DNA from: Candidatus Eisenbacteria bacterium
Lineage (GTDB): Bacteria; Eisenbacteria; RBG-16-71-46; JAFGJU01
Assembly: GCA_026388185.1 (NCBI GenBank)
Contig: JAPLKG010000008.1
Coordinates: 337,149-401,148 of the forward strand
Direction of reading: 5' to 3'
DNA length: 64,000 nt
The notes under the pieces were generated by a model that saw only the letters and a program-made list of their open reading frames with translations, searched no databases and had not been told where the DNA came from. A program made the position numbers and the translations under genes. How positions within the stretch are numbered: position 1 is the first letter of the stretch; each line of letters opens with the position of its first letter. Below are positions 1 to 64,000 of the stretch, piece by piece.

Positions 1-1461
1 ATAGGACAGTCCAGTGTGCGTGCCGTTGCCATCACGCCCGATGGACGGAGGGTCGTCTCAGTTGGGTTTTTGGACAAGATGTTGCGCGTTTGGGATACAG
101 AAAGCGGCGCGTGTGTGGGCACGATAGGCGCAGCCCCTGACACCACGACTCTGGCCATCAAACCTGATGGAGGCTTCGCCGTGTCAGGAGGGTGGCGCGG
201 GACAATCAAGGTCTGGGATCTGAGTACCGGTGAGGACGCCCACGTGAATCTAGGTCATCGCAAGAGCGTTGAGACCGTAGTCGTCACACCAGACGGGCGT
301 ATGGGCGTATCCGGGGGCTCAGGGAGTACGCTGCGGATATGGGATTTGGGTACAGGTGATTGCGTGCGCGTGATTGAGTGGACAGGGGTAGCAGAAGCAA
401 TTGAAGTGACGCCGGACGGGACGCGGTTGGTGTTGTCGGGCGAGAATCGCCTGAGTCTATGGAATCTCGAAACAGGAGAGTGCATTAAGCGGTTGTCGGG
501 AGACACGAATTGGGCAGACGTGATCGTCGTTACCCCGGACGGAAGGCGTCTTATCTCAGGTGGATCCGATGGAGGTGTGAGGGTCTGGGATCTGCACACC
601 GGAGAGCACCTGCAGGTCCTCGAAGGGCACACAGACTGCGTCCGAACCCTGGTGATCACCCCTGATGGGCGGCAGGTGATTTCCGGCAGCGATGACAAAA
701 GCGTCCGAGTGTGGGATGTCGAAAGCGGCGAATGCGTGCGTGAACTGATAGGCCACACCGATGCAGTCGAGGCAATCGCCCTGAGTCCAGACGCGGGTCG
801 CCTGGTCTCGGCAGGTGGCTTCGATCTTACGCTACGCGTCTGGAACCTAGAAAGTGGCGAGTGCTTGCACATACTCCAAGGGCACAAGTATAGAGTCAAA
901 ACCGTCGAGGTCACGCCCGACGGAGAGCAGGCAGTCTCTGCCGCACTTGACGACACTGTGCGGGTATGGAACCTACAGAGCGGAGAGTGCTTGCATGCAT
1001 TGGCCGGACATAGAGACAGAATAATCGCAATTGCCGTTAGCCAAGACGGGAGGCACCTTGTTTCCGGTGGAATGGACGGCACCGTTAGGGTATGGGATTT
1101 GGTTGCGGGGAGACAGATTGCCTGCTTCTCCGGCTGGGGGTATGTAAGGGCCTGCGCCCTGAGCCCGGACTGTCGTCGCATCCTCGCTGGTGGTGAAAGC
1201 GCTCTGGTGGGCCATGTTTTCTTGCTTGCGCTCGAGAATGCTGTCCACGATCCGTTGATCGCTACGGGCTGGCGTTCAACGGTCAACTCACGTCATGTGA
1301 TGCGTTGCCCACATTGCCGTACTTGGTCCGCGATTTCAGAATCTTACCTCGGCGCAACGCTAAGGTGCCCCGTTTGCCACCGTCTCATCCGGCTCAACCG
1401 CTTCACTATCAGTGGAAACTATCGTCCTATCCAGGCCGCTTGGCGCAGTCGGCAAACCTAA
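1..1461 (+). CDS. WD40 beta-propeller protein with C-terminal zinc ribbon (5' end outside window)
   Basis: The frame is open from base 1 and a repeat is already under way there, so the N-terminus lies outside the window; the GTG at 16 is probably internal. About nine or ten WD40 blades of roughly 40 residues follow, each with the pattern VTPDGRR..SGG...VRVWDL.SGEC. The last 60 residues hold two CxxC pairs (CPHC and CPVC), a small zinc ribbon. The same tail, ending in a similar hydrophobic-Asn-Arg motif, ends the broken DUF4062-NACHT-WD40 gene at 20.7-23.8 kb. By analogy this is likely the sensor half of a STAND NTPase whose NTPase part lies upstream. WD40 arrays in such proteins detect ligands or partners; the ligand here is unknown. 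The near-identity of the blades suggests recent internal duplication. Confidence 0.85.
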   Translation: MGQSSVRAVAITPDGRRVVSVGFLDKMLRVWDTESGACVGTIGAAPDTTTLAIKPDGGFAVSGGWRGTIKVWDLSTGEDAHVNLGHRKSVETVVVTPDGRMGVSGGSGSTLRIWDLGTGDCVRVIEWTGVAEAIEVTPDGTRLVLSGENRLSLWNLETGECIKRLSGDTNWADVIVVTPDGRRLISGGSDGGVRVWDLHTGEHLQVLEGHTDCVRTLVITPDGRQVISGSDDKSVRVWDVESGECVRELIGHTDAVEAIALSPDAGRLVSAGGFDLTLRVWNLESGECLHILQGHKYRVKTVEVTPDGEQAVSAALDDTVRVWNLQSGECLHALAGHRDRIIAIAVSQDGRHLVSGGMDGTVRVWDLVAGRQIACFSGWGYVRACALSPDCRRILAGGESALVGHVFLLALENAVHDPLIATGWRSTVNSRHVMRCPHCRTWSAISESYLGATLRCPVCHRLIRLNRFTISGNYRPIQAAWRSRQT

Positions 1462-1565
1462 TGCGGCTACGCCCAATAGGATTGAGGACCTAACTGGAAG
1501 GCCAACTGTAAATACGATTACGACTCAGCGCTCGCCAGACCGCCACATCATTTCCTGACTCTCAG

Positions 1566-1688
1566 TTTTCTCTCACCCTGTGCGACGAGGCCACGGGATC
1601 CGTCCAGAATCCCCGACAGTCTTGCCTGTAGTCGCTCTCGTCGCAATATGGGTGGAATCCCGCTCCCCGCACCAGCCGCTTTGCGACT
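1566..1688 (+). repeat. 123-bp direct repeat, left copy
   Basis: This block aligns without gaps to 24049-24171, with 94 of 123 positions identical by hand count. It begins TTTTCTCTCACC and ends CCGCTTTGCGACT in both copies. Within each copy GTCGCAA (1640-1646 here) can pair with TTGCGAC (1681-1687), so the last 48 bases could fold into a hairpin. It starts about 105 bp after the stop of the WD40/zinc-ribbon gene. In reverse complement both copies are open in one frame with related peptides, so a short coding remnant is an alternative. Confidence 0.75.
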
Positions 1689-1789
1689 GTAGGTGGATCC
1701 CAATATCCCTAACGGTTTATGAAGAAACCCCTGAGGCATAAGAGATGAACACCCTAACAGTTCGCCAGGGTTGTGGCATTGCTCAACCC

Positions 1790-4279
1790 CTATGTCTGCC
1801 GGCGGATATCGAGTCCAACCTTAGCTAGGAACTCTGGTATATTGCGCACCGTCTCTCTATCCCACTTCTTGACGTCTTCAGAGAGTTTGGTCCAAGGCAC
1901 AAGATAAGGACTGATCTTCTTGGTCACATCCCTCTCTTGACCTAATTTCCAGCCTTTCGAAAGCCTCTCGACATTCCACCGAGCATGTTCCATCTCAGCC
2001 ATAAGTTCGACCTCATCGCTAGTGAACGTCATTACCGCAATATTGCGATCAGTAACTCGGTGCACTGTGCAGCCAATCCGCTGCAGTTTCTCAAAAACGT
2101 GATCGGCCTGCTGCAGGTTAGAATCTCTAAGATCGCTCGCCAACTTTCCCCAATCTGCCATGGCCGGATCCTGGCCCGCCATGCTATCACAGCGAACTCG
2201 ACGGTAGTTCTCGTGGATTGCCTTTGCGATGTTCTCGCGAATTGTGCGCTCCACGGCTTGGCTTCTGGAGCCGATGAATGTTCGTGCGGTCATCGTATCC
2301 ACAGGCAGAGGGAGTAGTGAACTTGCGGTTCTCCATTCATCGTCTACCGGCAATCTCGCTGCTTCACCGCCACTGCCTTCTACAATGCCAACGACCGCAC
2401 CAAGAGCTAACGCTATTCTGTACTCCGCCGCAGCTATGCTACCGCCGCCGATGCCAAGCACCTTGACGCTCGACGGTTTGATATCCGATGTCACAATGTC
2501 AGTCCAATACTGTAGAGCCTCAAGCGGACTGTATCCCGTCCCATCTGAGTGACGCATCTCCACCGGTGATTTGTCGCTGAGAATACCCGGTGACTCGTCC
2601 GCCGGGACGTACCCGATCATTGTGATACCAGTGCCATGCTCTTTGTAGATATCCACAAGTGCAGGCTCTCCTCCGTCTGCGTTGAGACGTGAAACAACGG
2701 TTCCGTTGAAACCCCGAAACGCATCGAGCAGAAGTTGACGATAGCCCTGGGTCTCCTGCTCAGAGCCGGAGTTGACTCCGCCAACCAGTACGATGACAGG
2801 GCCTGTAATCGTACTGGCAGCCTTCGAGGCTAGAGCCTTGAGTCTTTCCAGGGATTCCTTTGAGGGAAACTTAATTGCCTGCCCGAGCAGAAGGAGTCTT
2901 CTTGCCCACTCGTACCCCTGCAGCTTGTCCCCGAAAACCGCGAGCCTATCCAGAGAACGAAGCGAAGTCTCTATCATGAATGCCGCCGTGCTTAGCTGCA
3001 CGGCTCGGGCATAAGCGGCTAGACTTTCGTAGGGCATCCCAAGCAGCAGGTAGAACTTCCCAATGTCATAGAAAGCCCAAGGTAGGTTCATACCCACATC
3101 GGCTTGATCGTGGCATCTGGCAATCGCACTGTCTATCGCAGGACGTAGCAATCCCACCATTGCAACGTCTGCGCGACGCAAGAGCTCACATTCAAGATAG
3201 TTTCCCAGAGGATACGGATCAGACGGGTCAAGTTCAAAGGCCTGGCGGTACAGTTCACGCGCCTTCTCGTCATCAATCCCTTTCCACGTGCCCGCCAACG
3301 AAGCCAGAGCATCGGGGTCTTTGTTGGGTGGCGCGGCAGCCGCCTCAAGATATTTCTGTCCGTTGCGGTATTCATCACTACCCGGGTTTGCCTTATGTAA
3401 CTTGCACATTGCCATTCCAAGGTCTCTGAGGATTGCATGGTTTCCCGATTCGGCATATCTCTTGAGCACGCTTATTGCCTTTTCAAAGTCATCGAGGGTG
3501 ATGGCTAGCTTCCCGATACGAGCAGCAAGGTCGGCGTTACCCGCATCATGTTCCAGGATGATCTCGAGAAGGTCGATCTCCTCGCGCATTGTTTCCTTAG
3601 TCATGTAAGCCCCGTAAGTGGCAGAGTAGCGTTGAAGAGCCGACTGGATTCTTGCAAATGAATTGTCGGTTTGCTCGAGCATGCCGGCCAGCGCCGATAG
3701 CTCTCGCTGCCACTTTTCGGGAATCTTGAAGGCGCCCTTGTAGGCTCTGTCATGAGTGAAAACCGCCCAGGCGTGTTCAAGTATCGTCTTTACCTGTATC
3801 TCCGCTTTGAGGCCGAGAGTCTCTTCCGGGATTTCAACGTCCACGTCCCCGGTCGGAAAGACACCCGGCCTCAATCGAACCACGTAGTGGACGGAACGAT
3901 AACCAAATTCAGCAGGCTTGAGCCGTTGTGCTACGTCGATAGTATTCTCCCAGTCAATGTCAAAGTGCCGTTCAATGAACTCACAGACGGCCCTGACTTC
4001 GGCAAGCGTGGGGAGTATCACTCTAGCGCCGCACAAGTCCGTTATCTGATTGACAGGATCCCTGTACTTGTTCTTCTTCCGCTGGATCTTTTCCCCAAAG
4101 CTAGCGACTGACTTTGGTCGTGTCTGTACGATGGCTAGCGGCGCGTACTTCTTCGCGGCTTTCTCGAGCACCACTTGGAGCATGTTAGCGTACTTCTGGT
4201 AGCGCCCATGTATAGATTTGTATTTCTCTATCTGACTTTTGGCCCATTCCTCTTCTTTAGATTTGGTGCTTTCTTCCAT
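1790..4279 (-). CDS. RelA/SpoT synthetase - TPR - SLOG-like - RyR domain protein
   Basis: An 829-residue multidomain protein. Residues about 20-220 match a RelA/SpoT nucleotidyltransferase, with the conserved DLCGARVI segment and the EIQVKTILEHAWAVFTH segment that carries the catalytic Glu and nearby His. Residues about 225-460 are TPR-like helices. Residues about 490-660 look like a Rossmannoid SLOG/LSDAT-type nucleotide-binding domain (VIVLVGGVNSGS, later VKVLGIGGGSIAAAEYR). Residues about 755-825 resemble a RyR domain (EHARWNVERLSKGW, then PYLVPWTKLSE). No HD hydrolase domain is present, so it could make but not degrade an alarmone. SLOG and RyR domains are reported to occur together in predicted nucleotide-based conflict systems, which suggests a nucleotide sensor joined to an alarmone-making effector. 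The start is supported by GAGGA 8 nt upstream. The domain names are pattern recognition, not search results. Confidence 0.8.
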   Translation of the reverse strand: MEESTKSKEEEWAKSQIEKYKSIHGRYQKYANMLQVVLEKAAKKYAPLAIVQTRPKSVASFGEKIQRKKNKYRDPVNQITDLCGARVILPTLAEVRAVCEFIERHFDIDWENTIDVAQRLKPAEFGYRSVHYVVRLRPGVFPTGDVDVEIPEETLGLKAEIQVKTILEHAWAVFTHDRAYKGAFKIPEKWQRELSALAGMLEQTDNSFARIQSALQRYSATYGAYMTKETMREEIDLLEIILEHDAGNADLAARIGKLAITLDDFEKAISVLKRYAESGNHAILRDLGMAMCKLHKANPGSDEYRNGQKYLEAAAAPPNKDPDALASLAGTWKGIDDEKARELYRQAFELDPSDPYPLGNYLECELLRRADVAMVGLLRPAIDSAIARCHDQADVGMNLPWAFYDIGKFYLLLGMPYESLAAYARAVQLSTAAFMIETSLRSLDRLAVFGDKLQGYEWARRLLLLGQAIKFPSKESLERLKALASKAASTITGPVIVLVGGVNSGSEQETQGYRQLLLDAFRGFNGTVVSRLNADGGEPALVDIYKEHGTGITMIGYVPADESPGILSDKSPVEMRHSDGTGYSPLEALQYWTDIVTSDIKPSSVKVLGIGGGSIAAAEYRIALALGAVVGIVEGSGGEAARLPVDDEWRTASSLLPLPVDTMTARTFIGSRSQAVERTIRENIAKAIHENYRRVRCDSMAGQDPAMADWGKLASDLRDSNLQQADHVFEKLQRIGCTVHRVTDRNIAVMTFTSDEVELMAEMEHARWNVERLSKGWKLGQERDVTKKISPYLVPWTKLSEDVKKWDRETVRNIPEFLAKVGLDIRRQT

Positions 4280-4372
4280 CTGAACGTTCCTCGTGGTTTC
4301 GGTGCTTTCCGATGACTATCTATAATCGGAGAAAATGGTTTTCGATCTTACTGCTGCCATCTTGGGAAACGG

Positions 4373-4786
4373 TCAACTTTCCTCGGCTTGAATGTAGTTC
4401 TTAGCAAACACTCTGAATTGATCCACCAGATCCATGTCCGCAAGATCATGAGGATCGACCCAGATGTATTCGTCGTGCTCGCTGCTAAGGCGGACCTCGC
4501 CGGATTCTACAATACCTTCTAGAATCAAGTATGCAACTCTAGTCGTAGGCGACTCGTACTCGGACGCTCCCAGAACACGTTGAAGTGAAACCCGCAGGCC
4601 GGTCTCCTCGGCAACCTCGCGCAGCAGCCCCTGTTCAAAGCTCTCCCCACTGTCAACTTTACCGCCGGGTAGGTCCCACCTCCCAGGGCTTCCCCTGGAA
4701 CTCAACGAACGCTTGAGGAGCAGACAGCGTCCGTTGTTATCACGAAGCAGGACCTTGGCAGACAACCTAATCGGTCTTGATGACAT
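4373..4786 (-). CDS. Nudix hydrolase
   Basis: A 138-residue single-domain protein with a complete Nudix box at residues 41-64 (GGKVDSGE, then REVAEETGL), matching GX5EX7REUXEEXGU. Nudix enzymes hydrolyse nucleoside diphosphates linked to another group. The substrate cannot be read from this sequence. The ATG at 4786 is chosen because GGGAG lies 6 nt upstream; a longer frame reaching 4873 adds 29 residues with no recognisable content. It lies 93 bp upstream of the RelA/SpoT-SLOG-RyR gene on the same strand, so the two may be co-transcribed, with this gene first. If so it could remove the nucleotide that the neighbour makes or senses, but that is inference. Confidence 0.85.
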   Translation of the reverse strand: MSSRPIRLSAKVLLRDNNGRCLLLKRSLSSRGSPGRWDLPGGKVDSGESFEQGLLREVAEETGLRVSLQRVLGASEYESPTTRVAYLILEGIVESGEVRLSSEHDEYIWVDPHDLADMDLVDQFRVFAKNYIQAEES

Positions 4787-5065
4787 TACGTGCTCCCAAT
4801 TGGTGACTGAAATCCGTTTATTGGATTCCGGGTCCTCAGAGGCGTAAGTTGCGATACAAGGACTGCTCAGCACATCGGCCCGGACCGTTGCATCCAGCTT
4901 CTCAAGCCGGAAGGATTAGCACTATTCTTCGTTCTCAACGATAATGGCCCTGCTTTCGGACAGGGAAGCAGGTTAAGAGAATACTCTACCACTCCCGCGA
5001 ACTGTTGGCCAGCCGTCTTCTTTCCTTATAGGTACTCGTGCGCACATTAACGCTCTCTTCGCTAC

Positions 5066-5220
5066 TCATTGCATGGCCTGCAGACAGGATTTCCAGTTCT
5101 TCTCAATCATCTTGGTACTAGGGTGGTTGGGTCCCAGGATCTCTTCAGCTATTCCCAGGGCATGTTTGTATAGAGGCTCGGCCTCGGGATAGTTACCCTG
5201 GGCATAATAGAGCAGGGACC
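5066..5220 (-). pseudogene. C-terminal tail of a kinesin-light-chain-type TPR protein
   Basis: Read on the minus strand this segment is open for about 51 codons and then stops at 5066. It contains YAQGNYPEAEPLYKHAL and EEILGPNHPST, the typical KLC-type TPR repeat. The upstream part is missing: the frame runs straight into the IS3-type element at about 5221, and nothing similar continues on its far side. A TPR gene was evidently cut by the insertion, and its 5' part was lost or rearranged. Confidence 0.7.
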
Positions 5221-6211
5221 TCCCCCCACAAAAATGATCCACTCATAATGTGAGTTTTCTGGCAAGATCTCTGTTTCTGGAAGGGGGTTTCGTCCATGAG
5301 GAAGTCGAAGTTCAGCGAGGAACAGGTTGCGTTTGCGTTGCGGCAGGCGGAGACGGGCACGCGGGTGGCGGAGGTCTGCCGGAAGGTGGGGATCAGTGAG
5401 CAGACGTTCTTTCGATGGAAGAAGAAGTACGGAGGGCTTGGAGTTTCGGAGCTCAGGCGTCTGAAGCAGCTCGAGGAGGAGAACCGTCGGCTCAAGCGCA
5501 TGGTGGCGGACCTGAGCCTGGATAAGCAGATGCTTCAGGATGTGCTGTCAAGAAAGCTCTAAGGCCAGCCCAGAAGCGTGAGCGCGTGGAGCATCTGCAA
5601 GAGGCGTATTGGGTGAGCGAACGGCGGGCATGCGATGTGGTGGTGATATGGCGATCGTCACATCGGTACTGTTCGCACGGGAGAGACGACGGAGCCTTGC
5701 GGATGCGGATCCGGGAGATCGCAGAGACGCGGTTTCGGGCGTTAACGATAGTCGATAATTATAGTCGGGAGTGCCTGGCGATTGAAGCCGGTCAAAACAT
5801 CACGGGAGCGGAAGTCGTCGCCGTCGTGCGGCGGCTCGTGAAGGAACGGGGCGTTCCTGATCGCATACAATGCGACAAGGGGAGTGAGTTTATTTCTAAG
5901 GTTTTGGATAAGTGGGCCTATGAGCATGGAGTCACGATGGATTTCTCGAGACCCGGCAAGCCCGGTGACAACGCGATGATCCAGTCGTTCAATGGAACGT
6001 TTCGGGATGAATGCCTGAATGTGAATTGGTTCTTGTCAATGGAGGATGTTCGAGAAAGAATAGAGAGGTGGCGCGAGGAGTATAACATGTTTCGACCTCA
6101 TAGCTCGCTCGGTGATTTGACGCCACGGCAGTTCGCCGAGCAGTTCGCTGTGAGCTCGCAAGGTCAGAAAACTCTACTTTTGGCTGGACGGGGTAAGGTC
6201 AGAATGGGTTG
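5221..6211 (+). mobile_element. Decayed IS3-family element
   Basis: The element holds an intact orfA and an internally deleted orfB in the usual order. The left boundary is set by the break in the TPR remnant at about 5220. The right boundary is a guess, just after the end of orfB. The inverted decamer GAGTTTTCTG occurs at 5252-5261 and, in reverse complement, at 6165-6174, so it lies inside both ends. I could not define the exact terminal repeats or a target duplication. Without a complete transposase the copy cannot move by itself. Confidence 0.7.
5296..5562 (+). CDS. IS3-family transposase OrfA
   Basis: An 88-residue protein with an N-terminal helix-turn-helix (FSEEQVAFALRQAETGTRVA, then ISEQTFFRWKKKYGG) and a C-terminal leucine-rich coiled coil (LEEENRRLKRMVADLSLDKQ). 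This is the usual OrfA layout: terminal-repeat binding plus multimerisation. In IS3 elements OrfA is joined to OrfB by -1 frameshifting. Here the OrfB frame is already open across the end of orfA (reading KKALRPAQKRERVEHLQ), so the frameshift arrangement is kept although OrfB is broken. Confidence 0.85.
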   Translation: MRKSKFSEEQVAFALRQAETGTRVAEVCRKVGISEQTFFRWKKKYGGLGVSELRRLKQLEEENRRLKRMVADLSLDKQMLQDVLSRKL

Positions 6212-6212
6212 A
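5586..6212 (+). pseudogene. IS3-family transposase OrfB with internal deletion
   Basis: The N-terminal part (VEHLQEAYWVSERRACDV, ending MRIREIAETR) and the C-terminal integrase part (TIVDNYSRECLAIE, CDKGSEF, NAMIQSFNGTFRDE, RPHSSLGDLTP) are recognisable. They are joined directly at AETR/FRALTIVDNYS. In full-length relatives about 70 residues lie between these segments, including the first Asp of the DDE triad. The deletion keeps the frame but removes the catalytic residue, so the protein should be inactive. The frame really begins inside orfA; 5586 is only a nominal start. Confidence 0.8.
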
Positions 6213-6284
6213 ACCCAGTGGCTTGCGACGCAAGCGATATCGTAACAGAGGGCCTGGCACTCTTGCCTCGCTCGGGCGACGGCA

Positions 6285-7388
6285 CTACTCCCGTTTAAGC
6301 TCCCTCTTCCAAATCATGTCGAGAAATCTGTCAAGTAGTCCAGATGAAACGAAAAGATTCACAGCTTTAGTAGTTTCGTGGGCGAGATTACCCCAGAGTG
6401 CTACCCGCCTGTCTCCCTGGTCCATGGAATGCTGAACGGTTATTCTCTCCTTACTGACTGGGTCTCTTGGGAGCGCTTTAACAATATCCGCGGTCAATTT
6501 GTTGCTGACCGGCCCCCCGATGGCAATGAGCGGACATCTCATGAATTCCTGTTCTGCGAGCAGCCCCACGTCCGTGACCACACAGGCAAACTCCATTTTC
6601 TCGGGACTGCCTTTGCGATTGATTTCGTTCCTCAGCTCTGTTGCGTCTTCTCCATCGTGTATCTGTGGAAGGATCATGGCGCCTACAACTATCAATATGC
6701 TCTTCCTCCAATCCGGCCGCCTCTCCCGAAGCAGTTCACCAACGTTCACTGTCCAGCCCGGATGCTTGTAGAGGGGATCTATCCCATGGATGTCGCATAG
6801 AAGATCCCGTGCCTCGGGAATCTGAAGGTGCTTCCAGTATTCCATGGCCCTCGCAAATGCCACTACTAGCCCCGCTTCTGCGGGGGAGTGAGCCATCGAA
6901 TCCTGACCAGCATGAGATGCTGAAGTAATCTCTTGTGACCCAGCCGGCCGAACCCCCAACTCAAGCAACCCTCTTTCTATGCGAGGAAGAATGGCCAGCA
7001 CACCCTCTGGTGGGATTCTGATTGAGACGGCAGCCCCCAGACACTGCGCCAGGTCAGGCTTGCGTTCCTGAAGCTCAGCGTGAGTGATGTCGCGAAGGAC
7101 GGGAATAAAAGGCTTACCCTGTTCATAAGCTCTGACAACTTCGTTCGTGGTGTGGGAAGCACGGGCACGAAGGAAATCCTGGGAGATTACCACCAGAACA
7201 ACTCTGGCCTGATCGATTGCCTCTCGCACCTGAGTTAGGTAAGTAACCCCGGGAAGGGCGTCACGTTCGTAATACCAGGTCGTATAGCCTGCTTTCTCCA
7301 GTCCCTCAGCAAGTTGCTTTACTACGTCGGAGTTTTTCTCAACGTAACTGACGAAAATATCAGCCTTGCGGAGTCTCGAATTCGACAT
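6285..7388 (-). CDS. TIR domain protein with uncharacterised C-terminal domain
   Basis: A 367-residue protein. Residues about 9-140 form a TIR domain: DIFVSYVEKNSD at the first strand, a BB-loop region YYERDALPGVTY, then VVLVVISQDFLRA and a TTNEVVRAYEQGKPFIPV segment whose Glu sits where the catalytic Glu of NAD-cleaving bacterial TIRs is found. After a linker, residues about 220-360 form an alpha/beta domain I do not recognise, with ILIVVGAMILP and CPLIAIGGPVSNK. The GG-P-N turn suggests a nucleotide or sugar ligand, but this is only a visual impression. NAD cleavage would be the default activity for the TIR part. A weak TGAGG lies 9 nt before the ATG. Confidence 0.8.
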   Translation of the reverse strand: MSNSRLRKADIFVSYVEKNSDVVKQLAEGLEKAGYTTWYYERDALPGVTYLTQVREAIDQARVVLVVISQDFLRARASHTTNEVVRAYEQGKPFIPVLRDITHAELQERKPDLAQCLGAAVSIRIPPEGVLAILPRIERGLLELGVRPAGSQEITSASHAGQDSMAHSPAEAGLVVAFARAMEYWKHLQIPEARDLLCDIHGIDPLYKHPGWTVNVGELLRERRPDWRKSILIVVGAMILPQIHDGEDATELRNEINRKGSPEKMEFACVVTDVGLLAEQEFMRCPLIAIGGPVSNKLTADIVKALPRDPVSKERITVQHSMDQGDRRVALWGNLAHETTKAVNLFVSSGLLDRFLDMIWKRELKRE

Positions 7389-7636
7389 TGGCTTAGCCTC
7401 ACCCTGAATAGGTGTCTATACACCACATGAAATCTACATAGCGCTCAAGTCCGTGTCAACCTGTTGAAACGGTGGAAAGCGCTGGAGCGCTCTTTGACAA
7501 TACCAAAGTTGCATCATCTCACTGACTCTTTCCTTCACTCTGATGAGGCCAGTAGTGGAGCTCACAAATGCGTTGTAGCTTCCACAACCTGCTCGGGATG
7601 TAACTAGCTCGGCTGCTAGGCTTCGAACAACGATCG

Positions 7637-9334
7637 CTATGGCCGAAGCACTTGAAACCTGAATATCACCCGCCAGTCCTGGTTTTCCAGAAGCATCAGC
7701 TCGTTGGCTTCTTCCAGGGAACCGACGAGCGTCTCCCTGTCTTCTGATTGCTCTATTCGCCCCGTAATTCTGGTCAAGTGGTCGACCATGTGTCTATATC
7801 GCTCCGAGTTTCGTAAGTACTCGCGGTGAATACGAATGCTTGCGATAGCAGCGCCAGCCGCCGGCAGAACTATAGCCCAGGACGCCAAGATATTCGTAAG
7901 AGTAGCAAGCTCTGGTCTCCAGTTGGCTTCGAGCCTGCCCGCATGGACGATTGCGACCACTAGCGTCAACGCGAACACCATCGCTCCGGCACTGGCAAGC
8001 CGAGTGTGCTTTGCCCTCTGCCTCACGCTTTTGCTCTTATAGAAAGAGATTTGGTCTTCTATCCATGCCGCCAGCAAGAAGTTTCTAAGATTCTCGAATG
8101 AGACTGTGGGGCTCGGGTCTCCCTTGGGCCGTGCGTCCCAAATCGACGCAAATGCCTTAACCATCCAGTCATCTGGCCTGTACGATAGGCTCAGGGGTGG
8201 TGGTGCAGTTTTGGGAGGCTCGCATTCTATGCCTGCCACCCACAAAAAAATAGCGGCACGCAGACGCTCTGCCACAAATCTATAATCAATCCATTTGCGA
8301 TGCCACTCACGCCGCCAGGAAAGCGCCAGTAACACGAGAATGGCCGCAATCTCACCAACCTCAACCCAAAGTAGGGCAGGGCGAAGCGGAAATAGAAGCG
8401 CTTGAACTGTCACTGTTGCCACTGCAGCTGCCGCCAGAAGGTAGATTGCAACTCCTGCGTTCACATGGTAGGTCTGGTAGTGAGCGGCCAGGAAATCGGC
8501 ACGTGCGTATTGAGAGACCATGTTGTCATGTAACGGCTTCAGAACGTCTGGCGGAAGGGTGTAAGGCGCCCCCGTTCGACCCGGAATGCCGAACTCAGCC
8601 TCAACTGCCGACATACTCCTGGTGCTGCCTAAGCGCTCGCCATTATAGGCGTCCAGATGCCTAAGAGAGTCAAGCGCATGATCCTCGCTTCCCACTCCCT
8701 CTGTTTTCTTCTCTTCGTTTATGCGCTCCAGCCTCTCCCTCGTCTTCTTTGTATCTCCTATCTCGCCATTCTCCGAATTGATCCAGAATACGGACCGTCC
8801 GGTCTTGAGCGCATATTCCACTATCTCCGCCGTGCCCCCTCGGCCTTCCGAGGGTTTCCCGCTCCAGACGGCAATGAGCACGTCGCAATTGTCGACTACA
8901 TACTGACCCACCTGCTCATATGCAGCAGGGCGGGGCTCCACAGTCTTGAGGGCGCGTGGTTCAGGGCTTGCCAGACCAAGAAGGCGCTTGAACTCTTCCT
9001 TCGATTCTTGTGTCTCGAAGTCTTGAAGATAGTCTTCCTCAGGTAATGGAAGTACTACTTCCAGACGGGGTTGCTGGCTGCCATCGGAGACCGGCCACTG
9101 CACAATCTCTGTCGCGACCAGGCGGTCGGCACCCTCGGCTAAAGGTGAAAGCACCACATAGAGGTGCGGCGTGTGATCCAGAAGCTGGTCGATTCGCCGG
9201 AGCACGTCCTTCACTTTCCGGCGAAGAAGTTGCTCATTCGCAAGCTTTCTGTGGCCTGTTACGCCCATGCGCACAGTTGTGGGAATAAGGAGTTCCTTCC
9301 GATCAACTGACGAATCTGTGACCTTGTTTCTCAC
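7637..9334 (-). CDS. SLOG-like nucleotide-sensor domain with two membrane (SLATT-like) pairs
   Basis: A 565-residue protein. Residues about 18-200 look like a SLOG-type Rossmannoid domain: VRMGVTGHRKL at the first strand, then LSPLAEGADRLVA and CDVLIAVWSGKPSEGRGGTA. The C-terminal half has two hydrophobic pairs, at about 288-335 and about 443-498, each followed by a charged helix (WRREWHRKWIDYRFVAERLR and IRIHREYLRNSERYRHMVDH). This resembles the SLATT (SMODS and SLOG associating two-TM effector) arrangement. Published analyses predict that such proteins form pores when the SLOG part binds a signal nucleotide. The GTG start has GGGAGG 8 nt upstream. The SLATT assignment rests on topology and context. 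Confidence 0.75.
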   Translation of the reverse strand: MRNKVTDSSVDRKELLIPTTVRMGVTGHRKLANEQLLRRKVKDVLRRIDQLLDHTPHLYVVLSPLAEGADRLVATEIVQWPVSDGSQQPRLEVVLPLPEEDYLQDFETQESKEEFKRLLGLASPEPRALKTVEPRPAAYEQVGQYVVDNCDVLIAVWSGKPSEGRGGTAEIVEYALKTGRSVFWINSENGEIGDTKKTRERLERINEEKKTEGVGSEDHALDSLRHLDAYNGERLGSTRSMSAVEAEFGIPGRTGAPYTLPPDVLKPLHDNMVSQYARADFLAAHYQTYHVNAGVAIYLLAAAAVATVTVQALLFPLRPALLWVEVGEIAAILVLLALSWRREWHRKWIDYRFVAERLRAAIFLWVAGIECEPPKTAPPPLSLSYRPDDWMVKAFASIWDARPKGDPSPTVSFENLRNFLLAAWIEDQISFYKSKSVRQRAKHTRLASAGAMVFALTLVVAIVHAGRLEANWRPELATLTNILASWAIVLPAAGAAIASIRIHREYLRNSERYRHMVDHLTRITGRIEQSEDRETLVGSLEEANELMLLENQDWRVIFRFQVLRP

Positions 9335-9696
9335 AGATAGGCCCTCCCACAGTTCTATGCCTCACGTTGTTCAAACCTGTCCAATGTAGTTAGCTTAAGC
9401 TGTCTCACATATGCTATCAGACCATGATTCCATTGCATAGGGAGAATCTCGCGGGCTATTGGTGTCAACGGTTCCGCTTACGCCGGCCTCTCTTGCTTTG
9501 CTGGCTGCGGACAATGGTGGAAGGAGCCACGAGCTATGCGATGATTGGGGCTCAGAGGTACTCGCCTCTTGAGAGGCGGTAGCGGATCACGCAATAGGGC
9601 ATTTGTTGACGTCATTATCGCATTGTGGTATCTTAGAGTCCTGTGTAGACCGCAGAGCAAGGCTGCAAACGCTACAGCAGAAAGGAACGGTGGGAA
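9335..9696. other. Intergenic stretch, nothing recognised
   Basis: About 360 bases lie between the divergent start of the SLOG/SLATT gene and a possible small membrane ORF. I see no coding frame with recognisable content, no convincing RNA fold and no strong promoter. It must hold the promoter of the SLOG/SLATT gene if that gene is transcribed alone. Confidence 0.4.
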
Positions 9697-9897
9697 TTGA
9701 GAGCATTACTCTGGATAGGTTTGCCGGCACTGGTTGCGATCATTATTGTTGCCGCCCTCGTCCTCTGGGTTCGAAAGCGCCGGGAGGAAGAGGATCTTGC
9801 GAATTTCATCGCGGCGAGAGCGGCAAGAGCAGCGAGCCCAGAGGAAGAGCGCAGCAGCGCGCCATCATGCACTTCCAGTTCTCCGCTCACTAGGTAA
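9697..9897 (+). CDS. Possible small single-pass membrane protein
   Basis: A 66-codon frame with a TTG start, preceded by AAAGGA and GGTGGGA. It encodes one strong hydrophobic helix (WIGLPALVAIIIVAALVLWV), then a basic stop-transfer RKRR and a short Ala-Arg-rich tail. This is the normal shape of a small inner-membrane protein. No family is recognised and the tail looks random, so it could also be the start of a longer lost gene. It points toward the end of the TIR-NACHT gene, which is on the opposite strand. Confidence 0.35.
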   Translation: MRALLWIGLPALVAIIIVAALVLWVRKRREEEDLANFIAARAARAASPEEERSSAPSCTSSSPLTR

Positions 9898-9948
9898 GAA
9901 CCGGATTCATGGCGCCGTAGGGCCTGATGTCGTCGGCCCAGTAAGCTT

Positions 9949-12765
9949 TCATCTCGGGAATATGTGCGAGGCGGACTGGCACAGCTTGATGCTCCGACGC
10001 GCCAGTTCCTCTCTAGTGGCGGACATGCTAGACGCGACACATAGAGCGTCAGCCCACACTCGTTCCCCTTGTTCGTGTTGACCGGCATGCCACGCGATGG
10101 CACCCTGACCGGTCAGTGCCCGGTACAGCCAAATCCTTATGTCTTTTTCACGGCAAAGGTCGGCAACGCTCTGATACCACTTTAGCGCCTCTGCCGAATC
10201 TCCTTGCACATGCGCAAGCGCTCCCAATTCCATTTCGTATTCAGCAAGCAGTTCCCCATGCTGCCGCTTTAGTAGCTTGCTGCCGGCCATCTCCAACCAT
10301 TTGGCTCCTTCCTTGAGATCGCCCCGGACCAGTGCACACCAGCCCAAAGCCAATCTTGCCTCTAGAGTATAGTAGAGATCGTGCACGCGTTCGGCCTCAC
10401 ACAAAGCTTCCCGGAAAGCCGCGTCCGTTTGTCCAGGAGTCCAGCCTTCAAGCAGTGCCCGGTCGTACTCAAGCCAACCGCGGAGCATGAGCAGCCGCGC
10501 CTTTTCAAGATGAACCTGCTCCGTTTCACTGAGCTTGGCCGCGAGTTGCAGATATGAGTCTGTTTCATCGTATCTGCCGGCAGCTTTGTGGACCGTCGCA
10601 ATCATGCGCGCGGCGGCAACAATGTGCCGGATATCGTGGGCCTGCCGCGCCTGTCGTAGGCCCCATGTCGCTTGGCGCATGACCTCCTCGAATTCGTAGC
10701 GCGCATAAGCGACTGTGGCCAGTCCAATCAGATTCGCCGCTGCTTCATCGTGATGGATCGGCATCCCCCACAGACAAAGACGCAGGGCCTGACAATAGCA
10801 TCGCTTGGCGCTGACCGTGTCCCCATCGTAGAGATGCAACGAACCCAATTCGTGCAGTGCTATCGCCCGAATCCGACGCCCTCGCCACCAAGAGGTTCGG
10901 GCCAGTGCGTAATTCAATCTCTCGCGCGCCTCTTGGTATTCTCCTCTCAAGCTGCATATCCTGGCAGCCTGCGTGGCGAGCCCTGCGGCTTGCATCGGAC
11001 TGTGCTCCGGCTTTTCGAGGTGACGGATCAGGGCGTCGAGACAGTACAGGCCAGTGTTGCCTTCGCCTTGCTCAACCCAGCGGGTTACGAGGTTCATCTC
11101 AGAGTCGAACACGAGATGCCTCAGGTCATGCCACCGCCTTGCCTCAACCAGATGCACCGGTAAATGGCGTGTGGCGTAGGGTGACATTGCCTTTGTGTCG
11201 GACTCATACTCCTTCCAGCAGGCACTCGCCAGTTGTTGATGCCCGGCCTGCGTAGAAATCGCGTATTCTAGGCTGTATTTCGCCTCCGTGAGCCAGTCCG
11301 CAAGACTGGAGTGAAAGAGTCTGATTCCTTCTTCGCGCCACCTTAGAAACTGCGCCAGATCGAGCAGGCCACAGCGGACGCCCGGCTCCTCTCCATTGAC
11401 AGCACTGACCAGGAGTCTCTCGGGAATCGGTTCACGCGCTGCCACGAGGCAATTGAGCAGCGGCAATATCTTGAGTTCGTAGGCTTTGATGTCCTTGAAC
11501 CGTTTCTGGAACAGCGAGTAGTACAGCCCTTTCAGTTCCGGGGGGATTGCCCCAATGTCCTGATGGCCCAGGCGTCTCTCCGGATCAGTGAGTGCTTCCA
11601 GAACCGTGTGGGCATATAGGAAATTGCCTTCAGCCCGTGTCTGCAGGCGAACGCATGTCGCCTCCAATTCCGAGTCCGACGAAGCGATCGACTCGATCTG
11701 AGAAAGTCTCTGTCGGACGTACGCCGCGACGTCCTCCTGATTTCTCTCTCGTTCGGCGCTCAGATCGAGGGTCTTGAAGCGGGCCAGGCGGATGAGAATG
11801 CTGGATACGGGTCGGGTGGTAACGACGATTCTAAGCCATGCAGGCAGTGTGTCAGCATGTTCTGCCAACAGGTCAACGATCGTCTCGCCTTCCATGGACG
11901 TTGCCTCATCCAGCGAATCCACAACCACTAACCTGGGTCCATCGGGTGCCGGCATCTTGCGGGTCGGCTCGACGATCAACTCCCGGAAGGCATCATTGGC
12001 GTTCGGCCGTCGGGCTTGTGGATAGGCCGGTTCGACTGCGGAATCATAGCCCTGCAACTCCGAATAGAATTGGGCAACCAGTGATGTCACTAACTCGTAT
12101 GGATTGAGCGTACGTCTATTTCGGGTTGTGCAAAAGTGGATGCCGATAACATGTACAGGCCGCGTTTGACACAACCAGGCAGCAATCGCGCTCTTTCCAG
12201 CGCCTGGTTCGCCCACGACAACGAACACTCGATCTGACGCATCATGCAACCAGTGACTGATTCGTTGTCTCAGCCAATCCCGTCCCACAAAACCGAATCC
12301 GTACTGGGCAATCTCAGGCCCGAAGTCAAGTGGGGTCAGACCACTGACGGTCGGCAGCGCCGGTGGCAACAGGACATCTTCGGCTCCTGCTAGGAATTCG
12401 CGCAGGCGACGTAGACCCTCATCATAGTTGCGCGTAAAATCAACCCAGTTCCGACGAACCAGCGGCAATGTGAACTGAGCATCTGGTGAAACTCGTGCCG
12501 GAATCACTGGACGTGGCAACACCAGCGCAAACGCCACTTCATCGCGGCAGACGCTATCTTCACGCGTAGCATGTGGCGTCAAGACCGCGACCAGTAGAGA
12601 CGAATCCAGGATTGCGCGTTCAATGGCAGCGTCCCAAGGCTGGCTGAGCCTGATGCCAGACTCATCCCACCACACTACGTAGCCTGTCGTCTCGAGATCG
12701 CGTCTCAGCCGTCCGGCAAAAGCCTCACCGTCTGCGTGACCGTAGCTTATGAATATCTGCTTCAC
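9949..12765 (-). CDS. TIR - NACHT (STAND NTPase) - TPR protein
   Basis: 938 residues from a GTG at 12765. TIR domain at residues about 1-110 (VKQIFISYGHADGEAF, WWDESGIRL, RDEVAFALVLPRPVIPA). The NTPase has Walker A VVGEPGAGKSAIAAW near residue 183 and Walker B RLVVVDSLDEAT near 280, followed by the arginine-rich IVVTTRPVSS. From about residue 570 to the end there are TPR-like helices (GEYQEARERLNYAL, AAGRYDETDSYLQLA). The order effector-NTPase-sensor is that of STAND immune receptors; TIR activation would be expected to consume NAD. The frame is open further upstream to 12912, but that part is a relic of another gene, so I prefer the GTG right before the first TIR strand (AAGGTGG about 10 nt upstream). 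Confidence 0.8.
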   Translation of the reverse strand: MKQIFISYGHADGEAFAGRLRRDLETTGYVVWWDESGIRLSQPWDAAIERAILDSSLLVAVLTPHATREDSVCRDEVAFALVLPRPVIPARVSPDAQFTLPLVRRNWVDFTRNYDEGLRRLREFLAGAEDVLLPPALPTVSGLTPLDFGPEIAQYGFGFVGRDWLRQRISHWLHDASDRVFVVVGEPGAGKSAIAAWLCQTRPVHVIGIHFCTTRNRRTLNPYELVTSLVAQFYSELQGYDSAVEPAYPQARRPNANDAFRELIVEPTRKMPAPDGPRLVVVDSLDEATSMEGETIVDLLAEHADTLPAWLRIVVTTRPVSSILIRLARFKTLDLSAERERNQEDVAAYVRQRLSQIESIASSDSELEATCVRLQTRAEGNFLYAHTVLEALTDPERRLGHQDIGAIPPELKGLYYSLFQKRFKDIKAYELKILPLLNCLVAAREPIPERLLVSAVNGEEPGVRCGLLDLAQFLRWREEGIRLFHSSLADWLTEAKYSLEYAISTQAGHQQLASACWKEYESDTKAMSPYATRHLPVHLVEARRWHDLRHLVFDSEMNLVTRWVEQGEGNTGLYCLDALIRHLEKPEHSPMQAAGLATQAARICSLRGEYQEARERLNYALARTSWWRGRRIRAIALHELGSLHLYDGDTVSAKRCYCQALRLCLWGMPIHHDEAAANLIGLATVAYARYEFEEVMRQATWGLRQARQAHDIRHIVAAARMIATVHKAAGRYDETDSYLQLAAKLSETEQVHLEKARLLMLRGWLEYDRALLEGWTPGQTDAAFREALCEAERVHDLYYTLEARLALGWCALVRGDLKEGAKWLEMAGSKLLKRQHGELLAEYEMELGALAHVQGDSAEALKWYQSVADLCREKDIRIWLYRALTGQGAIAWHAGQHEQGERVWADALCVASSMSATREELARRSIKLCQSASHIFPR

Positions 12766-12960
12766 TGCCGCCACCTTCGACTGCACCAACGGAAGCGCCG
12801 AATGCCAAGGCCATTCTGTACCCCGCTGCGGCGACGCTGCCCCGTTGATACCCAGAACCTTGACCGTTAATGGAATAATATCAGAGGTCACGGTGTCAAT
12901 CCAATACTCCATTGGCTTCAGCAGGCTGGATTCCTCCGTGTCTGAGCGGCAGATTTTTGG
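12766..12960 (-). pseudogene. Remnant of a SLOG-like domain, paralogous to the 1.8-4.3 kb protein
   Basis: Translation of this stretch gives EYWIDTVTSDIIPLTVKVLG, which aligns with QYWTDIVTSDIKPSSVKVLG in the RelA/SpoT-SLOG-RyR protein; over a 23-residue overlap about 16 match. A frame change then follows, and the next segment in a second frame reads YRMALAFGASVGAVEGG against YRIALALGAVVGIVEGS. The fragment therefore carries a frameshift and lacks both ends. It lies directly before the TIR-NACHT start codon and explains the odd N-terminal extension of that reading frame. Confidence 0.75.
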
Positions 12961-13052
12961 GTACCACCGGAAAGGCCCTTCCCTGAGCTTAAGAATCGAC
13001 TAGCCCACGGCAGTTGTAGTTGTGTTGCTGTAGGCACATGATGGATGTCTTC

Positions 13053-13081
13053 CATTGTGTTAGCGGTATTCTAGTGATATA
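13053..13081 (+). promoter_or_regulatory. Possible sigma70 promoter for the DUF4062-TPR gene
   Basis: TTGTGT at 13053-13058 and TATATA at 13076-13081 are 17 bp apart, about 100 bp before the ATG at 13182. The -35 box is a poor match, so this is tentative. Confidence 0.3.
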
Positions 13082-13181
13082 TTGCAGGATGCGCAGTGTG
13101 AACGTAGTTGGTGAAGTGAGTCGGCATCCATCAGCACATCGATTTCATGAGTCTGTTCTCGTCCTTTCTGGGGAGTAATTC

Positions 13182-15344
13182 ATGGCAATTACTAAGAAGG
13201 AAGTGTTCATCAGCTCGAATTTCGACGAGTTTCCTGATTTGAGAAGAGAGCTGAGGGATCTGATCAACTCCAATCGTATCTTTTCTATGCAAGCAATAGA
13301 TCTAAATGAAAATCGTGCCATTGGCCGACCCCCCCTCGTAAACAGCATTGATGCAGTCAAACGATCAGAAGTCATGGTTCTTCTTGTCGGTGAACAATAT
13401 GGCGGAATCCCTTCCGGAGAACATCTTAGCTATTGTCACCTTGAGTATCGTGCTGCTCTCGAGAGCGATTGCGGAAGTGTCATTCTGCCGTATTTTTTTG
13501 GCTCTGAACCTGACGGAATGCGAAGAGGCGCGAGCGATCCCAGACTGTCCACCTGGCAGAGAGAGATTCTTGACAACCACACAGTTGCATTTTATCAGAC
13601 CGCGTCTGTGGATTGGCCTGCTGTTGCTCAGTTGATATTCCAGGATGTTCAGAAAGCGCAGTACGATCTACTAACCGGAACTGATCAGATGGAGGTGGAT
13701 GCAGCCGATGATACCGACAAGGAGTTCGGAGCTTTGGACCTGGCATCTCTGACCGTCGAAGAGTTAGCGTACCTGGAACGGCGATCTGGCGTCGATCCTT
13801 CCAATCTAGGAGAAGAAAAACTGAGGAGCAAGATTGATCTTGCCACAATGCCGGCAAGAGCAGCGGCCTTGGAACAAAGAGCAGAAGCCCTTCGGGCACT
13901 CAAGCTCGGAGAACGAAAACTTGCCGTAGAACACCTCCGTCGGGCACTCCAACAACGCCCACTAGACATGGAAGTCAATTACTGGCTTTCTCGTCTTCTA
14001 GTTTCAACCGGAAGACGAAAGGAGTGCAAGGAAGCTGTGCAGCTTGCACTGCGCTCCGCAAACCTAGCTACGCATGAAGAGCCCCCGCGTGATGTTCGCG
14101 CTGCTGCAGCTTACATAGTAGCATCTCAAGCTGAAGCCAAAATCCGAAATCTGGAGTCAGCACTGAGATACGCGGAAGCGGCCAATCAGATTGCTCCATG
14201 GTTTGCGGCCCCTTATATCCAGCTTGCCTGCGTCTATGCTCTGCAAGACGATCTAGACGCGGCCTTCAAATCCGCTGGAGAGGCTTTCAATCGACATCCT
14301 GTGAGTATACTGAAGTTAAATCGGGAACCCTTATTCCAACGCGTCTCCCCCCAGTTTCGGGAGTTCAAGCAAGATCTTCGCGGGAAACTGCAGGCGAAAT
14401 TGAGAGCTATTCTAGACGCAGAGCTACAGATACTCTCAAGCTTGTCCTTGGATCCAGATGCTGAGGTTAGAAAATCTGAGGTCGGCAGTGTCATGGCCAG
14501 ACTGGGCTCCATGACAATTATGGATTTGGTACATCAAGGGAGATCGTCGGGAAAGAACTGCCTCCGTTGGCTTCAGGGTGAGCTCGTAGAGATACGAACT
14601 ATGCGGGAGCAAGATGCAAAGCGTGACACCATGAGGCGAGCGGATCTTCTTGCACTCGAAGATCAGTGGACGCAGGAGCATCCTCTCCCAGAAGTCGACC
14701 CAAAGGAAGCCAAACCGTACTATATCGTTCTAACGACCATTGTGCTTTCGATTGTAGGTCTATTTGTTGGCATTGGGTTCGGGAAGGCAATGCTATTCGT
14801 CGTGCTCTCTCTCTTGGGCATTGCGAATGACATTCGCAGGATTCTTCAACGGAAGGGCAAGAAGCGGCTTGCAGAGGAAGAAAGAAACTCGCTGCTGGCA
14901 CGCCATAAAAGCAAAGTGGAGGCAGAGAGACGTGACAGGCAGCAAGAAATCGAGAACGAGAAAGCCGAACATCGCCGGCGAATATCTGTGTTTGAAGATA
15001 ACGTGCGCCTTTTTGAAACGACCGTTGTCAGGTGGAACATGTTCAGCCCCAGCGTTGGAAACAAAGGCGCGAAGCAGGGAGACATAATCAGAGTTAGTGT
15101 CCTGGAGCCTGAGCGCGCCGACAAACCCGTAACAGATTCACAGTTGCTTCCTCCGGATCTGCTCGGCTCCGCTCTTATGCCCTGGTTCGCGAAGACTCCA
15201 AAGGCTGAGGTGAGCTCGAGCAGGGAGACCTCCGAGGTCCCGAGTGCCGCTGCAGAGCCGCAATATCAACTCTTTCGTATTTTAAGCGCGACCCGCGACA
15301 AGGTTGCAGCAGCAAGATGGGCTGTGTACCAAAGCAAGGACTGA
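13182..15344 (+). CDS. DUF4062 - TPR - two-TM - coiled-coil protein
   Basis: A 720-residue protein. Residues 1-110 resemble DUF4062 (KEVFISSNFDEFPDLRRELR, then VMVLLVGEQYGGIPSGEH), a domain usually found at the N-terminus of STAND proteins. Residues about 225-385 are TPR-like (RALKLGERKLAVEHLRRAL). Residues about 514-548 make one or two membrane helices (YYIVLTTIVLSIVGLFVGIG and AMLFVVLSLLGIA). A strongly charged coiled coil follows at about 555-610. There is no NTPase motif, so this is not a classic STAND receptor; it may be a membrane effector or partner. The start is well supported by GGGGAG 6 nt before the ATG. An HAD phosphatase follows 50 bp downstream on the same strand and is likely co-transcribed. 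Confidence 0.75.
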   Translation: MAITKKEVFISSNFDEFPDLRRELRDLINSNRIFSMQAIDLNENRAIGRPPLVNSIDAVKRSEVMVLLVGEQYGGIPSGEHLSYCHLEYRAALESDCGSVILPYFFGSEPDGMRRGASDPRLSTWQREILDNHTVAFYQTASVDWPAVAQLIFQDVQKAQYDLLTGTDQMEVDAADDTDKEFGALDLASLTVEELAYLERRSGVDPSNLGEEKLRSKIDLATMPARAAALEQRAEALRALKLGERKLAVEHLRRALQQRPLDMEVNYWLSRLLVSTGRRKECKEAVQLALRSANLATHEEPPRDVRAAAAYIVASQAEAKIRNLESALRYAEAANQIAPWFAAPYIQLACVYALQDDLDAAFKSAGEAFNRHPVSILKLNREPLFQRVSPQFREFKQDLRGKLQAKLRAILDAELQILSSLSLDPDAEVRKSEVGSVMARLGSMTIMDLVHQGRSSGKNCLRWLQGELVEIRTMREQDAKRDTMRRADLLALEDQWTQEHPLPEVDPKEAKPYYIVLTTIVLSIVGLFVGIGFGKAMLFVVLSLLGIANDIRRILQRKGKKRLAEEERNSLLARHKSKVEAERRDRQQEIENEKAEHRRRISVFEDNVRLFETTVVRWNMFSPSVGNKGAKQGDIIRVSVLEPERADKPVTDSQLLPPDLLGSALMPWFAKTPKAEVSSSRETSEVPSAAAEPQYQLFRILSATRDKVAAARWAVYQSKD

Positions 15345-15394
15345 CACTCGTATCCCCCTCTTGCCAAAGACATAAAGCATTCGGGGTGTGAAGA

Positions 15395-15949
15395 ATGGAC
15401 CCACTACTTCTGATACTTGATTTGGATAATACCCTGATCTGCACGTGCGAGAAGCCGCTTTCGAGGCCAGCAGATTTCACCTTCGGCGAATACCACATGT
15501 ATAAGCGTCCTGGCCTAGAGGCATTTCTTGAAGCCTGTCGAGGACAGTTTAGGGTAGCCGTTTGGACGTCTGCTACGTCCTCTTACGCTGGGTGTGTCAT
15601 CAGTCACCTATTTCCGCCCGGCTACGACCTTGAGTTTCTATGGACGAGAGAGAGATGTACACCCAGGTATAATGCCGAGACTCGCGAGCTAGAGTATCTC
15701 AAGGACTTGAAGAAGGTGCGTCGTAGCGGCTATCGCCTCGAAAGGGTATTGATTGTAGACGACAGCCCTGGTGTTCTGCAGCGGAGCTATAGTAACGTGA
15801 TATCGATCAGGCCCTTTACAGGTTCTGCCGATGATGCGGAGCTTGAGTACTTGCTGCCCTACCTTGACAGGCTATCACATCTTGAGAATGTACGCGTTGC
15901 CGAGAAGCGAAGCTGGAGGGGACTGATGAGAGGGCCAGGTTCCACCTAG
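15395..15949 (+). CDS. FCP1/NIF-type HAD phosphatase
   Basis: A 184-residue protein with the HAD signature DLDNT (Asp9 and Asp11) at the N-terminus and VLIVDDSPGVLQ as the distal acidic motif. YKRPGLEAFLEACRGQF followed by VAVWTSATSSYA is typical of the FCPH/NLI-interacting-factor branch, whose eukaryotic members remove phosphate from Ser in RNA polymerase tails. Bacterial members are much less studied. It follows the DUF4062-TPR membrane protein by 50 bp and may act on that protein or on a phosphorylated partner. The ribosome site (GGTGTGAAG) is weak. Confidence 0.8.
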   Translation: MDPLLLILDLDNTLICTCEKPLSRPADFTFGEYHMYKRPGLEAFLEACRGQFRVAVWTSATSSYAGCVISHLFPPGYDLEFLWTRERCTPRYNAETRELEYLKDLKKVRRSGYRLERVLIVDDSPGVLQRSYSNVISIRPFTGSADDAELEYLLPYLDRLSHLENVRVAEKRSWRGLMRGPGST

Positions 15950-15982
15950 CCTTGCATCAACCTAACCGTGCTTTCACGATCC

Positions 15983-18169
15983 TCATTCTCGGGTATCCTG
16001 ACCCCCGTCGCGCATGAATAGAAGTACCCAATCGTCGAAATGCTTACTGGCAAGCTCAGGAGGTGGCGGAACAAGGTTTGGGGAGACCAATGGCACAGGG
16101 TCGATGAAATCCAGCCCTCGGGTTGATAGGGCACATCTCCACTCCATCTCCACCCACTTGGATGCCTTGGCATGGCTCGACCAGAAAAGGTAGAAGATAT
16201 CCTGGGCCGGAATGACATTCACTAGCTCTTTCGCCCAGTACTGGCCAGATCGAAGTTCCACCGAGTCCACCCAAACCTTGAGCTCGGTTGATGTTTTCTG
16301 CATCCCTTGGAGGCGTGCGCCAACTGCCTTCTTATCCTGGCTGGCGTAGCAGACGAATGCTTTGCGATGCCTTTTCTCACTCGAAGCAAGAACCTCCTCC
16401 GTCTTCGTGCTGCCAGGGCTGCCCACTTCTACGACAAACGACAACCGTGCGATTTCTAACCCAGCGACACGAATTGAAGCAGTCCCTTGCTTTTCGCCAA
16501 GCGATACGCCTTCGGGGGCACTCGCAAGGAACGTCGCATTACCCATGCTCCCAACCCACAGGATGGTATCCTCCGGGTTAGGAATGATGAACCCTTCCAA
16601 GTTCAGCACCACCGTTAGCACAGTACCTCTTGAGATCAGAGCGGGACCCTTTGTGCGAAAACGGACCGGCTTTCCCTCCGCTTGCGCCTGCGCTCGCTTG
16701 AGAAGCAGTTCACGCTGTTTCTCAAGGTGAGCCCATATGTCGATGACAAACTTAGCTCCTCTCGCAACGACGGGCGGCGATGTCACTGAAAAATGTACTT
16801 GGTCAAGGGTCTCCTTAGGAGCTCCCGGTGAGCCTCGACGAAACAAGGTTCTCAGATATCCTGCTGGTTCGCGTCTAGGCCAAACGGAAGGCTGCCTGCC
16901 TTCTTGTCTGGTGTCCCCCTGGCCTGAGAGGATATGCTGCACAGCTTTGAGATTTCTCTCAATGGCCTTGTCCTTGGGCTCCAAGCTCCGTGCGTCTTGC
17001 AGCAAACGGGCAGCCCCTCGCATGTCCCCCCTGCGCACCGCGTCGTATGCTATCTGATTGAGACAAACTGCCCTGAGACGGCTCACTCCGCTAGATTGGA
17101 CGAAGTCCCGTGCCACCATATCGACTTCAGCCACAGCCCCCTCAAAATCCTTGCACCTGAATCTAGAGAAAGCCTCTCGGAGAGCTTTCTCGTTACGGAC
17201 GTGCGTCATACCTTGCTCGATTTCGTCGCAACCAGGTTTGCATTGAGATGCTTGGTGCAGTTGCTTGTCCGCTTCGTCAAACTCTTCACGTTCGATGGCT
17301 CGGAAAGCGAGGAAGCAATGAGATAACCCAAGCAACAGATGGTATCGGGGAGAAGCTTTCAACGATTGGCTTAGCCCGCATGCTTCTCGAAGAGCGACCT
17401 CAGCTTCCTTTTCAGAGCATTGAGCGGCGGAGTGAAGCCTGGAGGAAATCTCCGCCCATACTAATTGGGGAGTGGATGTTTCGGATGGAGCAGCGCTCAT
17501 CATAGGCAGTCCAAAGAAACACCCGGCCCGGCGATCGCCACGAAAGTAGCGATCAGTCAATAGCCTAACAATCTGACTCACGAGAGTTAGTTTCCTATTG
17601 ACGTCTCTCCAACGCGAAAAGTCGAATTGTTCCCAGGCAGCCAGGCCCACGGGTTCTAGTTCTGCGAGTGTCTGCCTGATATCTTCGAGCAGGGGCTCAT
17701 GCTTGAACCGTTCCAAAACGGCCCTCGTAGTCTCTGCAATCCGCTTGAACTCTTCGTAGCTTGGTCGAAACAGCCCTTGTCGAGCCAGCGCAGCACCATC
17801 CATCAGCTCAAGGCCTGATAACACGCCCTCGACATGAAGGGCAACAAATTCCACAATGCTCTGCAGTTCGGTTGAAGAAAAAGACCCTGACGGATCGTTC
17901 ACAGAGACTGGAACCAAGGGAAGGCGACGGTCGTCAGGGCGTTCCATTCTCAGAGCTGCAAGATCACCATCCGAAGTTTCCGTCGTAAGAGCAACAAGCA
18001 AGCAACAATCTGCGCTATCTTCTCGTCTGGTTGCATCACGGCTGGCGCCAAGTGAACCTTGGCGAAGAACAAGCTGGCTTGGGATGCCTCGGTCTTCTAA
18101 GGCTGAAGACATCCGCTGAGCGACTTGTCCATGGACTTGGCGATAGCTGATAAGAACCCATTTCCTCAT
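15983..18169 (-). CDS. TIR-like domain - TPR - beta domain - TIR protein
   Basis: A 728-residue protein. The N-terminal 110 residues start like a TIR domain (KWVLISYRQVHGQVAQRMSS, then CCLLVALTTE). Residues about 255-420 are TPR-like (ERNLKAVQHIL ends the run). A beta-rich segment at about 455-585 begins VHFSVTSPPVVARGAKFVID. The last 120 residues are a clear TIR domain (KAFVCYASQDKKAVGARLQG, VWVDSVELRSGQYW, VEMEWRCALS with a Glu at the usual catalytic position). No P-loop is visible. A TIR effector at the C-terminus with a TIR-like domain at the other end is unusual. AAGGTGAT upstream of the ATG supports the start. Confidence 0.75.
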   Translation of the reverse strand: MRKWVLISYRQVHGQVAQRMSSALEDRGIPSQLVLRQGSLGASRDATRREDSADCCLLVALTTETSDGDLAALRMERPDDRRLPLVPVSVNDPSGSFSSTELQSIVEFVALHVEGVLSGLELMDGAALARQGLFRPSYEEFKRIAETTRAVLERFKHEPLLEDIRQTLAELEPVGLAAWEQFDFSRWRDVNRKLTLVSQIVRLLTDRYFRGDRRAGCFFGLPMMSAAPSETSTPQLVWAEISSRLHSAAQCSEKEAEVALREACGLSQSLKASPRYHLLLGLSHCFLAFRAIEREEFDEADKQLHQASQCKPGCDEIEQGMTHVRNEKALREAFSRFRCKDFEGAVAEVDMVARDFVQSSGVSRLRAVCLNQIAYDAVRRGDMRGAARLLQDARSLEPKDKAIERNLKAVQHILSGQGDTRQEGRQPSVWPRREPAGYLRTLFRRGSPGAPKETLDQVHFSVTSPPVVARGAKFVIDIWAHLEKQRELLLKRAQAQAEGKPVRFRTKGPALISRGTVLTVVLNLEGFIIPNPEDTILWVGSMGNATFLASAPEGVSLGEKQGTASIRVAGLEIARLSFVVEVGSPGSTKTEEVLASSEKRHRKAFVCYASQDKKAVGARLQGMQKTSTELKVWVDSVELRSGQYWAKELVNVIPAQDIFYLFWSSHAKASKWVEMEWRCALSTRGLDFIDPVPLVSPNLVPPPPELASKHFDDWVLLFMRDGGQDTRE

Positions 18170-18250
18170 GAAATCACCTTGGTTCGCCTGGGGGTTAACC
18201 CAGGACTATTTCAGATAGGCAATCAGTGACGTAGCATCTTAGGACGTGGT

Positions 18251-19198
18251 TCACAGCAGTTCCCATCGCGTGAAGTCGGTCAAGAGCATCATGCTTTCAT
18301 CTATCGGGACATACTTGCCGGCTTCTTCCTTAACAAACTTCGGAATCTCTAGCTGCACAATAGCATTAGTCAAACGCGAGGAGATTTCCTTGTCTGCAAT
18401 CTTGCGACTGATGCTGTCAGTACAGTCTTTGATTATTCTCTCTGCCATGAATTGCAGCGCGTATGCCGCTCTGAATGCCGGTCTAACGTACCGACCGCAT
18501 ATCAAGTGAGTCACAGGTGCTATGACCAGTGCGTTATCCTTGTTCAAGTCGGTCCAGAACTTGCAGTCGCATTTGTGATACATTGAAGATGCGAACGCAT
18601 AGGCGCAGATTGTCCCGTCGGGGACCTCCTCGCTAGTGCGCTTCTTGAGTAGCTTCAAATCAGTGACGCGTAACAAGACGTCGTATTCATACTCCATCTT
18701 CTTCCAGTCGTGCATCCTCTCACAAATCTTCTGTAGAAAATCATCTTCAGCTTGAATGTTGCTCAGAAAAGCCTTCAAGTTCTCTGCGAAGTCAAGAGAA
18801 CCCGGGATACTATTCTCGTAGGAAATGTATCGGAAAACACTAATGTCAAACGGAAATGTCTCATCGCAAGTGGACTCCCTAACCATAATCAATCGGGACT
18901 TGTCTTTTACTGCAGCCGCTACGCCGAGTTCGAAGAAGACATTGGGGTTATATTCCGTAACGTCAGCTATTATGACCGCGGCTCGCTGAATGTGGTCCCA
19001 TATGTCGGCATGTATGATGCCAGGCTGCTGGATGTCCTTCGCGTGGACCGCCTTGAATCCACATTGTCTTACTATGGCATCAACTGCCTTTCTTATACCC
19101 TCGTATTTTGCCTTGAATGGCGAAAGGACGAAGCAGAGTTTTGGGTCCATCCGAACCTGTCGCTCAAAGAAATCTCTTGGATAGATGACGCTGCTCAT
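18251..19198 (-). CDS. Nucleoside deoxyribosyltransferase/TIR-like domain protein
   Basis: 315 residues from the ATG at 19198, which has AGGAGGTG about 7 nt upstream; the longer frame to 19252 is rejected for this reason. Residues about 20-125 show the pattern of the nucleoside 2-deoxyribosyltransferase-like fold: LCFVLSPFKAKYEGIRKAVD, then AAVIIADVTEYNPNVFFELG, where the Asp and the NPNVFFELG motif mark the ligand site. Related domains in bacterial defence genes are thought to act on nucleotides or NAD. The C-terminal 180 residues are not recognised. It lies 81 bp upstream of the double-TIR gene on the same strand and may be its operon partner. Confidence 0.7.
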   Translation of the reverse strand: MSSVIYPRDFFERQVRMDPKLCFVLSPFKAKYEGIRKAVDAIVRQCGFKAVHAKDIQQPGIIHADIWDHIQRAAVIIADVTEYNPNVFFELGVAAAVKDKSRLIMVRESTCDETFPFDISVFRYISYENSIPGSLDFAENLKAFLSNIQAEDDFLQKICERMHDWKKMEYEYDVLLRVTDLKLLKKRTSEEVPDGTICAYAFASSMYHKCDCKFWTDLNKDNALVIAPVTHLICGRYVRPAFRAAYALQFMAERIIKDCTDSISRKIADKEISSRLTNAIVQLEIPKFVKEEAGKYVPIDESMMLLTDFTRWELL

Positions 19199-19772
19199 AT
19201 CACGTTCACCTCCTTCTGCGTTGGGAAAGATTGGTGTCGCGCGTAAGGGCATCTATGCCGTAGCCTGCTCGCTAACAGCAATGTAATCACGGAACGTGGA
19301 CGCTTCGCCGTCATCAAAGCCATCCAGAACTTGTCAGGAAGTCTTCAGTTCCCAGTAGGACGGGATACGAGACCCCATAGCTCACGATGAGACTATACAG
19401 GATACGTTCCCCTAAATCAATGCCATCTGTCTAGCTATGTGACACAAGAGAAGAATCGCACCGCGCGTCGGTGTACAGCAGCGAACGGACGATGCCATAC
19501 GGAACCGCACGAAGCAGGCCGTGGGGTGATCCGTCGCAACAGCACCCCTGAATTGCCCCGCCAATCAACACCCTTTATCGGCGCGCTCTCTGGCGCGCGT
19601 TCCAGGTCGCCTTCCGCCGGGCTCCGAACACTTTTAGGCAGACGGTGACATCAGGAGGAGCAACGCGATTAGGGGCGCGATATTGATGATAGTGATAGCA
19701 ATCGCTGCTTCTTTGTAGCATAGTTGTCGGTCGTGGAATCTCTGCAGGTAGACGAGGAGTTAAGGCCCCATT
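19199..19772. other. Intergenic stretch with no recognised gene
   Basis: About 570 bases lie between divergent genes. One frame of 69 codons exists at 19439-19648, but its composition (Arg, Thr and Pro scattered, no hydrophobic core) and lack of a ribosome site speak against coding. No repeat, RNA gene or clear promoter was seen. Confidence 0.4.
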
Positions 19773-20666
19773 ATGACTGCCCAATCAGATTCCCTCACTG
19801 ATACATTAGGCAGGCAGCGGGATCCGGAACCGCCTTTGCACATACCGGTGCCATCACCATCCATCCTTCTCTATGTACTTCTCCTGTCGCTTGCGGTCGT
19901 GTTGCTCTTCGCTGCCCTTACTTCTGGTACACAAGACTGGCCGAGTTTCTTTCTAAACCTTGCGAGTGAAATTGTAGGCGCGATCATTATCCTGGTCGTC
20001 GTGGAGCGCCGGTTCCGATCAAGCGAGCTCCGCGTTATCCAGCGCGCCCCCCAGACGACTAAGCTCTATCTTGCGACGCTCTTGTCCAGGGATGTGCGTC
20101 AGACAGTCGGTTACGTGCGAGTTCTATCCGCCCAGATGGACGCTGTGTGGAAGCCACACCATCTGCTGCGTCCCCAGATTGAAGCCACTCTGGCTGCCAA
20201 AATTCCGGAGGGATTTGTCCTGATCGGCCAGGCTGGCACTGGAAAGACCACCCTCCTTCATCGTTTGGTCCGGGGCCAGGCAGCAGATGTGATGAGAGAG
20301 CCGAGGAAGGCAAGGATTCCAGTACTCGTCTCTGTTCTTCGCTGGAGCGAGGGCGACGCTAAAGATGCGCTATTTGAGGCCATGCAGAGTTTCTATCCCG
20401 TTTCGGTGAGGACTTTCCAGCGCGTGGTGCAAAAGGGGAAGTTGCTTTGCATCTTCGATGGCATTGACGAGGCGATTCAACCGCCCGAACGTGTACAGGC
20501 AGTCAGAGAATTTCATCTTCAATATCCGGGAAATGCTGTAATACTCTCCTGTCGCAACTGTCCAGATGAGCTCCTGGGAGACTTGAACCTGCCACGCCTG
20601 CAAATACCACCGCTCACAAAAGAGGAAGTGGAAAGGATACTTGAACTGAGAAAGCGGTTCTCCTAG
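19773..20666 (+). CDS. Membrane-anchored NACHT NTPase (short)
   Basis: A 297-residue protein. Two hydrophobic helices lie near the N-terminus (ILLYVLLLSLAVVLLFAAL and FFLNLASEIVGAIIILVVV). A NACHT/STAND core follows: Walker A VLIGQAGTGKTTLLH, Walker B LLCIFDGIDEAI, and VILSCRN at the sensor position. It stops soon after the core and has no WD40, TPR or LRR sensor. It is either a minimal membrane NACHT that works with a separate sensor, or a gene cut short before its C-terminal part. The next gene starts about 40 bp later in the same direction. Confidence 0.75.
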   Translation: MTAQSDSLTDTLGRQRDPEPPLHIPVPSPSILLYVLLLSLAVVLLFAALTSGTQDWPSFFLNLASEIVGAIIILVVVERRFRSSELRVIQRAPQTTKLYLATLLSRDVRQTVGYVRVLSAQMDAVWKPHHLLRPQIEATLAAKIPEGFVLIGQAGTGKTTLLHRLVRGQAADVMREPRKARIPVLVSVLRWSEGDAKDALFEAMQSFYPVSVRTFQRVVQKGKLLCIFDGIDEAIQPPERVQAVREFHLQYPGNAVILSCRNCPDELLGDLNLPRLQIPPLTKEEVERILELRKRFS

Positions 20667-20708
20667 GCCGGTGTGGTCGGATTGTCGAACAGAGAAGGAA
20701 TCTCGCAG

Positions 20709-23700
20709 ATGGTGCCTCGTGACTTGACCTTCCGGGTCTTTGTCAGCTCGACGTTCAGCGATCTAATCGCCGAGCGGAATGCGCTTCATGAGCTCGTATT
20801 CCCCAAGCTGCGTGAGTTGTGCCTTCAGCATGGCTGCCGCTTTCAGGCGATTGATCTGCGCTGGACCAGCAGACGATGAACATCTGCCTCAAGGAGCTGG
20901 AGCGCTCACAATCGGTTACCCCTCGGCGCAACTTCATGGTCCTCCTGGGCGACCGCTATGGCTGGCAGCCGCTACCGCCGCAGATTGAAGCCGGAGAGTT
21001 TGAGGCAATTCTGAAGAAGGTTTCGCTCCAGGATAGGGAACTTCTCCTCTGGGATGATAAACAATCAAATGGCCCGAGAGGCTGGTATCGGAAGGATGAA
21101 AACGCCGTTCCGACCGAATACTGCCTCAGACCGCGTGAGATCAGGGTTCTAGAGAATGCTACTGATGAAGAGAGACGGGAGGCCTTAAACCAGGAGGCCA
21201 TGGAATGGGAAGAGACAGAAAGGGTGTTAAGGTCAATTCTTCTTCGGGCTCTGGACCAGCTTCACTGGCCCGAGGCTGACTCCCGCCGCATAAAGCACGA
21301 GTACTCAGCCACTCACCAAGAGATAATAAACGGGGCATTACGTGTGTCAGATGCGCAGGAGCATGTCTACTGCTTTTTCAGAGAGATCGAGGATTTACCC
21401 GAGGGCTCAAGCGCAAGGGATTCTATCGACCTTGACCAGGCTGGACATCTGGATAGTGGGTCGCGCCAGCATCCTAGAACGGATAAGTAATCACCTGAGA
21501 AGCAAAGATACTCATCCATTAGTCATCTTCGGTGTGTCTGGTTCTGGTAAGACAGCCCTAATGGCGCATGCAGCGCAAAGGGCGCGGGAGGCGCTTCCCA
21601 ATGCCCGGCTTTTTGTTCGCTTTGTAGGTGCTACTCCGGGCTCATCTGACGGGCGTGCCCTGCTGGAAAACCTCTGTCATCACATATATGAAGTGTTCGA
21701 CTTCGACGGGCAAAAACGAAACCTCCTCATTGGTATAAAAGAGACTGGCAAGGAGGAACAGAGGAGACGACAGCGTATCGAGGAGGAGTATTCGATCCCC
21801 ACGGAGTTTCAGAAGCTGTCTGTGACCTTCCGAAATTTCCTTGCAAAGATACCATCCTCAGAGAAACTAATTCTTTTTCTGGATGCTTTGGATCAACTTT
21901 CTGACAGTGACCATGCCCGAAGCCTGTACTGGTTGCCTACGGAATTACCCCAGAATGTGCGCCTCATCGTTTCCTGCCTGGCTGGCGAGTGTCTCTCCGT
22001 GCTCCAGAAAAAGCTGCCTGCTGCAAACTTTGTGGAGTTGTGGCCAATGGAGCCTGAGGAAAGTGAGAAACTCCTGAACCTCTGGCTCCAAGAAGCTGAC
22101 AGGACCCTTCAGTCTCCGCAGCGGGCCGAGGTCCTGGCTAAGTCTCGGCAATGTGGTCTACCTTTGTATCTAAAGCTAGCTTTTGAGGAAGCCAGCCGCT
22201 GGAAGTCTCATACCGAAAAAATAGAGCTCAGTCCTGACATATCAGGCGTCATCCGCGACCTATTCCAACGGCTGTCCTCGGATGTCAACCATGGCGGGGT
22301 GATGGTGTCGCGCAGCCTGGGATACCTGGCCGCAGCCAAGAACGGCCTGACCGAAGATGAGCTCCTGGACATCCTGTCGCAGGATGAAGAGGTTATCGCC
22401 GATTTCCTGCGCCGCTCGCCACGGTCACCGGGAGTCAAACATCTACCCGTGGCTGTCTGGTCGCGCCTTTACTTCGACCTGGAACCGTATCTCACGGAAC
22501 GCAGTGCTGACGGGGCATGTTTGATGACTTTCTATCATCTCCAGTTTAGCAAGGTCGTGGCGGAAGAGTTCCTAGCGGGCCAGGTTAGGGTTCACCGGCA
22601 TGAAGCGCTGGCAGGTTATTTTGGACACCAACCTTTGTGGATCGAGAAGGAGGCTCAAGAGAATGTCAATCTACGCAAAATGTCCGAGTTGCCCTACCAG
22701 CAGACGCATGGCAAGTTGTGGAACGAAATAGAGAAGACCCTATGTGACCTCCACTTCATCGAGGCTAAATGCGCGGCGGGAATGACGTACGACTTGATCG
22801 GTGACTACGGCGCCGCCCTGGACGCCCTGCCCGAGGCTCAGGGGCAGAAGCGGAAAGAGCTCGAACACGAGGCACGGGTCAATAGATATACCGGAGACCT
22901 AATTGCCTTTGCCCGGCGAGAGATTTCTTCTCTTGATATCATCCCGTCCGTTGAGCTGTGGACCGATGAGATGATAAGAAAAGATACTGAAAGGATTGTC
23001 CATAACCCGACCCGTCTCGACCGGATTCAAGCCTTTCTGCAATTTGCGAACTCCGAATGCCATGGCTTGGTGAAGTTCGCTTCGCACAGCGGCTTCCGTA
23101 TCCAGCAGGCTTGCAATTCAGCCGACTCTGGTCCTGTGGGAAGGGCTGCTGAGAGCGCATTGAATGCAGAAGTTAGCCACTGCCTGCTGCTGCATCACCG
23201 GTCACAGCGCTTCAGGCATAACCCGCACCCTGCACTCGTAAGAACACTTGAGGGTCACTCAGGTGATGTGAATAGCGTGAGCATTACTCCAGACGGGAGG
23301 AGAGCAGTTTCCGGCGCTTGGGACAGGACGCTGCGGGTATGGGACTTGGGAAGTGGACAAGATATCTCCATTTATCAGGCGAGGAGCGTGATAAGGTCAA
23401 TATCAGGAATCGAAGCAAAGGGAAGTCTTGTGTTTGGTACGGCAACAGGCTAGGTCATTTTGCTTACAGGCTTTCATCTCGCTGCGGCGTTCCCGATAGT
23501 AACCCCGCTTCGGCTCTGGCAGTATGTGGATTGGTCAGGGATGGTGCGGGGCATTAAGGAGAGAGAAACCTCACTATTGGAGAAGAAAAAGACTCATGGC
23601 TGCTGGGACGATGACATCGCAGTATCATGCCGGTGGTGCGGTCAGCGTTTCCCGGTCTCGGTCGAAATCCTCAATGTGATAACTGATATTGCCCAGAATG

Positions 23701-23843
23701 CTAAACTATCTCCTGACTAGTCTCCTTGCCTTGAGCTTTCCACTGAAGCCTGGGACGAGCCGCGGCTGCTCTCCGAGTGTTCTCTTTGCCACAAGCCGCT
23801 GAAACTTAATCCTTTCGTCGTGGATAACAGGGGGAAGTACTGA
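20709..23843 (+). pseudogene. Broken DUF4062 - NACHT - WD40 - zinc-ribbon STAND gene
   Basis: Four or more pieces in different frames make one recognisable gene. DUF4062 starts MVPRDLTFRVFVSSTFSD and breaks after AIDLRW. It resumes as LDQQTMNICLKELERSQ in another frame, which suggests a small deletion. It breaks again near 21400 and continues with NACHT motifs FGVSGSGKTALM and LILFLDALDQL. Only one WD40 blade remains (VNSVSITPDGRRAVSGAWDR). After a stop at 23453 the tail resumes as PIVTPLRLWQYVDW with CRWCGQRFP. After a TAG at 23718 it continues as CSLCHKPLKLNPFVVDN and ends at 23843. The two CxxC pairs rebuild the same zinc ribbon as the gene at position 1. The NTPase frame (21342-23453) is intact over 700 residues. 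Confidence 0.8.
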
Positions 23844-23859
23844 TGGCGCAAGCTGGTGT

Positions 23860-23985
23860 ACCATCCGCGTTCTTGTCAGCACTACCTTCCGGGACATGGG
23901 TGGGGAGAGGAAGGAGCTCGTGAAGTTCGTCCTTGCACAGCTTTGAAAGCTGTGCAAGGAGTGGGGAGTTGCGCCGCAGGACCAG
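23860..23985 (+). pseudogene. DUF4062 N-terminal remnant
   Basis: In one frame this reads TIRVLVSTTFRDMGGERKEL, then VKFVLAQL, a stop, KLCKEWGV. It aligns with the start of the DUF4062 domain seen at 20709 (RVFVSSTFSDLIAERNALHE). It begins about 17 bp after the end of the previous pseudogene and fades out within about 130 bp. This is a second, independent DUF4062 gene start of which only the beginning survives. Confidence 0.65.
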
Positions 23986-24048
23986 ACGCAGAGAGAAGCC
24001 TCAGGAGCGATTCGGGCGACACCGATATATTACTCTCCGGCTCTTGTG

Positions 24049-24171
24049 TTTTCTCTCACCGCGTGCCGCGAGCGCTGGTGATCCGTTCAAAATCTCCAAC
24101 AGTCTCACCTGAAGCTGATTCTGTCGCAATATAGGTAGGATGGGGCTCCCCGCACCAACCGCTTTGCGACT
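24049..24171 (+). repeat. 123-bp direct repeat, right copy
   Basis: The partner of 1566-1688: same length, same orientation, 94/123 identical by hand count without gaps. The inner pair GTCGCAA (24123-24129) and TTGCGAC (24164-24170) is kept. The best-conserved parts are the first 12 and the last 22 bases. It lies between the last island relic and the first gene of the next region, so it marks the right edge of the accessory island. Confidence 0.75.
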
Positions 24172-24192
24172 CTTTCCTCGCCTGAAGCCGCT

Positions 24193-26160
24193 TCAGTTCC
24201 TCGGCTTATATCGTAAGATCGTCACCGAGCCTTCGTCATAAACCACTTCAAAGAGGGAATCATTATCGACAAACAACTCGGACTTGAGGTCGAATCCTTT
24301 CTTCTCATGCGGACCGAGATACAGGTAATCGATATCGAGTTTGTTCATCACCGATTCTACCTGTTGAACCGAGTCGGCGTCGAACATCCCCTCAACTTCT
24401 CTTATACGTTCCATGGCCGGGCCGGGGCCTACTCCCCATAAGGCGGCCAGCATGTAGGTTCCCACGGCCACCGGGCGTTCGGCGAGCGCCGGAATCGGGT
24501 TGATGTCGTATTCGTAGTCGCCGTGATACCCCGGAGCGCCTTGAACGACGGCGTTCATGTCGGTGTGTTTCTGTATCCACCGTAACGCGCTGATCTCGGT
24601 TCCGTCGATGCGGTTTTCAAGTCCTCTACTGCCGAAGAAACCACCAAACGCCTGAATGTCTAGAACGACTGTCGGTATCGCGAGAATCATCAACGTAACG
24701 GCGACTTTCTTCGCCCACCCGCGCCCGTTGAGCGCATGGTCCAGCAGGACCACTGCTCCAATCAGCAAAACCAATTGTAGCGGCTTACCCGATTTGCGAA
24801 GCAGGATATCGCTTTCGACGGTGTGCCGGATGAACAGTCCAAACCCCAGCGCTATCAGGGCCATCAGCCAGATCCGTTTGGCCGGAAAATCGATCTTCTT
24901 GCGCCATATACGCCACCATCCCGCGACACCCAACAAAAACAGCGGACCGTAATCCAGCGTGAGGTAGAAGGGGAGCGTTGCAATTACACCCTTCATTGGG
25001 CGAAACGACCACATGCCGCCCTGGTTGCCGATCATGTCCATGCCGAACACGTACAGCGCGCCCACACATGCCACAATCACGACACCGCCAGTCAAGGCCA
25101 GATACGATCTCTTATCCTGAGAGCGGAGCAGGCTCAGGGTCGTGTCGACTGTGATCCACAAGGCGAGAATCGTGCCCATGAATGACTCACACCCGAACGA
25201 GCAGAGCATCAGCATCCCAAGAAAAACGCCTTTCCAGAAAGGTGAGAACTTGCCGATGGCCTCCGTTTGAATCAAGATCGCCGCGATGGCAAAGACCATC
25301 GAGGACACTGCGTGCGGCTCGACGAAGAAATCTCGCATGTAGCTGTGCGACAGTCCGGAGAATTGCTCGATTCCGGGCCAGATAGATTTCAATTGCGGTA
25401 CCAGATTGACTATCCCAATCGCATTTCCCAACGCCCGGCCGATGATAAACAAATCGATATAGCTGTAGGCCAACAAGATCATGATCAGCCCCGCCTTGGC
25501 CGCTCTTCTGGAGACTCCGGTAGCAAGGAACAGGCGCCACAGCAATCCAAAAACGGCCAGGATATTGAAACTAACCAGCCAGCCGAGAGAATTGCCAAGA
25601 TTGTCATTCAGTCCTGTCAGGTGATGGAACGATCCTGGAATGACGTGGAAGAACCAGTAGTAGTGCGCGGTGCCTCCCTGATAGTAGATGTTGGTTGGAG
25701 GCACGTTCTTGGCTAACTCTGCGCTGACAGCCAGATGATTGAAATAGTCATTAACATAGAGGGTTGTGAAAACGCGGTCGTTTCCATCCGGCCTTCCTAC
25801 CCGGGACAGCACCAGAATGGTGATAGTAACAGCCGCCAGTCCGCACAGCCACGCGAACCGGTTTTCCGCCCACACAGCCCTGGCAGCAAGGGATCTCGAA
25901 CACACGGTTGGCTTGATGAGAAGTGTCAGCCAGCTGAGAGGGAATAGAGCCGGCGCAATCCACGGAGACAAGTGCAGATGCAACATCATCGTCTGAGTGA
26001 GGATGGCAGTCGCATACCCGAGCACGTACCCGAACAACAGGGCATTGGTGCTAGTGCTGATCACGCCACGTCGAAGCATGTGAATGGCGACGACCAGCCC
26101 CGGACTCACCAGAGCGCCAAAATAGAGAGCGAAGACTATGCCGCTTAGTCGCAGATCCAA
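24193..26160 (-). CDS. Polytopic membrane protein, glycosyltransferase-like
   Basis: 655 residues, with about a dozen hydrophobic helices over the first 510 and a soluble C-terminal domain of about 140. The loop after the early helices has NDYFNHLAVSAELAKNVPP and YYQGGTAHYYWFFHV, which resembles the acidic, aromatic periplasmic loop of GT-C lipid-linked glycosyltransferases (DUF2298/GT39-like). The C-terminal part includes LRWIQKHTDMNAVVQGAPG, commonly seen in such membrane proteins. Likely role: transfer of a sugar from a polyprenyl carrier outside the cytoplasmic membrane. The TTG start at 26160 is uncertain. It is third in a minus-strand series that starts at the 28.05 kb promoter. Confidence 0.65.
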   Translation of the reverse strand: MDLRLSGIVFALYFGALVSPGLVVAIHMLRRGVISTSTNALLFGYVLGYATAILTQTMMLHLHLSPWIAPALFPLSWLTLLIKPTVCSRSLAARAVWAENRFAWLCGLAAVTITILVLSRVGRPDGNDRVFTTLYVNDYFNHLAVSAELAKNVPPTNIYYQGGTAHYYWFFHVIPGSFHHLTGLNDNLGNSLGWLVSFNILAVFGLLWRLFLATGVSRRAAKAGLIMILLAYSYIDLFIIGRALGNAIGIVNLVPQLKSIWPGIEQFSGLSHSYMRDFFVEPHAVSSMVFAIAAILIQTEAIGKFSPFWKGVFLGMLMLCSFGCESFMGTILALWITVDTTLSLLRSQDKRSYLALTGGVVIVACVGALYVFGMDMIGNQGGMWSFRPMKGVIATLPFYLTLDYGPLFLLGVAGWWRIWRKKIDFPAKRIWLMALIALGFGLFIRHTVESDILLRKSGKPLQLVLLIGAVVLLDHALNGRGWAKKVAVTLMILAIPTVVLDIQAFGGFFGSRGLENRIDGTEISALRWIQKHTDMNAVVQGAPGYHGDYEYDINPIPALAERPVAVGTYMLAALWGVGPGPAMERIREVEGMFDADSVQQVESVMNKLDIDYLYLGPHEKKGFDLKSELFVDNDSLFEVVYDEGSVTILRYKPRN

Positions 26161-26308
26161 ACTGTTGGATACTCCACTACTGTTACCGTGTGCTTTTGAT
26201 CATGCTCGGATGATGCTGCTCATTGAACTATGCAGTGAAATATGCAGCGTCGTCCTCTGACGGAGGGGCAAGGCGCAGTAATGACCCGCCACCGTCTATG
26301 GCCTGCGT

Positions 26309-27640
26309 TCAGAGAGAAACTGGCAGCTTCTGAATGACGAAACTGAATTTCCCGTTCTTGTCTTTCGGTATTTCGTCGACGTAATCAAACAGGATGACCG
26401 TGTCTTTTCCGAGGCGCTTGCCCGCCTCTGTTCTGATGGTATTCTCGATGCTCCGCGTGTAGCCCGCCTGTCTTTCAATGCGGACAACCAACTCGCCGAT
26501 CTTGGATTGCTCCAGTTGCGCGTTGGAGACGTGGTCCGCGTTCTTGAACAGATGATCCAACCGTCCCACCCAACGCCCGTCTCGGGTGAGGACATATTGG
26601 TCGAACGGGCGACCTATGATGGCGTCCAGCATGATCCCGGGCCGTCCGCAGTCACACGTCTGATTCTTGCTGAGAACGACGCGATCTCTTGTGTCGTAGT
26701 TTATCAACGGAAAACACGTGTTGGTGAAGTTTGTCGCCACAAGGCTACCTTCCTCGCCCGGTGCGACGTCACGACCTTCCTTGTCAACCACCCTGACTGC
26801 ACTGTGGAGCGGCTGGGTATGCAGTCTGCCGAGGTCACACTCTGTGATGTGGCCGCAACACTCGGTATTCCCGTACCAGACGTGCACCTTGCAGGAAAAC
26901 GCCTCTTCGATGGCAGTTCTTTGAAAGTCCAACAGCGTCTCGGAGGCACTCATGATCATCTTCGGAGCAAATCCGAGCACACACCGGTTTTCTCTGATGT
27001 GTTTCGCCACGAGGTAGATGCTGGAAGGATATCCGTGAATCAGGGCGGGCTTGAATTGTGACAGCTTCTCCACGTAGTATTTCAGGTTTTCTCTGGAAAG
27101 ATGGTAGGAAGAGAAAATCAACTGATTCTCGTAACGATTGAGCACCCAGAAGGGCGGCTTCTTGCGGTCAATGTAAACGACTTTGTGACCTGCGAAGGTC
27201 GCAATTCTGTCTCCCTGCTTAACGTTTCTCATGCCTCTGTATGCCCACCAAAAGGCATATTCATGCTGGTACACCCTCTGGTTGTAGGGCACCGCCAGCG
27301 ACCGGCCCGTGGTTCCGCTCGTCCTCACGACCTTGTAGGGGGACTCGAGAAGCAAGGCATCATAATTCTCCAGAACCTGAGCTCTTGCAATGATCGGCAG
27401 CCCGTTGAGCGAGAGGTCTTCCGGGATATGATATAGAGGTATCTTGCCCTTCAACGACTTGAGGAACTGCTCCAGTTCCTCCTTTGCGCGGTTTTCCTGT
27501 TGCTCCTTTGTGGACGACAGCAGGTAGTCAAACTGCGTCCTGAAATATCTGCCGTACTTCTTGTAGTGCTTGGTCGCCGCCACTGCGGAAACGGAGAGTT
27601 CCTTTCCAAACTGAGGCAATAGGTTATAGAATCTGTTCAT
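26309..27640 (-). CDS. PaaK/CapK-like adenylate-forming enzyme
   Basis: About 443 residues from ATG 27640. The motif VVRTSGTTGRSLAVPYNQRV is the AMP-binding P-loop-like motif of the phenylacetate-CoA ligase family. VWYGNTECCGHITECDLG and LINYDTRDRVVLSKNQTCDC, with clustered Cys and His, fit the zinc-containing CapK branch. CapK-like proteins occur in polysaccharide loci; the acid they activate is unknown. The upstream TTG at 27661 would add seven residues, and neither start has a strong ribosome site. It sits between a small hypothetical gene and the membrane glycosyltransferase-like gene, all on the same strand. Confidence 0.75.
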   Translation of the reverse strand: MNRFYNLLPQFGKELSVSAVAATKHYKKYGRYFRTQFDYLLSSTKEQQENRAKEELEQFLKSLKGKIPLYHIPEDLSLNGLPIIARAQVLENYDALLLESPYKVVRTSGTTGRSLAVPYNQRVYQHEYAFWWAYRGMRNVKQGDRIATFAGHKVVYIDRKKPPFWVLNRYENQLIFSSYHLSRENLKYYVEKLSQFKPALIHGYPSSIYLVAKHIRENRCVLGFAPKMIMSASETLLDFQRTAIEEAFSCKVHVWYGNTECCGHITECDLGRLHTQPLHSAVRVVDKEGRDVAPGEEGSLVATNFTNTCFPLINYDTRDRVVLSKNQTCDCGRPGIMLDAIIGRPFDQYVLTRDGRWVGRLDHLFKNADHVSNAQLEQSKIGELVVRIERQAGYTRSIENTIRTEAGKRLGKDTVILFDYVDEIPKDKNGKFSFVIQKLPVSL

Positions 27641-27684
27641 GTTCCGACGTGCCCCGTTCAATTGGCGACGAACTTCTTCCCCGC

Positions 27685-28014
27685 TCAGCGAGGAATCAGC
27701 CGGTCAAGACGGATCTCTTCCCAATCCTGTTCTGTCTCGGACCATTTGAAAAGCTGCACTCTCTGGACCTTCTCGGTGGGCGAATAGACGTACTCAGTGG
27801 AATGGGCGCTCCCGATTCTCTTTGAGTAATGCGTCTTTTTGTCGAGCACGAGAGGTTTTGACGTTCTCTCAAGCTTCATCTTGCCTTCCGGTCCGGAAAA
27901 GATGACGGTCTCGATCTTGGTCTTGCCGTCCGAGCCAGTGACGCTCTTCTTTTCGGAGACCTTCAGCTTGAGCTCGATTCGATTGACGAGTTCTTCCCAT
28001 CTTTCGTCGTCCAT
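27685..28014 (-). CDS. Conserved-looking small protein of unknown function
   Basis: A 109-residue soluble, charged protein with alternating strands (KTKIETVIFSGPEGKMKLER, VQRVQLFKWSETEQDWEEI). It has no signal peptide and no metal motif, and I do not recognise the family. Coding is supported by GGGAGTGAGG just before the ATG and by a strong promoter 38 bp upstream (28052-28080). It is the first gene of the minus-strand unit that continues with the CapK-like enzyme 45 bp downstream. Confidence 0.65.
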   Translation of the reverse strand: MDDERWEELVNRIELKLKVSEKKSVTGSDGKTKIETVIFSGPEGKMKLERTSKPLVLDKKTHYSKRIGSAHSTEYVYSPTEKVQRVQLFKWSETEQDWEEIRLDRLIPR

Positions 28015-28051
28015 GCCTCACTCCCTGCCAGAATCGACGTTACAGCACGCC

Positions 28052-28080
28052 ATTATATTGAAAACCTACCGGCACTTCAA
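28052..28080 (-). promoter_or_regulatory. Sigma70-type promoter for the 28.0-24.2 kb unit
   Basis: On the minus strand TTGAAG (28080-28075) and TATAAT (28057-28052) are 17 bp apart. The -10 box is perfect and the -35 box has one mismatch. It lies 38 bp from the ATG at 28014. Confidence 0.7.
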
Positions 28081-28161
28081 GAAGAGATGTGACCGCCGCC
28101 TGAGCAAGGCACAACCGTCCAAGCACGGCGGGGGCGCAATTGGGCCGATACCTGTGACCCG

Positions 28162-28190
28162 TTGACGTAACGTGCCGTGCAATATATAAT
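28162..28190 (+). promoter_or_regulatory. Sigma70-type promoter for the M16 peptidase pair
   Basis: TTGACG (28162-28167) and TATAAT (28185-28190) are 17 bp apart, 36 bp before the ATG at 28227. One mismatch in 12. Confidence 0.8.
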
Positions 28191-28226
28191 GCCACGGTCA
28201 CGTCTTGGGCAAGGAGGAATCAAGAG

Positions 28227-29663
28227 ATGTTCAAACCGGGGAGCCTTTCCAGCCTGGAGTGTTTTTCCGTCTCAAAGAGTGCCCTTTCCGGAAGGAGTGT
28301 TCTTGCCGTTCGGTCGAGGAAGCTTCTACATTCCGACCTCGCTCGGTTGATGGTGATCGCCGCTCTTGCAGTCATCGTCTTCGCGATCTCACCGTTTTAC
28401 TGCGTGGCAAAGAGCGTCGACCTTGCCGTCCAGCGGGATAGTCTGGAGAACGGGCTTCAGATTCTGCTCTTGAGAGAGCCGACCGTGCCTGCGGTCAGCT
28501 ACTACACCTGCTACAGGGTTGGTTCGCGAAACGAGAGGCCCGGCATCACGGGTATCTCGCACTTCGTGGAACACATGATGTTCAACGGCGCAAAGCGCTA
28601 CGGTCCCAAGGAATTCGACGAGATTCTCGAGTCAAACGGCGGTACGTCCAACGCGTACACGACGAACGACGTGACCTTCTACTTCGAGGACGTTCCGAGC
28701 GATAAGATAGAGCTCGCCGTTGATCTCGACTCGGACAGAATGGAGAATCTTGCGTTCGCACCCTCTTCTGTTGACGCCGAGCTCGGCGTTGTCAGGGAAG
28801 AACGGCGGGTGAGCACGGACAACGACGTGGCCGGCGAGATGGAGGAAGAACTGTACGCCGCCGCATTCAAGGCAAGTCCCTATCAATGGCCCGTAGTAGG
28901 CTGGATGGGAGACTTGATGAGAATCACCAGGCAGGATGCAGTCGAGTACTTCAAGTCTTACTATGCGCCGAACAATGCGACAATAGTCGTCGTGGGCGAC
29001 TTTGATCCGAAGGAGACGCTCTCCCTGATAAGAAGATACTATGCCAATATTCCGCCGGGGCCTCCCGTCCAAGAGCCGGTGGATTCCGAGGAAGAACAGA
29101 TCGGGGAGAGGCGCATAAGAGTGGAGAAGGAGGCCCAACTGCCTGCCGTGATGGTCGGGTATCACGTTTCGTCCGTTGAGAGTCAGGACGCGTTTACGCT
29201 CGATGTTCTCCAGGCGATCCTGACCAAGGGGGAGAGTTCCAGGCTTTACAGGAGACTTGTGGATGAGGAACAGATGGCTCTCTCCGTGAGCGCCTCGTAT
29301 AACTGGTCGATAGATCCGGGGCTTTTCTATTTCCACGTGGAAATGAAACCCGAACGCAGGCCGGAGGAGGCGGAGGCGGTTCTGTACGAGGAATTGCTGA
29401 GGCTCTGCAAGGAACCCGTGAGCGAAAGGGAATTGAAGAAAGCGAAGAACTTGTTGAAGGCCGGTCTCTTCAGATGGCTCAAGACAAACAACGGCAAGGC
29501 CGACGCAATTGGCGTCTTCGAGGTCGTGTTCGGAGACTGGAGGGAGTTGGGAGCGGCCACCGACATTTACGAGGCCATCAATGCCAAGGACGTTCAGCGT
29601 GTCGCTGAGAAGTACTTCGGCGAGAAGAACCGCACGGTGGTCACGCTCGTGCCGGCGGCGTGA
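28227..29663 (+). CDS. M16 family zinc metallopeptidase (catalytic)
   Basis: A 478-residue protein with the inverted zinc motif HFVEH at residues 112-116 and a downstream Glu in ELGVVREERRV, as in active pitrilysin-family peptidases. A hydrophobic helix at about 40-57 serves as signal peptide or anchor, which puts the enzyme in the periplasm or on the membrane. AAGGAGG lies 9 nt before the ATG, so the long N-terminus is probably real. The next gene is a paralogue without the zinc motif, starting 14 bp after this stop. Such pairs form heterodimers in which only one subunit cuts peptides. Confidence 0.9.
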   Translation: MFKPGSLSSLECFSVSKSALSGRSVLAVRSRKLLHSDLARLMVIAALAVIVFAISPFYCVAKSVDLAVQRDSLENGLQILLLREPTVPAVSYYTCYRVGSRNERPGITGISHFVEHMMFNGAKRYGPKEFDEILESNGGTSNAYTTNDVTFYFEDVPSDKIELAVDLDSDRMENLAFAPSSVDAELGVVREERRVSTDNDVAGEMEEELYAAAFKASPYQWPVVGWMGDLMRITRQDAVEYFKSYYAPNNATIVVVGDFDPKETLSLIRRYYANIPPGPPVQEPVDSEEEQIGERRIRVEKEAQLPAVMVGYHVSSVESQDAFTLDVLQAILTKGESSRLYRRLVDEEQMALSVSASYNWSIDPGLFYFHVEMKPERRPEEAEAVLYEELLRLCKEPVSERELKKAKNLLKAGLFRWLKTNNGKADAIGVFEVVFGDWRELGAATDIYEAINAKDVQRVAEKYFGEKNRTVVTLVPAA

Positions 29664-29677
29664 GACGGAGGAGAACC

Positions 29678-31105
29678 ATGTTTGCAGGAGTTTGTAGAAG
29701 ACTCGCGATCCTTGTCTTAGTCTTGAGTTTCTTGACTTCTTCGTGCGCACTTTGTCTTGCCGCCGACAGACCCTTCAACCTGCCTCGCACAGAAAGGAAG
29801 GTGCTCTCAAACGGCCTGGTTGTGATTCTCATGGAAAAGCGGGACCTGCCTCTCATCGATTTTCAGCTCCTCATTCCAACGGGCTCCGCTGATGACCCAC
29901 GTAACAAGGAAGGGCTCGCGAGTCTGACGGCGTCACTCCTCAGGAAGGGCGCGAAGGGACGGACGGCCCGGGAGATCGCCGACCAAGTGGATTTCCTCGG
30001 AGCCGAGCTGTCGATTGACACCAAAGAGGACAGGACGGTACTCTCGCTTGAAGTCATGAGCGACGATGCGGCCTTCGCGACGGGACTCCTGGCGGACATG
30101 GTCAGGAATCCTTCGTTCGTTCAGGAGGAATTCGACAAGGAAAAACAGAACGTGCTCGCGTCCTTGGAGAGTGACAAAGACGATCTTCCAAGATACGCCA
30201 GCACGGGATTCAGACGATTCCTGCTGCAGGGCCATCCCTACGCTCATCCTGCCGACGGTTACAGCGAGTCCGTGGCCCGCATTGAGAGATCCGACGTGGA
30301 AGAATTTCACGGGCAGGCCTTCACTCCGAAAGGCGCCATTCTTGCGGTCGTAGGAGACTTTGGCGCGGGAGAAGTGTTTCGACTCATAAGAAGAGACTTC
30401 TCCCCCTGGAAGGCCGGCGCCCGCGTGGTCAAGAGGACTCTTGTCGAGCCTCCCGTAAGGATTGAGGGCAGGAGAATATGCTTGGTTGACAAGCGCGACG
30501 CCACGCAGACACAACTTAGAATTGGGAATGTCGCGTTCGCCCGCAATAGCGCAGATTATTTTCCTGGTCTCGTCAGCAACGCTATTCTGGGCGGGGTGTT
30601 CTCCTCCAGGTTGATGACGGAAGTTCGGGTAAACAGGGGGCTCACTTATTCCATTTTCAGTCGCTTCATTCCCATGAAGGAAGGTGGGGTCTTTTCGATC
30701 AATACGTTCACGAAGACAGAGACGGTCGGAGAGGCAGTGAGCGTAATTCTGGAGGAGATGGACAGAATTGTTTCTGGTGGAGTGAATGAGGAAGAGCTTG
30801 AGAAGGTAAAGAGCTTCTTGAGGGGCCAATTTCCTCTTTCGCTCGAAGCACCCGAAGAAATGGCCGATCTTCTTCTGGAGGTGGAGTTCTACGGGCTGCC
30901 CGCCGACTATGCAGCCCGATTCAGGCAGAATGTGGACTCGGTAACGTCACAGAACGTAACCGAGATGGCTCGTCGTTACTTCGAGACGACCGACCTGGCT
31001 TTCCTGGCTCTGGGAAACGTGTCGGAGATTTCGCCTCAGCTTCAAACCGTAGGAAAGACGCAGACCCTGGACATGGATTGGAAACCGCTGGGCGCAACAC
31101 AGTAA
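29678..31105 (+). CDS. M16 family peptidase-like protein (non-catalytic partner)
   Basis: 475 residues from the ATG at 29678, which has CGGAGGAG just upstream. It begins with a signal peptide (LAILVLVLSFLTSSCALCLA). It follows the M16 fold, but at the place of HxxEH it reads NKEGLASLTASLL, so it cannot bind zinc. The substrate-binding RGLTYSIFSRF segment, seen as a conserved Arg/Tyr pair in M16 beta-type subunits, is kept. It probably forms a clamshell with the upstream catalytic subunit. Both subunits come from one transcript and are exported together. Confidence 0.9.
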   Translation: MFAGVCRRLAILVLVLSFLTSSCALCLAADRPFNLPRTERKVLSNGLVVILMEKRDLPLIDFQLLIPTGSADDPRNKEGLASLTASLLRKGAKGRTAREIADQVDFLGAELSIDTKEDRTVLSLEVMSDDAAFATGLLADMVRNPSFVQEEFDKEKQNVLASLESDKDDLPRYASTGFRRFLLQGHPYAHPADGYSESVARIERSDVEEFHGQAFTPKGAILAVVGDFGAGEVFRLIRRDFSPWKAGARVVKRTLVEPPVRIEGRRICLVDKRDATQTQLRIGNVAFARNSADYFPGLVSNAILGGVFSSRLMTEVRVNRGLTYSIFSRFIPMKEGGVFSINTFTKTETVGEAVSVILEEMDRIVSGGVNEEELEKVKSFLRGQFPLSLEAPEEMADLLLEVEFYGLPADYAARFRQNVDSVTSQNVTEMARRYFETTDLAFLALGNVSEISPQLQTVGKTQTLDMDWKPLGATQ

Positions 31106-31202
31106 ACGCCCGGCCCTGTACGGTCTTCACTGGTCCGAGGCTTGGAATGCGAACCGTCGCCTTTCTGCCTTGGACTGCGGATCCTGAAAGGAGCTGGTCC
31201 TG

Positions 31203-31451
31203 ATGAAGCTCAAGGTGTTGCCCTTCGCTCTGGCCGCCGGCATCGTCTCTGGTGTCGCCTGTTTTCTGACAACGCTTTTTGTTCACGCTCAGGGTGGTGG
31301 GGGTCACATGTATCTGATGCACAGAATGTGGCCCGGCTACTGCGTTTCGGTAGGAGGCGCGTTCCTCGGACTCGTATACGGCTTCGTATACGGGTTTGCG
31401 ATCGCTGGAGTCCTGGTCTGGCTCTACAACGCCATGGCTGGCACCAAGTGA
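31203..31451 (+). CDS. Small membrane protein, two helices
   Basis: An 82-residue protein with two hydrophobic stretches (VLPFALAAGIVSGVACFLTT and VGGAFLGLVYGFVYGFAIAG) around a Gly/His-rich loop (GGGGHMYLMHRMWPGYCVS). No named family is recognised. The ribosome site (AAGGAG about 9 nt upstream) and clean topology support coding. It follows the M16 pair by about 100 bp and may belong to the same unit. The His and Met loop residues could bind a metal, which is speculation. Confidence 0.65.
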   Translation: MKLKVLPFALAAGIVSGVACFLTTLFVHAQGGGGHMYLMHRMWPGYCVSVGGAFLGLVYGFVYGFAIAGVLVWLYNAMAGTK

Positions 31452-31753
31452 CAGGAAGAGAGATGCCGTGTTGACGATCGCTGCAACGCACGGTAATGGA
31501 GCCTCGTCGCGCCGCGCTTGAGGGACCGGAATCTCCTCAGAAAACACTTTTGGTGCCCAGGCTAACTTGCCTAATGCGAGCACGTTACGACACTGGAACT
31601 TTCACGTGAGTGTGGGTGTATCTCACTGTTGGATGGGGATGTCTGCCGTTCTCGTTGACCGGCCTGCAATTCGGTTCTCTTCCGGTTCCGTTTTCCGCTG
31701 GGTCGTGGCATCTGGTGGGCAGGTTAGGGACGGTTTCGGCGGACACCCCTCAA
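31452..31753. other. Intergenic stretch between convergent genes
   Basis: About 300 bases lie between the small membrane protein and the end of the minus-strand O-antigen-ligase-like gene. Several short overlapping frames exist, but none has a ribosome site or recognisable content, and I see no clear terminator hairpin. Confidence 0.4.
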
Positions 31754-33199
31754 TTATTTCTGCGCCGGTGCTGCTACGTCGGTCCGAAGGCCGGCCTCTT
31801 TCACCAGCACGTTTCTTGTCGCCACAATTAGTCCGAACACGTACCAAATAAAGAGCGGGTAATTGGAAGAGCTCGAGTAGTCGTCGACTGTCTCGTGTAT
31901 CGTGAAAACGACAAGGAACGTCTGAAGCACGACCATCAGACCCATCAAGGATTTGTTTGAGCTCACCAGCCGAAGAGCTCCCGAGGAAGTCCTGAACAGG
32001 GACACCATAAGCCATATGAATCCGCCCAGCCCCAGCAGTCCGATGGTGTAGAAGTAGAGAAGGTACTGGCAGTGAGGGTTCTCGCTTCCCAACGCGATGA
32101 AGCCTCTCGACAACGACACGACAGGGCCGTGGCCGATGAACGGGTGCTCCAAGGATCTGGCGAAGACCTCGCGCATGACCGCGGCACGCTGAACGTGACT
32201 TCCACCCTTGTGCTCAAGCTCACCGAACCTCTCCCAGATGTTGGGCACTAAGCCCGCGGAGGAAAGCACTTGGTGGGCTATGAGGAAGACGACCACGCAA
32301 AGAAGTATGGCGGCTATGATCTTGCCCCTATGAAAGGCCACGTTACTTCTCCACACGAGGAACGCGAGTCCCAGCGCACCCGCTATGATGGCGCCGCGCA
32401 TGGCCGTACTAACGAGTATCGTAAGGAATGCCGCGAAAAATAGAACCATAAGGACGCGCAGAAAACGCGATCTCTCTCGGCCGAACAACAGCGCTCCGAT
32501 CAATAGATAGAAGACGGAATACTGTGATAGAACGCTGACGTTGCTGAAAGCCGAGCCCGCCCTCACGATGTCTACGCCACTGGATGGGCCGCGCGTCGTC
32601 AGGAAGTACGGGAGCAGTTGCCTGCCGGGGTGAGAGATCTCGTACAGGCCGAGGAGAGCGATGATTCCTGCTCCAATTGCCCCGGCGAATAGCAGGCGTA
32701 GCACGGCGGCAGTGTCGGTGGTGAGATTCACGATGAGGTAATAGATCATCACCGAAGTAAAGAACACGCTGAGCCCTCGCAAGTTCGCGCCGTACGTGCC
32801 GTGCGGCACGTTTATCAAGGAGAGCATGTACGCCGCGGCCATGACAAGAATGGGTAGGTCAAGCGGGGTTCTCACCGAAAGTCTCTTCCCTGCGATAACC
32901 TGCTGGGCCGCCCAGGCGGAAAAGAGAATCAACATGAATACCGTGTTGCTCGTGCCAATCGATAGGCGAGCGGGAAAGAGAAAAATGACGACAAAAGCAG
33001 CGATTGCACGCGAGGGCTTTACTAGAATTGCGGCGGCGGCGATGAAGAAGCCGGCGAGTATCTCTATTGTTCGATGGTGTGGGTGCATTATGACTGCACC
33101 GAGCAAGAATCCCAGCCCCGTAGGCAATATGATCTTGAGCAACGTGTGGCCGCTGGGGAAGTTCGTCTTGACCCTTTCCAGGTAAGTCGCTACGGACAT
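31754..33199 (-). CDS. O-antigen ligase/polymerase-like membrane protein
   Basis: A 481-residue protein with about twelve membrane helices and one larger periplasmic loop in the second half. The loop has STAMRGAIIAGALGLAFLVW before it and HPFIGHGPVVSLSRGF, then SENPHCQYLLYFYTIGLLGL within and after it. This is the Wzy_C/WaaL pattern, including the G-G-P and N-x-Y/L motifs. Such enzymes polymerise O-units or ligate them to a lipid acceptor, using polyprenyl-linked substrate at the outer face of the inner membrane. A second, unrelated-looking member is at 50.9 kb, inside the polysaccharide locus; this one stands alone. Confidence 0.8.
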   Translation of the reverse strand: MSVATYLERVKTNFPSGHTLLKIILPTGLGFLLGAVIMHPHHRTIEILAGFFIAAAAILVKPSRAIAAFVVIFLFPARLSIGTSNTVFMLILFSAWAAQQVIAGKRLSVRTPLDLPILVMAAAYMLSLINVPHGTYGANLRGLSVFFTSVMIYYLIVNLTTDTAAVLRLLFAGAIGAGIIALLGLYEISHPGRQLLPYFLTTRGPSSGVDIVRAGSAFSNVSVLSQYSVFYLLIGALLFGRERSRFLRVLMVLFFAAFLTILVSTAMRGAIIAGALGLAFLVWRSNVAFHRGKIIAAILLCVVVFLIAHQVLSSAGLVPNIWERFGELEHKGGSHVQRAAVMREVFARSLEHPFIGHGPVVSLSRGFIALGSENPHCQYLLYFYTIGLLGLGGFIWLMVSLFRTSSGALRLVSSNKSLMGLMVVLQTFLVVFTIHETVDDYSSSSNYPLFIWYVFGLIVATRNVLVKEAGLRTDVAAPAQK

Positions 33200-33286
33200 C
33201 CTGTTTTCTCCCGACTCGACCCCACCATTTCCTCAGACGCTTCGAGCGGCTGTTGGCAGACAGTAGCACAACGTAGTCTCACTTGA

Positions 33287-33315
33287 TTGACACCCACCAT
33301 TCCATTCATTATACT
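33287..33315 (+). promoter_or_regulatory. Near-perfect sigma70 promoter
   Basis: TTGACA (33287-33292) and TATACT (33310-33315) are 17 bp apart, one mismatch in 12. The next start codon downstream is dcd at 33633, so the transcript would have a leader of about 310 bases. No coding frame was recognised in that leader, which could hold a regulatory RNA. Confidence 0.7.
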
Positions 33316-33632
33316 ACACCGGTGGCTTTCTTGGATCTTAAGTCCGTGCACGTTGCTTTGTAGATAGCAAGTGTCGTGCCACAATCACGCCACTTTATCG
33401 CGGTAAGTGCTTCAATCCCTTCATGAAAGAGCGTCAATCGTCCGGTAAGCGGTTTCCGTCGTCGAGATCGTTCGTCTGCGTCTGTGTTCTTGCCGCTGCG
33501 CTCAGAATTGGTCTGGTTCCTGTGGTCAAAACGAGCTTTCCCTCACCCGGCTCGGAATCGGGTTGCTGACGATGACCGCGATGGTTCGCCTGCGCTACCG
33601 GGCCGGCGATTTCGCACGAGATGGGTGCATGA

Positions 33633-34196
33633 ATGGCCGTCAAGTCTGACAAGTGGATAAGGAAAATGGCGTTGGAGAACGCCATGATAGTCCCGTTTGA
33701 GGAAAGGCGGGTCGCCGGGGGAGTTGTCTCGTTCGGGCTTTCCTCCTACGGCTACGACTTGAGAATAGCGGACGAATTCAAGATCTTCGCCGGCACAAAC
33801 GGCGCCATGGTTGACCCCAAGGACATTGATCCGCGCTCCTTTGTTGATTTCAGGGGGGACGTTTGTGTCATTCCTCCCAACTCGTTTGTTCTGGGAAGGA
33901 CCGTTGAGTATTTGAGGATACCCAGAAACGTGTTGACCATCTGCCTCGGCAAGTCCACTTATGCTCGTTGTGGAATAATAGTGAATGTCACTCCGTTGGA
34001 ACCGGAGTGGGAAGGGCACGTGACCTTGGGGATCTCCAACACGGCTCACTTACCGGCCAGAGTCTACGCCAACGAGGGCATAGCTCAAGTGGTTTTCTTG
34101 GAAAGCGATGAGATTTGCGAGCGTTCCTATGCCGACAAAGGCGGAGCTTACCAGAGGCAAATCGGAGTGACGCCTCCCAGAGTCTCCGATCGATAG
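33633..34196 (+). CDS. dcd: dCTP deaminase
   Basis: A 187-residue protein of usual length. The conserved stretch [19 protein letters not shown] (residues about 106-124), followed by EWEGHV, contains the catalytic Glu and nucleotide-binding residues of Dcd. It deaminates dCTP to dUTP, which after hydrolysis gives dUMP for thymidylate synthesis. ThyX is encoded two genes downstream, so the dUMP source and dUMP methylation sit in one probable operon. nadA starts 34 bp after this stop. The ribosome site is weak (GAGATGGG). Confidence 0.92.
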
Positions 34197-34229
34197 ACGG
34201 CCGGATTTGCGGCCTGGAGGCAGGCGATA

Positions 34230-35318
34230 ATGGAAGAAACCGGCAGCATCATCCCGGAAAAGTACTTGAGTCTTTCCGTCGAAGAAACCGCCGGGCGGAT
34301 CACGCGACGCAGGAAGGAGCTCGGACACAACCTCGTAATCCTGGCTCATCACTACCAGAGGAAGGAGCTGGTCGATCTCTCCGATTTCAGGGGAGATTCG
34401 TACGGGCTTTCCAGGCGAGCCGCCCAACAGGAAGCAGAGTTCATTGTCTTTTGCGGCGTCCATTTCATGGCCGAGAGTGCCGACATACTCACCCGGGACG
34501 ACCAGAAAATCTATCTTCCCAACATGGCCGCAGGCTGCCCGATGGCGGAGATGGCCCAAATCGGAGACGTGGAAAACGCGTGGGAAGGCCTGGAAGAAAT
34601 CCTGGGTCCGAATCTTGTGTCTCCGATCGTGTATGTGAATTCGAACGCCGAGCTCAAGGCCTTCTGCGGCAAGAGGGGCGGCGCAGTCTGTACGTCTTCG
34701 AACGCGAGGGCGCTGATCGAGTGGGGCTTGAGGCAGAGGGAGAAGGTGCTCTTCTTCCCGGACGAGCACCTGGGCCGAAACACGGCGAAGCGCTTGGGAA
34801 TCGCGCCTGGTGAGATTGCGCTCTGGGACCCCGACCTGCCGCTGGGGGGCAACACCGCCGAGCAGATAATGAATGCGCGCATCTTTCTCTGGAAGGGTTA
34901 TTGCCACGTGCACACGTGGTTTTCCACCGAACACGTCACAGCAGTGCGCGAAGCGTATCCTCAGGCGAAGATAGTCGTTCACCCCGAATGCCGGCAAGAA
35001 GTCGTGGACATGGTGGACGGATGTGGGTCCACCGAGTTTATCGTGAACTATGTCAGTTCCGCGCCGAAGGGATCGGTCGTAGTCGTCGGAACCGAAATAA
35101 ATCTCGTGAACAGACTCGCCTCAGAGAATCCTGACAAAGTAGTGTTTGAACTCGCAAGGTCTCTCTGTCCGAACATGTTCAGGATAAACTCGAGGAACCT
35201 TCTGTGGACTCTCGAGTCCCTCAACGAAGTCAATCGCGTCAGGGTCGATCCTTCGTTGAAGGCGGACGCGAGGGTCGCGTTGGAGAGAATGCTGAGAATT
35301 TCAGAAACCAGGAAGTGA
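34230..35318 (+). CDS. nadA: Quinolinate synthase A
   Basis: A 362-residue protein. The three cluster-binding cysteines are in place: Cys103 in AAGCPMAEM, Cys154 in VCTSSNA and Cys313 in LCPNMFR. NadA condenses iminoaspartate with dihydroxyacetone phosphate to form quinolinate on a [4Fe-4S] centre, a step of de novo NAD synthesis. GGAGG lies 9 nt before the ATG. No nadB or nadC is next to it. Its place between dcd and thyX is probably simple co-transcription, although ThyX is a flavoenzyme that uses NADPH. Confidence 0.95.
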   Translation: MEETGSIIPEKYLSLSVEETAGRITRRRKELGHNLVILAHHYQRKELVDLSDFRGDSYGLSRRAAQQEAEFIVFCGVHFMAESADILTRDDQKIYLPNMAAGCPMAEMAQIGDVENAWEGLEEILGPNLVSPIVYVNSNAELKAFCGKRGGAVCTSSNARALIEWGLRQREKVLFFPDEHLGRNTAKRLGIAPGEIALWDPDLPLGGNTAEQIMNARIFLWKGYCHVHTWFSTEHVTAVREAYPQAKIVVHPECRQEVVDMVDGCGSTEFIVNYVSSAPKGSVVVVGTEINLVNRLASENPDKVVFELARSLCPNMFRINSRNLLWTLESLNEVNRVRVDPSLKADARVALERMLRISETRK

Positions 35319-35325
35319 GGCAGAG

Positions 35326-35934
35326 ATGAAGGTCGAGCTCATATCGGCCACTCCCGATGCGGAACGCGTGATAGAGATTTCCGCACGCACGTGCTATGAC
35401 ACGACGGACAGGATGGCGTCTTCCGACAGGCAGGTGTTCATACGAAAGCTGTTTGACGCAGGCCACCTTTCCGTTTTCGAGCACGCGAGTGCCACGTTCA
35501 GGATACGAGGCATCAGCAGGGCCTGTTCGCACCAGCTCGTGCGGCATAGGCTTGCGTCGTACTCGCAGAGGAGCCAGAGACACGTGCGCGAGACGCAGGC
35601 CTCGTACGTGACGCCTCCGACCGTGGAGCGTGCGGGCGAACGATCGGCCGGTCTATTCCGCAGCGCCATGGACGCTTCGTGGAAGGCATATTGCGAACTC
35701 ATGAAAGAAGGAATACCGAGAGAAGACGCCCGCTACGTTCTTCCCAACGCGTGTACGACAGAGCTTGTCATGAGCGCCAACTTCAGGGAATGGCTTCACG
35801 TGCTCAGAGAGAGGTTGGCTTCCGATGCACAGTGGGAAATAAGAGAACTCTGCCGACTCATCCACGAAAAGCTCAAGGAAATCGCTCCGTCGGTGTTCAC
35901 GCTCGTCGAACCGGACTCGAAAGAAGTCCAGTGA
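35326..35934 (+). CDS. thyX: Flavin-dependent thymidylate synthase
   Basis: A 202-residue protein carrying the ThyX signature RHRLASYSQRSQR at residues 73-85 (RHRX7SXR). ThyX makes dTMP from dUMP using methylene-tetrahydrofolate and FAD/NADPH, and forms a homotetramer. The N-terminal FEHASATFRIRGISRACSHQ is also typical. It starts 7 bp after nadA, so the two are translationally close. No thyA is visible in this window. Confidence 0.95.
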   Translation: MKVELISATPDAERVIEISARTCYDTTDRMASSDRQVFIRKLFDAGHLSVFEHASATFRIRGISRACSHQLVRHRLASYSQRSQRHVRETQASYVTPPTVERAGERSAGLFRSAMDASWKAYCELMKEGIPREDARYVLPNACTTELVMSANFREWLHVLRERLASDAQWEIRELCRLIHEKLKEIAPSVFTLVEPDSKEVQ

Positions 35935-36001
35935 CGTTGCACCGGACAGGGGTCTGTGAGAGCCGATGCCGGGAGAAGCAAGCACAAGAGAGGCTAGGGG
36001 T

Positions 36002-37429
36002 ATGAAGAAAGAGTGGTCGTTCCTACTCGGTGGGAAATGGGTCGCTACCGACGATATTCTTGAGGTCAGATCTCCGTACGACGGCCTCCTGGTTGCCCGG
36101 GTGTCGCGCGCCTCTTCTGTCCACATGGAGGAAGCCGCTTCGCTGGCCGCGAAAGCCTTCAACGTCACTCGAACGCTGACCTGCCACGAGCGCTCGACGA
36201 TACTTGAAGCCGTGAGCGCAACGATAGCTCGCAGAGCCGAGGAGCTTGCGAACGTGCTGAGTCTCGAGGCCGCAAAGACCATCAGGGACGCCAGAGTGGA
36301 GGTCGCTCGCGCGTCGAACACGTTCAAGGTGGCCTCAGAAGAGGCAAAGCGAATCGGCGGCGAGTACATCTCCCTGGATTGGATTCAGGGTTCGAGAGGT
36401 CGCTTCGGCATTACCAGAAGATTCCCTTTGGGGCCGGTGCTGGGCATAACGCCCTTCAATTTTCCTCTCAATCTTGTTGCGCACAAGGTCGCACCCGCCA
36501 TCGCGGCAGGCAATCCGGTCGTCTTGAAGCCTGCGTCTTCCACACCCCTTTGTTCGTTGGCGCTCGGGGAAATCCTGCTTGAGGCCGGGTTGCCTCCCGA
36601 GGCTGTGAGCGTGCTTCCATCCAGGGCCGCTCTCGCCGAAACCATGGTGAGCGATGAACGCTTCAAGCTTTTCTCCTTCACTGGCAGTGCCGATGTCGGG
36701 TGGAGGCTCAAGGGTCTTGCCGGAAAGAAACGAGTCACTCTGGAGCTCGGGGGTAACGCGGCCGCCATCGTGGACGAAGATGCTCCGATCGAGACGACCT
36801 CCGACAAGTGCGTGAGGGGCGCCTTCGCAAACGCCGGGCAGATCTGCATCTCTATCCAGCGCATATACGTTCACAAGAATGTGTACGAGCCTTTCATCCA
36901 GACGCTCGTCACGAAAACTAAGAATCTTGTGCTTGGCGACCCGCTTGACGAGCGTACGGACGTCGGCCCTCTTATCGACGCCTCGGCGGCCGAGAAGACC
37001 GACGTGTGGGTTGCGGACGCGCTGGCGGGAGGGGCGAGGGCTCTCACCGGTGCGGCCAGACGTGGGACTCTATACGAGCCGACAATACTTGTGGATGCGA
37101 AGCCGAGCATGAGGGTGAGTTGCTGCGAGGTGTTTGCCCCCGTGGTGGTGGTAGACAGATTCTCCAACATCCAAGAGGCGATCGAAAAGACCAACGACTC
37201 GACATTCGGTCTTCAGGCCGGCATATTCACACAGAGGATCGACGCCGCCGTAGCAGCATTTGAGCTCCTTGAAGTTGGCGGCGTCGTGCTGAACGACGTC
37301 CCGACGTACAGGATTGACCACATGCCGTACGGGGGAGTGAAAGACTCCGGATTCGGTCGCGAAGGGCTCAAGTATGCCATAGAGGAAATGACCGAGCTCA
37401 AGCTTCTTGCGATAAACTCCAAAGGCTAG
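36002..37429 (+). CDS. NAD(P)-dependent aldehyde dehydrogenase
   Basis: 475 residues from ATG 36002. The general base Glu248 is in LELGGNAA and the catalytic nucleophile is Cys282 in FANAGQICIS. The cofactor-binding PFNFPLNLVAHKVAPAIAAG and LKPASSTP motifs are present. It resembles short-chain or sugar-derived aldehyde dehydrogenases such as lactaldehyde or glyceraldehyde-3-phosphate types (the GAPN-like branch); the substrate cannot be fixed by eye. It begins about 68 bp after thyX on the same strand. AGGGG precedes the ATG; an upstream ATG at 35966 is less likely. Confidence 0.88.
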   Translation: MKKEWSFLLGGKWVATDDILEVRSPYDGLLVARVSRASSVHMEEAASLAAKAFNVTRTLTCHERSTILEAVSATIARRAEELANVLSLEAAKTIRDARVEVARASNTFKVASEEAKRIGGEYISLDWIQGSRGRFGITRRFPLGPVLGITPFNFPLNLVAHKVAPAIAAGNPVVLKPASSTPLCSLALGEILLEAGLPPEAVSVLPSRAALAETMVSDERFKLFSFTGSADVGWRLKGLAGKKRVTLELGGNAAAIVDEDAPIETTSDKCVRGAFANAGQICISIQRIYVHKNVYEPFIQTLVTKTKNLVLGDPLDERTDVGPLIDASAAEKTDVWVADALAGGARALTGAARRGTLYEPTILVDAKPSMRVSCCEVFAPVVVVDRFSNIQEAIEKTNDSTFGLQAGIFTQRIDAAVAAFELLEVGGVVLNDVPTYRIDHMPYGGVKDSGFGREGLKYAIEEMTELKLLAINSKG

Positions 37430-37440
37430 GGGAGAGGAAA

Positions 37441-37596
37441 ATGAAAGTCACCGACGTGGCGGAAGCCCTGGCCATGATCGACGATGGAAGGATTGAGGAC
37501 GCCAAGACAATTGCAGGTATACTCGAGTTCACGAGAAAGAATAAATGGTCTCTCTCCTGTGGGGGCGTCGAGAAGCGACGGACTGGAGAGAAGTGA
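37441..37596 (+). CDS. 51-codon ORF resembling the tail of an ADP-ribose pyrophosphatase
   Basis: This short frame starts 11 bp after the aldehyde dehydrogenase stop, with a strong GGGGAGAGG just before the ATG. It reads MKVTDVAEALAMIDDGRIED, then AKTIAGILEF. The pattern G-x-I-x-D-A-K-T-x-A-G-x-L is common at the C-terminal end of Nudix ADP-ribose pyrophosphatases. No Nudix box is present, so it is either a remnant or a coincidental small gene. It ends 4 bp before the convergent ybgF stop. Confidence 0.4.
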   Translation: MKVTDVAEALAMIDDGRIEDAKTIAGILEFTRKNKWSLSCGGVEKRRTGEK

Positions 37597-37599
37597 CCC

Positions 37600-38376
37600 T
37601 CACCGACCCGAAAGGGACTCCATTTTCTCCTGAGCCAGCCTGGCTTCTTCGCTCAAGGGAAACCTCGAGATCAGCTCCTCCAGATATTTTCGCCCTTCTT
37701 CCTTCTTGTCGAGAGCAAGAGAACAATAAGCAACCTTGAGCAGGGCGCTCGGTATCTTGTCGCCCTCCGGGTAGTTGTCGAGAACCTTCTTGAACGCTTC
37801 GTACGCTTCTCCGTACTGTTCTTGCGCGTAGTATGATTCTCCGATCCAATACTGGGCGTTGTCAGCAAGCTCGCTCTCGGGAAAGCTCTTCAGGAATTCT
37901 TCGAAGCCCATCCGGGCAAGCTCATATTTTCCCGCGGTAATGTCAAGGTAGGCGTCCCGGTAAGCCTTCGCAGCTTCCGGATAGGCGATGGCAAGAGTGT
38001 CACCGGAGGCTTCCAGGGTGTCGGCTTGCGCCTTGGGCGAATACTTGACCTCGTCCACTTTCTCAGAGAGTCTGGAGAAACGCTCGGCATTCTCGTCCAC
38101 CTTTCCCCCAAGGACTCCCACTCCCTGCGCCAGCTCCTCGAAGCGGCTTCCTGTGTCGGCCCTGAGTTGTCGGAGAAATTCTGTGTTCTCGTCAAGCCGC
38201 GCTTCCAGCTCGCGCACGAGGCGCAGCGTCTCCTCCTGATTTTTGCGCAATTCTTCCACCTGTCCCCTGGTTTGGTCCACCGTGTTCGGAACGTTTACCA
38301 GTTTTCTTCCGTAACAGCCGGATTGGACCAGGAGAAGGGCCATCGTTAGGTAGAGAAATCCCAGACAGTATCTCAT
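37600..38376 (-). CDS. ybgF: Tol-Pal system protein YbgF/CpoB-like
   Basis: 258 residues from ATG 38376 (GGTGG upstream). An N-terminal hydrophobic helix ends in VQSGC at residue 21, lipobox-like but with an atypical Gln. A long coiled coil follows (about residues 35-120, VDQTRGQVEELRKNQEETLR). TPR repeats then run to the end (FEEFLKSFPESELADNAQYW, FKKVLDNYPEGDKIPSALLK). This is the layout of CpoB/YbgF, which links peptidoglycan synthesis to outer-membrane constriction through TolA. It is the last gene of the tol operon. In E. coli the coiled coil trimerises. Confidence 0.88.
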   Translation of the reverse strand: MRYCLGFLYLTMALLLVQSGCYGRKLVNVPNTVDQTRGQVEELRKNQEETLRLVRELEARLDENTEFLRQLRADTGSRFEELAQGVGVLGGKVDENAERFSRLSEKVDEVKYSPKAQADTLEASGDTLAIAYPEAAKAYRDAYLDITAGKYELARMGFEEFLKSFPESELADNAQYWIGESYYAQEQYGEAYEAFKKVLDNYPEGDKIPSALLKVAYCSLALDKKEEGRKYLEELISRFPLSEEARLAQEKMESLSGR

Positions 38377-38437
38377 TGCAACCCACCAGTCTCTTTGAAT
38401 CCCCTGCCCGACAGCCGGCGCCGGGCAGGGAACGTGA

Positions 38438-38995
38438 CTACTTCTGGACGATGACGTGAGCGCGTCTGTTCTTCGCCCAGGCTCCTTCGTCGTGCCCGGA
38501 ATCAAACGGGCGCTCCTTTCCGTAACTGACAGTCGAAATCCGAGAAGGGTCGATTCCGTAGTTCACCAGGTAGTTCTTTGCGCTCATGGCTCGCTTCTCG
38601 CCGAGCGCGAGGTTGTACTCGATCGTGCCCCTCTCGTCGCAGTGCCCCTCGATCGCTATCCTGAGCTTGGGGGTTTGCGCTATGACTTTTCCGTCGCTCG
38701 CAAGGACCCCTCTGGCCTCTTCGCTGAGCGAGTAGTCGTCGAACGCGAAGAAGACGTCCCTGAGCTTCGAGGCGGCAGCGACGAGTTCAGCCGCGAGTTC
38801 TTCCTCCACGCGTGCCTGAGCCTCCTGTGCCGTGACCTCAGGTTGTGTCACCTCTTCCGCGGGGGCCCGCGTCGGCGCTGGAGCGCTGGAAAGCTCTCCC
38901 GTCGGAGTTATCTTCTTCTTGGCGCAACCCAAGGACAGCAGCAACGCCAGGGCCGCGACAATAAGAGCGACATAAAGGATTCTCTTTCTTAGCAA
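38438..38995 (-). CDS. pal: Peptidoglycan-associated lipoprotein
   Basis: 185 residues from a TTG at 38995, chosen because AAGGAGGTGA sits 8 nt upstream; an in-frame ATG at 39028 would put that site inside the gene. Lipobox LLSLGC with Cys24. The C-terminal OmpA-like domain has [17 protein letters not shown] and [20 protein letters not shown], then [20 protein letters not shown], with the Asp and Arg that bind diaminopimelate. Pal anchors the outer membrane to peptidoglycan and is recycled by TolB and TolA. It lies 41 bp downstream of tolB. Confidence 0.93.
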
Positions 38996-39035
38996 AATTG
39001 TCACCTCCTTCCTGTATCTTGTTTGCATTCAGTCA

Positions 39036-40478
39036 CTACTCTTCGCCAGTGCGCGGAGACCACGAAGGGTTGAAGTTCTCACCTCTGGTTGTCAGTCGCC
39101 TGGCGTTCGAACCGTCCGCGCTCATCAAGTATATGTCGCGCTTTCCATCTCTCGTGGAGCTAAATACTATCTGTCGTCCGTCCGGCGACCAGTTCGGGTT
39201 TTCGTTGTTTCCTTTGCCCGAAGTCAACTGGATAGGGCTCACACCTGCTATGTCTACCACAAAAACCTCGAAATTGTTTCCCATTCTTGAGGCGTACACA
39301 ATCCTGTCTCCCTTCGGCGACCAGGCAGGCGAGTCATTGTAGGAACCGGCGAACGTGAGTCTTCTCACGTTGGAGCCGTCGGCTTCCATCAGATAGACTT
39401 GCGGGCTCCCGCTTCTGTCCGAGGTGAAAGCAATCTGTCGTCCGCTCGGAGACCAGGAAGGGGAGGAGTCGATGGCAGGGTGACTCGTCAGGCGTCTGAG
39501 GCCCGAGCCGTCCGTATTCATCACATATATCTCCGCGTTTCCGTCCTTCGTGAGCGTGAGCGCGATCTTCTTTCCATCCGGTGCCCAGGCAGGACTTGAG
39601 TTGAGCCCTCTGTAAGCCGAGAGTGTGTATGGCTTGCCGCCGTATCTTCCCACGACGTGGAGGTCGGGGTTTCCGCTCGAGTAACTCGTGTAGACGACTC
39701 TCTGTCCATCCGGGCTCCAGTGGGGAGAAAGGCAGATGGACTTTTCCATCGTTATCTGTTTGCCTCCGTATCCGTCGTAGTCCATGACGTGTACTTCCTT
39801 GGCCCCGGACGCATTCGAGACGAACGCGACGCTTGTTGAGGCGATTCCTCTCTCGCCGGTCAGTTGCAGGACGATTTCGTCAGAAAACCGGTGAGCGGCC
39901 TTCCTCAAGGCGCGTTCGACAAACTTGTAGCGCTTGTTCATTATCGTCTTACGACTCGCAATGTCATAGAGCCTGCCCTCGAAGACAATTTTGTCATCCT
40001 CGGCCGACACCCTTCCCTCGACGAGGACTTCCTCCTTGGAGCCGACTTTGGTCTTGAAACTATCAAGAAACGCGTTGAGATCGCCGGCAGGCGCGCGCGC
40101 GACCTCGAAAAAACCGGAGAATCGAAGGTCGGATTCCACTATCTTCTCGAAGTCTGCCGAATACCTGCCGAGGCCGCCGGCGCCGAGTGTGCCGAACCCC
40201 GCCACGTAGACTCTAATCGATATGGCTTGAGAAGTTCGTATTTCCAGGCGCACCTCCGGTGGCTCGGCGCTGGTCGCCGTGGGCGCATGAGATGACAGAA
40301 CCCCCAGGGTAAGGCCTAACGGAACCATCAGATGGAGTACGAGCGCACGCAGGTAGGGACGCGGCCCGGTTGGGTGGGGTCTCGGGTGGAATGTTCTCGC
40401 AATGCTAGAAGACACGATGTTCACGCCTTTCAAAGAGTGTACGGCAGTCGAAAAAACGAGCTGTTGCGTCCTTGCCAC
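39036..40478 (-). CDS. tolB: TolB beta-propeller protein
   Basis: A 480-residue reading frame. After a signal region (LVLHLMVPLGLTLGVLS) there is the N-terminal TolB domain (SIRVYVAGFGTLGAGGLGRY, ESDLRFSGFFEVAR), then six propeller blades of the type SPDGRQIVFSS..DG..DIYLM. TolB is periplasmic and binds Pal and TolA. The frame starts with a GTG that overlaps the tolA stop as TAGTG. This would give a signal region about 50 residues longer than usual, so the real start may be an internal one nearer 40330. Usual family length is about 430. Confidence 0.93.
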   Translation of the reverse strand: MARTQQLVFSTAVHSLKGVNIVSSSIARTFHPRPHPTGPRPYLRALVLHLMVPLGLTLGVLSSHAPTATSAEPPEVRLEIRTSQAISIRVYVAGFGTLGAGGLGRYSADFEKIVESDLRFSGFFEVARAPAGDLNAFLDSFKTKVGSKEEVLVEGRVSAEDDKIVFEGRLYDIASRKTIMNKRYKFVERALRKAAHRFSDEIVLQLTGERGIASTSVAFVSNASGAKEVHVMDYDGYGGKQITMEKSICLSPHWSPDGQRVVYTSYSSGNPDLHVVGRYGGKPYTLSAYRGLNSSPAWAPDGKKIALTLTKDGNAEIYVMNTDGSGLRRLTSHPAIDSSPSWSPSGRQIAFTSDRSGSPQVYLMEADGSNVRRLTFAGSYNDSPAWSPKGDRIVYASRMGNNFEVFVVDIAGVSPIQLTSGKGNNENPNWSPDGRQIVFSSTRDGKRDIYLMSADGSNARRLTTRGENFNPSWSPRTGEE

Positions 40479-41224
40479 TATTGAACATATTCGAATCCAA
40501 AATGAACGCCGAGCGAGCTGTCGGCAAATCCTCTGGGTAGAGAGGGAAAAGGCTCAGATCTCAGGACGGCCCTCAGTGCCGACTGGTCGAAGAACGGAAT
40601 GCCAGAGGGCGTCTCTATCTTGAGGTCGGCGATCCTGCCGTTCCGCTCGATTCTGAAGAATACGACCGTTCTAACCGCGCTGGCCGCTGTACTGAGCCCG
40701 GCAGGCGGGTTCCAGCTGGAGCTCACCTTGTTTCTGACTGCCACGAGGTAGTAACTGAATTCGAAGTTCTCTATGTCCAGTTGCAGTTGCGAGTAGTACC
40801 CACCTGCGCCTGAACCTCCTCCGGGACCGACTCCTCCTTTGACAAGAGAATGAAGGCCTGACTTCGATGCGTCCGGCGATTTCCTCTCGGCGTTGGCAGA
40901 ATGTGATGAAGCGCTCTTCGTGTCCGGCGCCTCTTTCTTCTTTTCCGCGATCGCCTTCTTTTCCAGAGATTTCTTCTCGGCGGGAAGCTTCAGCGCTTCC
41001 TTCGTGACCTCACCGGGTTCGGGGGTCGCCAGCGTCGCGTCGGGCGGCTCATTACTGCCTGCCGGAGGGTCTTGCGGACCCGGAAACCCGGCCGGCAGGG
41101 ACACGAGACTTACCTCGTAGATCGTTCCCGGAGAGAGAATCGTCGCTCTTCCGGTCAGAGGGCCGAAGATGACCGCCAGCAAACCCAGATGTACTGAGAG
41201 GGAAATGACAAAACCTTTTTTCAT
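40478..41224 (-). CDS. tolA: TolA/TonB-like periplasmic spanner
   Basis: 248 residues from ATG 41224; an upstream ATG at 41335 overlaps tolR and would add a second helix. MKKGFVISLSVHLGLLAVIF is the usual N-terminal membrane anchor with the conserved Ser and His. A Pro/Glu/Lys-rich stalk follows. The C-terminal domain (NKVSSSWNPPAG, FFRIERNGRIADLKIETPSG, FDQSALRAVLRSEPFPSLP) is a TonB_C fold. In a tol operon it is best called TolA. It transmits energy from TolQR to TolB/Pal. The stalk is much shorter than in enterobacteria. Confidence 0.85.
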   Translation of the reverse strand: MKKGFVISLSVHLGLLAVIFGPLTGRATILSPGTIYEVSLVSLPAGFPGPQDPPAGSNEPPDATLATPEPGEVTKEALKLPAEKKSLEKKAIAEKKKEAPDTKSASSHSANAERKSPDASKSGLHSLVKGGVGPGGGSGAGGYYSQLQLDIENFEFSYYLVAVRNKVSSSWNPPAGLSTAASAVRTVVFFRIERNGRIADLKIETPSGIPFFDQSALRAVLRSEPFPSLPRGFADSSLGVHFGFEYVQ

Positions 41225-41303
41225 GCGAATGGCGAACCGCTCCGCGACCGCGAGCAGGCAAGCGGCTGCGAGCCACCAACGACCGACTTCGTCTCCTGGC
41301 TTC

Positions 41304-41708
41304 TCATTGCGCTGCGCCTTCCGTGAATTCTGCAACGAGCCCGAGGTTCTCTATGCCGACCTTCTTCAGAATCGAGACCACTTTCACGACAAAACCGTAC
41401 GGCACGTCTTTGTCGGCCCTCAAGAAGACCGGTCTACCCGGAAAGGCGTCTTTGAAGATACTCAACTTGTACTCGAGTTCGCTCAACTGAACGATCTCCT
41501 TGTCGAGGTAGATGTGCTTGTCTCTTGAAACCGAGATTATCAACCCTTCCTTGAGGTCCACTTGCTTTGCATCGGCGCGCGGCAAATCCACGTCCACGGC
41601 TCCCTGAATAAAAGGCGCCGTGAGCATGAATATGACCAGTAGGACGAGCACCACGTCGACAAATGGGGTCACATTTATGTCAGACAGGTTTCTCCTCTCC
41701 AGATTCAT
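41304..41708 (-). CDS. tolR: TolR/ExbD biopolymer transport protein
   Basis: A 134-residue protein with one N-terminal membrane helix (FVDVVLVLLVIFMLTAPF) that contains the conserved Asp used for proton transfer. The periplasmic domain has LIISVSRDKHIYLDKEIVQL and VFLRADKDVPYGFVVKVVSI, as in the ExbD/TolR family. The N-terminal motif NLSDINVTPFVDV is diagnostic. It works with TolQ as the proton-driven motor. It starts 1 bp after the tolQ stop. Confidence 0.92.
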   Translation of the reverse strand: MNLERRNLSDINVTPFVDVVLVLLVIFMLTAPFIQGAVDVDLPRADAKQVDLKEGLIISVSRDKHIYLDKEIVQLSELEYKLSIFKDAFPGRPVFLRADKDVPYGFVVKVVSILKKVGIENLGLVAEFTEGAAQ

Positions 41709-41709
41709 C

Positions 41710-42423
41710 TCACAGCATACCTCCGCTCAGTCTGTCACAGAATTCTGAGATGAACTTAGTCAAATCGTTCTCTGCACTCCTCACTCTGCCCAGGAAGAAA
41801 TTGTAAGCGACAACCGCGGGAATGGCAGCCGCAAGCCCTGCAACTGTCGCAATCAAGGCTTCGGCTATGCCCGGGGCAACCACGGCAAGGGTTGCGGATC
41901 CCCGCAGACCCATGCTGAGAAAGGCGCTCATCACGCCCCAGACCGTGCCGAGAAGTCCGATGAAGGGTGTCACACTGCCGGTGGTCGCAAGAAAGGTCAG
42001 GTATGATTCCATCTTTGAGACCTGGGTGCTCGCGGCCCTATTCATTGCCGATCGCACCCTGACAATTCCCTCGTTCGCAGGAGTCGCAGCCTCTCTCGAG
42101 GCGGCGACGCTGCCGCCCCCGCGCGGCGCCATCTCGGGCTCGGCCTCCGTGATCAGGTTGGCGTAGGGGCTCGAGGGCTTCTGTCTCGAGATTGCAGAAA
42201 GCTCCTCCAGTCTTGCTCCCTCATGGAATCTTCTCTTCAGCAAATCCGAATGTCTATCCGCGGCTCTGAAGAAGCGTATCTTCTCAATGATTACGGCCCA
42301 GGAGATCACCGAAAACACCAGGAGCACGACCAAGATCAACTTCGCAAATGAACTTGCATCAGCGATCAGCCTGTAGATGCTTCCTTGACCCAGGGCGAGC
42401 GAATGTAGCCAGATTGAATGCAT
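41710..42423 (-). CDS. tolQ: TolQ/ExbB proton channel protein
   Basis: A 237-residue protein with three membrane helices (FAKLILVVLLVFSVISWAVI, then LATTGSVTPFIGLLGTVWGV and a third in EALIATVAGLAAAIPAVVAY). The segment TPFIGLLGTVWGVMSAF is the most conserved MotA/TolQ/ExbB motif. A cytoplasmic loop between helices 1 and 2 is about 100 residues, normal for the family. First gene of the tol operon, with a promoter at 42586-42613. Confidence 0.93.
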   Translation of the reverse strand: MHSIWLHSLALGQGSIYRLIADASSFAKLILVVLLVFSVISWAVIIEKIRFFRAADRHSDLLKRRFHEGARLEELSAISRQKPSSPYANLITEAEPEMAPRGGGSVAASREAATPANEGIVRVRSAMNRAASTQVSKMESYLTFLATTGSVTPFIGLLGTVWGVMSAFLSMGLRGSATLAVVAPGIAEALIATVAGLAAAIPAVVAYNFFLGRVRSAENDLTKFISEFCDRLSGGML

Positions 42424-42585
42424 AGTTGCTCCTGCTTCGTAGTTGTTCCGGTTCTACCGATTGAACGTCGACAGCTTCAATTCGTTTCCCGGACTAGTGA
42501 CGCAAACCAGCGAAGAGAATTCCGGCAGGGCGAAAAGACAGAGTCTTGTCACATGAAGAGCCGCAGAGCGCCGTTTCCGCAAGAG

Positions 42586-42613
42586 ACTATATTCTCTGAG
42601 GCCCCGATGTCAA
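42586..42613 (-). promoter_or_regulatory. Sigma70-type promoter of the tol operon
   Basis: On the minus strand TTGACA (42613-42608) and TATAGT (42591-42586) are 16 bp apart, one mismatch in 12. The leader to the tolQ start at 42423 is about 155 bases. Confidence 0.7.
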
Positions 42614-42792
42614 GGGCAATCGGCGCGGCGACACGACCGTCGGTGTGTGCGAGCCGATGGAGCACGATTTCTGGAATCGAGAAGCTCATGAGAGGCAAGA
42701 TACGCAAGGGATTCCAACGGCGCCCCCTCCGTTTTCCCTGTTTTCATGCCGAACAGCCGCCCATCTAAATTTCGAAAAGGTGCAGTTTTCTC

Positions 42793-42821
42793 TTGACCTG
42801 TTTTGTGGCCTGTGGTACACA
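42793..42821 (+). promoter_or_regulatory. Promoter of the HU gene
   Basis: TTGACC (42793-42798) and TACACA (42816-42821) are 17 bp apart. TGG directly before the -10 box makes an extended -10. The HU start codon is 48 bp downstream. Confidence 0.55.
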
Positions 42822-42869
42822 GACATCAAAGCGGCAAGTTAAAATCCGGCATGAAGGTGAGGTGATAGT

Positions 42870-43133
42870 ATGAACAAGGCCGAACTGATAAGCACTGTTG
42901 CGAAGGCAGCGAAGCTCACCAAGAAGGACGCCATGATGGCCGTGGAGGCAACCCTCGATGCCATTAAGAAGAACACCAAGAAGGGTGTCCAGCTAGTAGG
43001 CTTCGGTAGTTTTCAAGTGGCAAAGAGGAAGGGCAGAATAGGGCGCAATCCGCGCACTGGTGAGGAGATCAAGATCCCGCCTTCCAAGACGGTTCGTTTC
43101 AGACCAGGCAGTGCCTACAAGGAGCAACTGTAG
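42870..43133 (+). CDS. hup: HU family DNA-binding protein
   Basis: An 87-residue protein of standard length. It has the N-terminal helices (MNKAELISTVAKAAKLTKKD), the GFGSFQVAKRKGRIGRNPRT arm with the conserved RNP tip that intercalates into DNA, and the usual C-terminal PPSKTVRFRPG. HU bends and compacts DNA as a dimer. GAGGTGA lies about 7 nt before the ATG. It has its own promoter and a strong terminator, so it is monocistronic. If IHF is absent in this organism, HU may help sigma54 activators loop DNA, relevant to the regulator gene that follows. Confidence 0.95.
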   Translation: MNKAELISTVAKAAKLTKKDAMMAVEATLDAIKKNTKKGVQLVGFGSFQVAKRKGRIGRNPRTGEEIKIPPSKTVRFRPGSAYKEQL

Positions 43134-43154
43134 TCCTTGACTGGATGCCAGTAA

Positions 43155-43186
43155 CAAAGGGGTGATCCTCAGTGGTCGCCCCTTTG
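43155..43186 (+). terminator. Rho-independent terminator of the HU gene
   Basis: CAAAGGGGTGATC pairs with GGTCGCCCCTTTG (13 bp including two G-T pairs) around a six-base loop, followed by CTTTTT. It begins 21 bp after the stop codon. Confidence 0.88.
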
Positions 43187-43497
43187 CTTTTTCCCCTTTC
43201 CCCGGTCCCGCGCTCGTCTTCGGGAACGCCGCTTTGATTCCCTCCGAGTCTCCGGCAATCTCTTTCAGGGCATGTCACCAGTGGGAAGCCGACAGCGTTT
43301 TGTATGGATAGTAAGTACCCATGCGCAACTTCTTGATACACTTTGAGTAGTATTGCGATCCCATCGAAAGGGTGACGGCGGTTTCGATCGACCCCTTGCC
43401 GTGGTTCGGCAACGAAGACGCGCAATTCCACCGCGGCGCCATCATGCGTTATTGCAACACAATATAGCATCAAGTGAAAGGACGATTACTTTCGTTT

Positions 43498-43514
43498 CTG
43501 GCACAGTGTGTGCA
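43498..43514 (+). promoter_or_regulatory. Sigma54-like (-24/-12) promoter upstream of the kinase/AAA+ regulator
   Basis: CTGGCACAGTGTGTGCA matches the YTGGCACGRNNNTTGCW consensus at all but two fixed positions. The invariant GG and GC are separated by exactly 10 bases. Transcription would begin near 43525, about 545 bases before the regulator's likely ATG, with a structured leader in between. Confidence 0.5.
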
Positions 43515-43537
43515 ATGTACGTTGGATGCAAAGGGCT

Positions 43538-43629
43538 CTGAGACCGCGACCTGTTTAACCAACCCCGGCAGGAGCAATCCGCCAAGAAGGCAACAGGGCA
43601 GCCACAGGCAGATTGCGGTCGCGGCTCAG
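43538..43629 (+). ncRNA. Possible structured leader or small RNA
   Basis: CTGAG (43538-43542), one bulged A, then CCGCGACC (43544-43551) pairs with GGTCGCGG (43617-43624) and CTCAG (43625-43629), a 13-bp stem enclosing about 65 bases. It would lie right at the 5' end of a transcript from the sigma54-like promoter at 43498. No known RNA family is recognised. Confidence 0.35.
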
Positions 43630-43860
43630 AACCTTTCGCACGAATGAACCATCAGAGGCCGGAAGAAATAGGAGAGACGGAGAAAGCAGTACCGAAGCAA
43701 GACAGCCCACAAGGCTGCCACACAGGGCGCGGTCAAAGGTGACCGTGCCCGAGGAAGTCTGGAAAGGCTCCCTGCCACTCTCGTGACGCTTCGCAAACAC
43801 GACCATTTTGCGGTCGAGCTGATGCCTCCCTTGCGTTTTGTAGAAGCCACGGTGTTGACG

Positions 43861-43894
43861 GGGAGCCAATCTTTTGTGGCGGCCGTTGGCTCCC
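43861..43894. repeat. Inverted repeat, 9-bp arms
   Basis: GGGAGCCAA at 43861-43869 and TTGGCTCCC at 43886-43894 are perfect inverse copies around a 16-base loop. It is followed 9 bp later by a second, larger inverted repeat. Confidence 0.6.
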
Positions 43895-43903
43895 GGTACC
43901 GTG

Positions 43904-43956
43904 CCCTGCGCGGTGCCGTGAGGCGGCCGGCCGCCTCTCTCGCGGACCGCGCAGGG
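43904..43956. repeat. Nested GC-rich inverted repeat
   Basis: The outer arms are CCCTGCGCGG (43904-43913) and CCGCGCAGGG (43947-43956). The inner part GAGGCGGCCGGCCGCCTC (43920-43937) is a perfect 18-bp palindrome. No T-run follows, so it is not a standard terminator. It lies about 110 bp before the likely start of the kinase/AAA+ regulator and may act on its mRNA or as a protein-binding site. Confidence 0.65.
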
Positions 43957-44068
43957 CCGAATTTACTTGATTCTAGCCCTGTCTAGTGATACAAGAGAAG
44001 GTGTGGAAAGGCGGCGTCAGGGTCCTCACTTTGTGAGGCCGAGTGCCTCAGATTGCTCGAACCCTTTC

Positions 44069-47000
44069 ATGGGAGCGATTCCAAATCGGTACACGGTGGT
44101 CGAGTCTATCTCCTACGGGGGAATGGCCATTGTATTCAAGGTCACCGATGAGGAAGAGGGCCGAATACGGGCTCTCAAGCTTCTCCCCCTGACTGGTTGT
44201 AGTCCCACCGCGGTAGAGCTCTTCAGGTTGGAGTTTGCTCGCGTATCCTCACTAGAACACCCTCACATAGTGAAAGTTTATGATTTTGGATCGGCCGGTG
44301 ACGAGGCGCTTTACTTCGTCATGGAGTACCTTGAGGGTCTCCATTTCGATGAGGCTCTGAGAGACCGGCCCTTCGATACGGTCATCAAGCTCTCAATACA
44401 AATATGTGATGCACTCTCCTACATCCATTCGAGAGGGATCGTGCATGGTGACATAAAGCCGGCCAACGTGCTGGTGGTAAGGGGCGAAGGCGGAAACGGG
44501 TCTCCGGAGAAAGCGGGTGACGTTCCGGAGAACGGAGGATTGACCGTCAAACTTACAGATTTCGGTCTTTCTCGCGCCATGAGCCAGGCGGGCATCGCAG
44601 GAGGAACGCACGCCTACGTCGCACCCGAAGTAATAAGAGGTCTACCCGTGGACGCACGCGCCGATCTCTACTCTTTCGGCGCGATGCTGTACGAGCTGGT
44701 GGCGGGAGCGAGGCTTTTCAGCGAGACCTCCGAGGAAGCCCTCTTGAGAGCGCATGTGCTCAAGAGACCGATATCGCCCAGGGAAATCAACCCATCCCTT
44801 CCTACCGAACTCACGAACGTGATTCTCAAACTGCTCGAGAAGGACCCGGAGCGGAGATATCAGTCCGCGCGCGAGCTCTCGCGGGTCCTGACGCACGTTG
44901 CGGGGCTTGAAGCCGAGACTGAGATTCTCTCTCCTCAGCCCGTGGCATTGCTGTCGCCGGAGATTGTCGGCCGAAAAGAGGAGATTTCTCTATTGAGAGA
45001 GAGCCTGGCGTCGTGCAGAGCGGACGGGAAAGGTGGTTTCTTCTTGGTGACGGGGGAGGCGGGGATTGGCAAGACTCGACTCTTGGATTGGCTCAGACTC
45101 GCGGCTTCCATGGACGATCTGCGGGTGGCACTCATGAGATCGGACGAGTCTTTTGCCTCCTCCGGCCGAGTTCGCTTGAGATGGAGCGGCAAGGCAATTG
45201 GAGCCGGGCCGTGCGCGCATTGTGAGGTGCCGGAAGTGGCGGAGTCTAACAGACCGGCTGACGGTGGTTCGGGAAGAGGGCTCGCGGAATTCTCGGGTGC
45301 GGATCCACTGTTCAAGAGTATTTTCCCCGGAACCACGGACAAGCTGGAACCTAGCGTCGTTCTCATAGACGATGCCCACTTGGGAGGACCCGAGCTCTTG
45401 AGTAGCCTCATAGCCAACGTTCCCTTCACGTGTGCCATGCCCCTTCTGTTTTTTTGCAGTTGTGAGGTCGAGGCCTTTGAAAAGGGCACCGCCGCGGAGA
45501 GACTCTACTCGGAGCTGGAGTCGCACGCGGGGGTTCGGAAACTCGCGCTTCGCAGGCTTTCGATGGAAGAGGTCTTCCAACTTGCCTCGTCCATGCTGGC
45601 GGTCGAACCTCTTGATGAGATGAGACCGCTGGCCGAGTGGCTTTTCTTGCGGTCTCAGGGTATTCCCATGCTGGTCGAAGAGCTCTTGACCGAGCTTGCG
45701 TCGCGGGGCTGCATCAAGAGAGTCGGAGAAAGAATAACGTGGGACCTATCCGGTGAGGCTTCGATTGTCTCTGTCCTGGGTGCCCCTGATCTGCTGGAGA
45801 GGAGGCTTGGGGCACTGAGCCCGGACGAGTCCATGCTGCTCAAGGCGGGCTCGATTTCAGGAAACGCCTTCCGCACAGAGGCCCTGGGCTTCGTTCTCTC
45901 TAAGCCGCCCGCCGAAATCGCGCGACTCATCAGCGGTCTGAGAGACAAGGGCATCATCGAATCCGGTGAACCGGGTTACTACGTTTTTTCCCACCCTGTC
46001 GCGAGGCGCACGGTGTTCCAAGGAATAGACGCGGGAGTCAAGCGCGAACTCCACGCGAAGATGGCTCTGTGGTTGGAGAAGAATGAGCCGGAGACCGGGT
46101 TGGCGGAACTTGCCTTGCATTTGGAGGAATCTGGCCGGAACGAAGACGCGCTGGCGTGCCGGATGAGATGCTTCGAACTCGCGGTGGGGGAAAGCTCCTA
46201 CCTGGACGCCCTTCAGCACGGTAGGGTTGCGATCTCGCTCGCGAGGGCAGCCGGGCAGAAGGACTTACTCACGCGCGCACTGGGGTTGACCGCAGACTCG
46301 GCGGAACGAGCCGGCAGTCACGCGGAGGCGCTCCGGCTTTGGGAAGAGCGCCTGAGTCTCATTCCTGGAGAGAGCAGAGGCGAACGGTTGCAGACAACCC
46401 TCAGAATCGCCAAACTCAAGCTCAAGTTCTCGCGGTACGATGAGGCGGAGGAGAGACTCCTTGAGGCCATGAAGCTGGCTTCGGCTGGAGGGTTTGAAAA
46501 AGACAGAGCAGAAATCCTTGCGGACATGAGCTGGGTGTATTTCAGAACATCCAGGGACGACGAAGCGCTGAAGTGCCTGGAAGAAGCTGCAAGATTGGCT
46601 TCCGAGAGCGGAATGGAGGCGTTACTGGCCCGCATCGAGAACCGCTCGGGAGTGGTGCTCTCCAAGCTCGGGCGTCTCGAAGAGTCCGAACGGCGCCACA
46701 GGGAGGCCGTGCGCCTGGGACGGCTGAGCGGTGGAGCGGACGTAGTGGCACCCTGTCTCAATAATCTGGGATTGATCCTCCTGAAGAGAGGTCGCTTTGA
46801 AGAAGCGGAATCAGCCATTTCTGAGGCCTGCGATAAGGCTCAAGAAGCCGGCGAACTGATAGTCCTGAGCGCCTGTCACAATAACTTGGGACTTGTGCGC
46901 AAGGAACTCCTCGAGCTTGACGGGGCTCTCGAGAGCCACCTGAGGAGCATGGAGCTGCGCAAGAGATGTGGAGACCTGGTGGGGAGCGGCAGAACATCGG

Positions 47001-49363
47001 CGAATGTCGCGGTCATTTACAGACTCAAAGGAGAGATACCGCTCGCCAGGCGATTCTACGCAGAGGCTTACAGAATCGCAGAACAGTTTGACCTCAAGCA
47101 TGAAAGAGCCGTTGCTGCAGGAAACCTTGCAGAAGTCGAAGGCCTGACGGGCAGCCTGGATGAGGCCGAGAGACTTTACCTGGAGGCCATGGAGATCCAC
47201 AGGGAAAGCGGTGACAGGGACGGCGTTTCCACTTGCGCGGCAGGACTTGGTCATGCTTTCTTGAGAAACGGAGACTCCCTCGGGGCCCTGCAATGGGTCA
47301 GAAAGGCGATCGAGGCTTCCTCGACCGGATCTCAGGAGAAAGTAGTCGCAGAGCAAGTGCTCGTTGAGACTTTGTGTTCGCTAGGAGAGATCGAAGAGGC
47401 CGGGAAGGAGCTGGGGCGTCTGTCGCTACACACGGACGAAGAGACTCGCAGCGTGGGACTTGGGATTCTGAGGAGAATGGAGGGACTGATTCTGGAAAAG
47501 AGCGGGAATCTTAAAGAGGCGATCGAGAAATACCGGTCCTCATGCTCTGTATTGAGTCAGGAAGGGGATTCGCTGGAGAGAGCGCGAAGCCTTCTCTCCT
47601 TGGGCGAAGCACTCCTTGCCTATCGCAGAGAGACGGCGTCAGGCGAATCCTCGCAGAGCAAGAAGGAGCTTCTGGCCGAGGCCTTGTCTGCCTTGGAGGA
47701 GGCTGATCGGATCTTCGAGAGAATGCAGGCCGGCCCGGAGAGAGCCAGGGCGATGTCGGCCCTACTGAATGCCTACAGGGAAGCTTCGTCGCTACCGGGG
47801 GCCACGGCGCAGAAGGAGGAAACCGACACTTTGTTCAAGACCGCAGAGCTCATCAACTCGACGCTGCCGTCCTCGGTGGTGCTTGAGAAGATAATGGACC
47901 TGGCCCTGGAGAAGACCGGTGGCGAGAGGGGTCTCATTGTCTTGACGAACACAGAGTCAGGAGAGATTGAGAAGGTTCTGAGTCGCTCACTGGAGGATCA
48001 AACGGAAATAGACGCGCTTGAAATAAGCCGCACGGTCGTTAAGCGCGTGACACGAGGGGGTCAGGCCTTGGCGACGCCCGACGCCTCAGTAGATCCTGAG
48101 CTCAAAGACATCAAGAGTGTTGCTCAGCTTGAGATTCGCTCCATCCTGTGCGTGCCTCTCAGGGCGAGAAACAAAGTCATCGGCGCCGTCTATCTTGACA
48201 ACCGGAGTGTTCCGGCGGCCTTCGGGTCGGCTCACCAGAATTTCATGGAGGGTTTTGCGAATCTCGCAGGCATGGCCATCCAGAACAGCATGCTGCGCGA
48301 GGAACTGGAGGGAATGAATCAGTCTCTCAACCGTGAGAATCTGGAACTCAGAAAGCAGGTCGCCTCTCACTACAAGTTTGACCAGATCGTCGGCGAGAGC
48401 CCGCAGATGAAGAAGGTGTTCGGCGCCATCGAGAAGGTGGCGAGCAGCGGCGCAACGATCATGATCACCGGCGCGAGCGGCACCGGGAAGGAACTCGTGG
48501 CGCGTGCCATACACTTCAACAGTCCAAGAAAAGACAAACCCTTCATTCCGGTCAACTGTGCGTCCATTCCGAGAGAATTGATTGAAGGCGAACTGTTCGG
48601 CATAGAAGATCGCGTCGCCACGGGTGTGTCAAAGAGGATCGGGGTTTTCGAGCAAGCAAACGGAGGTAGCATATTCCTGGACGAAATAGGCGACATGAGT
48701 CTTGACCTTCAGGCCAGACTCCTGCGAGTGCTTCAGGAAAGAGAATTCACGAGGGTGGGTGGGAGACGGAGCATCAAGGTGGACGTGCGAGTAATCTGCG
48801 CCACAAACAAGAATCTGTCTGACGAGATGGCCCGGGGTAACTTCAGAGACGACCTGTATTACAGGATTTCCGGCATTCCCATCAACATCCCTCCCCTGAA
48901 AGAGAGAAAGGGCGACATACCCCATCTGGTAGCGTTCTTCCTCAAGAAGTACAGTGCCCTCCACACGAGAAGCATCCCGCCCAAGATAGGCGAGGAGATC
49001 ATGAGAGCACTCATGGAGGGCGAGTGGGAAGGTAACGTTAGAGAACTGGAGAACTGCATCGAGAGGTTTGTAGTCATGTGCGCGCCCGGAGAGGAAGTGC
49101 GCTTCGGTCTCCTTCCGCAGGAGTTGAAGACGAAGGCCTTATCCTTGAGCCCGGCGTCCACCTCTGGCACGACAGGCAAGAGGAAGCTGAAAGAAGAGGT
49201 CGCCCAGGTGGAGAAACAGAGACTCATGGAGGCCCTGATCCGCAACAACGGGAACAGAAGCAAGGTTGGCAGAGAGATCGGAATCTCCGAGCAGAGCGTC
49301 AGATACAAGATACGAAAGCACCACATCAACGTTCGCCAACTGTGTCGAGGCACTCTAACTTGA
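44069..49363 (+). CDS. Ser/Thr kinase - AAA ATPase - TPR - GAF - sigma54-activator-type AAA+ - Fis HTH regulator
   Basis: 1764 residues from ATG 44069; the frame is open back to a TTG at 43967 but no start has a good ribosome site. Kinase at about 7-290: glycine loop SYGGMAIVF, Lys37, HGDIKPANV with Asp128, DFG at 164, APEV. A PknK/MalT-like ATPase follows with GEAGIGKTRLL near 327 and SVVLIDDAHLGG. TPR repeats run about 680-1245 (EEAERRHREAV type). GAF at about 1265-1410. The AAA+ core has ITGASGTGKELVARAIH near 1465 and GGSIFLDEIGDMSLDLQ. The C-terminal Fis-type HTH has NNGNRSKVGREIGISEQSVR. The sigma54-contacting GAFTGA loop is altered: RVATGV at 1515-1520. Adjacent sigma54-like promoters suggest it regulates itself and the genes after it. 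Confidence 0.9.
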   Translation: MGAIPNRYTVVESISYGGMAIVFKVTDEEEGRIRALKLLPLTGCSPTAVELFRLEFARVSSLEHPHIVKVYDFGSAGDEALYFVMEYLEGLHFDEALRDRPFDTVIKLSIQICDALSYIHSRGIVHGDIKPANVLVVRGEGGNGSPEKAGDVPENGGLTVKLTDFGLSRAMSQAGIAGGTHAYVAPEVIRGLPVDARADLYSFGAMLYELVAGARLFSETSEEALLRAHVLKRPISPREINPSLPTELTNVILKLLEKDPERRYQSARELSRVLTHVAGLEAETEILSPQPVALLSPEIVGRKEEISLLRESLASCRADGKGGFFLVTGEAGIGKTRLLDWLRLAASMDDLRVALMRSDESFASSGRVRLRWSGKAIGAGPCAHCEVPEVAESNRPADGGSGRGLAEFSGADPLFKSIFPGTTDKLEPSVVLIDDAHLGGPELLSSLIANVPFTCAMPLLFFCSCEVEAFEKGTAAERLYSELESHAGVRKLALRRLSMEEVFQLASSMLAVEPLDEMRPLAEWLFLRSQGIPMLVEELLTELASRGCIKRVGERITWDLSGEASIVSVLGAPDLLERRLGALSPDESMLLKAGSISGNAFRTEALGFVLSKPPAEIARLISGLRDKGIIESGEPGYYVFSHPVARRTVFQGIDAGVKRELHAKMALWLEKNEPETGLAELALHLEESGRNEDALACRMRCFELAVGESSYLDALQHGRVAISLARAAGQKDLLTRALGLTADSAERAGSHAEALRLWEERLSLIPGESRGERLQTTLRIAKLKLKFSRYDEAEERLLEAMKLASAGGFEKDRAEILADMSWVYFRTSRDDEALKCLEEAARLASESGMEALLARIENRSGVVLSKLGRLEESERRHREAVRLGRLSGGADVVAPCLNNLGLILLKRGRFEEAESAISEACDKAQEAGELIVLSACHNNLGLVRKELLELDGALESHLRSMELRKRCGDLVGSGRTSANVAVIYRLKGEIPLARRFYAEAYRIAEQFDLKHERAVAAGNLAEVEGLTGSLDEAERLYLEAMEIHRESGDRDGVSTCAAGLGHAFLRNGDSLGALQWVRKAIEASSTGSQEKVVAEQVLVETLCSLGEIEEAGKELGRLSLHTDEETRSVGLGILRRMEGLILEKSGNLKEAIEKYRSSCSVLSQEGDSLERARSLLSLGEALLAYRRETASGESSQSKKELLAEALSALEEADRIFERMQAGPERARAMSALLNAYREASSLPGATAQKEETDTLFKTAELINSTLPSSVVLEKIMDLALEKTGGERGLIVLTNTESGEIEKVLSRSLEDQTEIDALEISRTVVKRVTRGGQALATPDASVDPELKDIKSVAQLEIRSILCVPLRARNKVIGAVYLDNRSVPAAFGSAHQNFMEGFANLAGMAIQNSMLREELEGMNQSLNRENLELRKQVASHYKFDQIVGESPQMKKVFGAIEKVASSGATIMITGASGTGKELVARAIHFNSPRKDKPFIPVNCASIPRELIEGELFGIEDRVATGVSKRIGVFEQANGGSIFLDEIGDMSLDLQARLLRVLQEREFTRVGGRRSIKVDVRVICATNKNLSDEMARGNFRDDLYYRISGIPINIPPLKERKGDIPHLVAFFLKKYSALHTRSIPPKIGEEIMRALMEGEWEGNVRELENCIERFVVMCAPGEEVRFGLLPQELKTKALSLSPASTSGTTGKRKLKEEVAQVEKQRLMEALIRNNGNRSKVGREIGISEQSVRYKIRKHHINVRQLCRGTLT

Positions 49364-49520
49364 GTCGCGCCCACGTGTTCCCTGCGGCCAATCTTGCACC
49401 TGCCGAGGTCCATTCCTAGATTTTGTCGAGCCGTTCCTGGCGGTCTTTAAGCCATCCATTCAATCTGCCGCGTAACTCACGACTCAATAATACGTTACCG
49501 CGCCGTGTTTTTTGACCTTC

Positions 49521-49537
49521 TTGGCACGCAACTTGTT
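49521..49537 (+). promoter_or_regulatory. Sigma54-like promoter upstream of the small exported peptide gene
   Basis: TTGGCACGCAACTTGTT matches YTGGCACGRNNNTTGCW except for C instead of R and GT instead of GC at -12. The -24 GG lies 10 bases before that G. It sits about 100 bp before the ATG at 49640 and just downstream of the activator gene. Confidence 0.5.
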
Positions 49538-49639
49538 CTCCTACCTGATTATAGTTGGCTCTCTAGTACAGCTTCCTGACGCTTTGCCCGGCCGCCAAAG
49601 AGAGTGCTCTGTCCACGTTTGTCCAAGGAGGTGTTCCGC

Positions 49640-49867
49640 ATGAACCTTTCTACAGTATCCAGACGATTGGTGATTCTATCCGTTCTGGTCTTGTTCTTGT
49701 TGGTCGTACTGGCTCCAGTCGGCGTCGTCACTGCGGGTCCGGCCGGTCTTCCGGAGCCAATACCGGTTGTTCCTCCAGATGAGGATGGTTCGGGTGGTGC
49801 AGGCACGGGTGGTTCGCTTGCGCTGCTGAATCTGGTCGTCAGTGTGGGGACGGCAGTCGTCCTCTAA
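49640..49867 (+). CDS. Small exported glycine/proline-rich peptide
   Basis: A 75-residue protein. Residues 1-32 form a signal peptide (RRLVILSVLVLFLLVVLAPV, then VVTAG). The mature part is acidic and flexible (PEPIPVVPPDEDGSGGAGTG) and ends in a hydrophobic stretch (LALLNLVVSVGTAVVL). AAGGAGGTG lies 8 nt before the ATG, which is stronger than most sites here and suggests high expression. No family is recognised. It lies between a sigma54-like promoter and a tight hairpin, followed by the degenerate AAA+ gene. The hydrophobic end could be a second membrane segment or an assembly motif. Confidence 0.7.
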   Translation: MNLSTVSRRLVILSVLVLFLLVVLAPVGVVTAGPAGLPEPIPVVPPDEDGSGGAGTGGSLALLNLVVSVGTAVVL

Positions 49868-49869
49868 TG

Positions 49870-49888
49870 TCATCCTTTGGCAAAGGAT
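49870..49888 (+). other. Tight hairpin between two cistrons
   Basis: CATCCTTT and AAAGGATG form a perfect 8-bp stem with a three-base loop, 3 bp after the stop of the small peptide gene. There is no T-run. It may protect or partly end the upstream mRNA and so lower expression of the following gene. Confidence 0.5.
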
Positions 49889-49954
49889 GCCTGGAGCAAA
49901 GCGGCGGTCGGGTCTTCTCCAGGTGCATTACTCTTGGGAACAGGAGGTCGTGTG

Positions 49955-50539
49955 ATGGCGATGTGGAACGATGGAAAGTCGCGGAACGCCACTCATGAGA
50001 CCCTGAGAAAGGTCCTTGAGCGGGACAGCAATTTCCTTCCCAACGTTCTTGTGATAGGCAGTGATGGGGCACGCAGAAAGTGGGTTGCACGCATGTTCCA
50101 CGCGGCCAGCTTCCAGAACAAAGGCGCATTCACCGTGCTCAGATGCAAGAACGGATCGCAGGGACCAAAGAGTGAGTTCTTGAATCTGTTCTTTGCCCTG
50201 ACGAGAGACGGGGAGTGTCCGTGTTCGCGGACCTCCACGTTGCTCTGGGGTAGAACACTTTTCATCGATGAGGTCGAGCAGATGGACTCACAGGGCCAGA
50301 GGCTATGCCTCGAATTCCTGAAGCAATTGCAGAGATTCAAGAATGAGAGGCCTGGCGAAGTGGGATTGAGGGTGATCGCGGGAGTGAGCAAGGATCTCTC
50401 TGACTCAGTGACCCAAGGCAGCTTTCTTCCCGGCCTCCTGGACTTGCTCGACAAGGTGCGGATAGAGCTTGACCCGGCGGGCAAGAAGAAGATCGAAACA
50501 ACATTCCCCAAGCGCGCGTGCGCGGGCGTTGAGGCTTAG
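49955..50539 (+). CDS. Degenerate sigma54-activator-like AAA+ protein
   Basis: 194 residues from ATG 49955 (AGGAGG 7 nt upstream). The sequence follows a bacterial enhancer-binding AAA+ domain: NVLVIGSDGARRKWVARMFH stands where TGESGTGKELVARAIH is expected, LLWGRTLFIDEVEQMDSQGQ where the Walker B LFLDEIGELS lies, and LRVIAGVSKDLSDSVTQGSF where RIIAATNRDL lies. The Walker A Lys-Ser/Thr is replaced, no GAFTGA loop is visible and there is no HTH. It should therefore not hydrolyse ATP or open promoters. It may modulate the upstream activator by mixing into its hexamer, which is inference. Confidence 0.7.
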   Translation: MAMWNDGKSRNATHETLRKVLERDSNFLPNVLVIGSDGARRKWVARMFHAASFQNKGAFTVLRCKNGSQGPKSEFLNLFFALTRDGECPCSRTSTLLWGRTLFIDEVEQMDSQGQRLCLEFLKQLQRFKNERPGEVGLRVIAGVSKDLSDSVTQGSFLPGLLDLLDKVRIELDPAGKKKIETTFPKRACAGVEA

Positions 50540-50893
50540 CAGGGCAAGGCCGGCCCGGTTGGCGCGCACAAGAACATCTCCCGGCACAGCCGCATGGCGC
50601 CGCAGGCAGCTCTCCACCCCTCCCAGAGCCCTCCACAGGCATGACGCGAGGGCTGACACACAGAAAATGACGCGGACCTTGCCTGCCGGCACGTACACAA
50701 AGCTCTGGTCAAGAGTTGGCTCAATGTGTATGATGTCTGCTGCCTCGTACGCTCAAACATAGGTGGCGTCAGCGTCTTTTTCTCCATCTGACGGAACGTG
50801 CTAGGGAGGAAGAGAAGTTCCTCATTTTCTTTGCGTTTGTGACTCGTTGCAGCCAACCCGAGTATGCCGACCACCAGTCGAGTTCAGTAGATC
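50540..50893. other. Intergenic stretch before the polysaccharide locus
   Basis: About 350 bases with only overlapping shadow frames. No sigma54 pattern (GG-N10-GC) and no strong sigma70 promoter was found by eye. Confidence 0.35.
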
Positions 50894-52102
50894 ATGAAGT
50901 TGGATTCTATTCTTCTAAGAAAACTCCTGAGCTTCTTCATACTTGTCTTCATCGGGGCGTGTCCCTTTTCCATCGCCCTTTCTCAGTTCGGTCTGTTTCT
51001 GGCGCTCGCTCTTTGGGTTTGCATCATGTTGTTGGAGAAGAAATCCTCGGTTCCGCGCACTCCCCTCGATCTGTATTTCCTGGCGTTCGTGCTGGTGGGT
51101 ATTAACTCGGCCATTTTCTCCGGTGAGAGGGGAATGGTGGTGATCTTCGTCAAGCGACTCTTGCTCATCCCCATCGTCTACTTGATCCTGGGAAGTGTGA
51201 CAAGCAAACGATTCCTGGCTGTGTTACTCGGCACCCTCGCCGGGGTCATGGCCATCCTGTCTCTGATAGGCATCCGAAAGTATCTCGTCGGGGTCCAGGG
51301 ACTGGAAGGTCGCCTGGAGCTCTTTCATCACTACATGACGTCGGGCGGAATCCTGATGATGCTGAGTTTGATCGCTTTCTCGTTCGCCATTCTCGGAACC
51401 CCTCTGAAATGGAGAGCGGCAGCCTTGGCCAGCGGCGTGCTTATGCTTTTTCCGCTCGTTTTCACGTTCACGCGGAGTTCGTGGTTGGGGTTTCTTGCGG
51501 GATTCTTGATCATAGCGATCGCACACAGCAAGAAAGCCCTTCTGGGAGTCGGAATGATAATTGTCCTTTTCTGGCTTACTGCTTCACCCTCTCTGAAAGA
51601 CAGGGCGAGCAGCATCTTCAACCCCTATCATCGGCACAACGTCGAAAGGGTCTGCATGTGGAAGGCGGGCATTCAGATAATCAAGGATCACCCGCTGGGT
51701 GGAGTGGGGGACGTGGATCTGGGGGAATGGTATGAGCGCTACAAACCGCCGGAAGCAAAGCAACGCGCGGGTCACCTTCATGACAATCTCATCATGTTCG
51801 GCGTAACACTCGGAGTACCCGGACTGGTTTTCTTTGTTGTGTTGTCTCTCAAGCTTCTCATTATGGAGTGGAAAATCCTTCGCTCCATCCCGAAAGAAGA
51901 ATGGCTCTTGAAAAGCACGGTCCTCGGAGCTCTGGCTTCGTACGTCGGTTTTCAGATTAACGGGTTGTTCGAGTGGAATTTCGGCGACGCGGAGATCGCA
52001 ATGCTGTTGTGGCTGACAGTGGGTCTGGCGCTGTCCGCACAGAAAATGGCGAGGCTTGCGGTGCTGTCCGGCGCAGGGCTTCCGTCCGGGAGGCGACCTT
52101 GA
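50894..52102 (+). CDS. O-antigen ligase/polymerase-like membrane protein (Wzy-like)
   Basis: A 402-residue protein with about ten to twelve membrane helices. FTFTRSSWLGFLAGFLIIAI precedes the main periplasmic loop, which has IIKDHPLGGVGDVDLGEWYE and GHLHDNLIMFGVTLGVPGLV. The R-S-x-W-L-G and H-x-H-N/D-x-L motifs are those of Wzy_C proteins. Inside a Wzx/WbaP locus, polymerisation of repeat units is the best guess. The stop overlaps the next gene's TTG start (TTGA), so translation is coupled. Confidence 0.85.
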   Translation: MKLDSILLRKLLSFFILVFIGACPFSIALSQFGLFLALALWVCIMLLEKKSSVPRTPLDLYFLAFVLVGINSAIFSGERGMVVIFVKRLLLIPIVYLILGSVTSKRFLAVLLGTLAGVMAILSLIGIRKYLVGVQGLEGRLELFHHYMTSGGILMMLSLIAFSFAILGTPLKWRAAALASGVLMLFPLVFTFTRSSWLGFLAGFLIIAIAHSKKALLGVGMIIVLFWLTASPSLKDRASSIFNPYHRHNVERVCMWKAGIQIIKDHPLGGVGDVDLGEWYERYKPPEAKQRAGHLHDNLIMFGVTLGVPGLVFFVVLSLKLLIMEWKILRSIPKEEWLLKSTVLGALASYVGFQINGLFEWNFGDAEIAMLLWLTVGLALSAQKMARLAVLSGAGLPSGRRP

Positions 52103-53244
52103 GAGTTGCGCTTGTTCACGACTGGCTCACAGGCATGCGTGGCGGGGAGAAGTGCCTCGAAGCGCTGTGTGAGCTTTTCCCCAGCGCAACGCTCTTTACC
52201 CTCGTGCATGTCAAAGGATCCGTCTCGGAAACCATCGAGAAGATGGCCATACGTACGTCGTTTGTGCAAAGACTTCCTCTTGCGCGGAAACGTTATCGAA
52301 GCTACCTGCCTCTTTTCCCCGCGGCGATTGAACAGCTGGACTTGCGGCGCTTCGATCTTGTTATTTCGTCGAGCCACTGCGTGGCCAAAGGTGTGATTCC
52401 TGGGGCGGATTCCGTCCACGTTTGCTACTGTAACACACCCATGCGGTACGTGTGGGCGATGTACAACGAGTACTTCGGGGGAAACCGGCTCCGCGGAATC
52501 GCAAGACTCGCAATTCCTTTCGTGGCGAGCTACTTGAGAACTTGGGACGTGGCCAGCAGTCAAAGAGTGGACGCCTTTGTTGCGAATTCAGAGAACGTGC
52601 GGAAAAGAATATGGCGCTGCTATCGCCGGAAGGCCGAAGTCATCTTTCCGCCGGTGGACACCGATAGCACCTGGCTATCCACAAAGGACGTCGGGTATTT
52701 TCTGATAGTCTCTGCCTTCGCACCATACAAGCGACTGGATCTTGCAGTCGAGGCATTCAATCGGCTTGGGGAGAGACTGGTCGTCATAGGCAGCGGCCAG
52801 GAAGAACAGAGACTCAAGAAGATGGCACGCTCCAACGTGGAGTTTCTCGGGTGGGTGGAGCCCGAGGATCTCAGGAACTACTACGCCGATTGTCGCGCCT
52901 TGATCTTTCCGGGAGAAGAGGATTTCGGCATCGTACCCGTTGAGGCGCAATGCTTCGGAAAGCCCGTGATTGCGTTCGGGAGGGGTGGTGTCCTCGAGAC
53001 GGTGAGGGGGCGTTGGCCGTCCGAGATTCAAGAGAGGAAGCAGCAGAAACACACGGGGATTTTCTTCCGCGAGCAAGAAGTCGATCAGCTGGTGGAAGCT
53101 CTGAAGAAGTTCGACGAGCTTGAATTCGACCCCGGATCCATCCGGGAACACGCGCTTCAATTCGACAAGACTCGATTCAAGAGCAAGATGAAGGAATTCA
53201 TTGAGCGGCAACTATCGCCCGGGGAGACGAATGAAGGGTCTTAG
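52099..53244 (+). CDS. Family 4-type glycosyltransferase
   Basis: 381 residues from the TTG at 52099, which overlaps the previous stop and has GGGAGG upstream. It starts LRVALVHDWLTGMRGGEKCL, the donor/acceptor glycine loop of GT4 enzymes. The C-terminal Rossmann half has FLIVSAFAPYKRLDLAVEAF, then LIFPGEEDFGIVPVEAQCFG, whose E-x7-E motif binds the nucleotide sugar. Such enzymes are often the mannosyltransferases of polysaccharide loci. The stop overlaps the start of the WbaP-like gene by 14 bp. Confidence 0.88.
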   Translation: MRVALVHDWLTGMRGGEKCLEALCELFPSATLFTLVHVKGSVSETIEKMAIRTSFVQRLPLARKRYRSYLPLFPAAIEQLDLRRFDLVISSSHCVAKGVIPGADSVHVCYCNTPMRYVWAMYNEYFGGNRLRGIARLAIPFVASYLRTWDVASSQRVDAFVANSENVRKRIWRCYRRKAEVIFPPVDTDSTWLSTKDVGYFLIVSAFAPYKRLDLAVEAFNRLGERLVVIGSGQEEQRLKKMARSNVEFLGWVEPEDLRNYYADCRALIFPGEEDFGIVPVEAQCFGKPVIAFGRGGVLETVRGRWPSEIQERKQQKHTGIFFREQEVDQLVEALKKFDELEFDPGSIREHALQFDKTRFKSKMKEFIERQLSPGETNEGS

Positions 53245-54640
53245 AGACAAGAACGAGCTGCTCATTCCTTTTCTGCAGGTGCTCACAGACGTTGTGGGAA
53301 TCGAGGCCTCTTTCCTGGCGTCCTATTGGCTCCGCTTCTATTCTCCCCTGACCGCCGTTTTTCCCGTTGCCAAGGGCTTTCCTTCGCTGCATGTCTATCT
53401 CGTCAGTTCACTGGTCGTGATGCTGGTGTGGCTGCTCATTTTTAGAACGATGCGATCGTATGGGGCCAGAAGGAACGCGGGGGCGGTCGACGAAACATAT
53501 TCGGTGGTGAAGGGTGTGACGTTGGGAATGCTGGTGGTCATGGCGAGCGCGTTCTTCTATCGCGGATTCTCCTACTCGAGGCTGGTGTTTGTCCTGATTT
53601 GGGCGACCAGCATCGTGATTCTGACCGTCAGCAGGATTCTTCTCATACACCACGAAAAACGTCTTCACCGGAGACGAAGGGGACTCTTGAGGGCGGCCAT
53701 CATCGGATCGAGCAAGTGGGGCGACACCCTGTTTACGAAGGTCAATCGCCGGCCCGGACTGGGGCTGCACATCGTCGGTCACATGGGGCAAAACGCATCT
53801 CTGGCCGAGAAAATTCCGTGCCTGGGGGACTTTCGTGACATTGCGGGCGTGGTGGAACGAGAGGGGGTTTCCATCCTCTTTCTGGCTCTGGACGAAACGG
53901 AAATGCAGCAGCTCTTCCTGCTGATCAACGAGTGTTCGGGCCTGAACGTCAAATTCTATCTCATTCCAAACCTGCTGGAAATGATGACCAGTCAGCTTTG
54001 TGTTGAGGAACTGGAAGGAATTCCCGTTCTCAAGATCAAAGACGTGGCGATGAGCGACTGGAATCGCGTTTTCAAACGCGTGTTCGATGTCCTTGTTTCT
54101 TCCGTTGCCCTGTTGCTCATGTGTCCCTTGTCTTTCGTGATCGCGGTTGCGATCGTTCTGGTTTCCAAAGGGGGAGTGTTCTACAAACAGACGCGGCTGG
54201 GAATCGATGGCCGTGAGTTTGAATTGTACAAGTTCCGAACAATGCCTGAGGGAGCCGAGAGCGACACTGGTCCGGTCTGGACGGTGAAGGGAGACCCCCG
54301 CGTCACCGGCGTAGGAAGACTCCTGCGGCGAACCAGCTTGGACGAGTTGCCACAAGTGTGGAATATCCTGAAGGGAGACATGAGCCTGGTGGGCCCCCGG
54401 CCCGAAAGGCCCCATTTCGTGCGACAGTTCAGCACGAGGATCCCCAAGTATCTGGAACGTCAGAGAGTCAAATCAGGCATGACGGGGTGGGCCCAGGTCA
54501 ATGGATTGCGCGGCAACGTTGCCGTTGAGGAAAGGACGCAGTACGATCTCTACTACGTGGAGAACTGGTCGCTCCTGTTGGACATCAAGATTCTTCTCAT
54601 GACGTGCATGGCGGTGCTGAGGGGCGAGAACAGTTACTGA
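53231..54640 (+). CDS. Undecaprenyl-phosphate glycosylphosphotransferase (WbaP/WcaJ type)
   Basis: 469 residues from ATG 53231 (GGGGAG upstream). Four to five N-terminal helices and a CoA-binding-like domain (LLRAAIIGSSKWGDTLFTKV) precede a fifth helix (VFDVLVSSVALLLMCPLSFV). The catalytic cytoplasmic domain then has YKQTRLGIDGREFELYKFRT, LRRTSLDELPQVWNILKGDM and SLVGPRPERP, with the Asp-Glu pair of the family. It transfers a sugar-1-phosphate to undecaprenyl phosphate, the first step of repeat-unit assembly. The presence of this enzyme, Wzx and Wzy points to a Wzy-dependent pathway. Confidence 0.92.
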   Translation: MKGLRDKNELLIPFLQVLTDVVGIEASFLASYWLRFYSPLTAVFPVAKGFPSLHVYLVSSLVVMLVWLLIFRTMRSYGARRNAGAVDETYSVVKGVTLGMLVVMASAFFYRGFSYSRLVFVLIWATSIVILTVSRILLIHHEKRLHRRRRGLLRAAIIGSSKWGDTLFTKVNRRPGLGLHIVGHMGQNASLAEKIPCLGDFRDIAGVVEREGVSILFLALDETEMQQLFLLINECSGLNVKFYLIPNLLEMMTSQLCVEELEGIPVLKIKDVAMSDWNRVFKRVFDVLVSSVALLLMCPLSFVIAVAIVLVSKGGVFYKQTRLGIDGREFELYKFRTMPEGAESDTGPVWTVKGDPRVTGVGRLLRRTSLDELPQVWNILKGDMSLVGPRPERPHFVRQFSTRIPKYLERQRVKSGMTGWAQVNGLRGNVAVEERTQYDLYYVENWSLLLDIKILLMTCMAVLRGENSY

Positions 54641-54681
54641 CGCAACCTTTGATCTACAAGGGCTCAGTGCGAAAGAAGGCG

Positions 54682-56109
54682 ATGCAGACCACCCTCACTT
54701 CCCGCGTGGCTTACAACACGATAGTCCAGTTTGTCGGCAAGGGAATCACGACCGTCATCGGAGTGATCACCCTTGGTCTCTTGACTCGCTATCTCGATGT
54801 CAGCGGATACGGGGAATACACGATCGTATTTGCCTTTCTGGGATGCTTCGCCGTCGCGGCCGATTTCGGCCTGTGTTCCATCGCCGTGAGGGACATTGCG
54901 CAGACCCCGGACCAGAAAGAGAAGATATTCGGCAACATCTTCACCCTGAGAATCATTCTGGGAGTAGGCCTTCTGGCCCTGGCACCGCTCGTCGCCTATT
55001 TCATTCCCAACTATAATCATGACATCAAGGCAGGGATCGGCATTTGTGCCTTTGCGTCGTTCTTCATCCTTCTGAATCAGACGCTGTTGGCAATCTTTCA
55101 GGTGAACCTCAGAATGGAGAAGGCGGTCATCATTGACACCGCCGGTCGAGCCATGATCCTTGTGCTCGTCGTGCTTTGCATCAAGGAACAACTTGGCTTT
55201 CTCTCCATAATTGCCGCACACGGCCTTGGCAACCTGGCGACGTTCATTCTGTCGTTGTTCTTGGCGCGACCTTTCATCAAGATCAGGCTTCGTTTTGACC
55301 GGGTATATCTGCGCCATCTGATCCCGCAGGTCTTGCCTCTGGGGGCAGTCGCGGTCTTGGGTATCGTCTATTCGAAGATTGACCAGATCATTCTCTCGCT
55401 GTTTTGGAGCAGCTGGCACGTCGGTATATATGGCGCCCCGTACAAGATTCTGGAGATTCTTGTTTCTCTGCCGGCAATGTTCGTTGGATCTGTGTTGCCG
55501 ATCATTTCGATGTACTCGGCCAGCCGTGATTCCAGGTTTTTTGAGAGCCTCCAAAGGGCCTTTGATTTCTTGGCTTTGATGGCTCTTCCGACTGTGTTTG
55601 GAGTCTTAATGGTTGCGCCGACCATAATCAGGGTCTTTGCCGGTCGAGAGTTTGCCCCTTCCACGCCTCTACTTCGAATCTTGATTCTTGCGGTCGGCCT
55701 GATGTTTTTCGGCACCCTTGCAGGCAGTACCATTGTTGCTGCGGGCCTGCAGAAGCGCCTCGTGAAGATCTATGTCATCAGCACCGTGTCTAATATTGTT
55801 CTCAACCTGCTCCTTATCCCCATCTACTCCTTCTACGCGGCAGCCGTGATCACTGTCTTGACCGAGGCGTGGGCGTGCAGTGCCGCCTACGTTATTGTTT
55901 GGAGGCACCTGGGGTGGAGACCGCGGCTTGACCGTCTGTCGCGAGCGACGTTGGCCGCTCTGGTCATGAGCCTAATAGTGTTGCTTCTGAGGGGTGAGAA
56001 TCTGGCAGTTCAGGTGGCCGTGGGAGGTGGGGTCTATTTCGCCGTCCTCTTTCTGACCGGTGCGATCAACAGAGAAATGATGAGAACCCTGCTGGGCAGG
56101 GTCGATTGA
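54682..56109 (+). CDS. Polysaccharide flippase (Wzx-like)
   Basis: 475 residues from ATG 54682; the frame reaches further up to 54604 inside the previous gene, but family members start like MQTTLTSRVAYNTIVQFVGK. About 12-14 membrane helices follow, among them GVITLGLLTRYLDVSGYGEY, typical of the MATE/MVF-like polysaccharide transporter group. It moves lipid-linked repeat units across the cytoplasmic membrane. AGAAGG lies close to the ATG. The last plus-strand gene of this run. Confidence 0.88.
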   Translation: MQTTLTSRVAYNTIVQFVGKGITTVIGVITLGLLTRYLDVSGYGEYTIVFAFLGCFAVAADFGLCSIAVRDIAQTPDQKEKIFGNIFTLRIILGVGLLALAPLVAYFIPNYNHDIKAGIGICAFASFFILLNQTLLAIFQVNLRMEKAVIIDTAGRAMILVLVVLCIKEQLGFLSIIAAHGLGNLATFILSLFLARPFIKIRLRFDRVYLRHLIPQVLPLGAVAVLGIVYSKIDQIILSLFWSSWHVGIYGAPYKILEILVSLPAMFVGSVLPIISMYSASRDSRFFESLQRAFDFLALMALPTVFGVLMVAPTIIRVFAGREFAPSTPLLRILILAVGLMFFGTLAGSTIVAAGLQKRLVKIYVISTVSNIVLNLLLIPIYSFYAAAVITVLTEAWACSAAYVIVWRHLGWRPRLDRLSRATLAALVMSLIVLLLRGENLAVQVAVGGGVYFAVLFLTGAINREMMRTLLGRVD

Positions 56110-56167
56110 AATTGAGAACACCTCGGCCCGTGTCCACGGTTTCGCAGAGCGTGAAGGACCTCCAGGC

Positions 56168-57322
56168 CTAAACTTGTTGCTTCTTCGTTTCCTTGAGCGA
56201 TCGAAAGACTTCCAGCGTGAGTTGCGCGGTGCGCCGCCAACTGAATTGAGCCGCACGGCGAAGACCCTTCTCTCGCATCGTTGACGCCAGGGCTTCATCA
56301 GTGAGAACGCGTGCTATGGCCTCGGCCAGACCTTCCACATCATCCGGGTCGACCTGCATCGCAGCGTCTCCCACGACCTCCGGTAGAGATGCCGCGTTAC
56401 TGCAAATGACCGGTGTGCCGCAGGCCATGGCTTCCAGTGCAGGTAATCCGAATCCCTCATAGCGTGAAGGCAACACGAATACCGCAGCCTGGCGATACGC
56501 CTCGACCAGTTCCCAATCGGTCAGATAGCCCGCCCATTGTACAAGAGGTCCAAGACCGAGCTTTTCGGCCAACCGAGGAGCCTCGGGGTATCGATCGTCC
56601 TTCGGACCCACGATTCTCAGTGTTGCTTCCGGTGCGGCAGTCTGCCGGACTCTCCAAAAGGCTTCAACAAGCCTGGGAACGTTCTTGTATGGATCGAGTC
56701 GTCCGACGTAGAGAATCGTCTTGGTGTGAGCCTTGGCCGCACCAGACGGCGTAAACCGCGCGTCCACCCCGTCAGGAATCACGACCACGGTTGAAGGATT
56801 CGAAATCTGCAGCTCGCGCAGAATATCCGAGCGGGCGGAGGAGCTCCCGGTGATGATCACATCCGCGCGGCGGCCCACCTCAGTCATTAGCAGGCGATAC
56901 AGGGGAAGCAAACGCGCCTTCTTTGAGCGCGGCGAATAGTGTGGAAACAAGAGTGGAATCAAGTCGTGCAGGTTGACCACGCACAGAGTGTCTCCGGCCC
57001 GATTCCTCGGAAACGCCAGAAACGGAATCATGTAGTTGGCAGAGTGGAAGACATCCAAACGCAGTCTTGTGAACAGGGAAGGAAGCACCAGTTGGCTCCA
57101 CGGTGAAAAGGGACCGTGCGCCAGAAGAGAAGTGCTGAAATTGGGCGCCTCTTCCAAGTGCGCGAATGCACGGACTTCTTCCAGCGCGGCAGCCCGATCG
57201 AAGAAGAGTACGTATTCATTCTGGCGGTCAATCTCCGCCAGGTGCTTGACCAGCTCCCGCGTGTAAGTCCCGATGCCGCTGAGCTCGCGAAAAATCCATC
57301 GGGCGTCAATGCCGATTCTCAT
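56168..57322 (-). CDS. Family 4-type glycosyltransferase
   Basis: A 384-residue protein. MRIGIDARWIFRELSGIGTY at the N-terminus and ILYVGRLDPYKNVPRLVEAF with FVLPSRYEGFGLPALEAMAC at the C-terminal half are the standard GT4 signatures. It is convergent with the Wzx gene (59 bp between stops), so it is in a separate transcript within the same locus. It is similar in layout to the GT4 at 58.5-59.7 kb (MRVCLDGRPVQPGFKRHKNR), and the two may be old paralogues. Confidence 0.9.
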   Translation of the reverse strand: MRIGIDARWIFRELSGIGTYTRELVKHLAEIDRQNEYVLFFDRAAALEEVRAFAHLEEAPNFSTSLLAHGPFSPWSQLVLPSLFTRLRLDVFHSANYMIPFLAFPRNRAGDTLCVVNLHDLIPLLFPHYSPRSKKARLLPLYRLLMTEVGRRADVIITGSSSARSDILRELQISNPSTVVVIPDGVDARFTPSGAAKAHTKTILYVGRLDPYKNVPRLVEAFWRVRQTAAPEATLRIVGPKDDRYPEAPRLAEKLGLGPLVQWAGYLTDWELVEAYRQAAVFVLPSRYEGFGLPALEAMACGTPVICSNAASLPEVVGDAAMQVDPDDVEGLAEAIARVLTDEALASTMREKGLRRAAQFSWRRTAQLTLEVFRSLKETKKQQV

Positions 57323-57524
57323 CCGTTGCCTCTCCCATGCCAGGTCTTACGTGCCGCCTCTCACCGGGTTGGGCACTGATCTGCGCCCACGGATTGTACC
57401 ACTTTCTGTGTCGGTCAATAAGCCCCATGAGCCCCATCCAGCCGGCTACCCCAGCGTAGTCAGTTCGTGCCACGGGCACTTTTCGCCAGGCCTGCTCCTC
57501 GTGCCCCCGCTCGTACGAGTGGAT

Positions 57525-57555
57525 TTGGACGTTGATGAGGGCGTGACTCTATAAT
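57525..57555 (+). promoter_or_regulatory. Possible sigma70 promoter for the 57.6 kb methyltransferase
   Basis: TTGGAC (57525-57530) and TATAAT (57550-57555) are 19 bp apart, about 67 bp before the ATG at 57623. The spacing is long but the -10 box is perfect. Confidence 0.45.
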
Positions 57556-57622
57556 ATGATACCTGACTGGAGCAGGTGTGAAGGATCGACGTTGAGGGAA
57601 GAGTGGTGAAAGAGGTTAGATC

Positions 57623-58477
57623 ATGGCCTTTCTGAGAAGGCTCTTGAATCTCCGACGAACTACCGAAAAGAATCGACACGACGGCAAGCTGCGTTCATGT
57701 CAATGCACCCAGTCACAATTGCAGTCCGAGACATTTCAGGCATGGTGTGCTCGCCTTCATGAGCGCCCCATGCAGATGCATAGAAAGGCCTGGGAATACT
57801 GTTACATCGTACAAGCGCTTCACGAGTGCGGCATGTTGGCGCCTGGGCGGCGGGGACTAGGCTTTGCGGTCGGGCAAGAACCGCTCTCGGCAATGTTCGC
57901 CAGCCTTGGGTGCGAAATAGTGGCGTCCGATCTAGATATGGATAAGGTGGACAAGGCCAAGTGGGTCGAAACAAATCAGCATGCGGCCTCCCTCGAAGTA
58001 CTGAATCAGCGGGGCATCTGCGAGGCAGACTCGTTTCGTCGGCGAGTCACGTTTCGCTTCCTTGATATGCGGGAGTTGCCCGATGGATTGGGAACGTTCG
58101 ACTTCATGTGGTCATCATGCTCACTGGAACACCTGGGAACCATAGCACAGGGAGAGAAATTCATTCTTGAATCCTTGAAGTATCTCAAGCCAGGCGGCGT
58201 CGCTGTTCACACGACGGAGTTCAATGTGCGATCGAACCTCTTGACTCTAACGCGAGGGCCTATCGTTGTGTTCCGACGCAGAGACCTGGAGCGAATTGCG
58301 AAGCGGTTGGGCCGATTGGGATACGCAGTGGATTTGGATTTCTCGTCGGGCAATCTTCCGTACGACAAGGTGATAGACAGGCCACCCTACAAAGAAGAAA
58401 TCCACCTCAAGCTGTGGCTGAGTTTCTACGTTGTCACATCCTTCGGGCTGATCATAGAACGCCCTCGAGGTGATTAG
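57623..58477 (+). CDS. SAM-dependent methyltransferase-like protein
   Basis: A 284-residue protein. GLGFAVGQEPLSAMFASLGC and EIVASDLDMDKVDKAKWVET resemble SAM-binding motifs I and II. FDFMWSSCSLEHLGTIAQGE, then FILESLKYLKPGGVAVHTTE, matches the later motifs of class I enzymes. A methyltransferase of a sugar residue or of a glycan end would fit the locus, but the acceptor is unknown. It stands alone on the plus strand between two minus-strand GT4 units, and the codon use looks somewhat different from its neighbours, so transfer is possible. Confidence 0.8.
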   Translation: MAFLRRLLNLRRTTEKNRHDGKLRSCQCTQSQLQSETFQAWCARLHERPMQMHRKAWEYCYIVQALHECGMLAPGRRGLGFAVGQEPLSAMFASLGCEIVASDLDMDKVDKAKWVETNQHAASLEVLNQRGICEADSFRRRVTFRFLDMRELPDGLGTFDFMWSSCSLEHLGTIAQGEKFILESLKYLKPGGVAVHTTEFNVRSNLLTLTRGPIVVFRRRDLERIAKRLGRLGYAVDLDFSSGNLPYDKVIDRPPYKEEIHLKLWLSFYVVTSFGLIIERPRGD

Positions 58478-58488
58478 TCCGGCAATGT

Positions 58489-58503
58489 CCGGTCGACGAC
58501 CGG
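58489..58503. repeat. Short perfect inverted repeat between convergent genes
   Basis: CCGGTCGACGACCGG has two 7-base arms around one central base. It lies 12 bp after the methyltransferase stop and 6 bp before the GT4 stop on the other strand. It may serve both as a termination or mRNA-end signal, although no T-run is present. Confidence 0.35.
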
Positions 58504-58509
58504 TGCAGC

Positions 58510-59706
58510 CTACTCTCGTCCGAGCGGTTTTCGTCGCGTTCGGACGACTTCCTCGTAGACAGCCAATGTCTCTGCCGCAGTCTTCCCCCATGAAAAGAGC
58601 TTTGCCTGTCTCATTCCGCGCGCTCCGAGATCGTGGCGGAGCGACTCGGTGCCCAATACCGCGGCCATCGCAGCAGCAATCGCATCGACGTCCTCGCAAT
58701 TCACGATGAGACCGCTGTCACCCACAATCTCAGGGAGAGACGAGCGGTCGGAAGAAATCACCGCCGTGCCGCACGCCATCGCCTCCAGGAGCGGCAGACC
58801 GAAGCCTTCATACAGCGAGGGAAATACGAAACAATCGGCGGCAGAGTAGAGTGCGGGGCACTCTTCCGTTGCGACGAAGCCGAGCAGCCTGATTCGCTCC
58901 TCCATGCCCGTGGCCTGAATCTCCCGCTCGAGTTCCGGAAACTCTGGTTCGTTCCGGATGTCCCCCGCAATGACGAGGTCGTGCGGAAACGCGGAACGTT
59001 TTATCAGCCCGGCGTATGCTGCAAGCAGTCGCCTCACGTTCTTCCTGGGATCAATACCTCCCAGATAGAAGATGAATGGGTGAACAAGGCGATGTTTCTC
59101 CCGCACTGCAGCGAGCTTCTCCGGATCGGTGACTCGCTCGAACACCGGATCGACGCCGAGGTAGATGACGCGAACTCTGTCTTCCCGGGCGGAAAGGTAG
59201 GTAACGGCATCCCGCTTTGAACACTCGGAATCGGCGATTACGATACGTGCGCCCCGAACGATGCTCTTGAGGGCCCGTTGATACCCGCGGCGAAGAACGG
59301 TGCCGTTAGTATGGTAGAGCTCGGGAAAAACCAGGGGAATTGCATCGTGGACGGTCACAACCACCGCCTTCTTGTGCATTCCGAACCAAGGCGCATCGAG
59401 GTGAGAGAAGAAGTGAATCACGTCCGCCTGGCACCTTTGCAGAGTCAGCGGCAGATAGGCGAACGCGTCAATGATCGGATGGTTCAATGAAAGAAGGCCG
59501 GGCACCGAATGGATAAGATAATCAACATTCTGCCTCCGAAAGCGTTCGTCAACCGGCTTGTTCTTCTCGAATATGATCGAAAACTGAACGTGAGGGGCGA
59601 GCGCGGGCAGGTAACTGAGCAAGTTCTCCGCGTAGGTTCCGATGCCTCGATTCTTGTGGCGCTTGAAGCCGGGCTGAACCGGCCTTCCGTCCAGACAAAC
59701 CCGCAT
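58510..59706 (-). CDS. Family 4-type glycosyltransferase
   Basis: A 398-residue protein. The N-terminal MRVCLDGRPVQ and GIGTYAENLLSYL segment, and the C-terminal FYLGGIDPRKNVRRLLAAYA, FVFPSLYEGFGLPLLEAMAC and SSLPEIVGDSGLI, are all typical of GT4 enzymes. It ends before a minus-strand methyltransferase gene that lies 7 bp upstream, so the two form one unit with the methyltransferase first. Confidence 0.9.
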   Translation of the reverse strand: MRVCLDGRPVQPGFKRHKNRGIGTYAENLLSYLPALAPHVQFSIIFEKNKPVDERFRRQNVDYLIHSVPGLLSLNHPIIDAFAYLPLTLQRCQADVIHFFSHLDAPWFGMHKKAVVVTVHDAIPLVFPELYHTNGTVLRRGYQRALKSIVRGARIVIADSECSKRDAVTYLSAREDRVRVIYLGVDPVFERVTDPEKLAAVREKHRLVHPFIFYLGGIDPRKNVRRLLAAYAGLIKRSAFPHDLVIAGDIRNEPEFPELEREIQATGMEERIRLLGFVATEECPALYSAADCFVFPSLYEGFGLPLLEAMACGTAVISSDRSSLPEIVGDSGLIVNCEDVDAIAAAMAAVLGTESLRHDLGARGMRQAKLFSWGKTAAETLAVYEEVVRTRRKPLGRE

Positions 59707-59713
59707 TGTCTGC

Positions 59714-60364
59714 CTATTGTCGCTTGCGTGCGATCATGAAGGAATCGCCCCGGGCGTAGTATTCTCCGAACCGGAGCTTCTTGAGAAGATATCTGGGGTC
59801 AAGCCGGCTCTCTGACCTTCCGGTGTCCCTGTCGAACCCGCTCGCCACGATCTCAAACCCCGCGAAATGAGCCATCTCCTTCAGGAGGGGAAGGGGATAT
59901 GGTCTCGTGTGGGTCAAGTCGAGCCAGAAGCGCTCGCTCATCACTTCGATACTCCCGAGATTGGGCGTGATGACGATCAAAATGCCGCCCGGTTTGAGCG
60001 CATCGAATGCATCGCCCAAGAAACCGAGCGCCTCGTCGGGCGTAAGATGCTCGATGAAGTGAGCGCAGAATATGCCGTTGTAAGTGTCGGCCTTGCCCTT
60101 CAGGAATTCCCTCGCATCGCCCTGCACCACGCTCAGGGTCTTTTTCTGAAGCTTGGAGAGCATCAATTCCGATCGTTCGAGGCCAATCGCCTCTATCCCC
60201 GCATCCTTCAGCAATTCGAGGAAGTCCCCCTCGCCGCATCCAACGTCGAGCACCGTGTCGCCCTTCGTGAAATAGGAAACGTATTTCCTCTGGTAAAACC
60301 GCGTTGCCTCGGGAGAGCCCGAGAATGCGCTGTAATTGAACTGGCTCAGCCGGGGCCGCGCCAT
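59714..60364 (-). CDS. Class I SAM-dependent methyltransferase
   Basis: A 216-residue protein. YFTKGDTVLDVGCGEGDFLE is motif I (E/DVGCGxG), followed by GIEAIGLERSELMLSKLQKK, FCAHFIEHLTPDEALGFLGD and ALKPGGILIVITPNLGSIEV. Family members in polysaccharide loci often methylate sugars or cap a chain. First gene of the minus-strand unit with the 58.5 kb GT4. Confidence 0.88.
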   Translation of the reverse strand: MARPRLSQFNYSAFSGSPEATRFYQRKYVSYFTKGDTVLDVGCGEGDFLELLKDAGIEAIGLERSELMLSKLQKKTLSVVQGDAREFLKGKADTYNGIFCAHFIEHLTPDEALGFLGDAFDALKPGGILIVITPNLGSIEVMSERFWLDLTHTRPYPLPLLKEMAHFAGFEIVASGFDRDTGRSESRLDPRYLLKKLRFGEYYARGDSFMIARKRQ

Positions 60365-60573
60365 GTCGATGCTCCTTTCGACTCTCCATCCACTGCTTTG
60401 CCCTCACGAGACGTTCGGCCGGAATGGCTCTGCCAACGGAGAGACGCAGACAATATACCAGATTTGCGAACTGCACGACAACGGAAAACCGAGGCGAAGC
60501 CCGGTGCAATTCGCGCGAGTCTCACGTACGTAGCGTCAAGAGTTTTGTGTCAGATTGGCCGTGAGCATGAGAA

Positions 60574-60603
60574 TTGACACCGACGCTCTCAAAAAGGTAA
60601 AGT
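60574..60603 (+). promoter_or_regulatory. Sigma70-type promoter for the PPC-domain gene
   Basis: TTGACA (60574-60579) and TAAAGT (60598-60603) are 18 bp apart, 36 bp before the ATG at 60640. Confidence 0.5.
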
Positions 60604-60639
60604 AAGTCCAGAAAAGAAGTGACCCAATGAGGAGGCATC

Positions 60640-61071
60640 ATGAAATTCTCAAAGACGGAACTTGGATACGTCGTGAGACTGGAGCCGGGAGAAGAGATCA
60701 TCTCCTCTCTCTCGTCATTTGCCGGAATTCAGGGCTTCGCGAGCGCGTCCCTGCAAGGCATCGGTGCAGCCACAGATCTTACGATCGGCTATTTCGAACG
60801 CACGAAGAAAAGCTACGTCAAGAAAGCACTGGTCGGGGAATATGAGGTCTTAAGCCTTTCCGGTACCATCTCTTCATTTGAGGGCAATCCCTGGGTTCAT
60901 GCTCATGTTGTAGTGTCCGGCCCCGGGTTCGACGTGGTCGGCGGCCACTTGTTCTCCGGGAAAGTAACGGTTACAATCGAGCTGGTTCTCACGGTGAGTC
61001 AGAAGAGAATCGAGCGGAGAGAAGACGCTCAGGCCGGCTTCAAGTACATGGACCTGGAGCACTCCGTCTAG
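60640..61071 (+). CDS. PPC domain (DUF296) DNA-binding-like protein
   Basis: A 143-residue protein. LGYVVRLEPGEEIISSLSSF, then FASASLQGIGAATDLTIGYF and WVHAHVVVSGPGFDVVGGHL with its two His, correspond to the PPC/DUF296 fold. In plants it is linked to AT-hook proteins; bacterial single-domain members form trimers that bind a metal ion. Its molecular role is not known. AGGAGG is about 9 nt before the ATG. It precedes asd by 46 bp and may share its transcript. Confidence 0.88.
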   Translation: MKFSKTELGYVVRLEPGEEIISSLSSFAGIQGFASASLQGIGAATDLTIGYFERTKKSYVKKALVGEYEVLSLSGTISSFEGNPWVHAHVVVSGPGFDVVGGHLFSGKVTVTIELVLTVSQKRIERREDAQAGFKYMDLEHSV

Positions 61072-61117
61072 GAGATTCCGCCTGGGAGAGTCGCGAAGAA
61101 TCTACGAAGAGTCGAGC

Positions 61118-62125
61118 ATGAAGAAGTACGTTGTCGGTATCATAGGAGCCACGGGCGCGGTCGGTTGCGAGCTCATCAAGATTCTGGAGGAAAGGGATTT
61201 CCCCGTCGGTGAATTGAGGCTTTTCGCCTCGAAGAGATCGGCAGGAATGCTGAAGGAATTCAACGGACGGAGCGTCGCTGTCCAGGCGCTGGACGCCTCC
61301 TCTCTTGACGGGATCGAGCTGGCGCTGTTCTCGGCCGGCAGTCCGGTCAGCCGGGAATTCGCCCCCATTCTTGCGTCTCGCGGTGCGCTGGTGGTGGACA
61401 ACAGCAGCGCGTTCAGGGCCGACGTGAAGATTCCCCTCGTCATTCCGGAAGTCAACGGCCACGAGGCGAGGGGCAAGCGCGGCATAATCGCGAATCCAAA
61501 CTGTTCCACGATACAACTGGTTCTTGCCGTCGAGCCCGTCCATCGCACGTGGGGCATAGAGCATCTCTTCGTGGCGACTTACCAGTCCGTGTCGGGTACG
61601 GGCGGCAAGGCAATGCGCGAATTGCGTGAGCAGTCCTCGGCGCATTTGAACGGACGCCCCCTCGAGAAGGAGATCTACCCCAACGAGATCGCCTTCAACC
61701 TGTTTCCGCACATCGGCGATTTTGGCAACGATGGGCTCAACCTGGAGGAGAGGAAGATTGTCTTCGAGACTCGACGCTTCTTGAGAGATGAGAATCTGAT
61801 GCTGTCGGTTACGGCAGTCAGGGTGCCCGTCTTTCGCTGTCACAGTGAAGCCGTCGTCTTGATCACGAAAAAGAAAACCACCGCCGGTGCAGTTGCGGAT
61901 GTCCTCCGGTCCTGCCCGGGCGTTTGCTTGACGGACGGGAGGGACGTCGCATCATATTCGACGCCTCGCTTTGCGGAGGGGCGAGACGAAGTTTTTGTGG
62001 GACGCTTGAGAGACACTTTTCCGGAGGGCCGCGGGATCAGCATGTGGATTGTGTCCGACAACCTGAGAAAGGGCGCGGCGCTGAACGCCGTCCAGATCGC
62101 AGAAGTGGCCCTGGAGTTGAGATAA
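61118..62125 (+). CDS. asd: Aspartate-semialdehyde dehydrogenase
   Basis: A 335-residue protein of usual length. NADP-binding VGIIGATGAVGCELI is at the start. The catalytic Cys129 is in ANPNCSTIQL, and SVSGTGGKAMREL carries substrate-binding residues. HSEAVVL holds the catalytic His. The enzyme reduces aspartyl phosphate to the semialdehyde for lysine, diaminopimelate, threonine and methionine synthesis. No other gene of this pathway is nearby. The LUD gene follows 10 bp later and is likely co-transcribed. Confidence 0.95.
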   Translation: MKKYVVGIIGATGAVGCELIKILEERDFPVGELRLFASKRSAGMLKEFNGRSVAVQALDASSLDGIELALFSAGSPVSREFAPILASRGALVVDNSSAFRADVKIPLVIPEVNGHEARGKRGIIANPNCSTIQLVLAVEPVHRTWGIEHLFVATYQSVSGTGGKAMRELREQSSAHLNGRPLEKEIYPNEIAFNLFPHIGDFGNDGLNLEERKIVFETRRFLRDENLMLSVTAVRVPVFRCHSEAVVLITKKKTTAGAVADVLRSCPGVCLTDGRDVASYSTPRFAEGRDEVFVGRLRDTFPEGRGISMWIVSDNLRKGAALNAVQIAEVALELR

Positions 62126-62135
62126 GGGGGAGCTC

Positions 62136-62783
62136 ATGGACGAGGTTTATTCATCATACATCAGTAAGTTGATCGCACGAACAGTCGAGTCACTTGAGAA
62201 GCGTGGTTTCGACGCGTTTTCTGCCGAGAGCGGCGCCGCCGCCAGGGATTTAGTCCTGGGTATGATCCCTGCCGGTTCCACCATAGGCGTGGGTGGCTCT
62301 GTGACGCTGCGGCAGATAGGCCTCGTCGAGGCTTTGGAGTCGCGCGGTCACACGGTCTATCAGCGCTGGGGATCACAGGTTACTAAGGCCACTGCCACCG
62401 ATACGGATTCTCGACGCGCACAGCTCGCATGCGATGTGTTCTTGAGTAGTTCAAATGCTGTTACGGTCGAGGGCGAGCTTGTGAACGTCGACGGAATCGG
62501 AAACAGGGTAGCCTCGATGATTTTCGGACCCGGGAAGGTGATCGTGGTCGCCGGATGGAATAAGATAGTCCCGGACGTGAACGGAGCGATCCAGAGGATA
62601 AGAAACGTGGCCGCCCCGCTTAACGCGAAGCGGCTGGAACTGAGCGTTCCCTGCGCCAAGACGGGCTATTGTCTTGACTGTGATGCCCCGGACAACATGT
62701 GCAGGGTCACCACGATCATCTCACGAAAACCTAGAAGAACAGACACGGCCGTCGTCCTGGTGGCGGAACAACTGGGCTTCTAG
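62136..62783 (+). CDS. LUD domain protein (LutC/YkgG-like)
   Basis: A 215-residue protein. Residues about 15-200 form a LUD domain: IPAGSTIGVGGSVTLRQIGL, then SSSNAVTVEGELVNVDGIGN and RVASMIFGPGKVIVVAGWNK. C-terminal Cys residues (CAKTGYCLDCDAPDNMC) could hold a metal or iron-sulfur cluster. LutC-like proteins take part in lactate oxidation with LutA and LutB, which are not here. Single LUD proteins such as this one are less well understood. Confidence 0.85.
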   Translation: MDEVYSSYISKLIARTVESLEKRGFDAFSAESGAAARDLVLGMIPAGSTIGVGGSVTLRQIGLVEALESRGHTVYQRWGSQVTKATATDTDSRRAQLACDVFLSSSNAVTVEGELVNVDGIGNRVASMIFGPGKVIVVAGWNKIVPDVNGAIQRIRNVAAPLNAKRLELSVPCAKTGYCLDCDAPDNMCRVTTIISRKPRRTDTAVVLVAEQLGF

Positions 62784-62808
62784 ATTCACGCGGGGCGAGA
62801 CTTCGTTT

Positions 62809-62840
62809 CGGCGGCCGCTCTTTCTTCGCAGCGGCCGCCG
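62809..62840. terminator. GC-rich hairpin between convergent genes
   Basis: CGGCGGCCGCT (62809-62819) and AGCGGCCGCCG (62830-62840) form a perfect 11-bp stem with a 10-base loop. It lies between the LUD stop and the slipin stop and could serve both strands. T-rich stretches are weak on either side, so termination is likely but not certain. Confidence 0.6.
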
Positions 62841-62883
62841 ATCCGTTTCCGGTTCCGTCTTGTATGTTCCTCGGCCTCGGCCG

Positions 62884-63642
62884 CTATGGCTTGAGAGCCT
62901 CCTTGGCCTTTCTTATGAACGGCTCGAAGAGGTCGATGGGGACGGGGAAGAGAGTAGTGGAATTATTCTCGGCGGCAACCTCTTTCAGCGTCTGCAAGTA
63001 CCTCAACTGAAGCGCGTACGGGAACTCCGATATTATCTTCGCCGCATCCGCAAGCTTCTGAGCAGCCTGATACTCACCCTCAGCGTTAATGACCTTTGCC
63101 CTTCTTTCTCTCTCCGCCTCGGCCTGCTTGGCAATCGCGCGCTGCATCTCTTGCGGGAGGTCTACCTGCTTCACTTCCACGGCGGACACCTTGATGCCCC
63201 ACGCATCCGTGTGCTTGTCCAGGATGGTCTGCAACTGGAGGTTGATCCGTTCCCTATCGGAGAGCAGGTGATCCAGATCTGACTGTCCCACGACGCTTCG
63301 AAGCGTCGTTTGGGCAAGCTGGGAAGTGGCAAAGAGGTAGTTCTCGACTTCCACAATCGCTTTCTCCGGGTACAGTACTCTGAAATAGACAACGGCGTTG
63401 ACCTTGAGGGAAACGTTGTCCCTCGTGATCACGTCCTGTGGTGGAACGTCCATGACGACGGTTCGCAGACTGACCTTGATCATACGGTCGACTATTGGAA
63501 TGAGCAGGAATATCCCGGGCCCCCTTGCTCCTACAAGCCTTCCCAGCCTGAAAATCACGCCTCTTTCGTACTCCCTGAGTACTTTTACGGCGCTCAGGAT
63601 TATTATGACTAGAATGACAATGAGTGTTGAAATCGCCGGCAT
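62884..63642 (-). CDS. Slipin/SPFH (band 7) membrane protein
   Basis: A 252-residue protein with an N-terminal membrane helix ([20 protein letters not shown]), followed by the SPFH domain: [40 protein letters not shown] and [22 protein letters not shown]-terminal helix with [20 protein letters not shown] is the coiled coil for oligomerisation. Slipins form large membrane rings and are usually encoded next to an NfeD/ClpP-type protease that processes them, as here (next gene upstream). Confidence 0.93.
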
Positions 63643-63719
63643 AGCGTCCCTCCTTGCCTGGTAGATGATGGCGGTGACATTGATGATGGCACCGATGACG
63701 AAACGTGACTAAGTCGTGA

Positions 63720-64000
63720 CTACCGCGAGCTCCTCTGCTTCCTCACGGTGAGCTTGAATCCATCCACTTGTGTGACTTGTATCTGGTCACCCAATTCCAG
63801 AGCCTCGCCGCTCGCGGCGTTCCAGAGCTCGCCGTGCACCAGTACCTTCCACCCGTCATCCGGCTTGCTGACGACGGTCCCGCTCTCGCCGACGAGGCCG
63901 GTGGCGCCGGTCGTGGGTTTTCTGCGTTGCGCCAAGAGGGCCTTGCCGACCGCGAAAATGAAGAAACCGGCCGTGGCGGCCACGGCCGCCGCTATCACTT
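63720..64000 (-). CDS. NfeD-like protein, C-terminal part (cut by window edge)
   Basis: The frame is open to the window end. It shows a membrane helix (IAAAVAATAGFFIFAVGKAL), a linker and an OB-fold domain (GATGLVGESGTVVSKPDDGW, VHGELWNAASGEALELGDQI). This is the C-terminal soluble domain of NfeD proteins. Full-length members have an N-terminal ClpP-class Ser/Lys protease domain and more helices, which would lie beyond the window. The slipin that follows on the same strand is the usual partner. The GTG at 63998 is probably not the real start. Confidence 0.85.
   Translation of the reverse strand, partial: VIAAAVAATAGFFIFAVGKALLAQRRKPTTGATGLVGESGTVVSKPDDGWKVLVHGELWNAASGEALELGDQIQVTQVDGFKLTVRKQRSSR

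Follow-up and report, generated by a model that had tools for sequence, protein, structure and literature searches.

The synthetase gene and its surroundings

The window, that is, the whole stretch of 64,000 nucleotides analysed here from a Candidatus Eisenbacteria contig, contains an intact open reading frame on the minus strand (1790-4279) for a protein of 829 amino acids, in which a RelA/SpoT (RSH) synthetase domain is followed by a TPR part, a SLOG domain and tandem RyR repeats. A gene for a Nudix hydrolase of 137 amino acids (4373..4786, minus strand) is found 93 bp upstream of it in the same orientation. It matches PF00293 with an E value of about 7.2e-24 to 1.3e-23, its open reading frame spans 4373-4873(-) and contains an ATG at 4786, and it is the single PF00293 gene detected in the window's genome (G000). 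Further upstream, also on the minus strand, are the genes for a TIR protein of 367 amino acids (6285..7388; TIR_2, E 1.8e-17), which is a candidate signal maker, and for a SLATT membrane protein (7637..9334; SLATT_1, E 9.3e-14). The TIR and Nudix genes are separated by a defective IS copy with transposase domains on the plus strand (5216..6188), which lacks about 218 bp compared with longer copies elsewhere in the genome.

The first part of the window (1-24000) has the look of a defence island, with a WD40 protein, TIR, SLATT, TIR-NACHT-TPR and DUF4062-TPR proteins and a further TIR protein (15983-18169), whose TIR domain is 60% identical to a small TIR protein beside the family in locus L037. 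By eye, a coding remnant resembling the TPRs of kinesin light chains was seen at about 5065-5215(-), just upstream of the Nudix gene, where it is cut by the IS copy. Another relic, of a second SLOG copy, lies in two frames at 12758-12945(-) and overlaps the annotated start of the TIR-NACHT frame (9949-12912). The relic suggests that the synthetase gene may formerly have had a second copy at this place, and the true start of the TIR-NACHT frame is probably further in.

Domain architecture of the chain

The first domain (aa 1-225; 3605..4279, minus strand) matches RelA_SpoT (PF04607) in Pfam at aa 53-182, with an E value of 2.6e-18, and its PDB relatives are RelQ/YjbM and YwaC (Foldseek TMt 0.79 for 5ded and 0.81 for 6fgk). 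The catalytic residues are intact: the R-x-K, DxxGxR, GYxSxH and ExQ..H motifs are all present, and R54, K56, K64, D81, G84, R86, Y127, H131, E160, Q162 and H169 are invariant in 13/13 family sequences. Judging from its residues and predicted structure, this domain is a small alarmone synthetase with a fold nearest to those of B. subtilis SAS1 and SAS2. RelQ (SAS1, YjbM) and RelP (SAS2, YwaC), its best PDB matches, share the synthetase fold and all the catalytic motifs examined, but they are stand-alone enzymes of about 210 amino acids, whereas the domain in the window is fused to TPR, SLOG and RyR sensors.

The initial annotation had held that the hydrolase half of RelA/SpoT is missing, and we found no Pfam match to an HD hydrolase on the 829-aa chain; TGS and ACT domains were likewise unmatched. 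The chain thus differs from the long RSH proteins (Rel/SpoT), which carry an N-terminal HD hydrolase and TGS/ACT domains, and a separate housekeeping long RSH is found in the window's genome in an 812-aa frame. The CapRel and toxSAS toxins are similar in that an RSH domain is fused to a sensing part with a possible use in defence, but their fusion partners are different, and the structural match to CapRel is only partial (7ztb, TMt 0.43).

The TPR scaffold (aa 226-482; 2834..3604, minus strand) is matched by several Pfam TPR models and is all-helical in the predicted model, with a pLDDT of about 90. Within it, aa 264-363 are similar to TPR-S, with a score below the Pfam cut-off (E 6.7e-5).

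The SLOG domain (aa 494-675; 2255..2800, minus strand) is of the TRPM (LSDAT) type. The LSDAT_prok match in Pfam is weak on the full window protein (E 0.035), but the assignment was settled by two results, as the profile matches 13/13 SLOG segments of the family (best E 3.2e-11) and the fold matches TRPM2. For the latter, an AlphaFold2 model of the SLOG domain alone (pLDDT 85.2) gave TRPM channels as its best PDB matches, led by TRPM2 N-termini with ADP-ribose-type ligands (E 2.4e-5), with a LOG-like protein, the MCP carrier protein and DprA also among the matches. Only this fold search was informative: a profile search of the SLOG part against PDB sequences returned nothing useful, and SLOG relatives were absent from the best 50 matches of a fold search with the whole chain (AlphaFold2 model, pLDDT 84.7).

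In the window copy, the glycine motif of the SLOG domain has been lost (2660..2695, minus strand), with SRLNADGG in place of the SGGTTAGI found in other members, and the other 12 retain GGTTxG with minor changes. A frameshift was considered as the source of this loss and rejected, as the alternative frames do not restore the motif. Without it, RyR or TPR may be the sole sensor in the window copy. Moreover, given the replaced motif and the IS copy that splits the TIR gene from the Nudix gene, the system in the window may be partly decayed or specialised.

The RyR module (aa 682-828; 1796..2236, minus strand) consists of two repeats, placed in tandem by alignment, an arrangement that is also that of Repeat12 in animal ryanodine receptors. 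Repeat 2 (aa 753-826) matches PF02026 with an E value of 9.4e-16 and 58.3 bits, against a curated cut-off of 27.4, and repeat 1, which according to the alignment begins at about aa 687, is degenerate. The PDB matches of the module are Repeat12 of RyR1 and RyR3, and structures of human RyR3 Repeat12 with ADP, ATP or dantrolene rank among the best matches by fold. The phage RyR protein RyDEP uses H75, W78, H100 and D117 to bind and cleave 2'/3'cADPR, and its homologues bind cADPR signals tightly; six of the eight phage homologues tested bind, and RyDEP alone cleaves (PMC13232231, a May 2026 preprint). At the residue spacing of RyDEP (0, +3, +25, +42), the window protein has H765, W768, S790 and D807. 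The proposed catalytic dyad (H and D) and the adenine-stacking W are therefore kept, and the phosphate contact H100 is absent, its equivalent being S, N or T in the RyR modules of the family. The likeness to Repeat12 and RyDEP lies in a PF02026 tandem repeat module with the ligand residues H, W and D, while the fusion to a synthetase and the H100 equivalent set the window module apart.

Distribution of the family

Chains of this kind occur in about 16 genomes, from six bacterial phyla and two archaea, and are 34-60% identical to the window protein. The recurrence of this domain order in distant phyla argues that the chain did not arise by chance, and together with the Pfam and fold matches it bears out the original proposal that RelA/SpoT, TPR, SLOG and RyR are joined in one protein. 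When 84,980 genomes were scanned with the TPR-SLOG part as the query, 14 loci were obtained, from Chloroflexota, Gemmatimonadota, Acidobacteriota, Planctomycetota, KSB1, Eisenbacteria, a member of the Thermoplasmata and a Lokiarchaeote, and the family set used here consists of the window, these 14 loci, L063 and L006. The named member genomes are all metagenome-assembled. Locus L041 comes from genome G091 and L042 from G029, which belongs to the window's class, and L035 holds an intact member (2826-5339). The synthetase chain is without RyR in L036, L038 and L006. By eye, the L006 protein (211-3504), in which RyR is absent, has a sigma-54-type AAA activator domain ahead of RSH-TPR-SLOG.

The distribution of the synthetase chain is patchy. 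Within the phylum of the window, it is present in 2 of 47 genomes (G000 and G029), the matches in G026 and G021 being to RyR only, and it was found in 3 of 150 genomes of one class and 1 of 149 of another. The idea that plasmids or phages carry it was also considered and rejected; in the plasmid and phage collections the full-length chain is absent and all matches are to the RSH domain only, as are the five matches in viral contigs.

Partner genes

At 8 of the 14 loci with readable neighbours (L031 is cut downstream), a Nudix gene is adjacent to the synthetase gene or, in L041, within 1 kb of it, which has a binomial P of about 7e-11 at an assumed rate of 1% Nudix per neighbouring gene. Searches with the Nudix box and phmmer found no Nudix elsewhere among the open reading frames of the loci, and in the six Nudix-less loci there is no other constant small neighbour. 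Among small neighbouring genes, Nudix is the most constant one. The Nudix gene lies 5′ of the synthetase gene in the window, L029, L031 and L039 and 3′ of it in L033, L034, L040 and L041, and it overlaps the synthetase gene by 4 bp in L033 and L040. Since the two types sit on opposite sides and are only 26-34% identical to each other, they may have been recruited independently. Six of the eight Nudix copies have a proline 16 residues after the Nudix box, and this leans mildly towards ADP-ribose as the substrate. ADP-ribose diphosphatases share a proline on the downstream side of the box (PMC5389931). Dunn in 1999 reportedly placed it at a distance of 16 residues. The closest solved relatives are of the MutT/NudI type and not ADPRases, with the window Nudix being MutT/NudG/NudI-like.

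A TIR protein is found beside or near the synthetase gene in about half of the loci (the window, L029, L030, L032, L036 and L038, with small or fragmentary ones in L037 and L039), and its C-terminal part varies between loci, being TPR/propeller, LRR or other. The TIR domain in the window, in which the glutamate is kept, is 50-55% identical to those of the TIR proteins adjacent to the family in L030 and L032, and the protein that carries it (6285..7388) is likely to be the signal maker.

Membrane proteins are also frequent partners. A protein with two transmembrane segments and a TrkA_N domain (2TM-TrkA_N) is present at eight loci in total, with RyR in L029, L030, L032, L033, L039 and L063 and without it in L036 and L040; in L063, the gene for this channel-like protein and the synthetase gene share 4 bp. 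SLATT proteins occur at two loci, the window and L031. The window SLATT is 38% identical over 549 aa to that of L031 (6608-8353), which lies directly upstream of the Nudix and synthetase genes. An AAA-RyR protein is encoded at two loci, L036 and L041, and in L036 the RyR module that is absent from the synthetase is carried by this neighbouring ATPase.

RyR genes are rare, with one in the window's genome and none in 14 control genomes. Of the relatives with a RyR gene that is not part of the RSH chain, 5/5 have one such gene in the synthetase locus, and only one of the five (G202) has a further RyR gene outside the locus. A recent duplication of RyR within the operons was considered and rejected, as the modules carried by RSH chains and those carried by channel-like proteins for the most part form separate branches, without excess identity within loci. 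Outside synthetase loci, 2TM-TrkA_N-RyR proteins were also seen in relatives (L009 1-1911, L011 229-1914, L012 1498-3351 and L018 1114-3012), and these stand-alone proteins form a wider bacterial family with a pore motif unlike TVGYG. An AAA-RyR protein away from the synthetase locus was likewise noted in a Planctomycetota genome (L064 2369-4933(-)), where it adjoins a protein similar to window 21342-23453.

The initial annotation saw the synthetase and Nudix genes as a self-contained system. The pairing itself stands, being conserved at 8 of 14 loci, the window among them, but a limit to two genes does not, as TIR proteins and RyR-bearing channel-like or ATPase partners recur, nor is Nudix a constant second gene.

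A possible mechanism and its alternatives

The idea of a synthetase switched by a ligand fits the evidence for this chain. The family looks like an immune or stress system that would halt growth upon an NAD-derived signal, and we give about even odds (a probability of roughly 0.5) to the reading that its loci are conflict systems responding to such a signal, with the alarmone synthetase as the effector and Nudix as the reset. We propose this path because the sensor modules, TIR, the RyR membrane partner and Nudix share loci. TIR proteins are able to make ADP-ribose or cADPR-type nucleotides from NAD, and ADP-ribose, cADPR isomers or adenine nucleotides are ligands of SLOG and RyR modules elsewhere.

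The analysis shows the domains and their folds, the catalytic residues, part of the ligand contacts and the conserved operons; as for the identity of the ligand, the activation, the product, the channel activity and the role in defence, we infer the following. An invader or damage would be detected by a TIR protein, whose sensor part varies (TPR, LRR or beta-propeller repeats) and which would make ADP-ribose or a cADPR-type nucleotide. The synthetase chain would read this signal through its TRPM2-type SLOG and tandem RyR, with the TPR part as the coupler, after which the RelQ-like domain would make (p)ppGpp or a related nucleotide, so that growth halts. In many loci, the same signal could gate a second, membrane effector, either the 2TM-TrkA-RyR channel-like protein or SLATT. 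Finally, Nudix would act as the reset, and what it destroys is most likely the ADP-ribose-type signal and less likely the alarmone. In nvTRPM2, ADPR activates MHR1/2 and is hydrolysed by NUDT9H (PMC7555694), which makes this channel a working analogue of the proposed signal reading and Nudix removal. TRPM2 resembles the window system in the type of SLOG, by fold, and in the Nudix partner beside an ADPR-sensing SLOG, but its output is a pore rather than a synthetase, and the window Nudix is a separate, MutT-like gene. Several observations count against the proposed mechanism: TIR neighbours are not universal, that of the window is split off by the IS copy, RyR H100 is not kept, the window's SLOG is without the glycine motif of the other copies, three synthetase chains (L036, L038 and L006) have no RyR, and the closest solved relatives of the Nudix are not ADPRases.

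A synthetase without a hydrolase half, so tightly linked to a Nudix gene that the two overlap in L033 and L040, might instead be one half of a pair similar to toxin-antitoxin systems, in which a toxic synthetase, constitutive or activated by stress, is countered by a Nudix antidote that hydrolyses the alarmone, and the sensors bind some other nucleotide. Small alarmone hydrolases do act as antidotes to toxSAS toxins. The Nudix enzymes NudG, MutT and NahA are also reported to act on (p)ppGpp (PMC5845004, PMC7593582, PMC7584652), to which the likeness of the window Nudix to MutT and NudG adds weight. Nevertheless, an antidote should be indispensable, yet 6 of the 14 synthetase loci have no Nudix, the Nudix types are rather different from each other, and PADLOC matched neither CapRel nor toxSAS, reporting only the candidate PDC-S33. 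We consider such a pair unlikely.

It is also conceivable that the chain is a metabolic sensor that tracks NAD turnover or the adenylate state and feeds the stringent response, with the nearby TIR proteins being mere passengers of a defence island. The housekeeping long RSH offers a possible feed-in point, and RyR Repeat12 binds ATP and ADP, but neither the patchy distribution described above, at 2 of 47 genomes of the phylum, nor the variability of the repeat sensors and the repeated presence of TIR, SLATT and RyR-channel partners, which look like a conflict system, agree well with this role, and we find it quite improbable. Least credible is that the RyR module destroys or sponges the signal as RyDEP does, restraining the synthetase by cADPR removal instead of activating it, since, although the H and D of the dyad are kept and six of eight phage homologues bind signals, with RyDEP alone cleaving them, the phosphate-contacting H100 is missing and RyR is also fused to the channel-like protein and the ATPase in the same operons, which is a better fit to a shared input.

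Relation to known systems and implications

The conflict system that we favour resembles Thoeris in having a TIR neighbour, at about half of the loci, and a SLOG-bearing putative effector chain, with an NAD-derived signal as the likely link. In contrast, ThsA of Thoeris carries SIR2, and other types carry Macro-TM and others, whereas the effector here is RSH-TPR-SLOG-RyR, with a SLOG of the TRPM type and additional RyR, Nudix and TrkA partners. In the literature searched, we found no Thoeris with a synthetase effector and no TRPM-type SLOG and RyR sensors that have an alarmone synthetase as their output; the work of Burroughs and Aravind (nucleotide-centric systems 2015, TPR-S 2020) lay outside this search and may mention one. 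The parts and nucleotide-gated conflict systems are already known, and their combination on an alarmone synthetase appears to be new. More tentatively, at somewhat below even odds, this could be the first immune family in which a TIR signal leads to an alarmone, with TRPM2-type SLOG and RyR on the synthetase, RyR on the channel-like protein of the operon and a Nudix reset.

If this is true, the stringent response would be joined to TIR/cADPR-type immunity through a growth-arrest effector that is known from no characterised Thoeris type. In addition, the ADP-ribose sensors known from the animal calcium channels TRPM2 and RyR would already be cooperating in prokaryotes, and it could be tested whether a common ligand serves both RyR and TRPM-type SLOG domains and whether they originated in bacterial conflict systems.

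Follow-up and report, generated by a model that had tools for sequence, protein, structure and literature searches.

Bacterial pseudogene remnants that lie beside live genes are characterized by truncation at both ends, a frameshift, the loss of conserved residues and an intact relative elsewhere in the genome. The gene fragment described here, from Candidatus Eisenbacteria, shares all of these features but differs from the usual remnants in that it lies so tightly against the next gene that every start codon available to this gene falls within it. The neighbouring gene is related to the bacterial TIR-STAND (NACHT) proteins, which are candidate anti-phage proteins, and displays the same order of TIR_2, NPHP3_N/NACHT, winged helix and TPR. 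The parent domain of the fragment, in turn, shares both a profile and a fold match with the SLOG superfamily, specifically the LSDAT_prok, TRPM2 N-terminal type. In the stretch of DNA that was analysed, 64,000 nucleotides in length and termed the window, the fragment is very probably a pseudogene scrap of a second RSH-TPR-SLOG-RyR gene, which diverged as coding sequence, was lost through deletions and a frameshift, and came to be joined to a TIR-NACHT gene that starts at GTG 12765.

The SLOG remnant comprises 207 bp on the minus strand (window 12963-12757) and is homologous to the SLOG domain of an 829-residue RSH protein encoded by an intact RSH-TPR-SLOG-RyR gene (1790-4279, minus strand; identified by Pfam and by a full-length profile match). 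Translation of 12700-13182 (minus strand) revealed two adjoining stretches that match this protein. Piece A (12841-12963) corresponds to RSH residues 578-614, with 20 of 37 residues identical, and is in the frame of the TIR open reading frame (ORF), while piece B (12758-12841) corresponds to residues 613-640, with 20 of 28 identical, and is in a different frame from piece A. The two pieces are collinear with the RSH protein and gave a joint tblastn E value of 1.5e-11 when the whole window was searched; at the DNA level the remnant and the RSH gene share 109 of 153 nucleotides (71%; blastn, E 3e-17) across a one-base gap. A profile built from 14 relatives, from which the RSH protein of the window had been left out, recovered piece A (E 1.4e-7) and piece B (E 7.2e-6) when the whole window was searched in all six frames. 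This search returned nothing significant other than the RSH gene and pieces A and B, and no other part of a second RSH-SLOG copy was detected in the window beyond the 207 bp. The earlier note, made from the sequence alone, had described the segment before the TIR start codon as a frameshifted piece of the SLOG domain that is also present in the RSH protein. On this point tblastn, blastn and the independent profile agree, and the pairwise comparison of the region with the RSH protein, when run, gave a joint tblastn E value of 2e-13. The coordinates given there were right to within a few bases, the homologous stretch being about 12963-12757 (minus strand), and the reported agreement of 16 of 23 residues corresponds to the core stretch, where the count is in fact 16 of 25.

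The remnant spans family positions about 578-646 of ~833, and thus ~69 of ~830 family positions. It represents the second half of the SLOG domain, the first half being gone, so that instead of a complete Rossmann-like domain ~69 of some 200 domain positions are left, in two frames; the remnant cannot fold as a SLOG domain. The change of frame between the two pieces reflects a single missing base, relative to the SLOG frame, in or next to a GGGG run at 12840-12843 (minus strand), which is the position of the one-base gap in the DNA alignment. The missing base may be an assembly error; if so, the truncation and the joint would be unchanged, and only the in-frame link to ATG 12912 would be lost. 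Three residues common to all 15 aligned relatives are altered in the remnant, namely the E of LE, the Q of QYW/QSW and the E of EYR. When the remnant and the RSH gene were compared codon by codon, 30 of the 49 nucleotide differences fell at third positions (p 6e-5), and the excess was evident in both pieces, each read in its own frame. This pattern shows that both copies were coding genes over a long period of divergence, the frameshift coming later. The remnant therefore combines truncation, frameshift and conserved-residue loss in a sequence that was once coding, which supports the earlier proposal that a second SLOG gene had stood at this site.

Three other constructions of the region were considered and set aside. 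Two compensating frameshifts upstream of 12912, giving the reading RHGGIQPAEA, were dropped, as the frame of piece A is gapless to about 12963 when relatives such as L012 and L014 are aligned. Programmed frameshifting was likewise discarded; a stop codon closes the SLOG frame within the TIR sequence, and both ends of the domain are missing in any case. The idea that the TIR-NACHT gene had inserted into a SLOG gene was also rejected, the other half of the SLOG gene being absent from the window.

The TIR-NACHT gene (9949-12765, minus strand) is apparently intact, with Pfam assigning a TIR domain, a NACHT-type NTPase (NPHP3_N), a winged helix and TPRs, and thus the TIR, NTPase and repeat sensor of the TIR-STAND architecture. 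SLOG DNA identity runs through GTGAAGCAG to 12757, and TIR sequence begins at ATA 12756. The joint is located at residue 53 of the longest ORF, at which the Pfam TIR_2 match begins and whose codon immediately follows the SLOG homology. On the SLOG side, by contrast, the cut is in mid-domain, at the start of the helix at model residues 149-156, and piece B, which lies next to TIR, is out of the TIR frame, so SLOG and TIR do not share one reading frame at the joint. The stop codon that bounds the ORF upstream lies just above 12999, and the ORF has its first ATG at 12912. It could thus be read, as the earlier note had recognized, as carrying an in-frame N-terminal extension. All six in-frame ATG, GTG and TTG codons (ATG 12912, GTG 12891, TTG 12789, GTG 12786, GTG 12774 and GTG 12765) are inside the remnant; the next in-frame start, GTG at residue 80, already lies within TIR, and its use would truncate the TIR domain. 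Of the six, GTG 12765 (12763-12765, minus strand; GAAGGTGG upstream) pairs most strongly with the anti-Shine-Dalgarno sequence, at -8.5 kcal/mol, which is within the range of -4.0 to -10.9 kcal/mol for the other genes of the window. ATG 12912 (12910-12912, minus strand), which opens the longest ORF (987 aa), has the poorest ribosome site, at -0.9 kcal/mol. The choice of start codon rests on this score, which is generic and uses the standard anti-Shine-Dalgarno sequence. We infer that GTG 12765, in SLOG-derived DNA, is the most likely start of the TIR-NACHT gene, yielding a protein of 938 aa. Since the remnant supplies every usable start codon, the automatically called protein probably has a false N-terminus of 49 residues, a false or chimeric N-terminus having been foreseen in the earlier note; in one detail the analysis differs, the likely GTG start lying at 12765 rather than 12766. 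Consistent with a later start, the alignment of TIR relatives in the phylum begins only at residue 46-48. It could be proposed, more tentatively, that the remnant now serves as translation start and leader of TIR-NACHT, a former SLOG loop (VEGGGSEA) having become ribosome-binding site and GTG start after a deletion removed or overlapped the original start; we consider this conceivable but somewhat doubtful. A scan for promoters and terminators returned nothing useful.

It could be argued that the SLOG-derived sequence is a working part of the TIR-NACHT protein, translation from ATG 12912 providing a functional N-terminal tail of 49 residues. It is true that no stop interrupts the frame between 12912 and the end of the TIR domain, and that genes more usually start with ATG. 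Such a tail would, however, consist of half a Rossmann-like domain followed by 25 wrong-frame residues, from which the invariant residues are gone; none of the six ribosome sites is weaker than its own, and the tail is carried by none of the TIR relatives found, among which there was no close relative of the whole TIR-NACHT gene. A genuine chimera of this kind is thus improbable. Even less probable is the view, advanced in the earlier note, that such modules are exchanged at their domain borders, recombination between a SLOG and a TIR gene having set one domain before another. The TIR side of the joint does coincide exactly with the start of the TIR domain, but any deletion that ends at the gene start and leaves TIR intact gives the same TIR side. 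As the SLOG side is cut in mid-domain and lies in another frame, and as no SLOG-TIR fusion was found in the relatives, exchange at domain borders is unsupported.

Equally remote is the possibility that the resident RSH gene was recently duplicated locally and that the copy then decayed. The two copies are within 9 kb of each other, and over the remnant region the RSH protein of the window is the most similar protein (58%). The nucleotide identity is only 71%, however, with 30 of 53 compared third positions differing, and L014, which comes from a Dehalococcoidia bin, has almost the same similarity (54%) and outscores the window RSH protein by alignment against the remnant. A tree built from the 69 columns gave the remnant no firm placement. 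Judged by its sequence divergence, the remnant did not arise through recent copying of the resident gene.

The preferred reading, decay of a second gene, is instead that a second RSH-TPR-SLOG-RyR gene diverged while it was working and was lost later, through deletion on both sides and a one-base frameshift. The joint would have put truncated SLOG coding sequence against the first TIR codon of TIR-NACHT; GAAGGTGG, which once coded for SLOG residues, would now act as the ribosome-binding site for GTG 12765, and a start at ATG 12912 would merely add 49 residues of frameshifted SLOG junk. The organization of the relatives may indicate how the two genes came together. The downstream flank could be read in 11 relatives, and in 4 of these a TIR gene is directly downstream of the RSH-SLOG gene, at a distance of 76 nt (L012), 13 nt (L013), 39 nt (L015) or 302 nt (L021). 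The other relatives have Nudix, DUF4062 (as in L019) or unrelated genes downstream, and the intact RSH gene of the window has no TIR gene after it. We infer an ancestral RSH-then-TIR gene pair, and a deletion inside this pair would leave the present picture; this fits better than exchange at domain borders. The deletion itself was not seen, because no TIR-NACHT relative with its upstream region was found; a search of 47 genomes of the phylum, plasmids and viral contigs revealed no close relative of the whole gene.

The remnant is thus what ordinary gene decay leaves behind in a defence island that has been rearranged. Window 6285-23453 is dense in conflict-type genes assigned by Pfam (TIR, DUF4231/SLATT, TIR-NACHT, DUF4062-TPR, a second TIR gene, NACHT and STAND-WD40). 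Defence is a candidate role of the TIR-NACHT protein, which the PADLOC TIR and Avs1b models match weakly. Other damage to the island is also apparent. An IS3-type element (5296-6212, plus strand) is located between the Nudix gene and a TIR gene; its second ORF, the transposase, is shortened to 208 aa, with an rve match that lacks the first 20 positions. At the front of a STAND-WD40 gene, two ORFs in different frames overlap (20876-21490 and 21342-23453, plus strand) and the WD40 part is short, and this gene may be another that is frameshifted or truncated.

The parent family has the domain order RSH synthetase, TPR, SLOG, RyR. Pfam labels the SLOG domain of the window RSH protein weakly (13.8-18.7 bits against a cut-off of 25.4), while LSDAT_prok (Pfam PF18171) is matched by 13 of 14 family members (best E 3.5e-11). 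An AlphaFold2 model derived from the family alignment (mean pLDDT 80.6) has the TRPM2 N-terminal region as its best match (E 3.3e-5) and also matches molybdenum-cofactor carrier and lysine-decarboxylase-like (LOG) proteins; a PDB sequence search with the SLOG profile and a literature search on RelA-SpoT with SLOG returned nothing useful. The family is rare and scattered, with 13 loci among 84,980 species genomes, a count whose sensitivity is limited by the peptide patterns through which the relatives were found. These are distributed across bins labelled Dehalococcoidia, Anaerolineae, Gemmatimonadetes, Longimicrobiales, Thermoanaerobaculaceae, KSB1, Eisenbacteria, Thermoplasmata and Lokiarchaeota, and 399 further genomes from the phylum of L013 contained no match. 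The genome of the window holds one intact RSH-SLOG copy and the remnant. An Eisenbacteria genome of the same class as the window (L044/L011) contains a second, divergent RSH-SLOG gene with an in-frame TAG, so that decaying second copies may occur outside this window as well.

The remnant is, in practical terms, an annotation trap: the longest ORF endows TIR-NACHT with 49 frameshifted junk residues, and a SLOG-TIR chimera could be reported in error when domains are compared. The remnant further shows that the island once housed a rare gene in a second copy. The RSH-TPR-SLOG-RyR family, whose SLOG domain is TRPM2-like and whose neighbours are of the Nudix, TrkA-RyR and TIR kinds, looks worthier of follow-up than the remnant. 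In the window (1790-4873) and at loci L012-L024 such genes recur beside Nudix, TrkA_N, RyR and TIR genes across widely separated phyla, some of them archaeal. NAD/ADP-ribose chemistry is the common ground of Nudix, SLOG and TIR, which leads us to a guess, and it is only a guess, that these neighbourhoods employ an ADP-ribose-type signal that is read by a channel-like partner.
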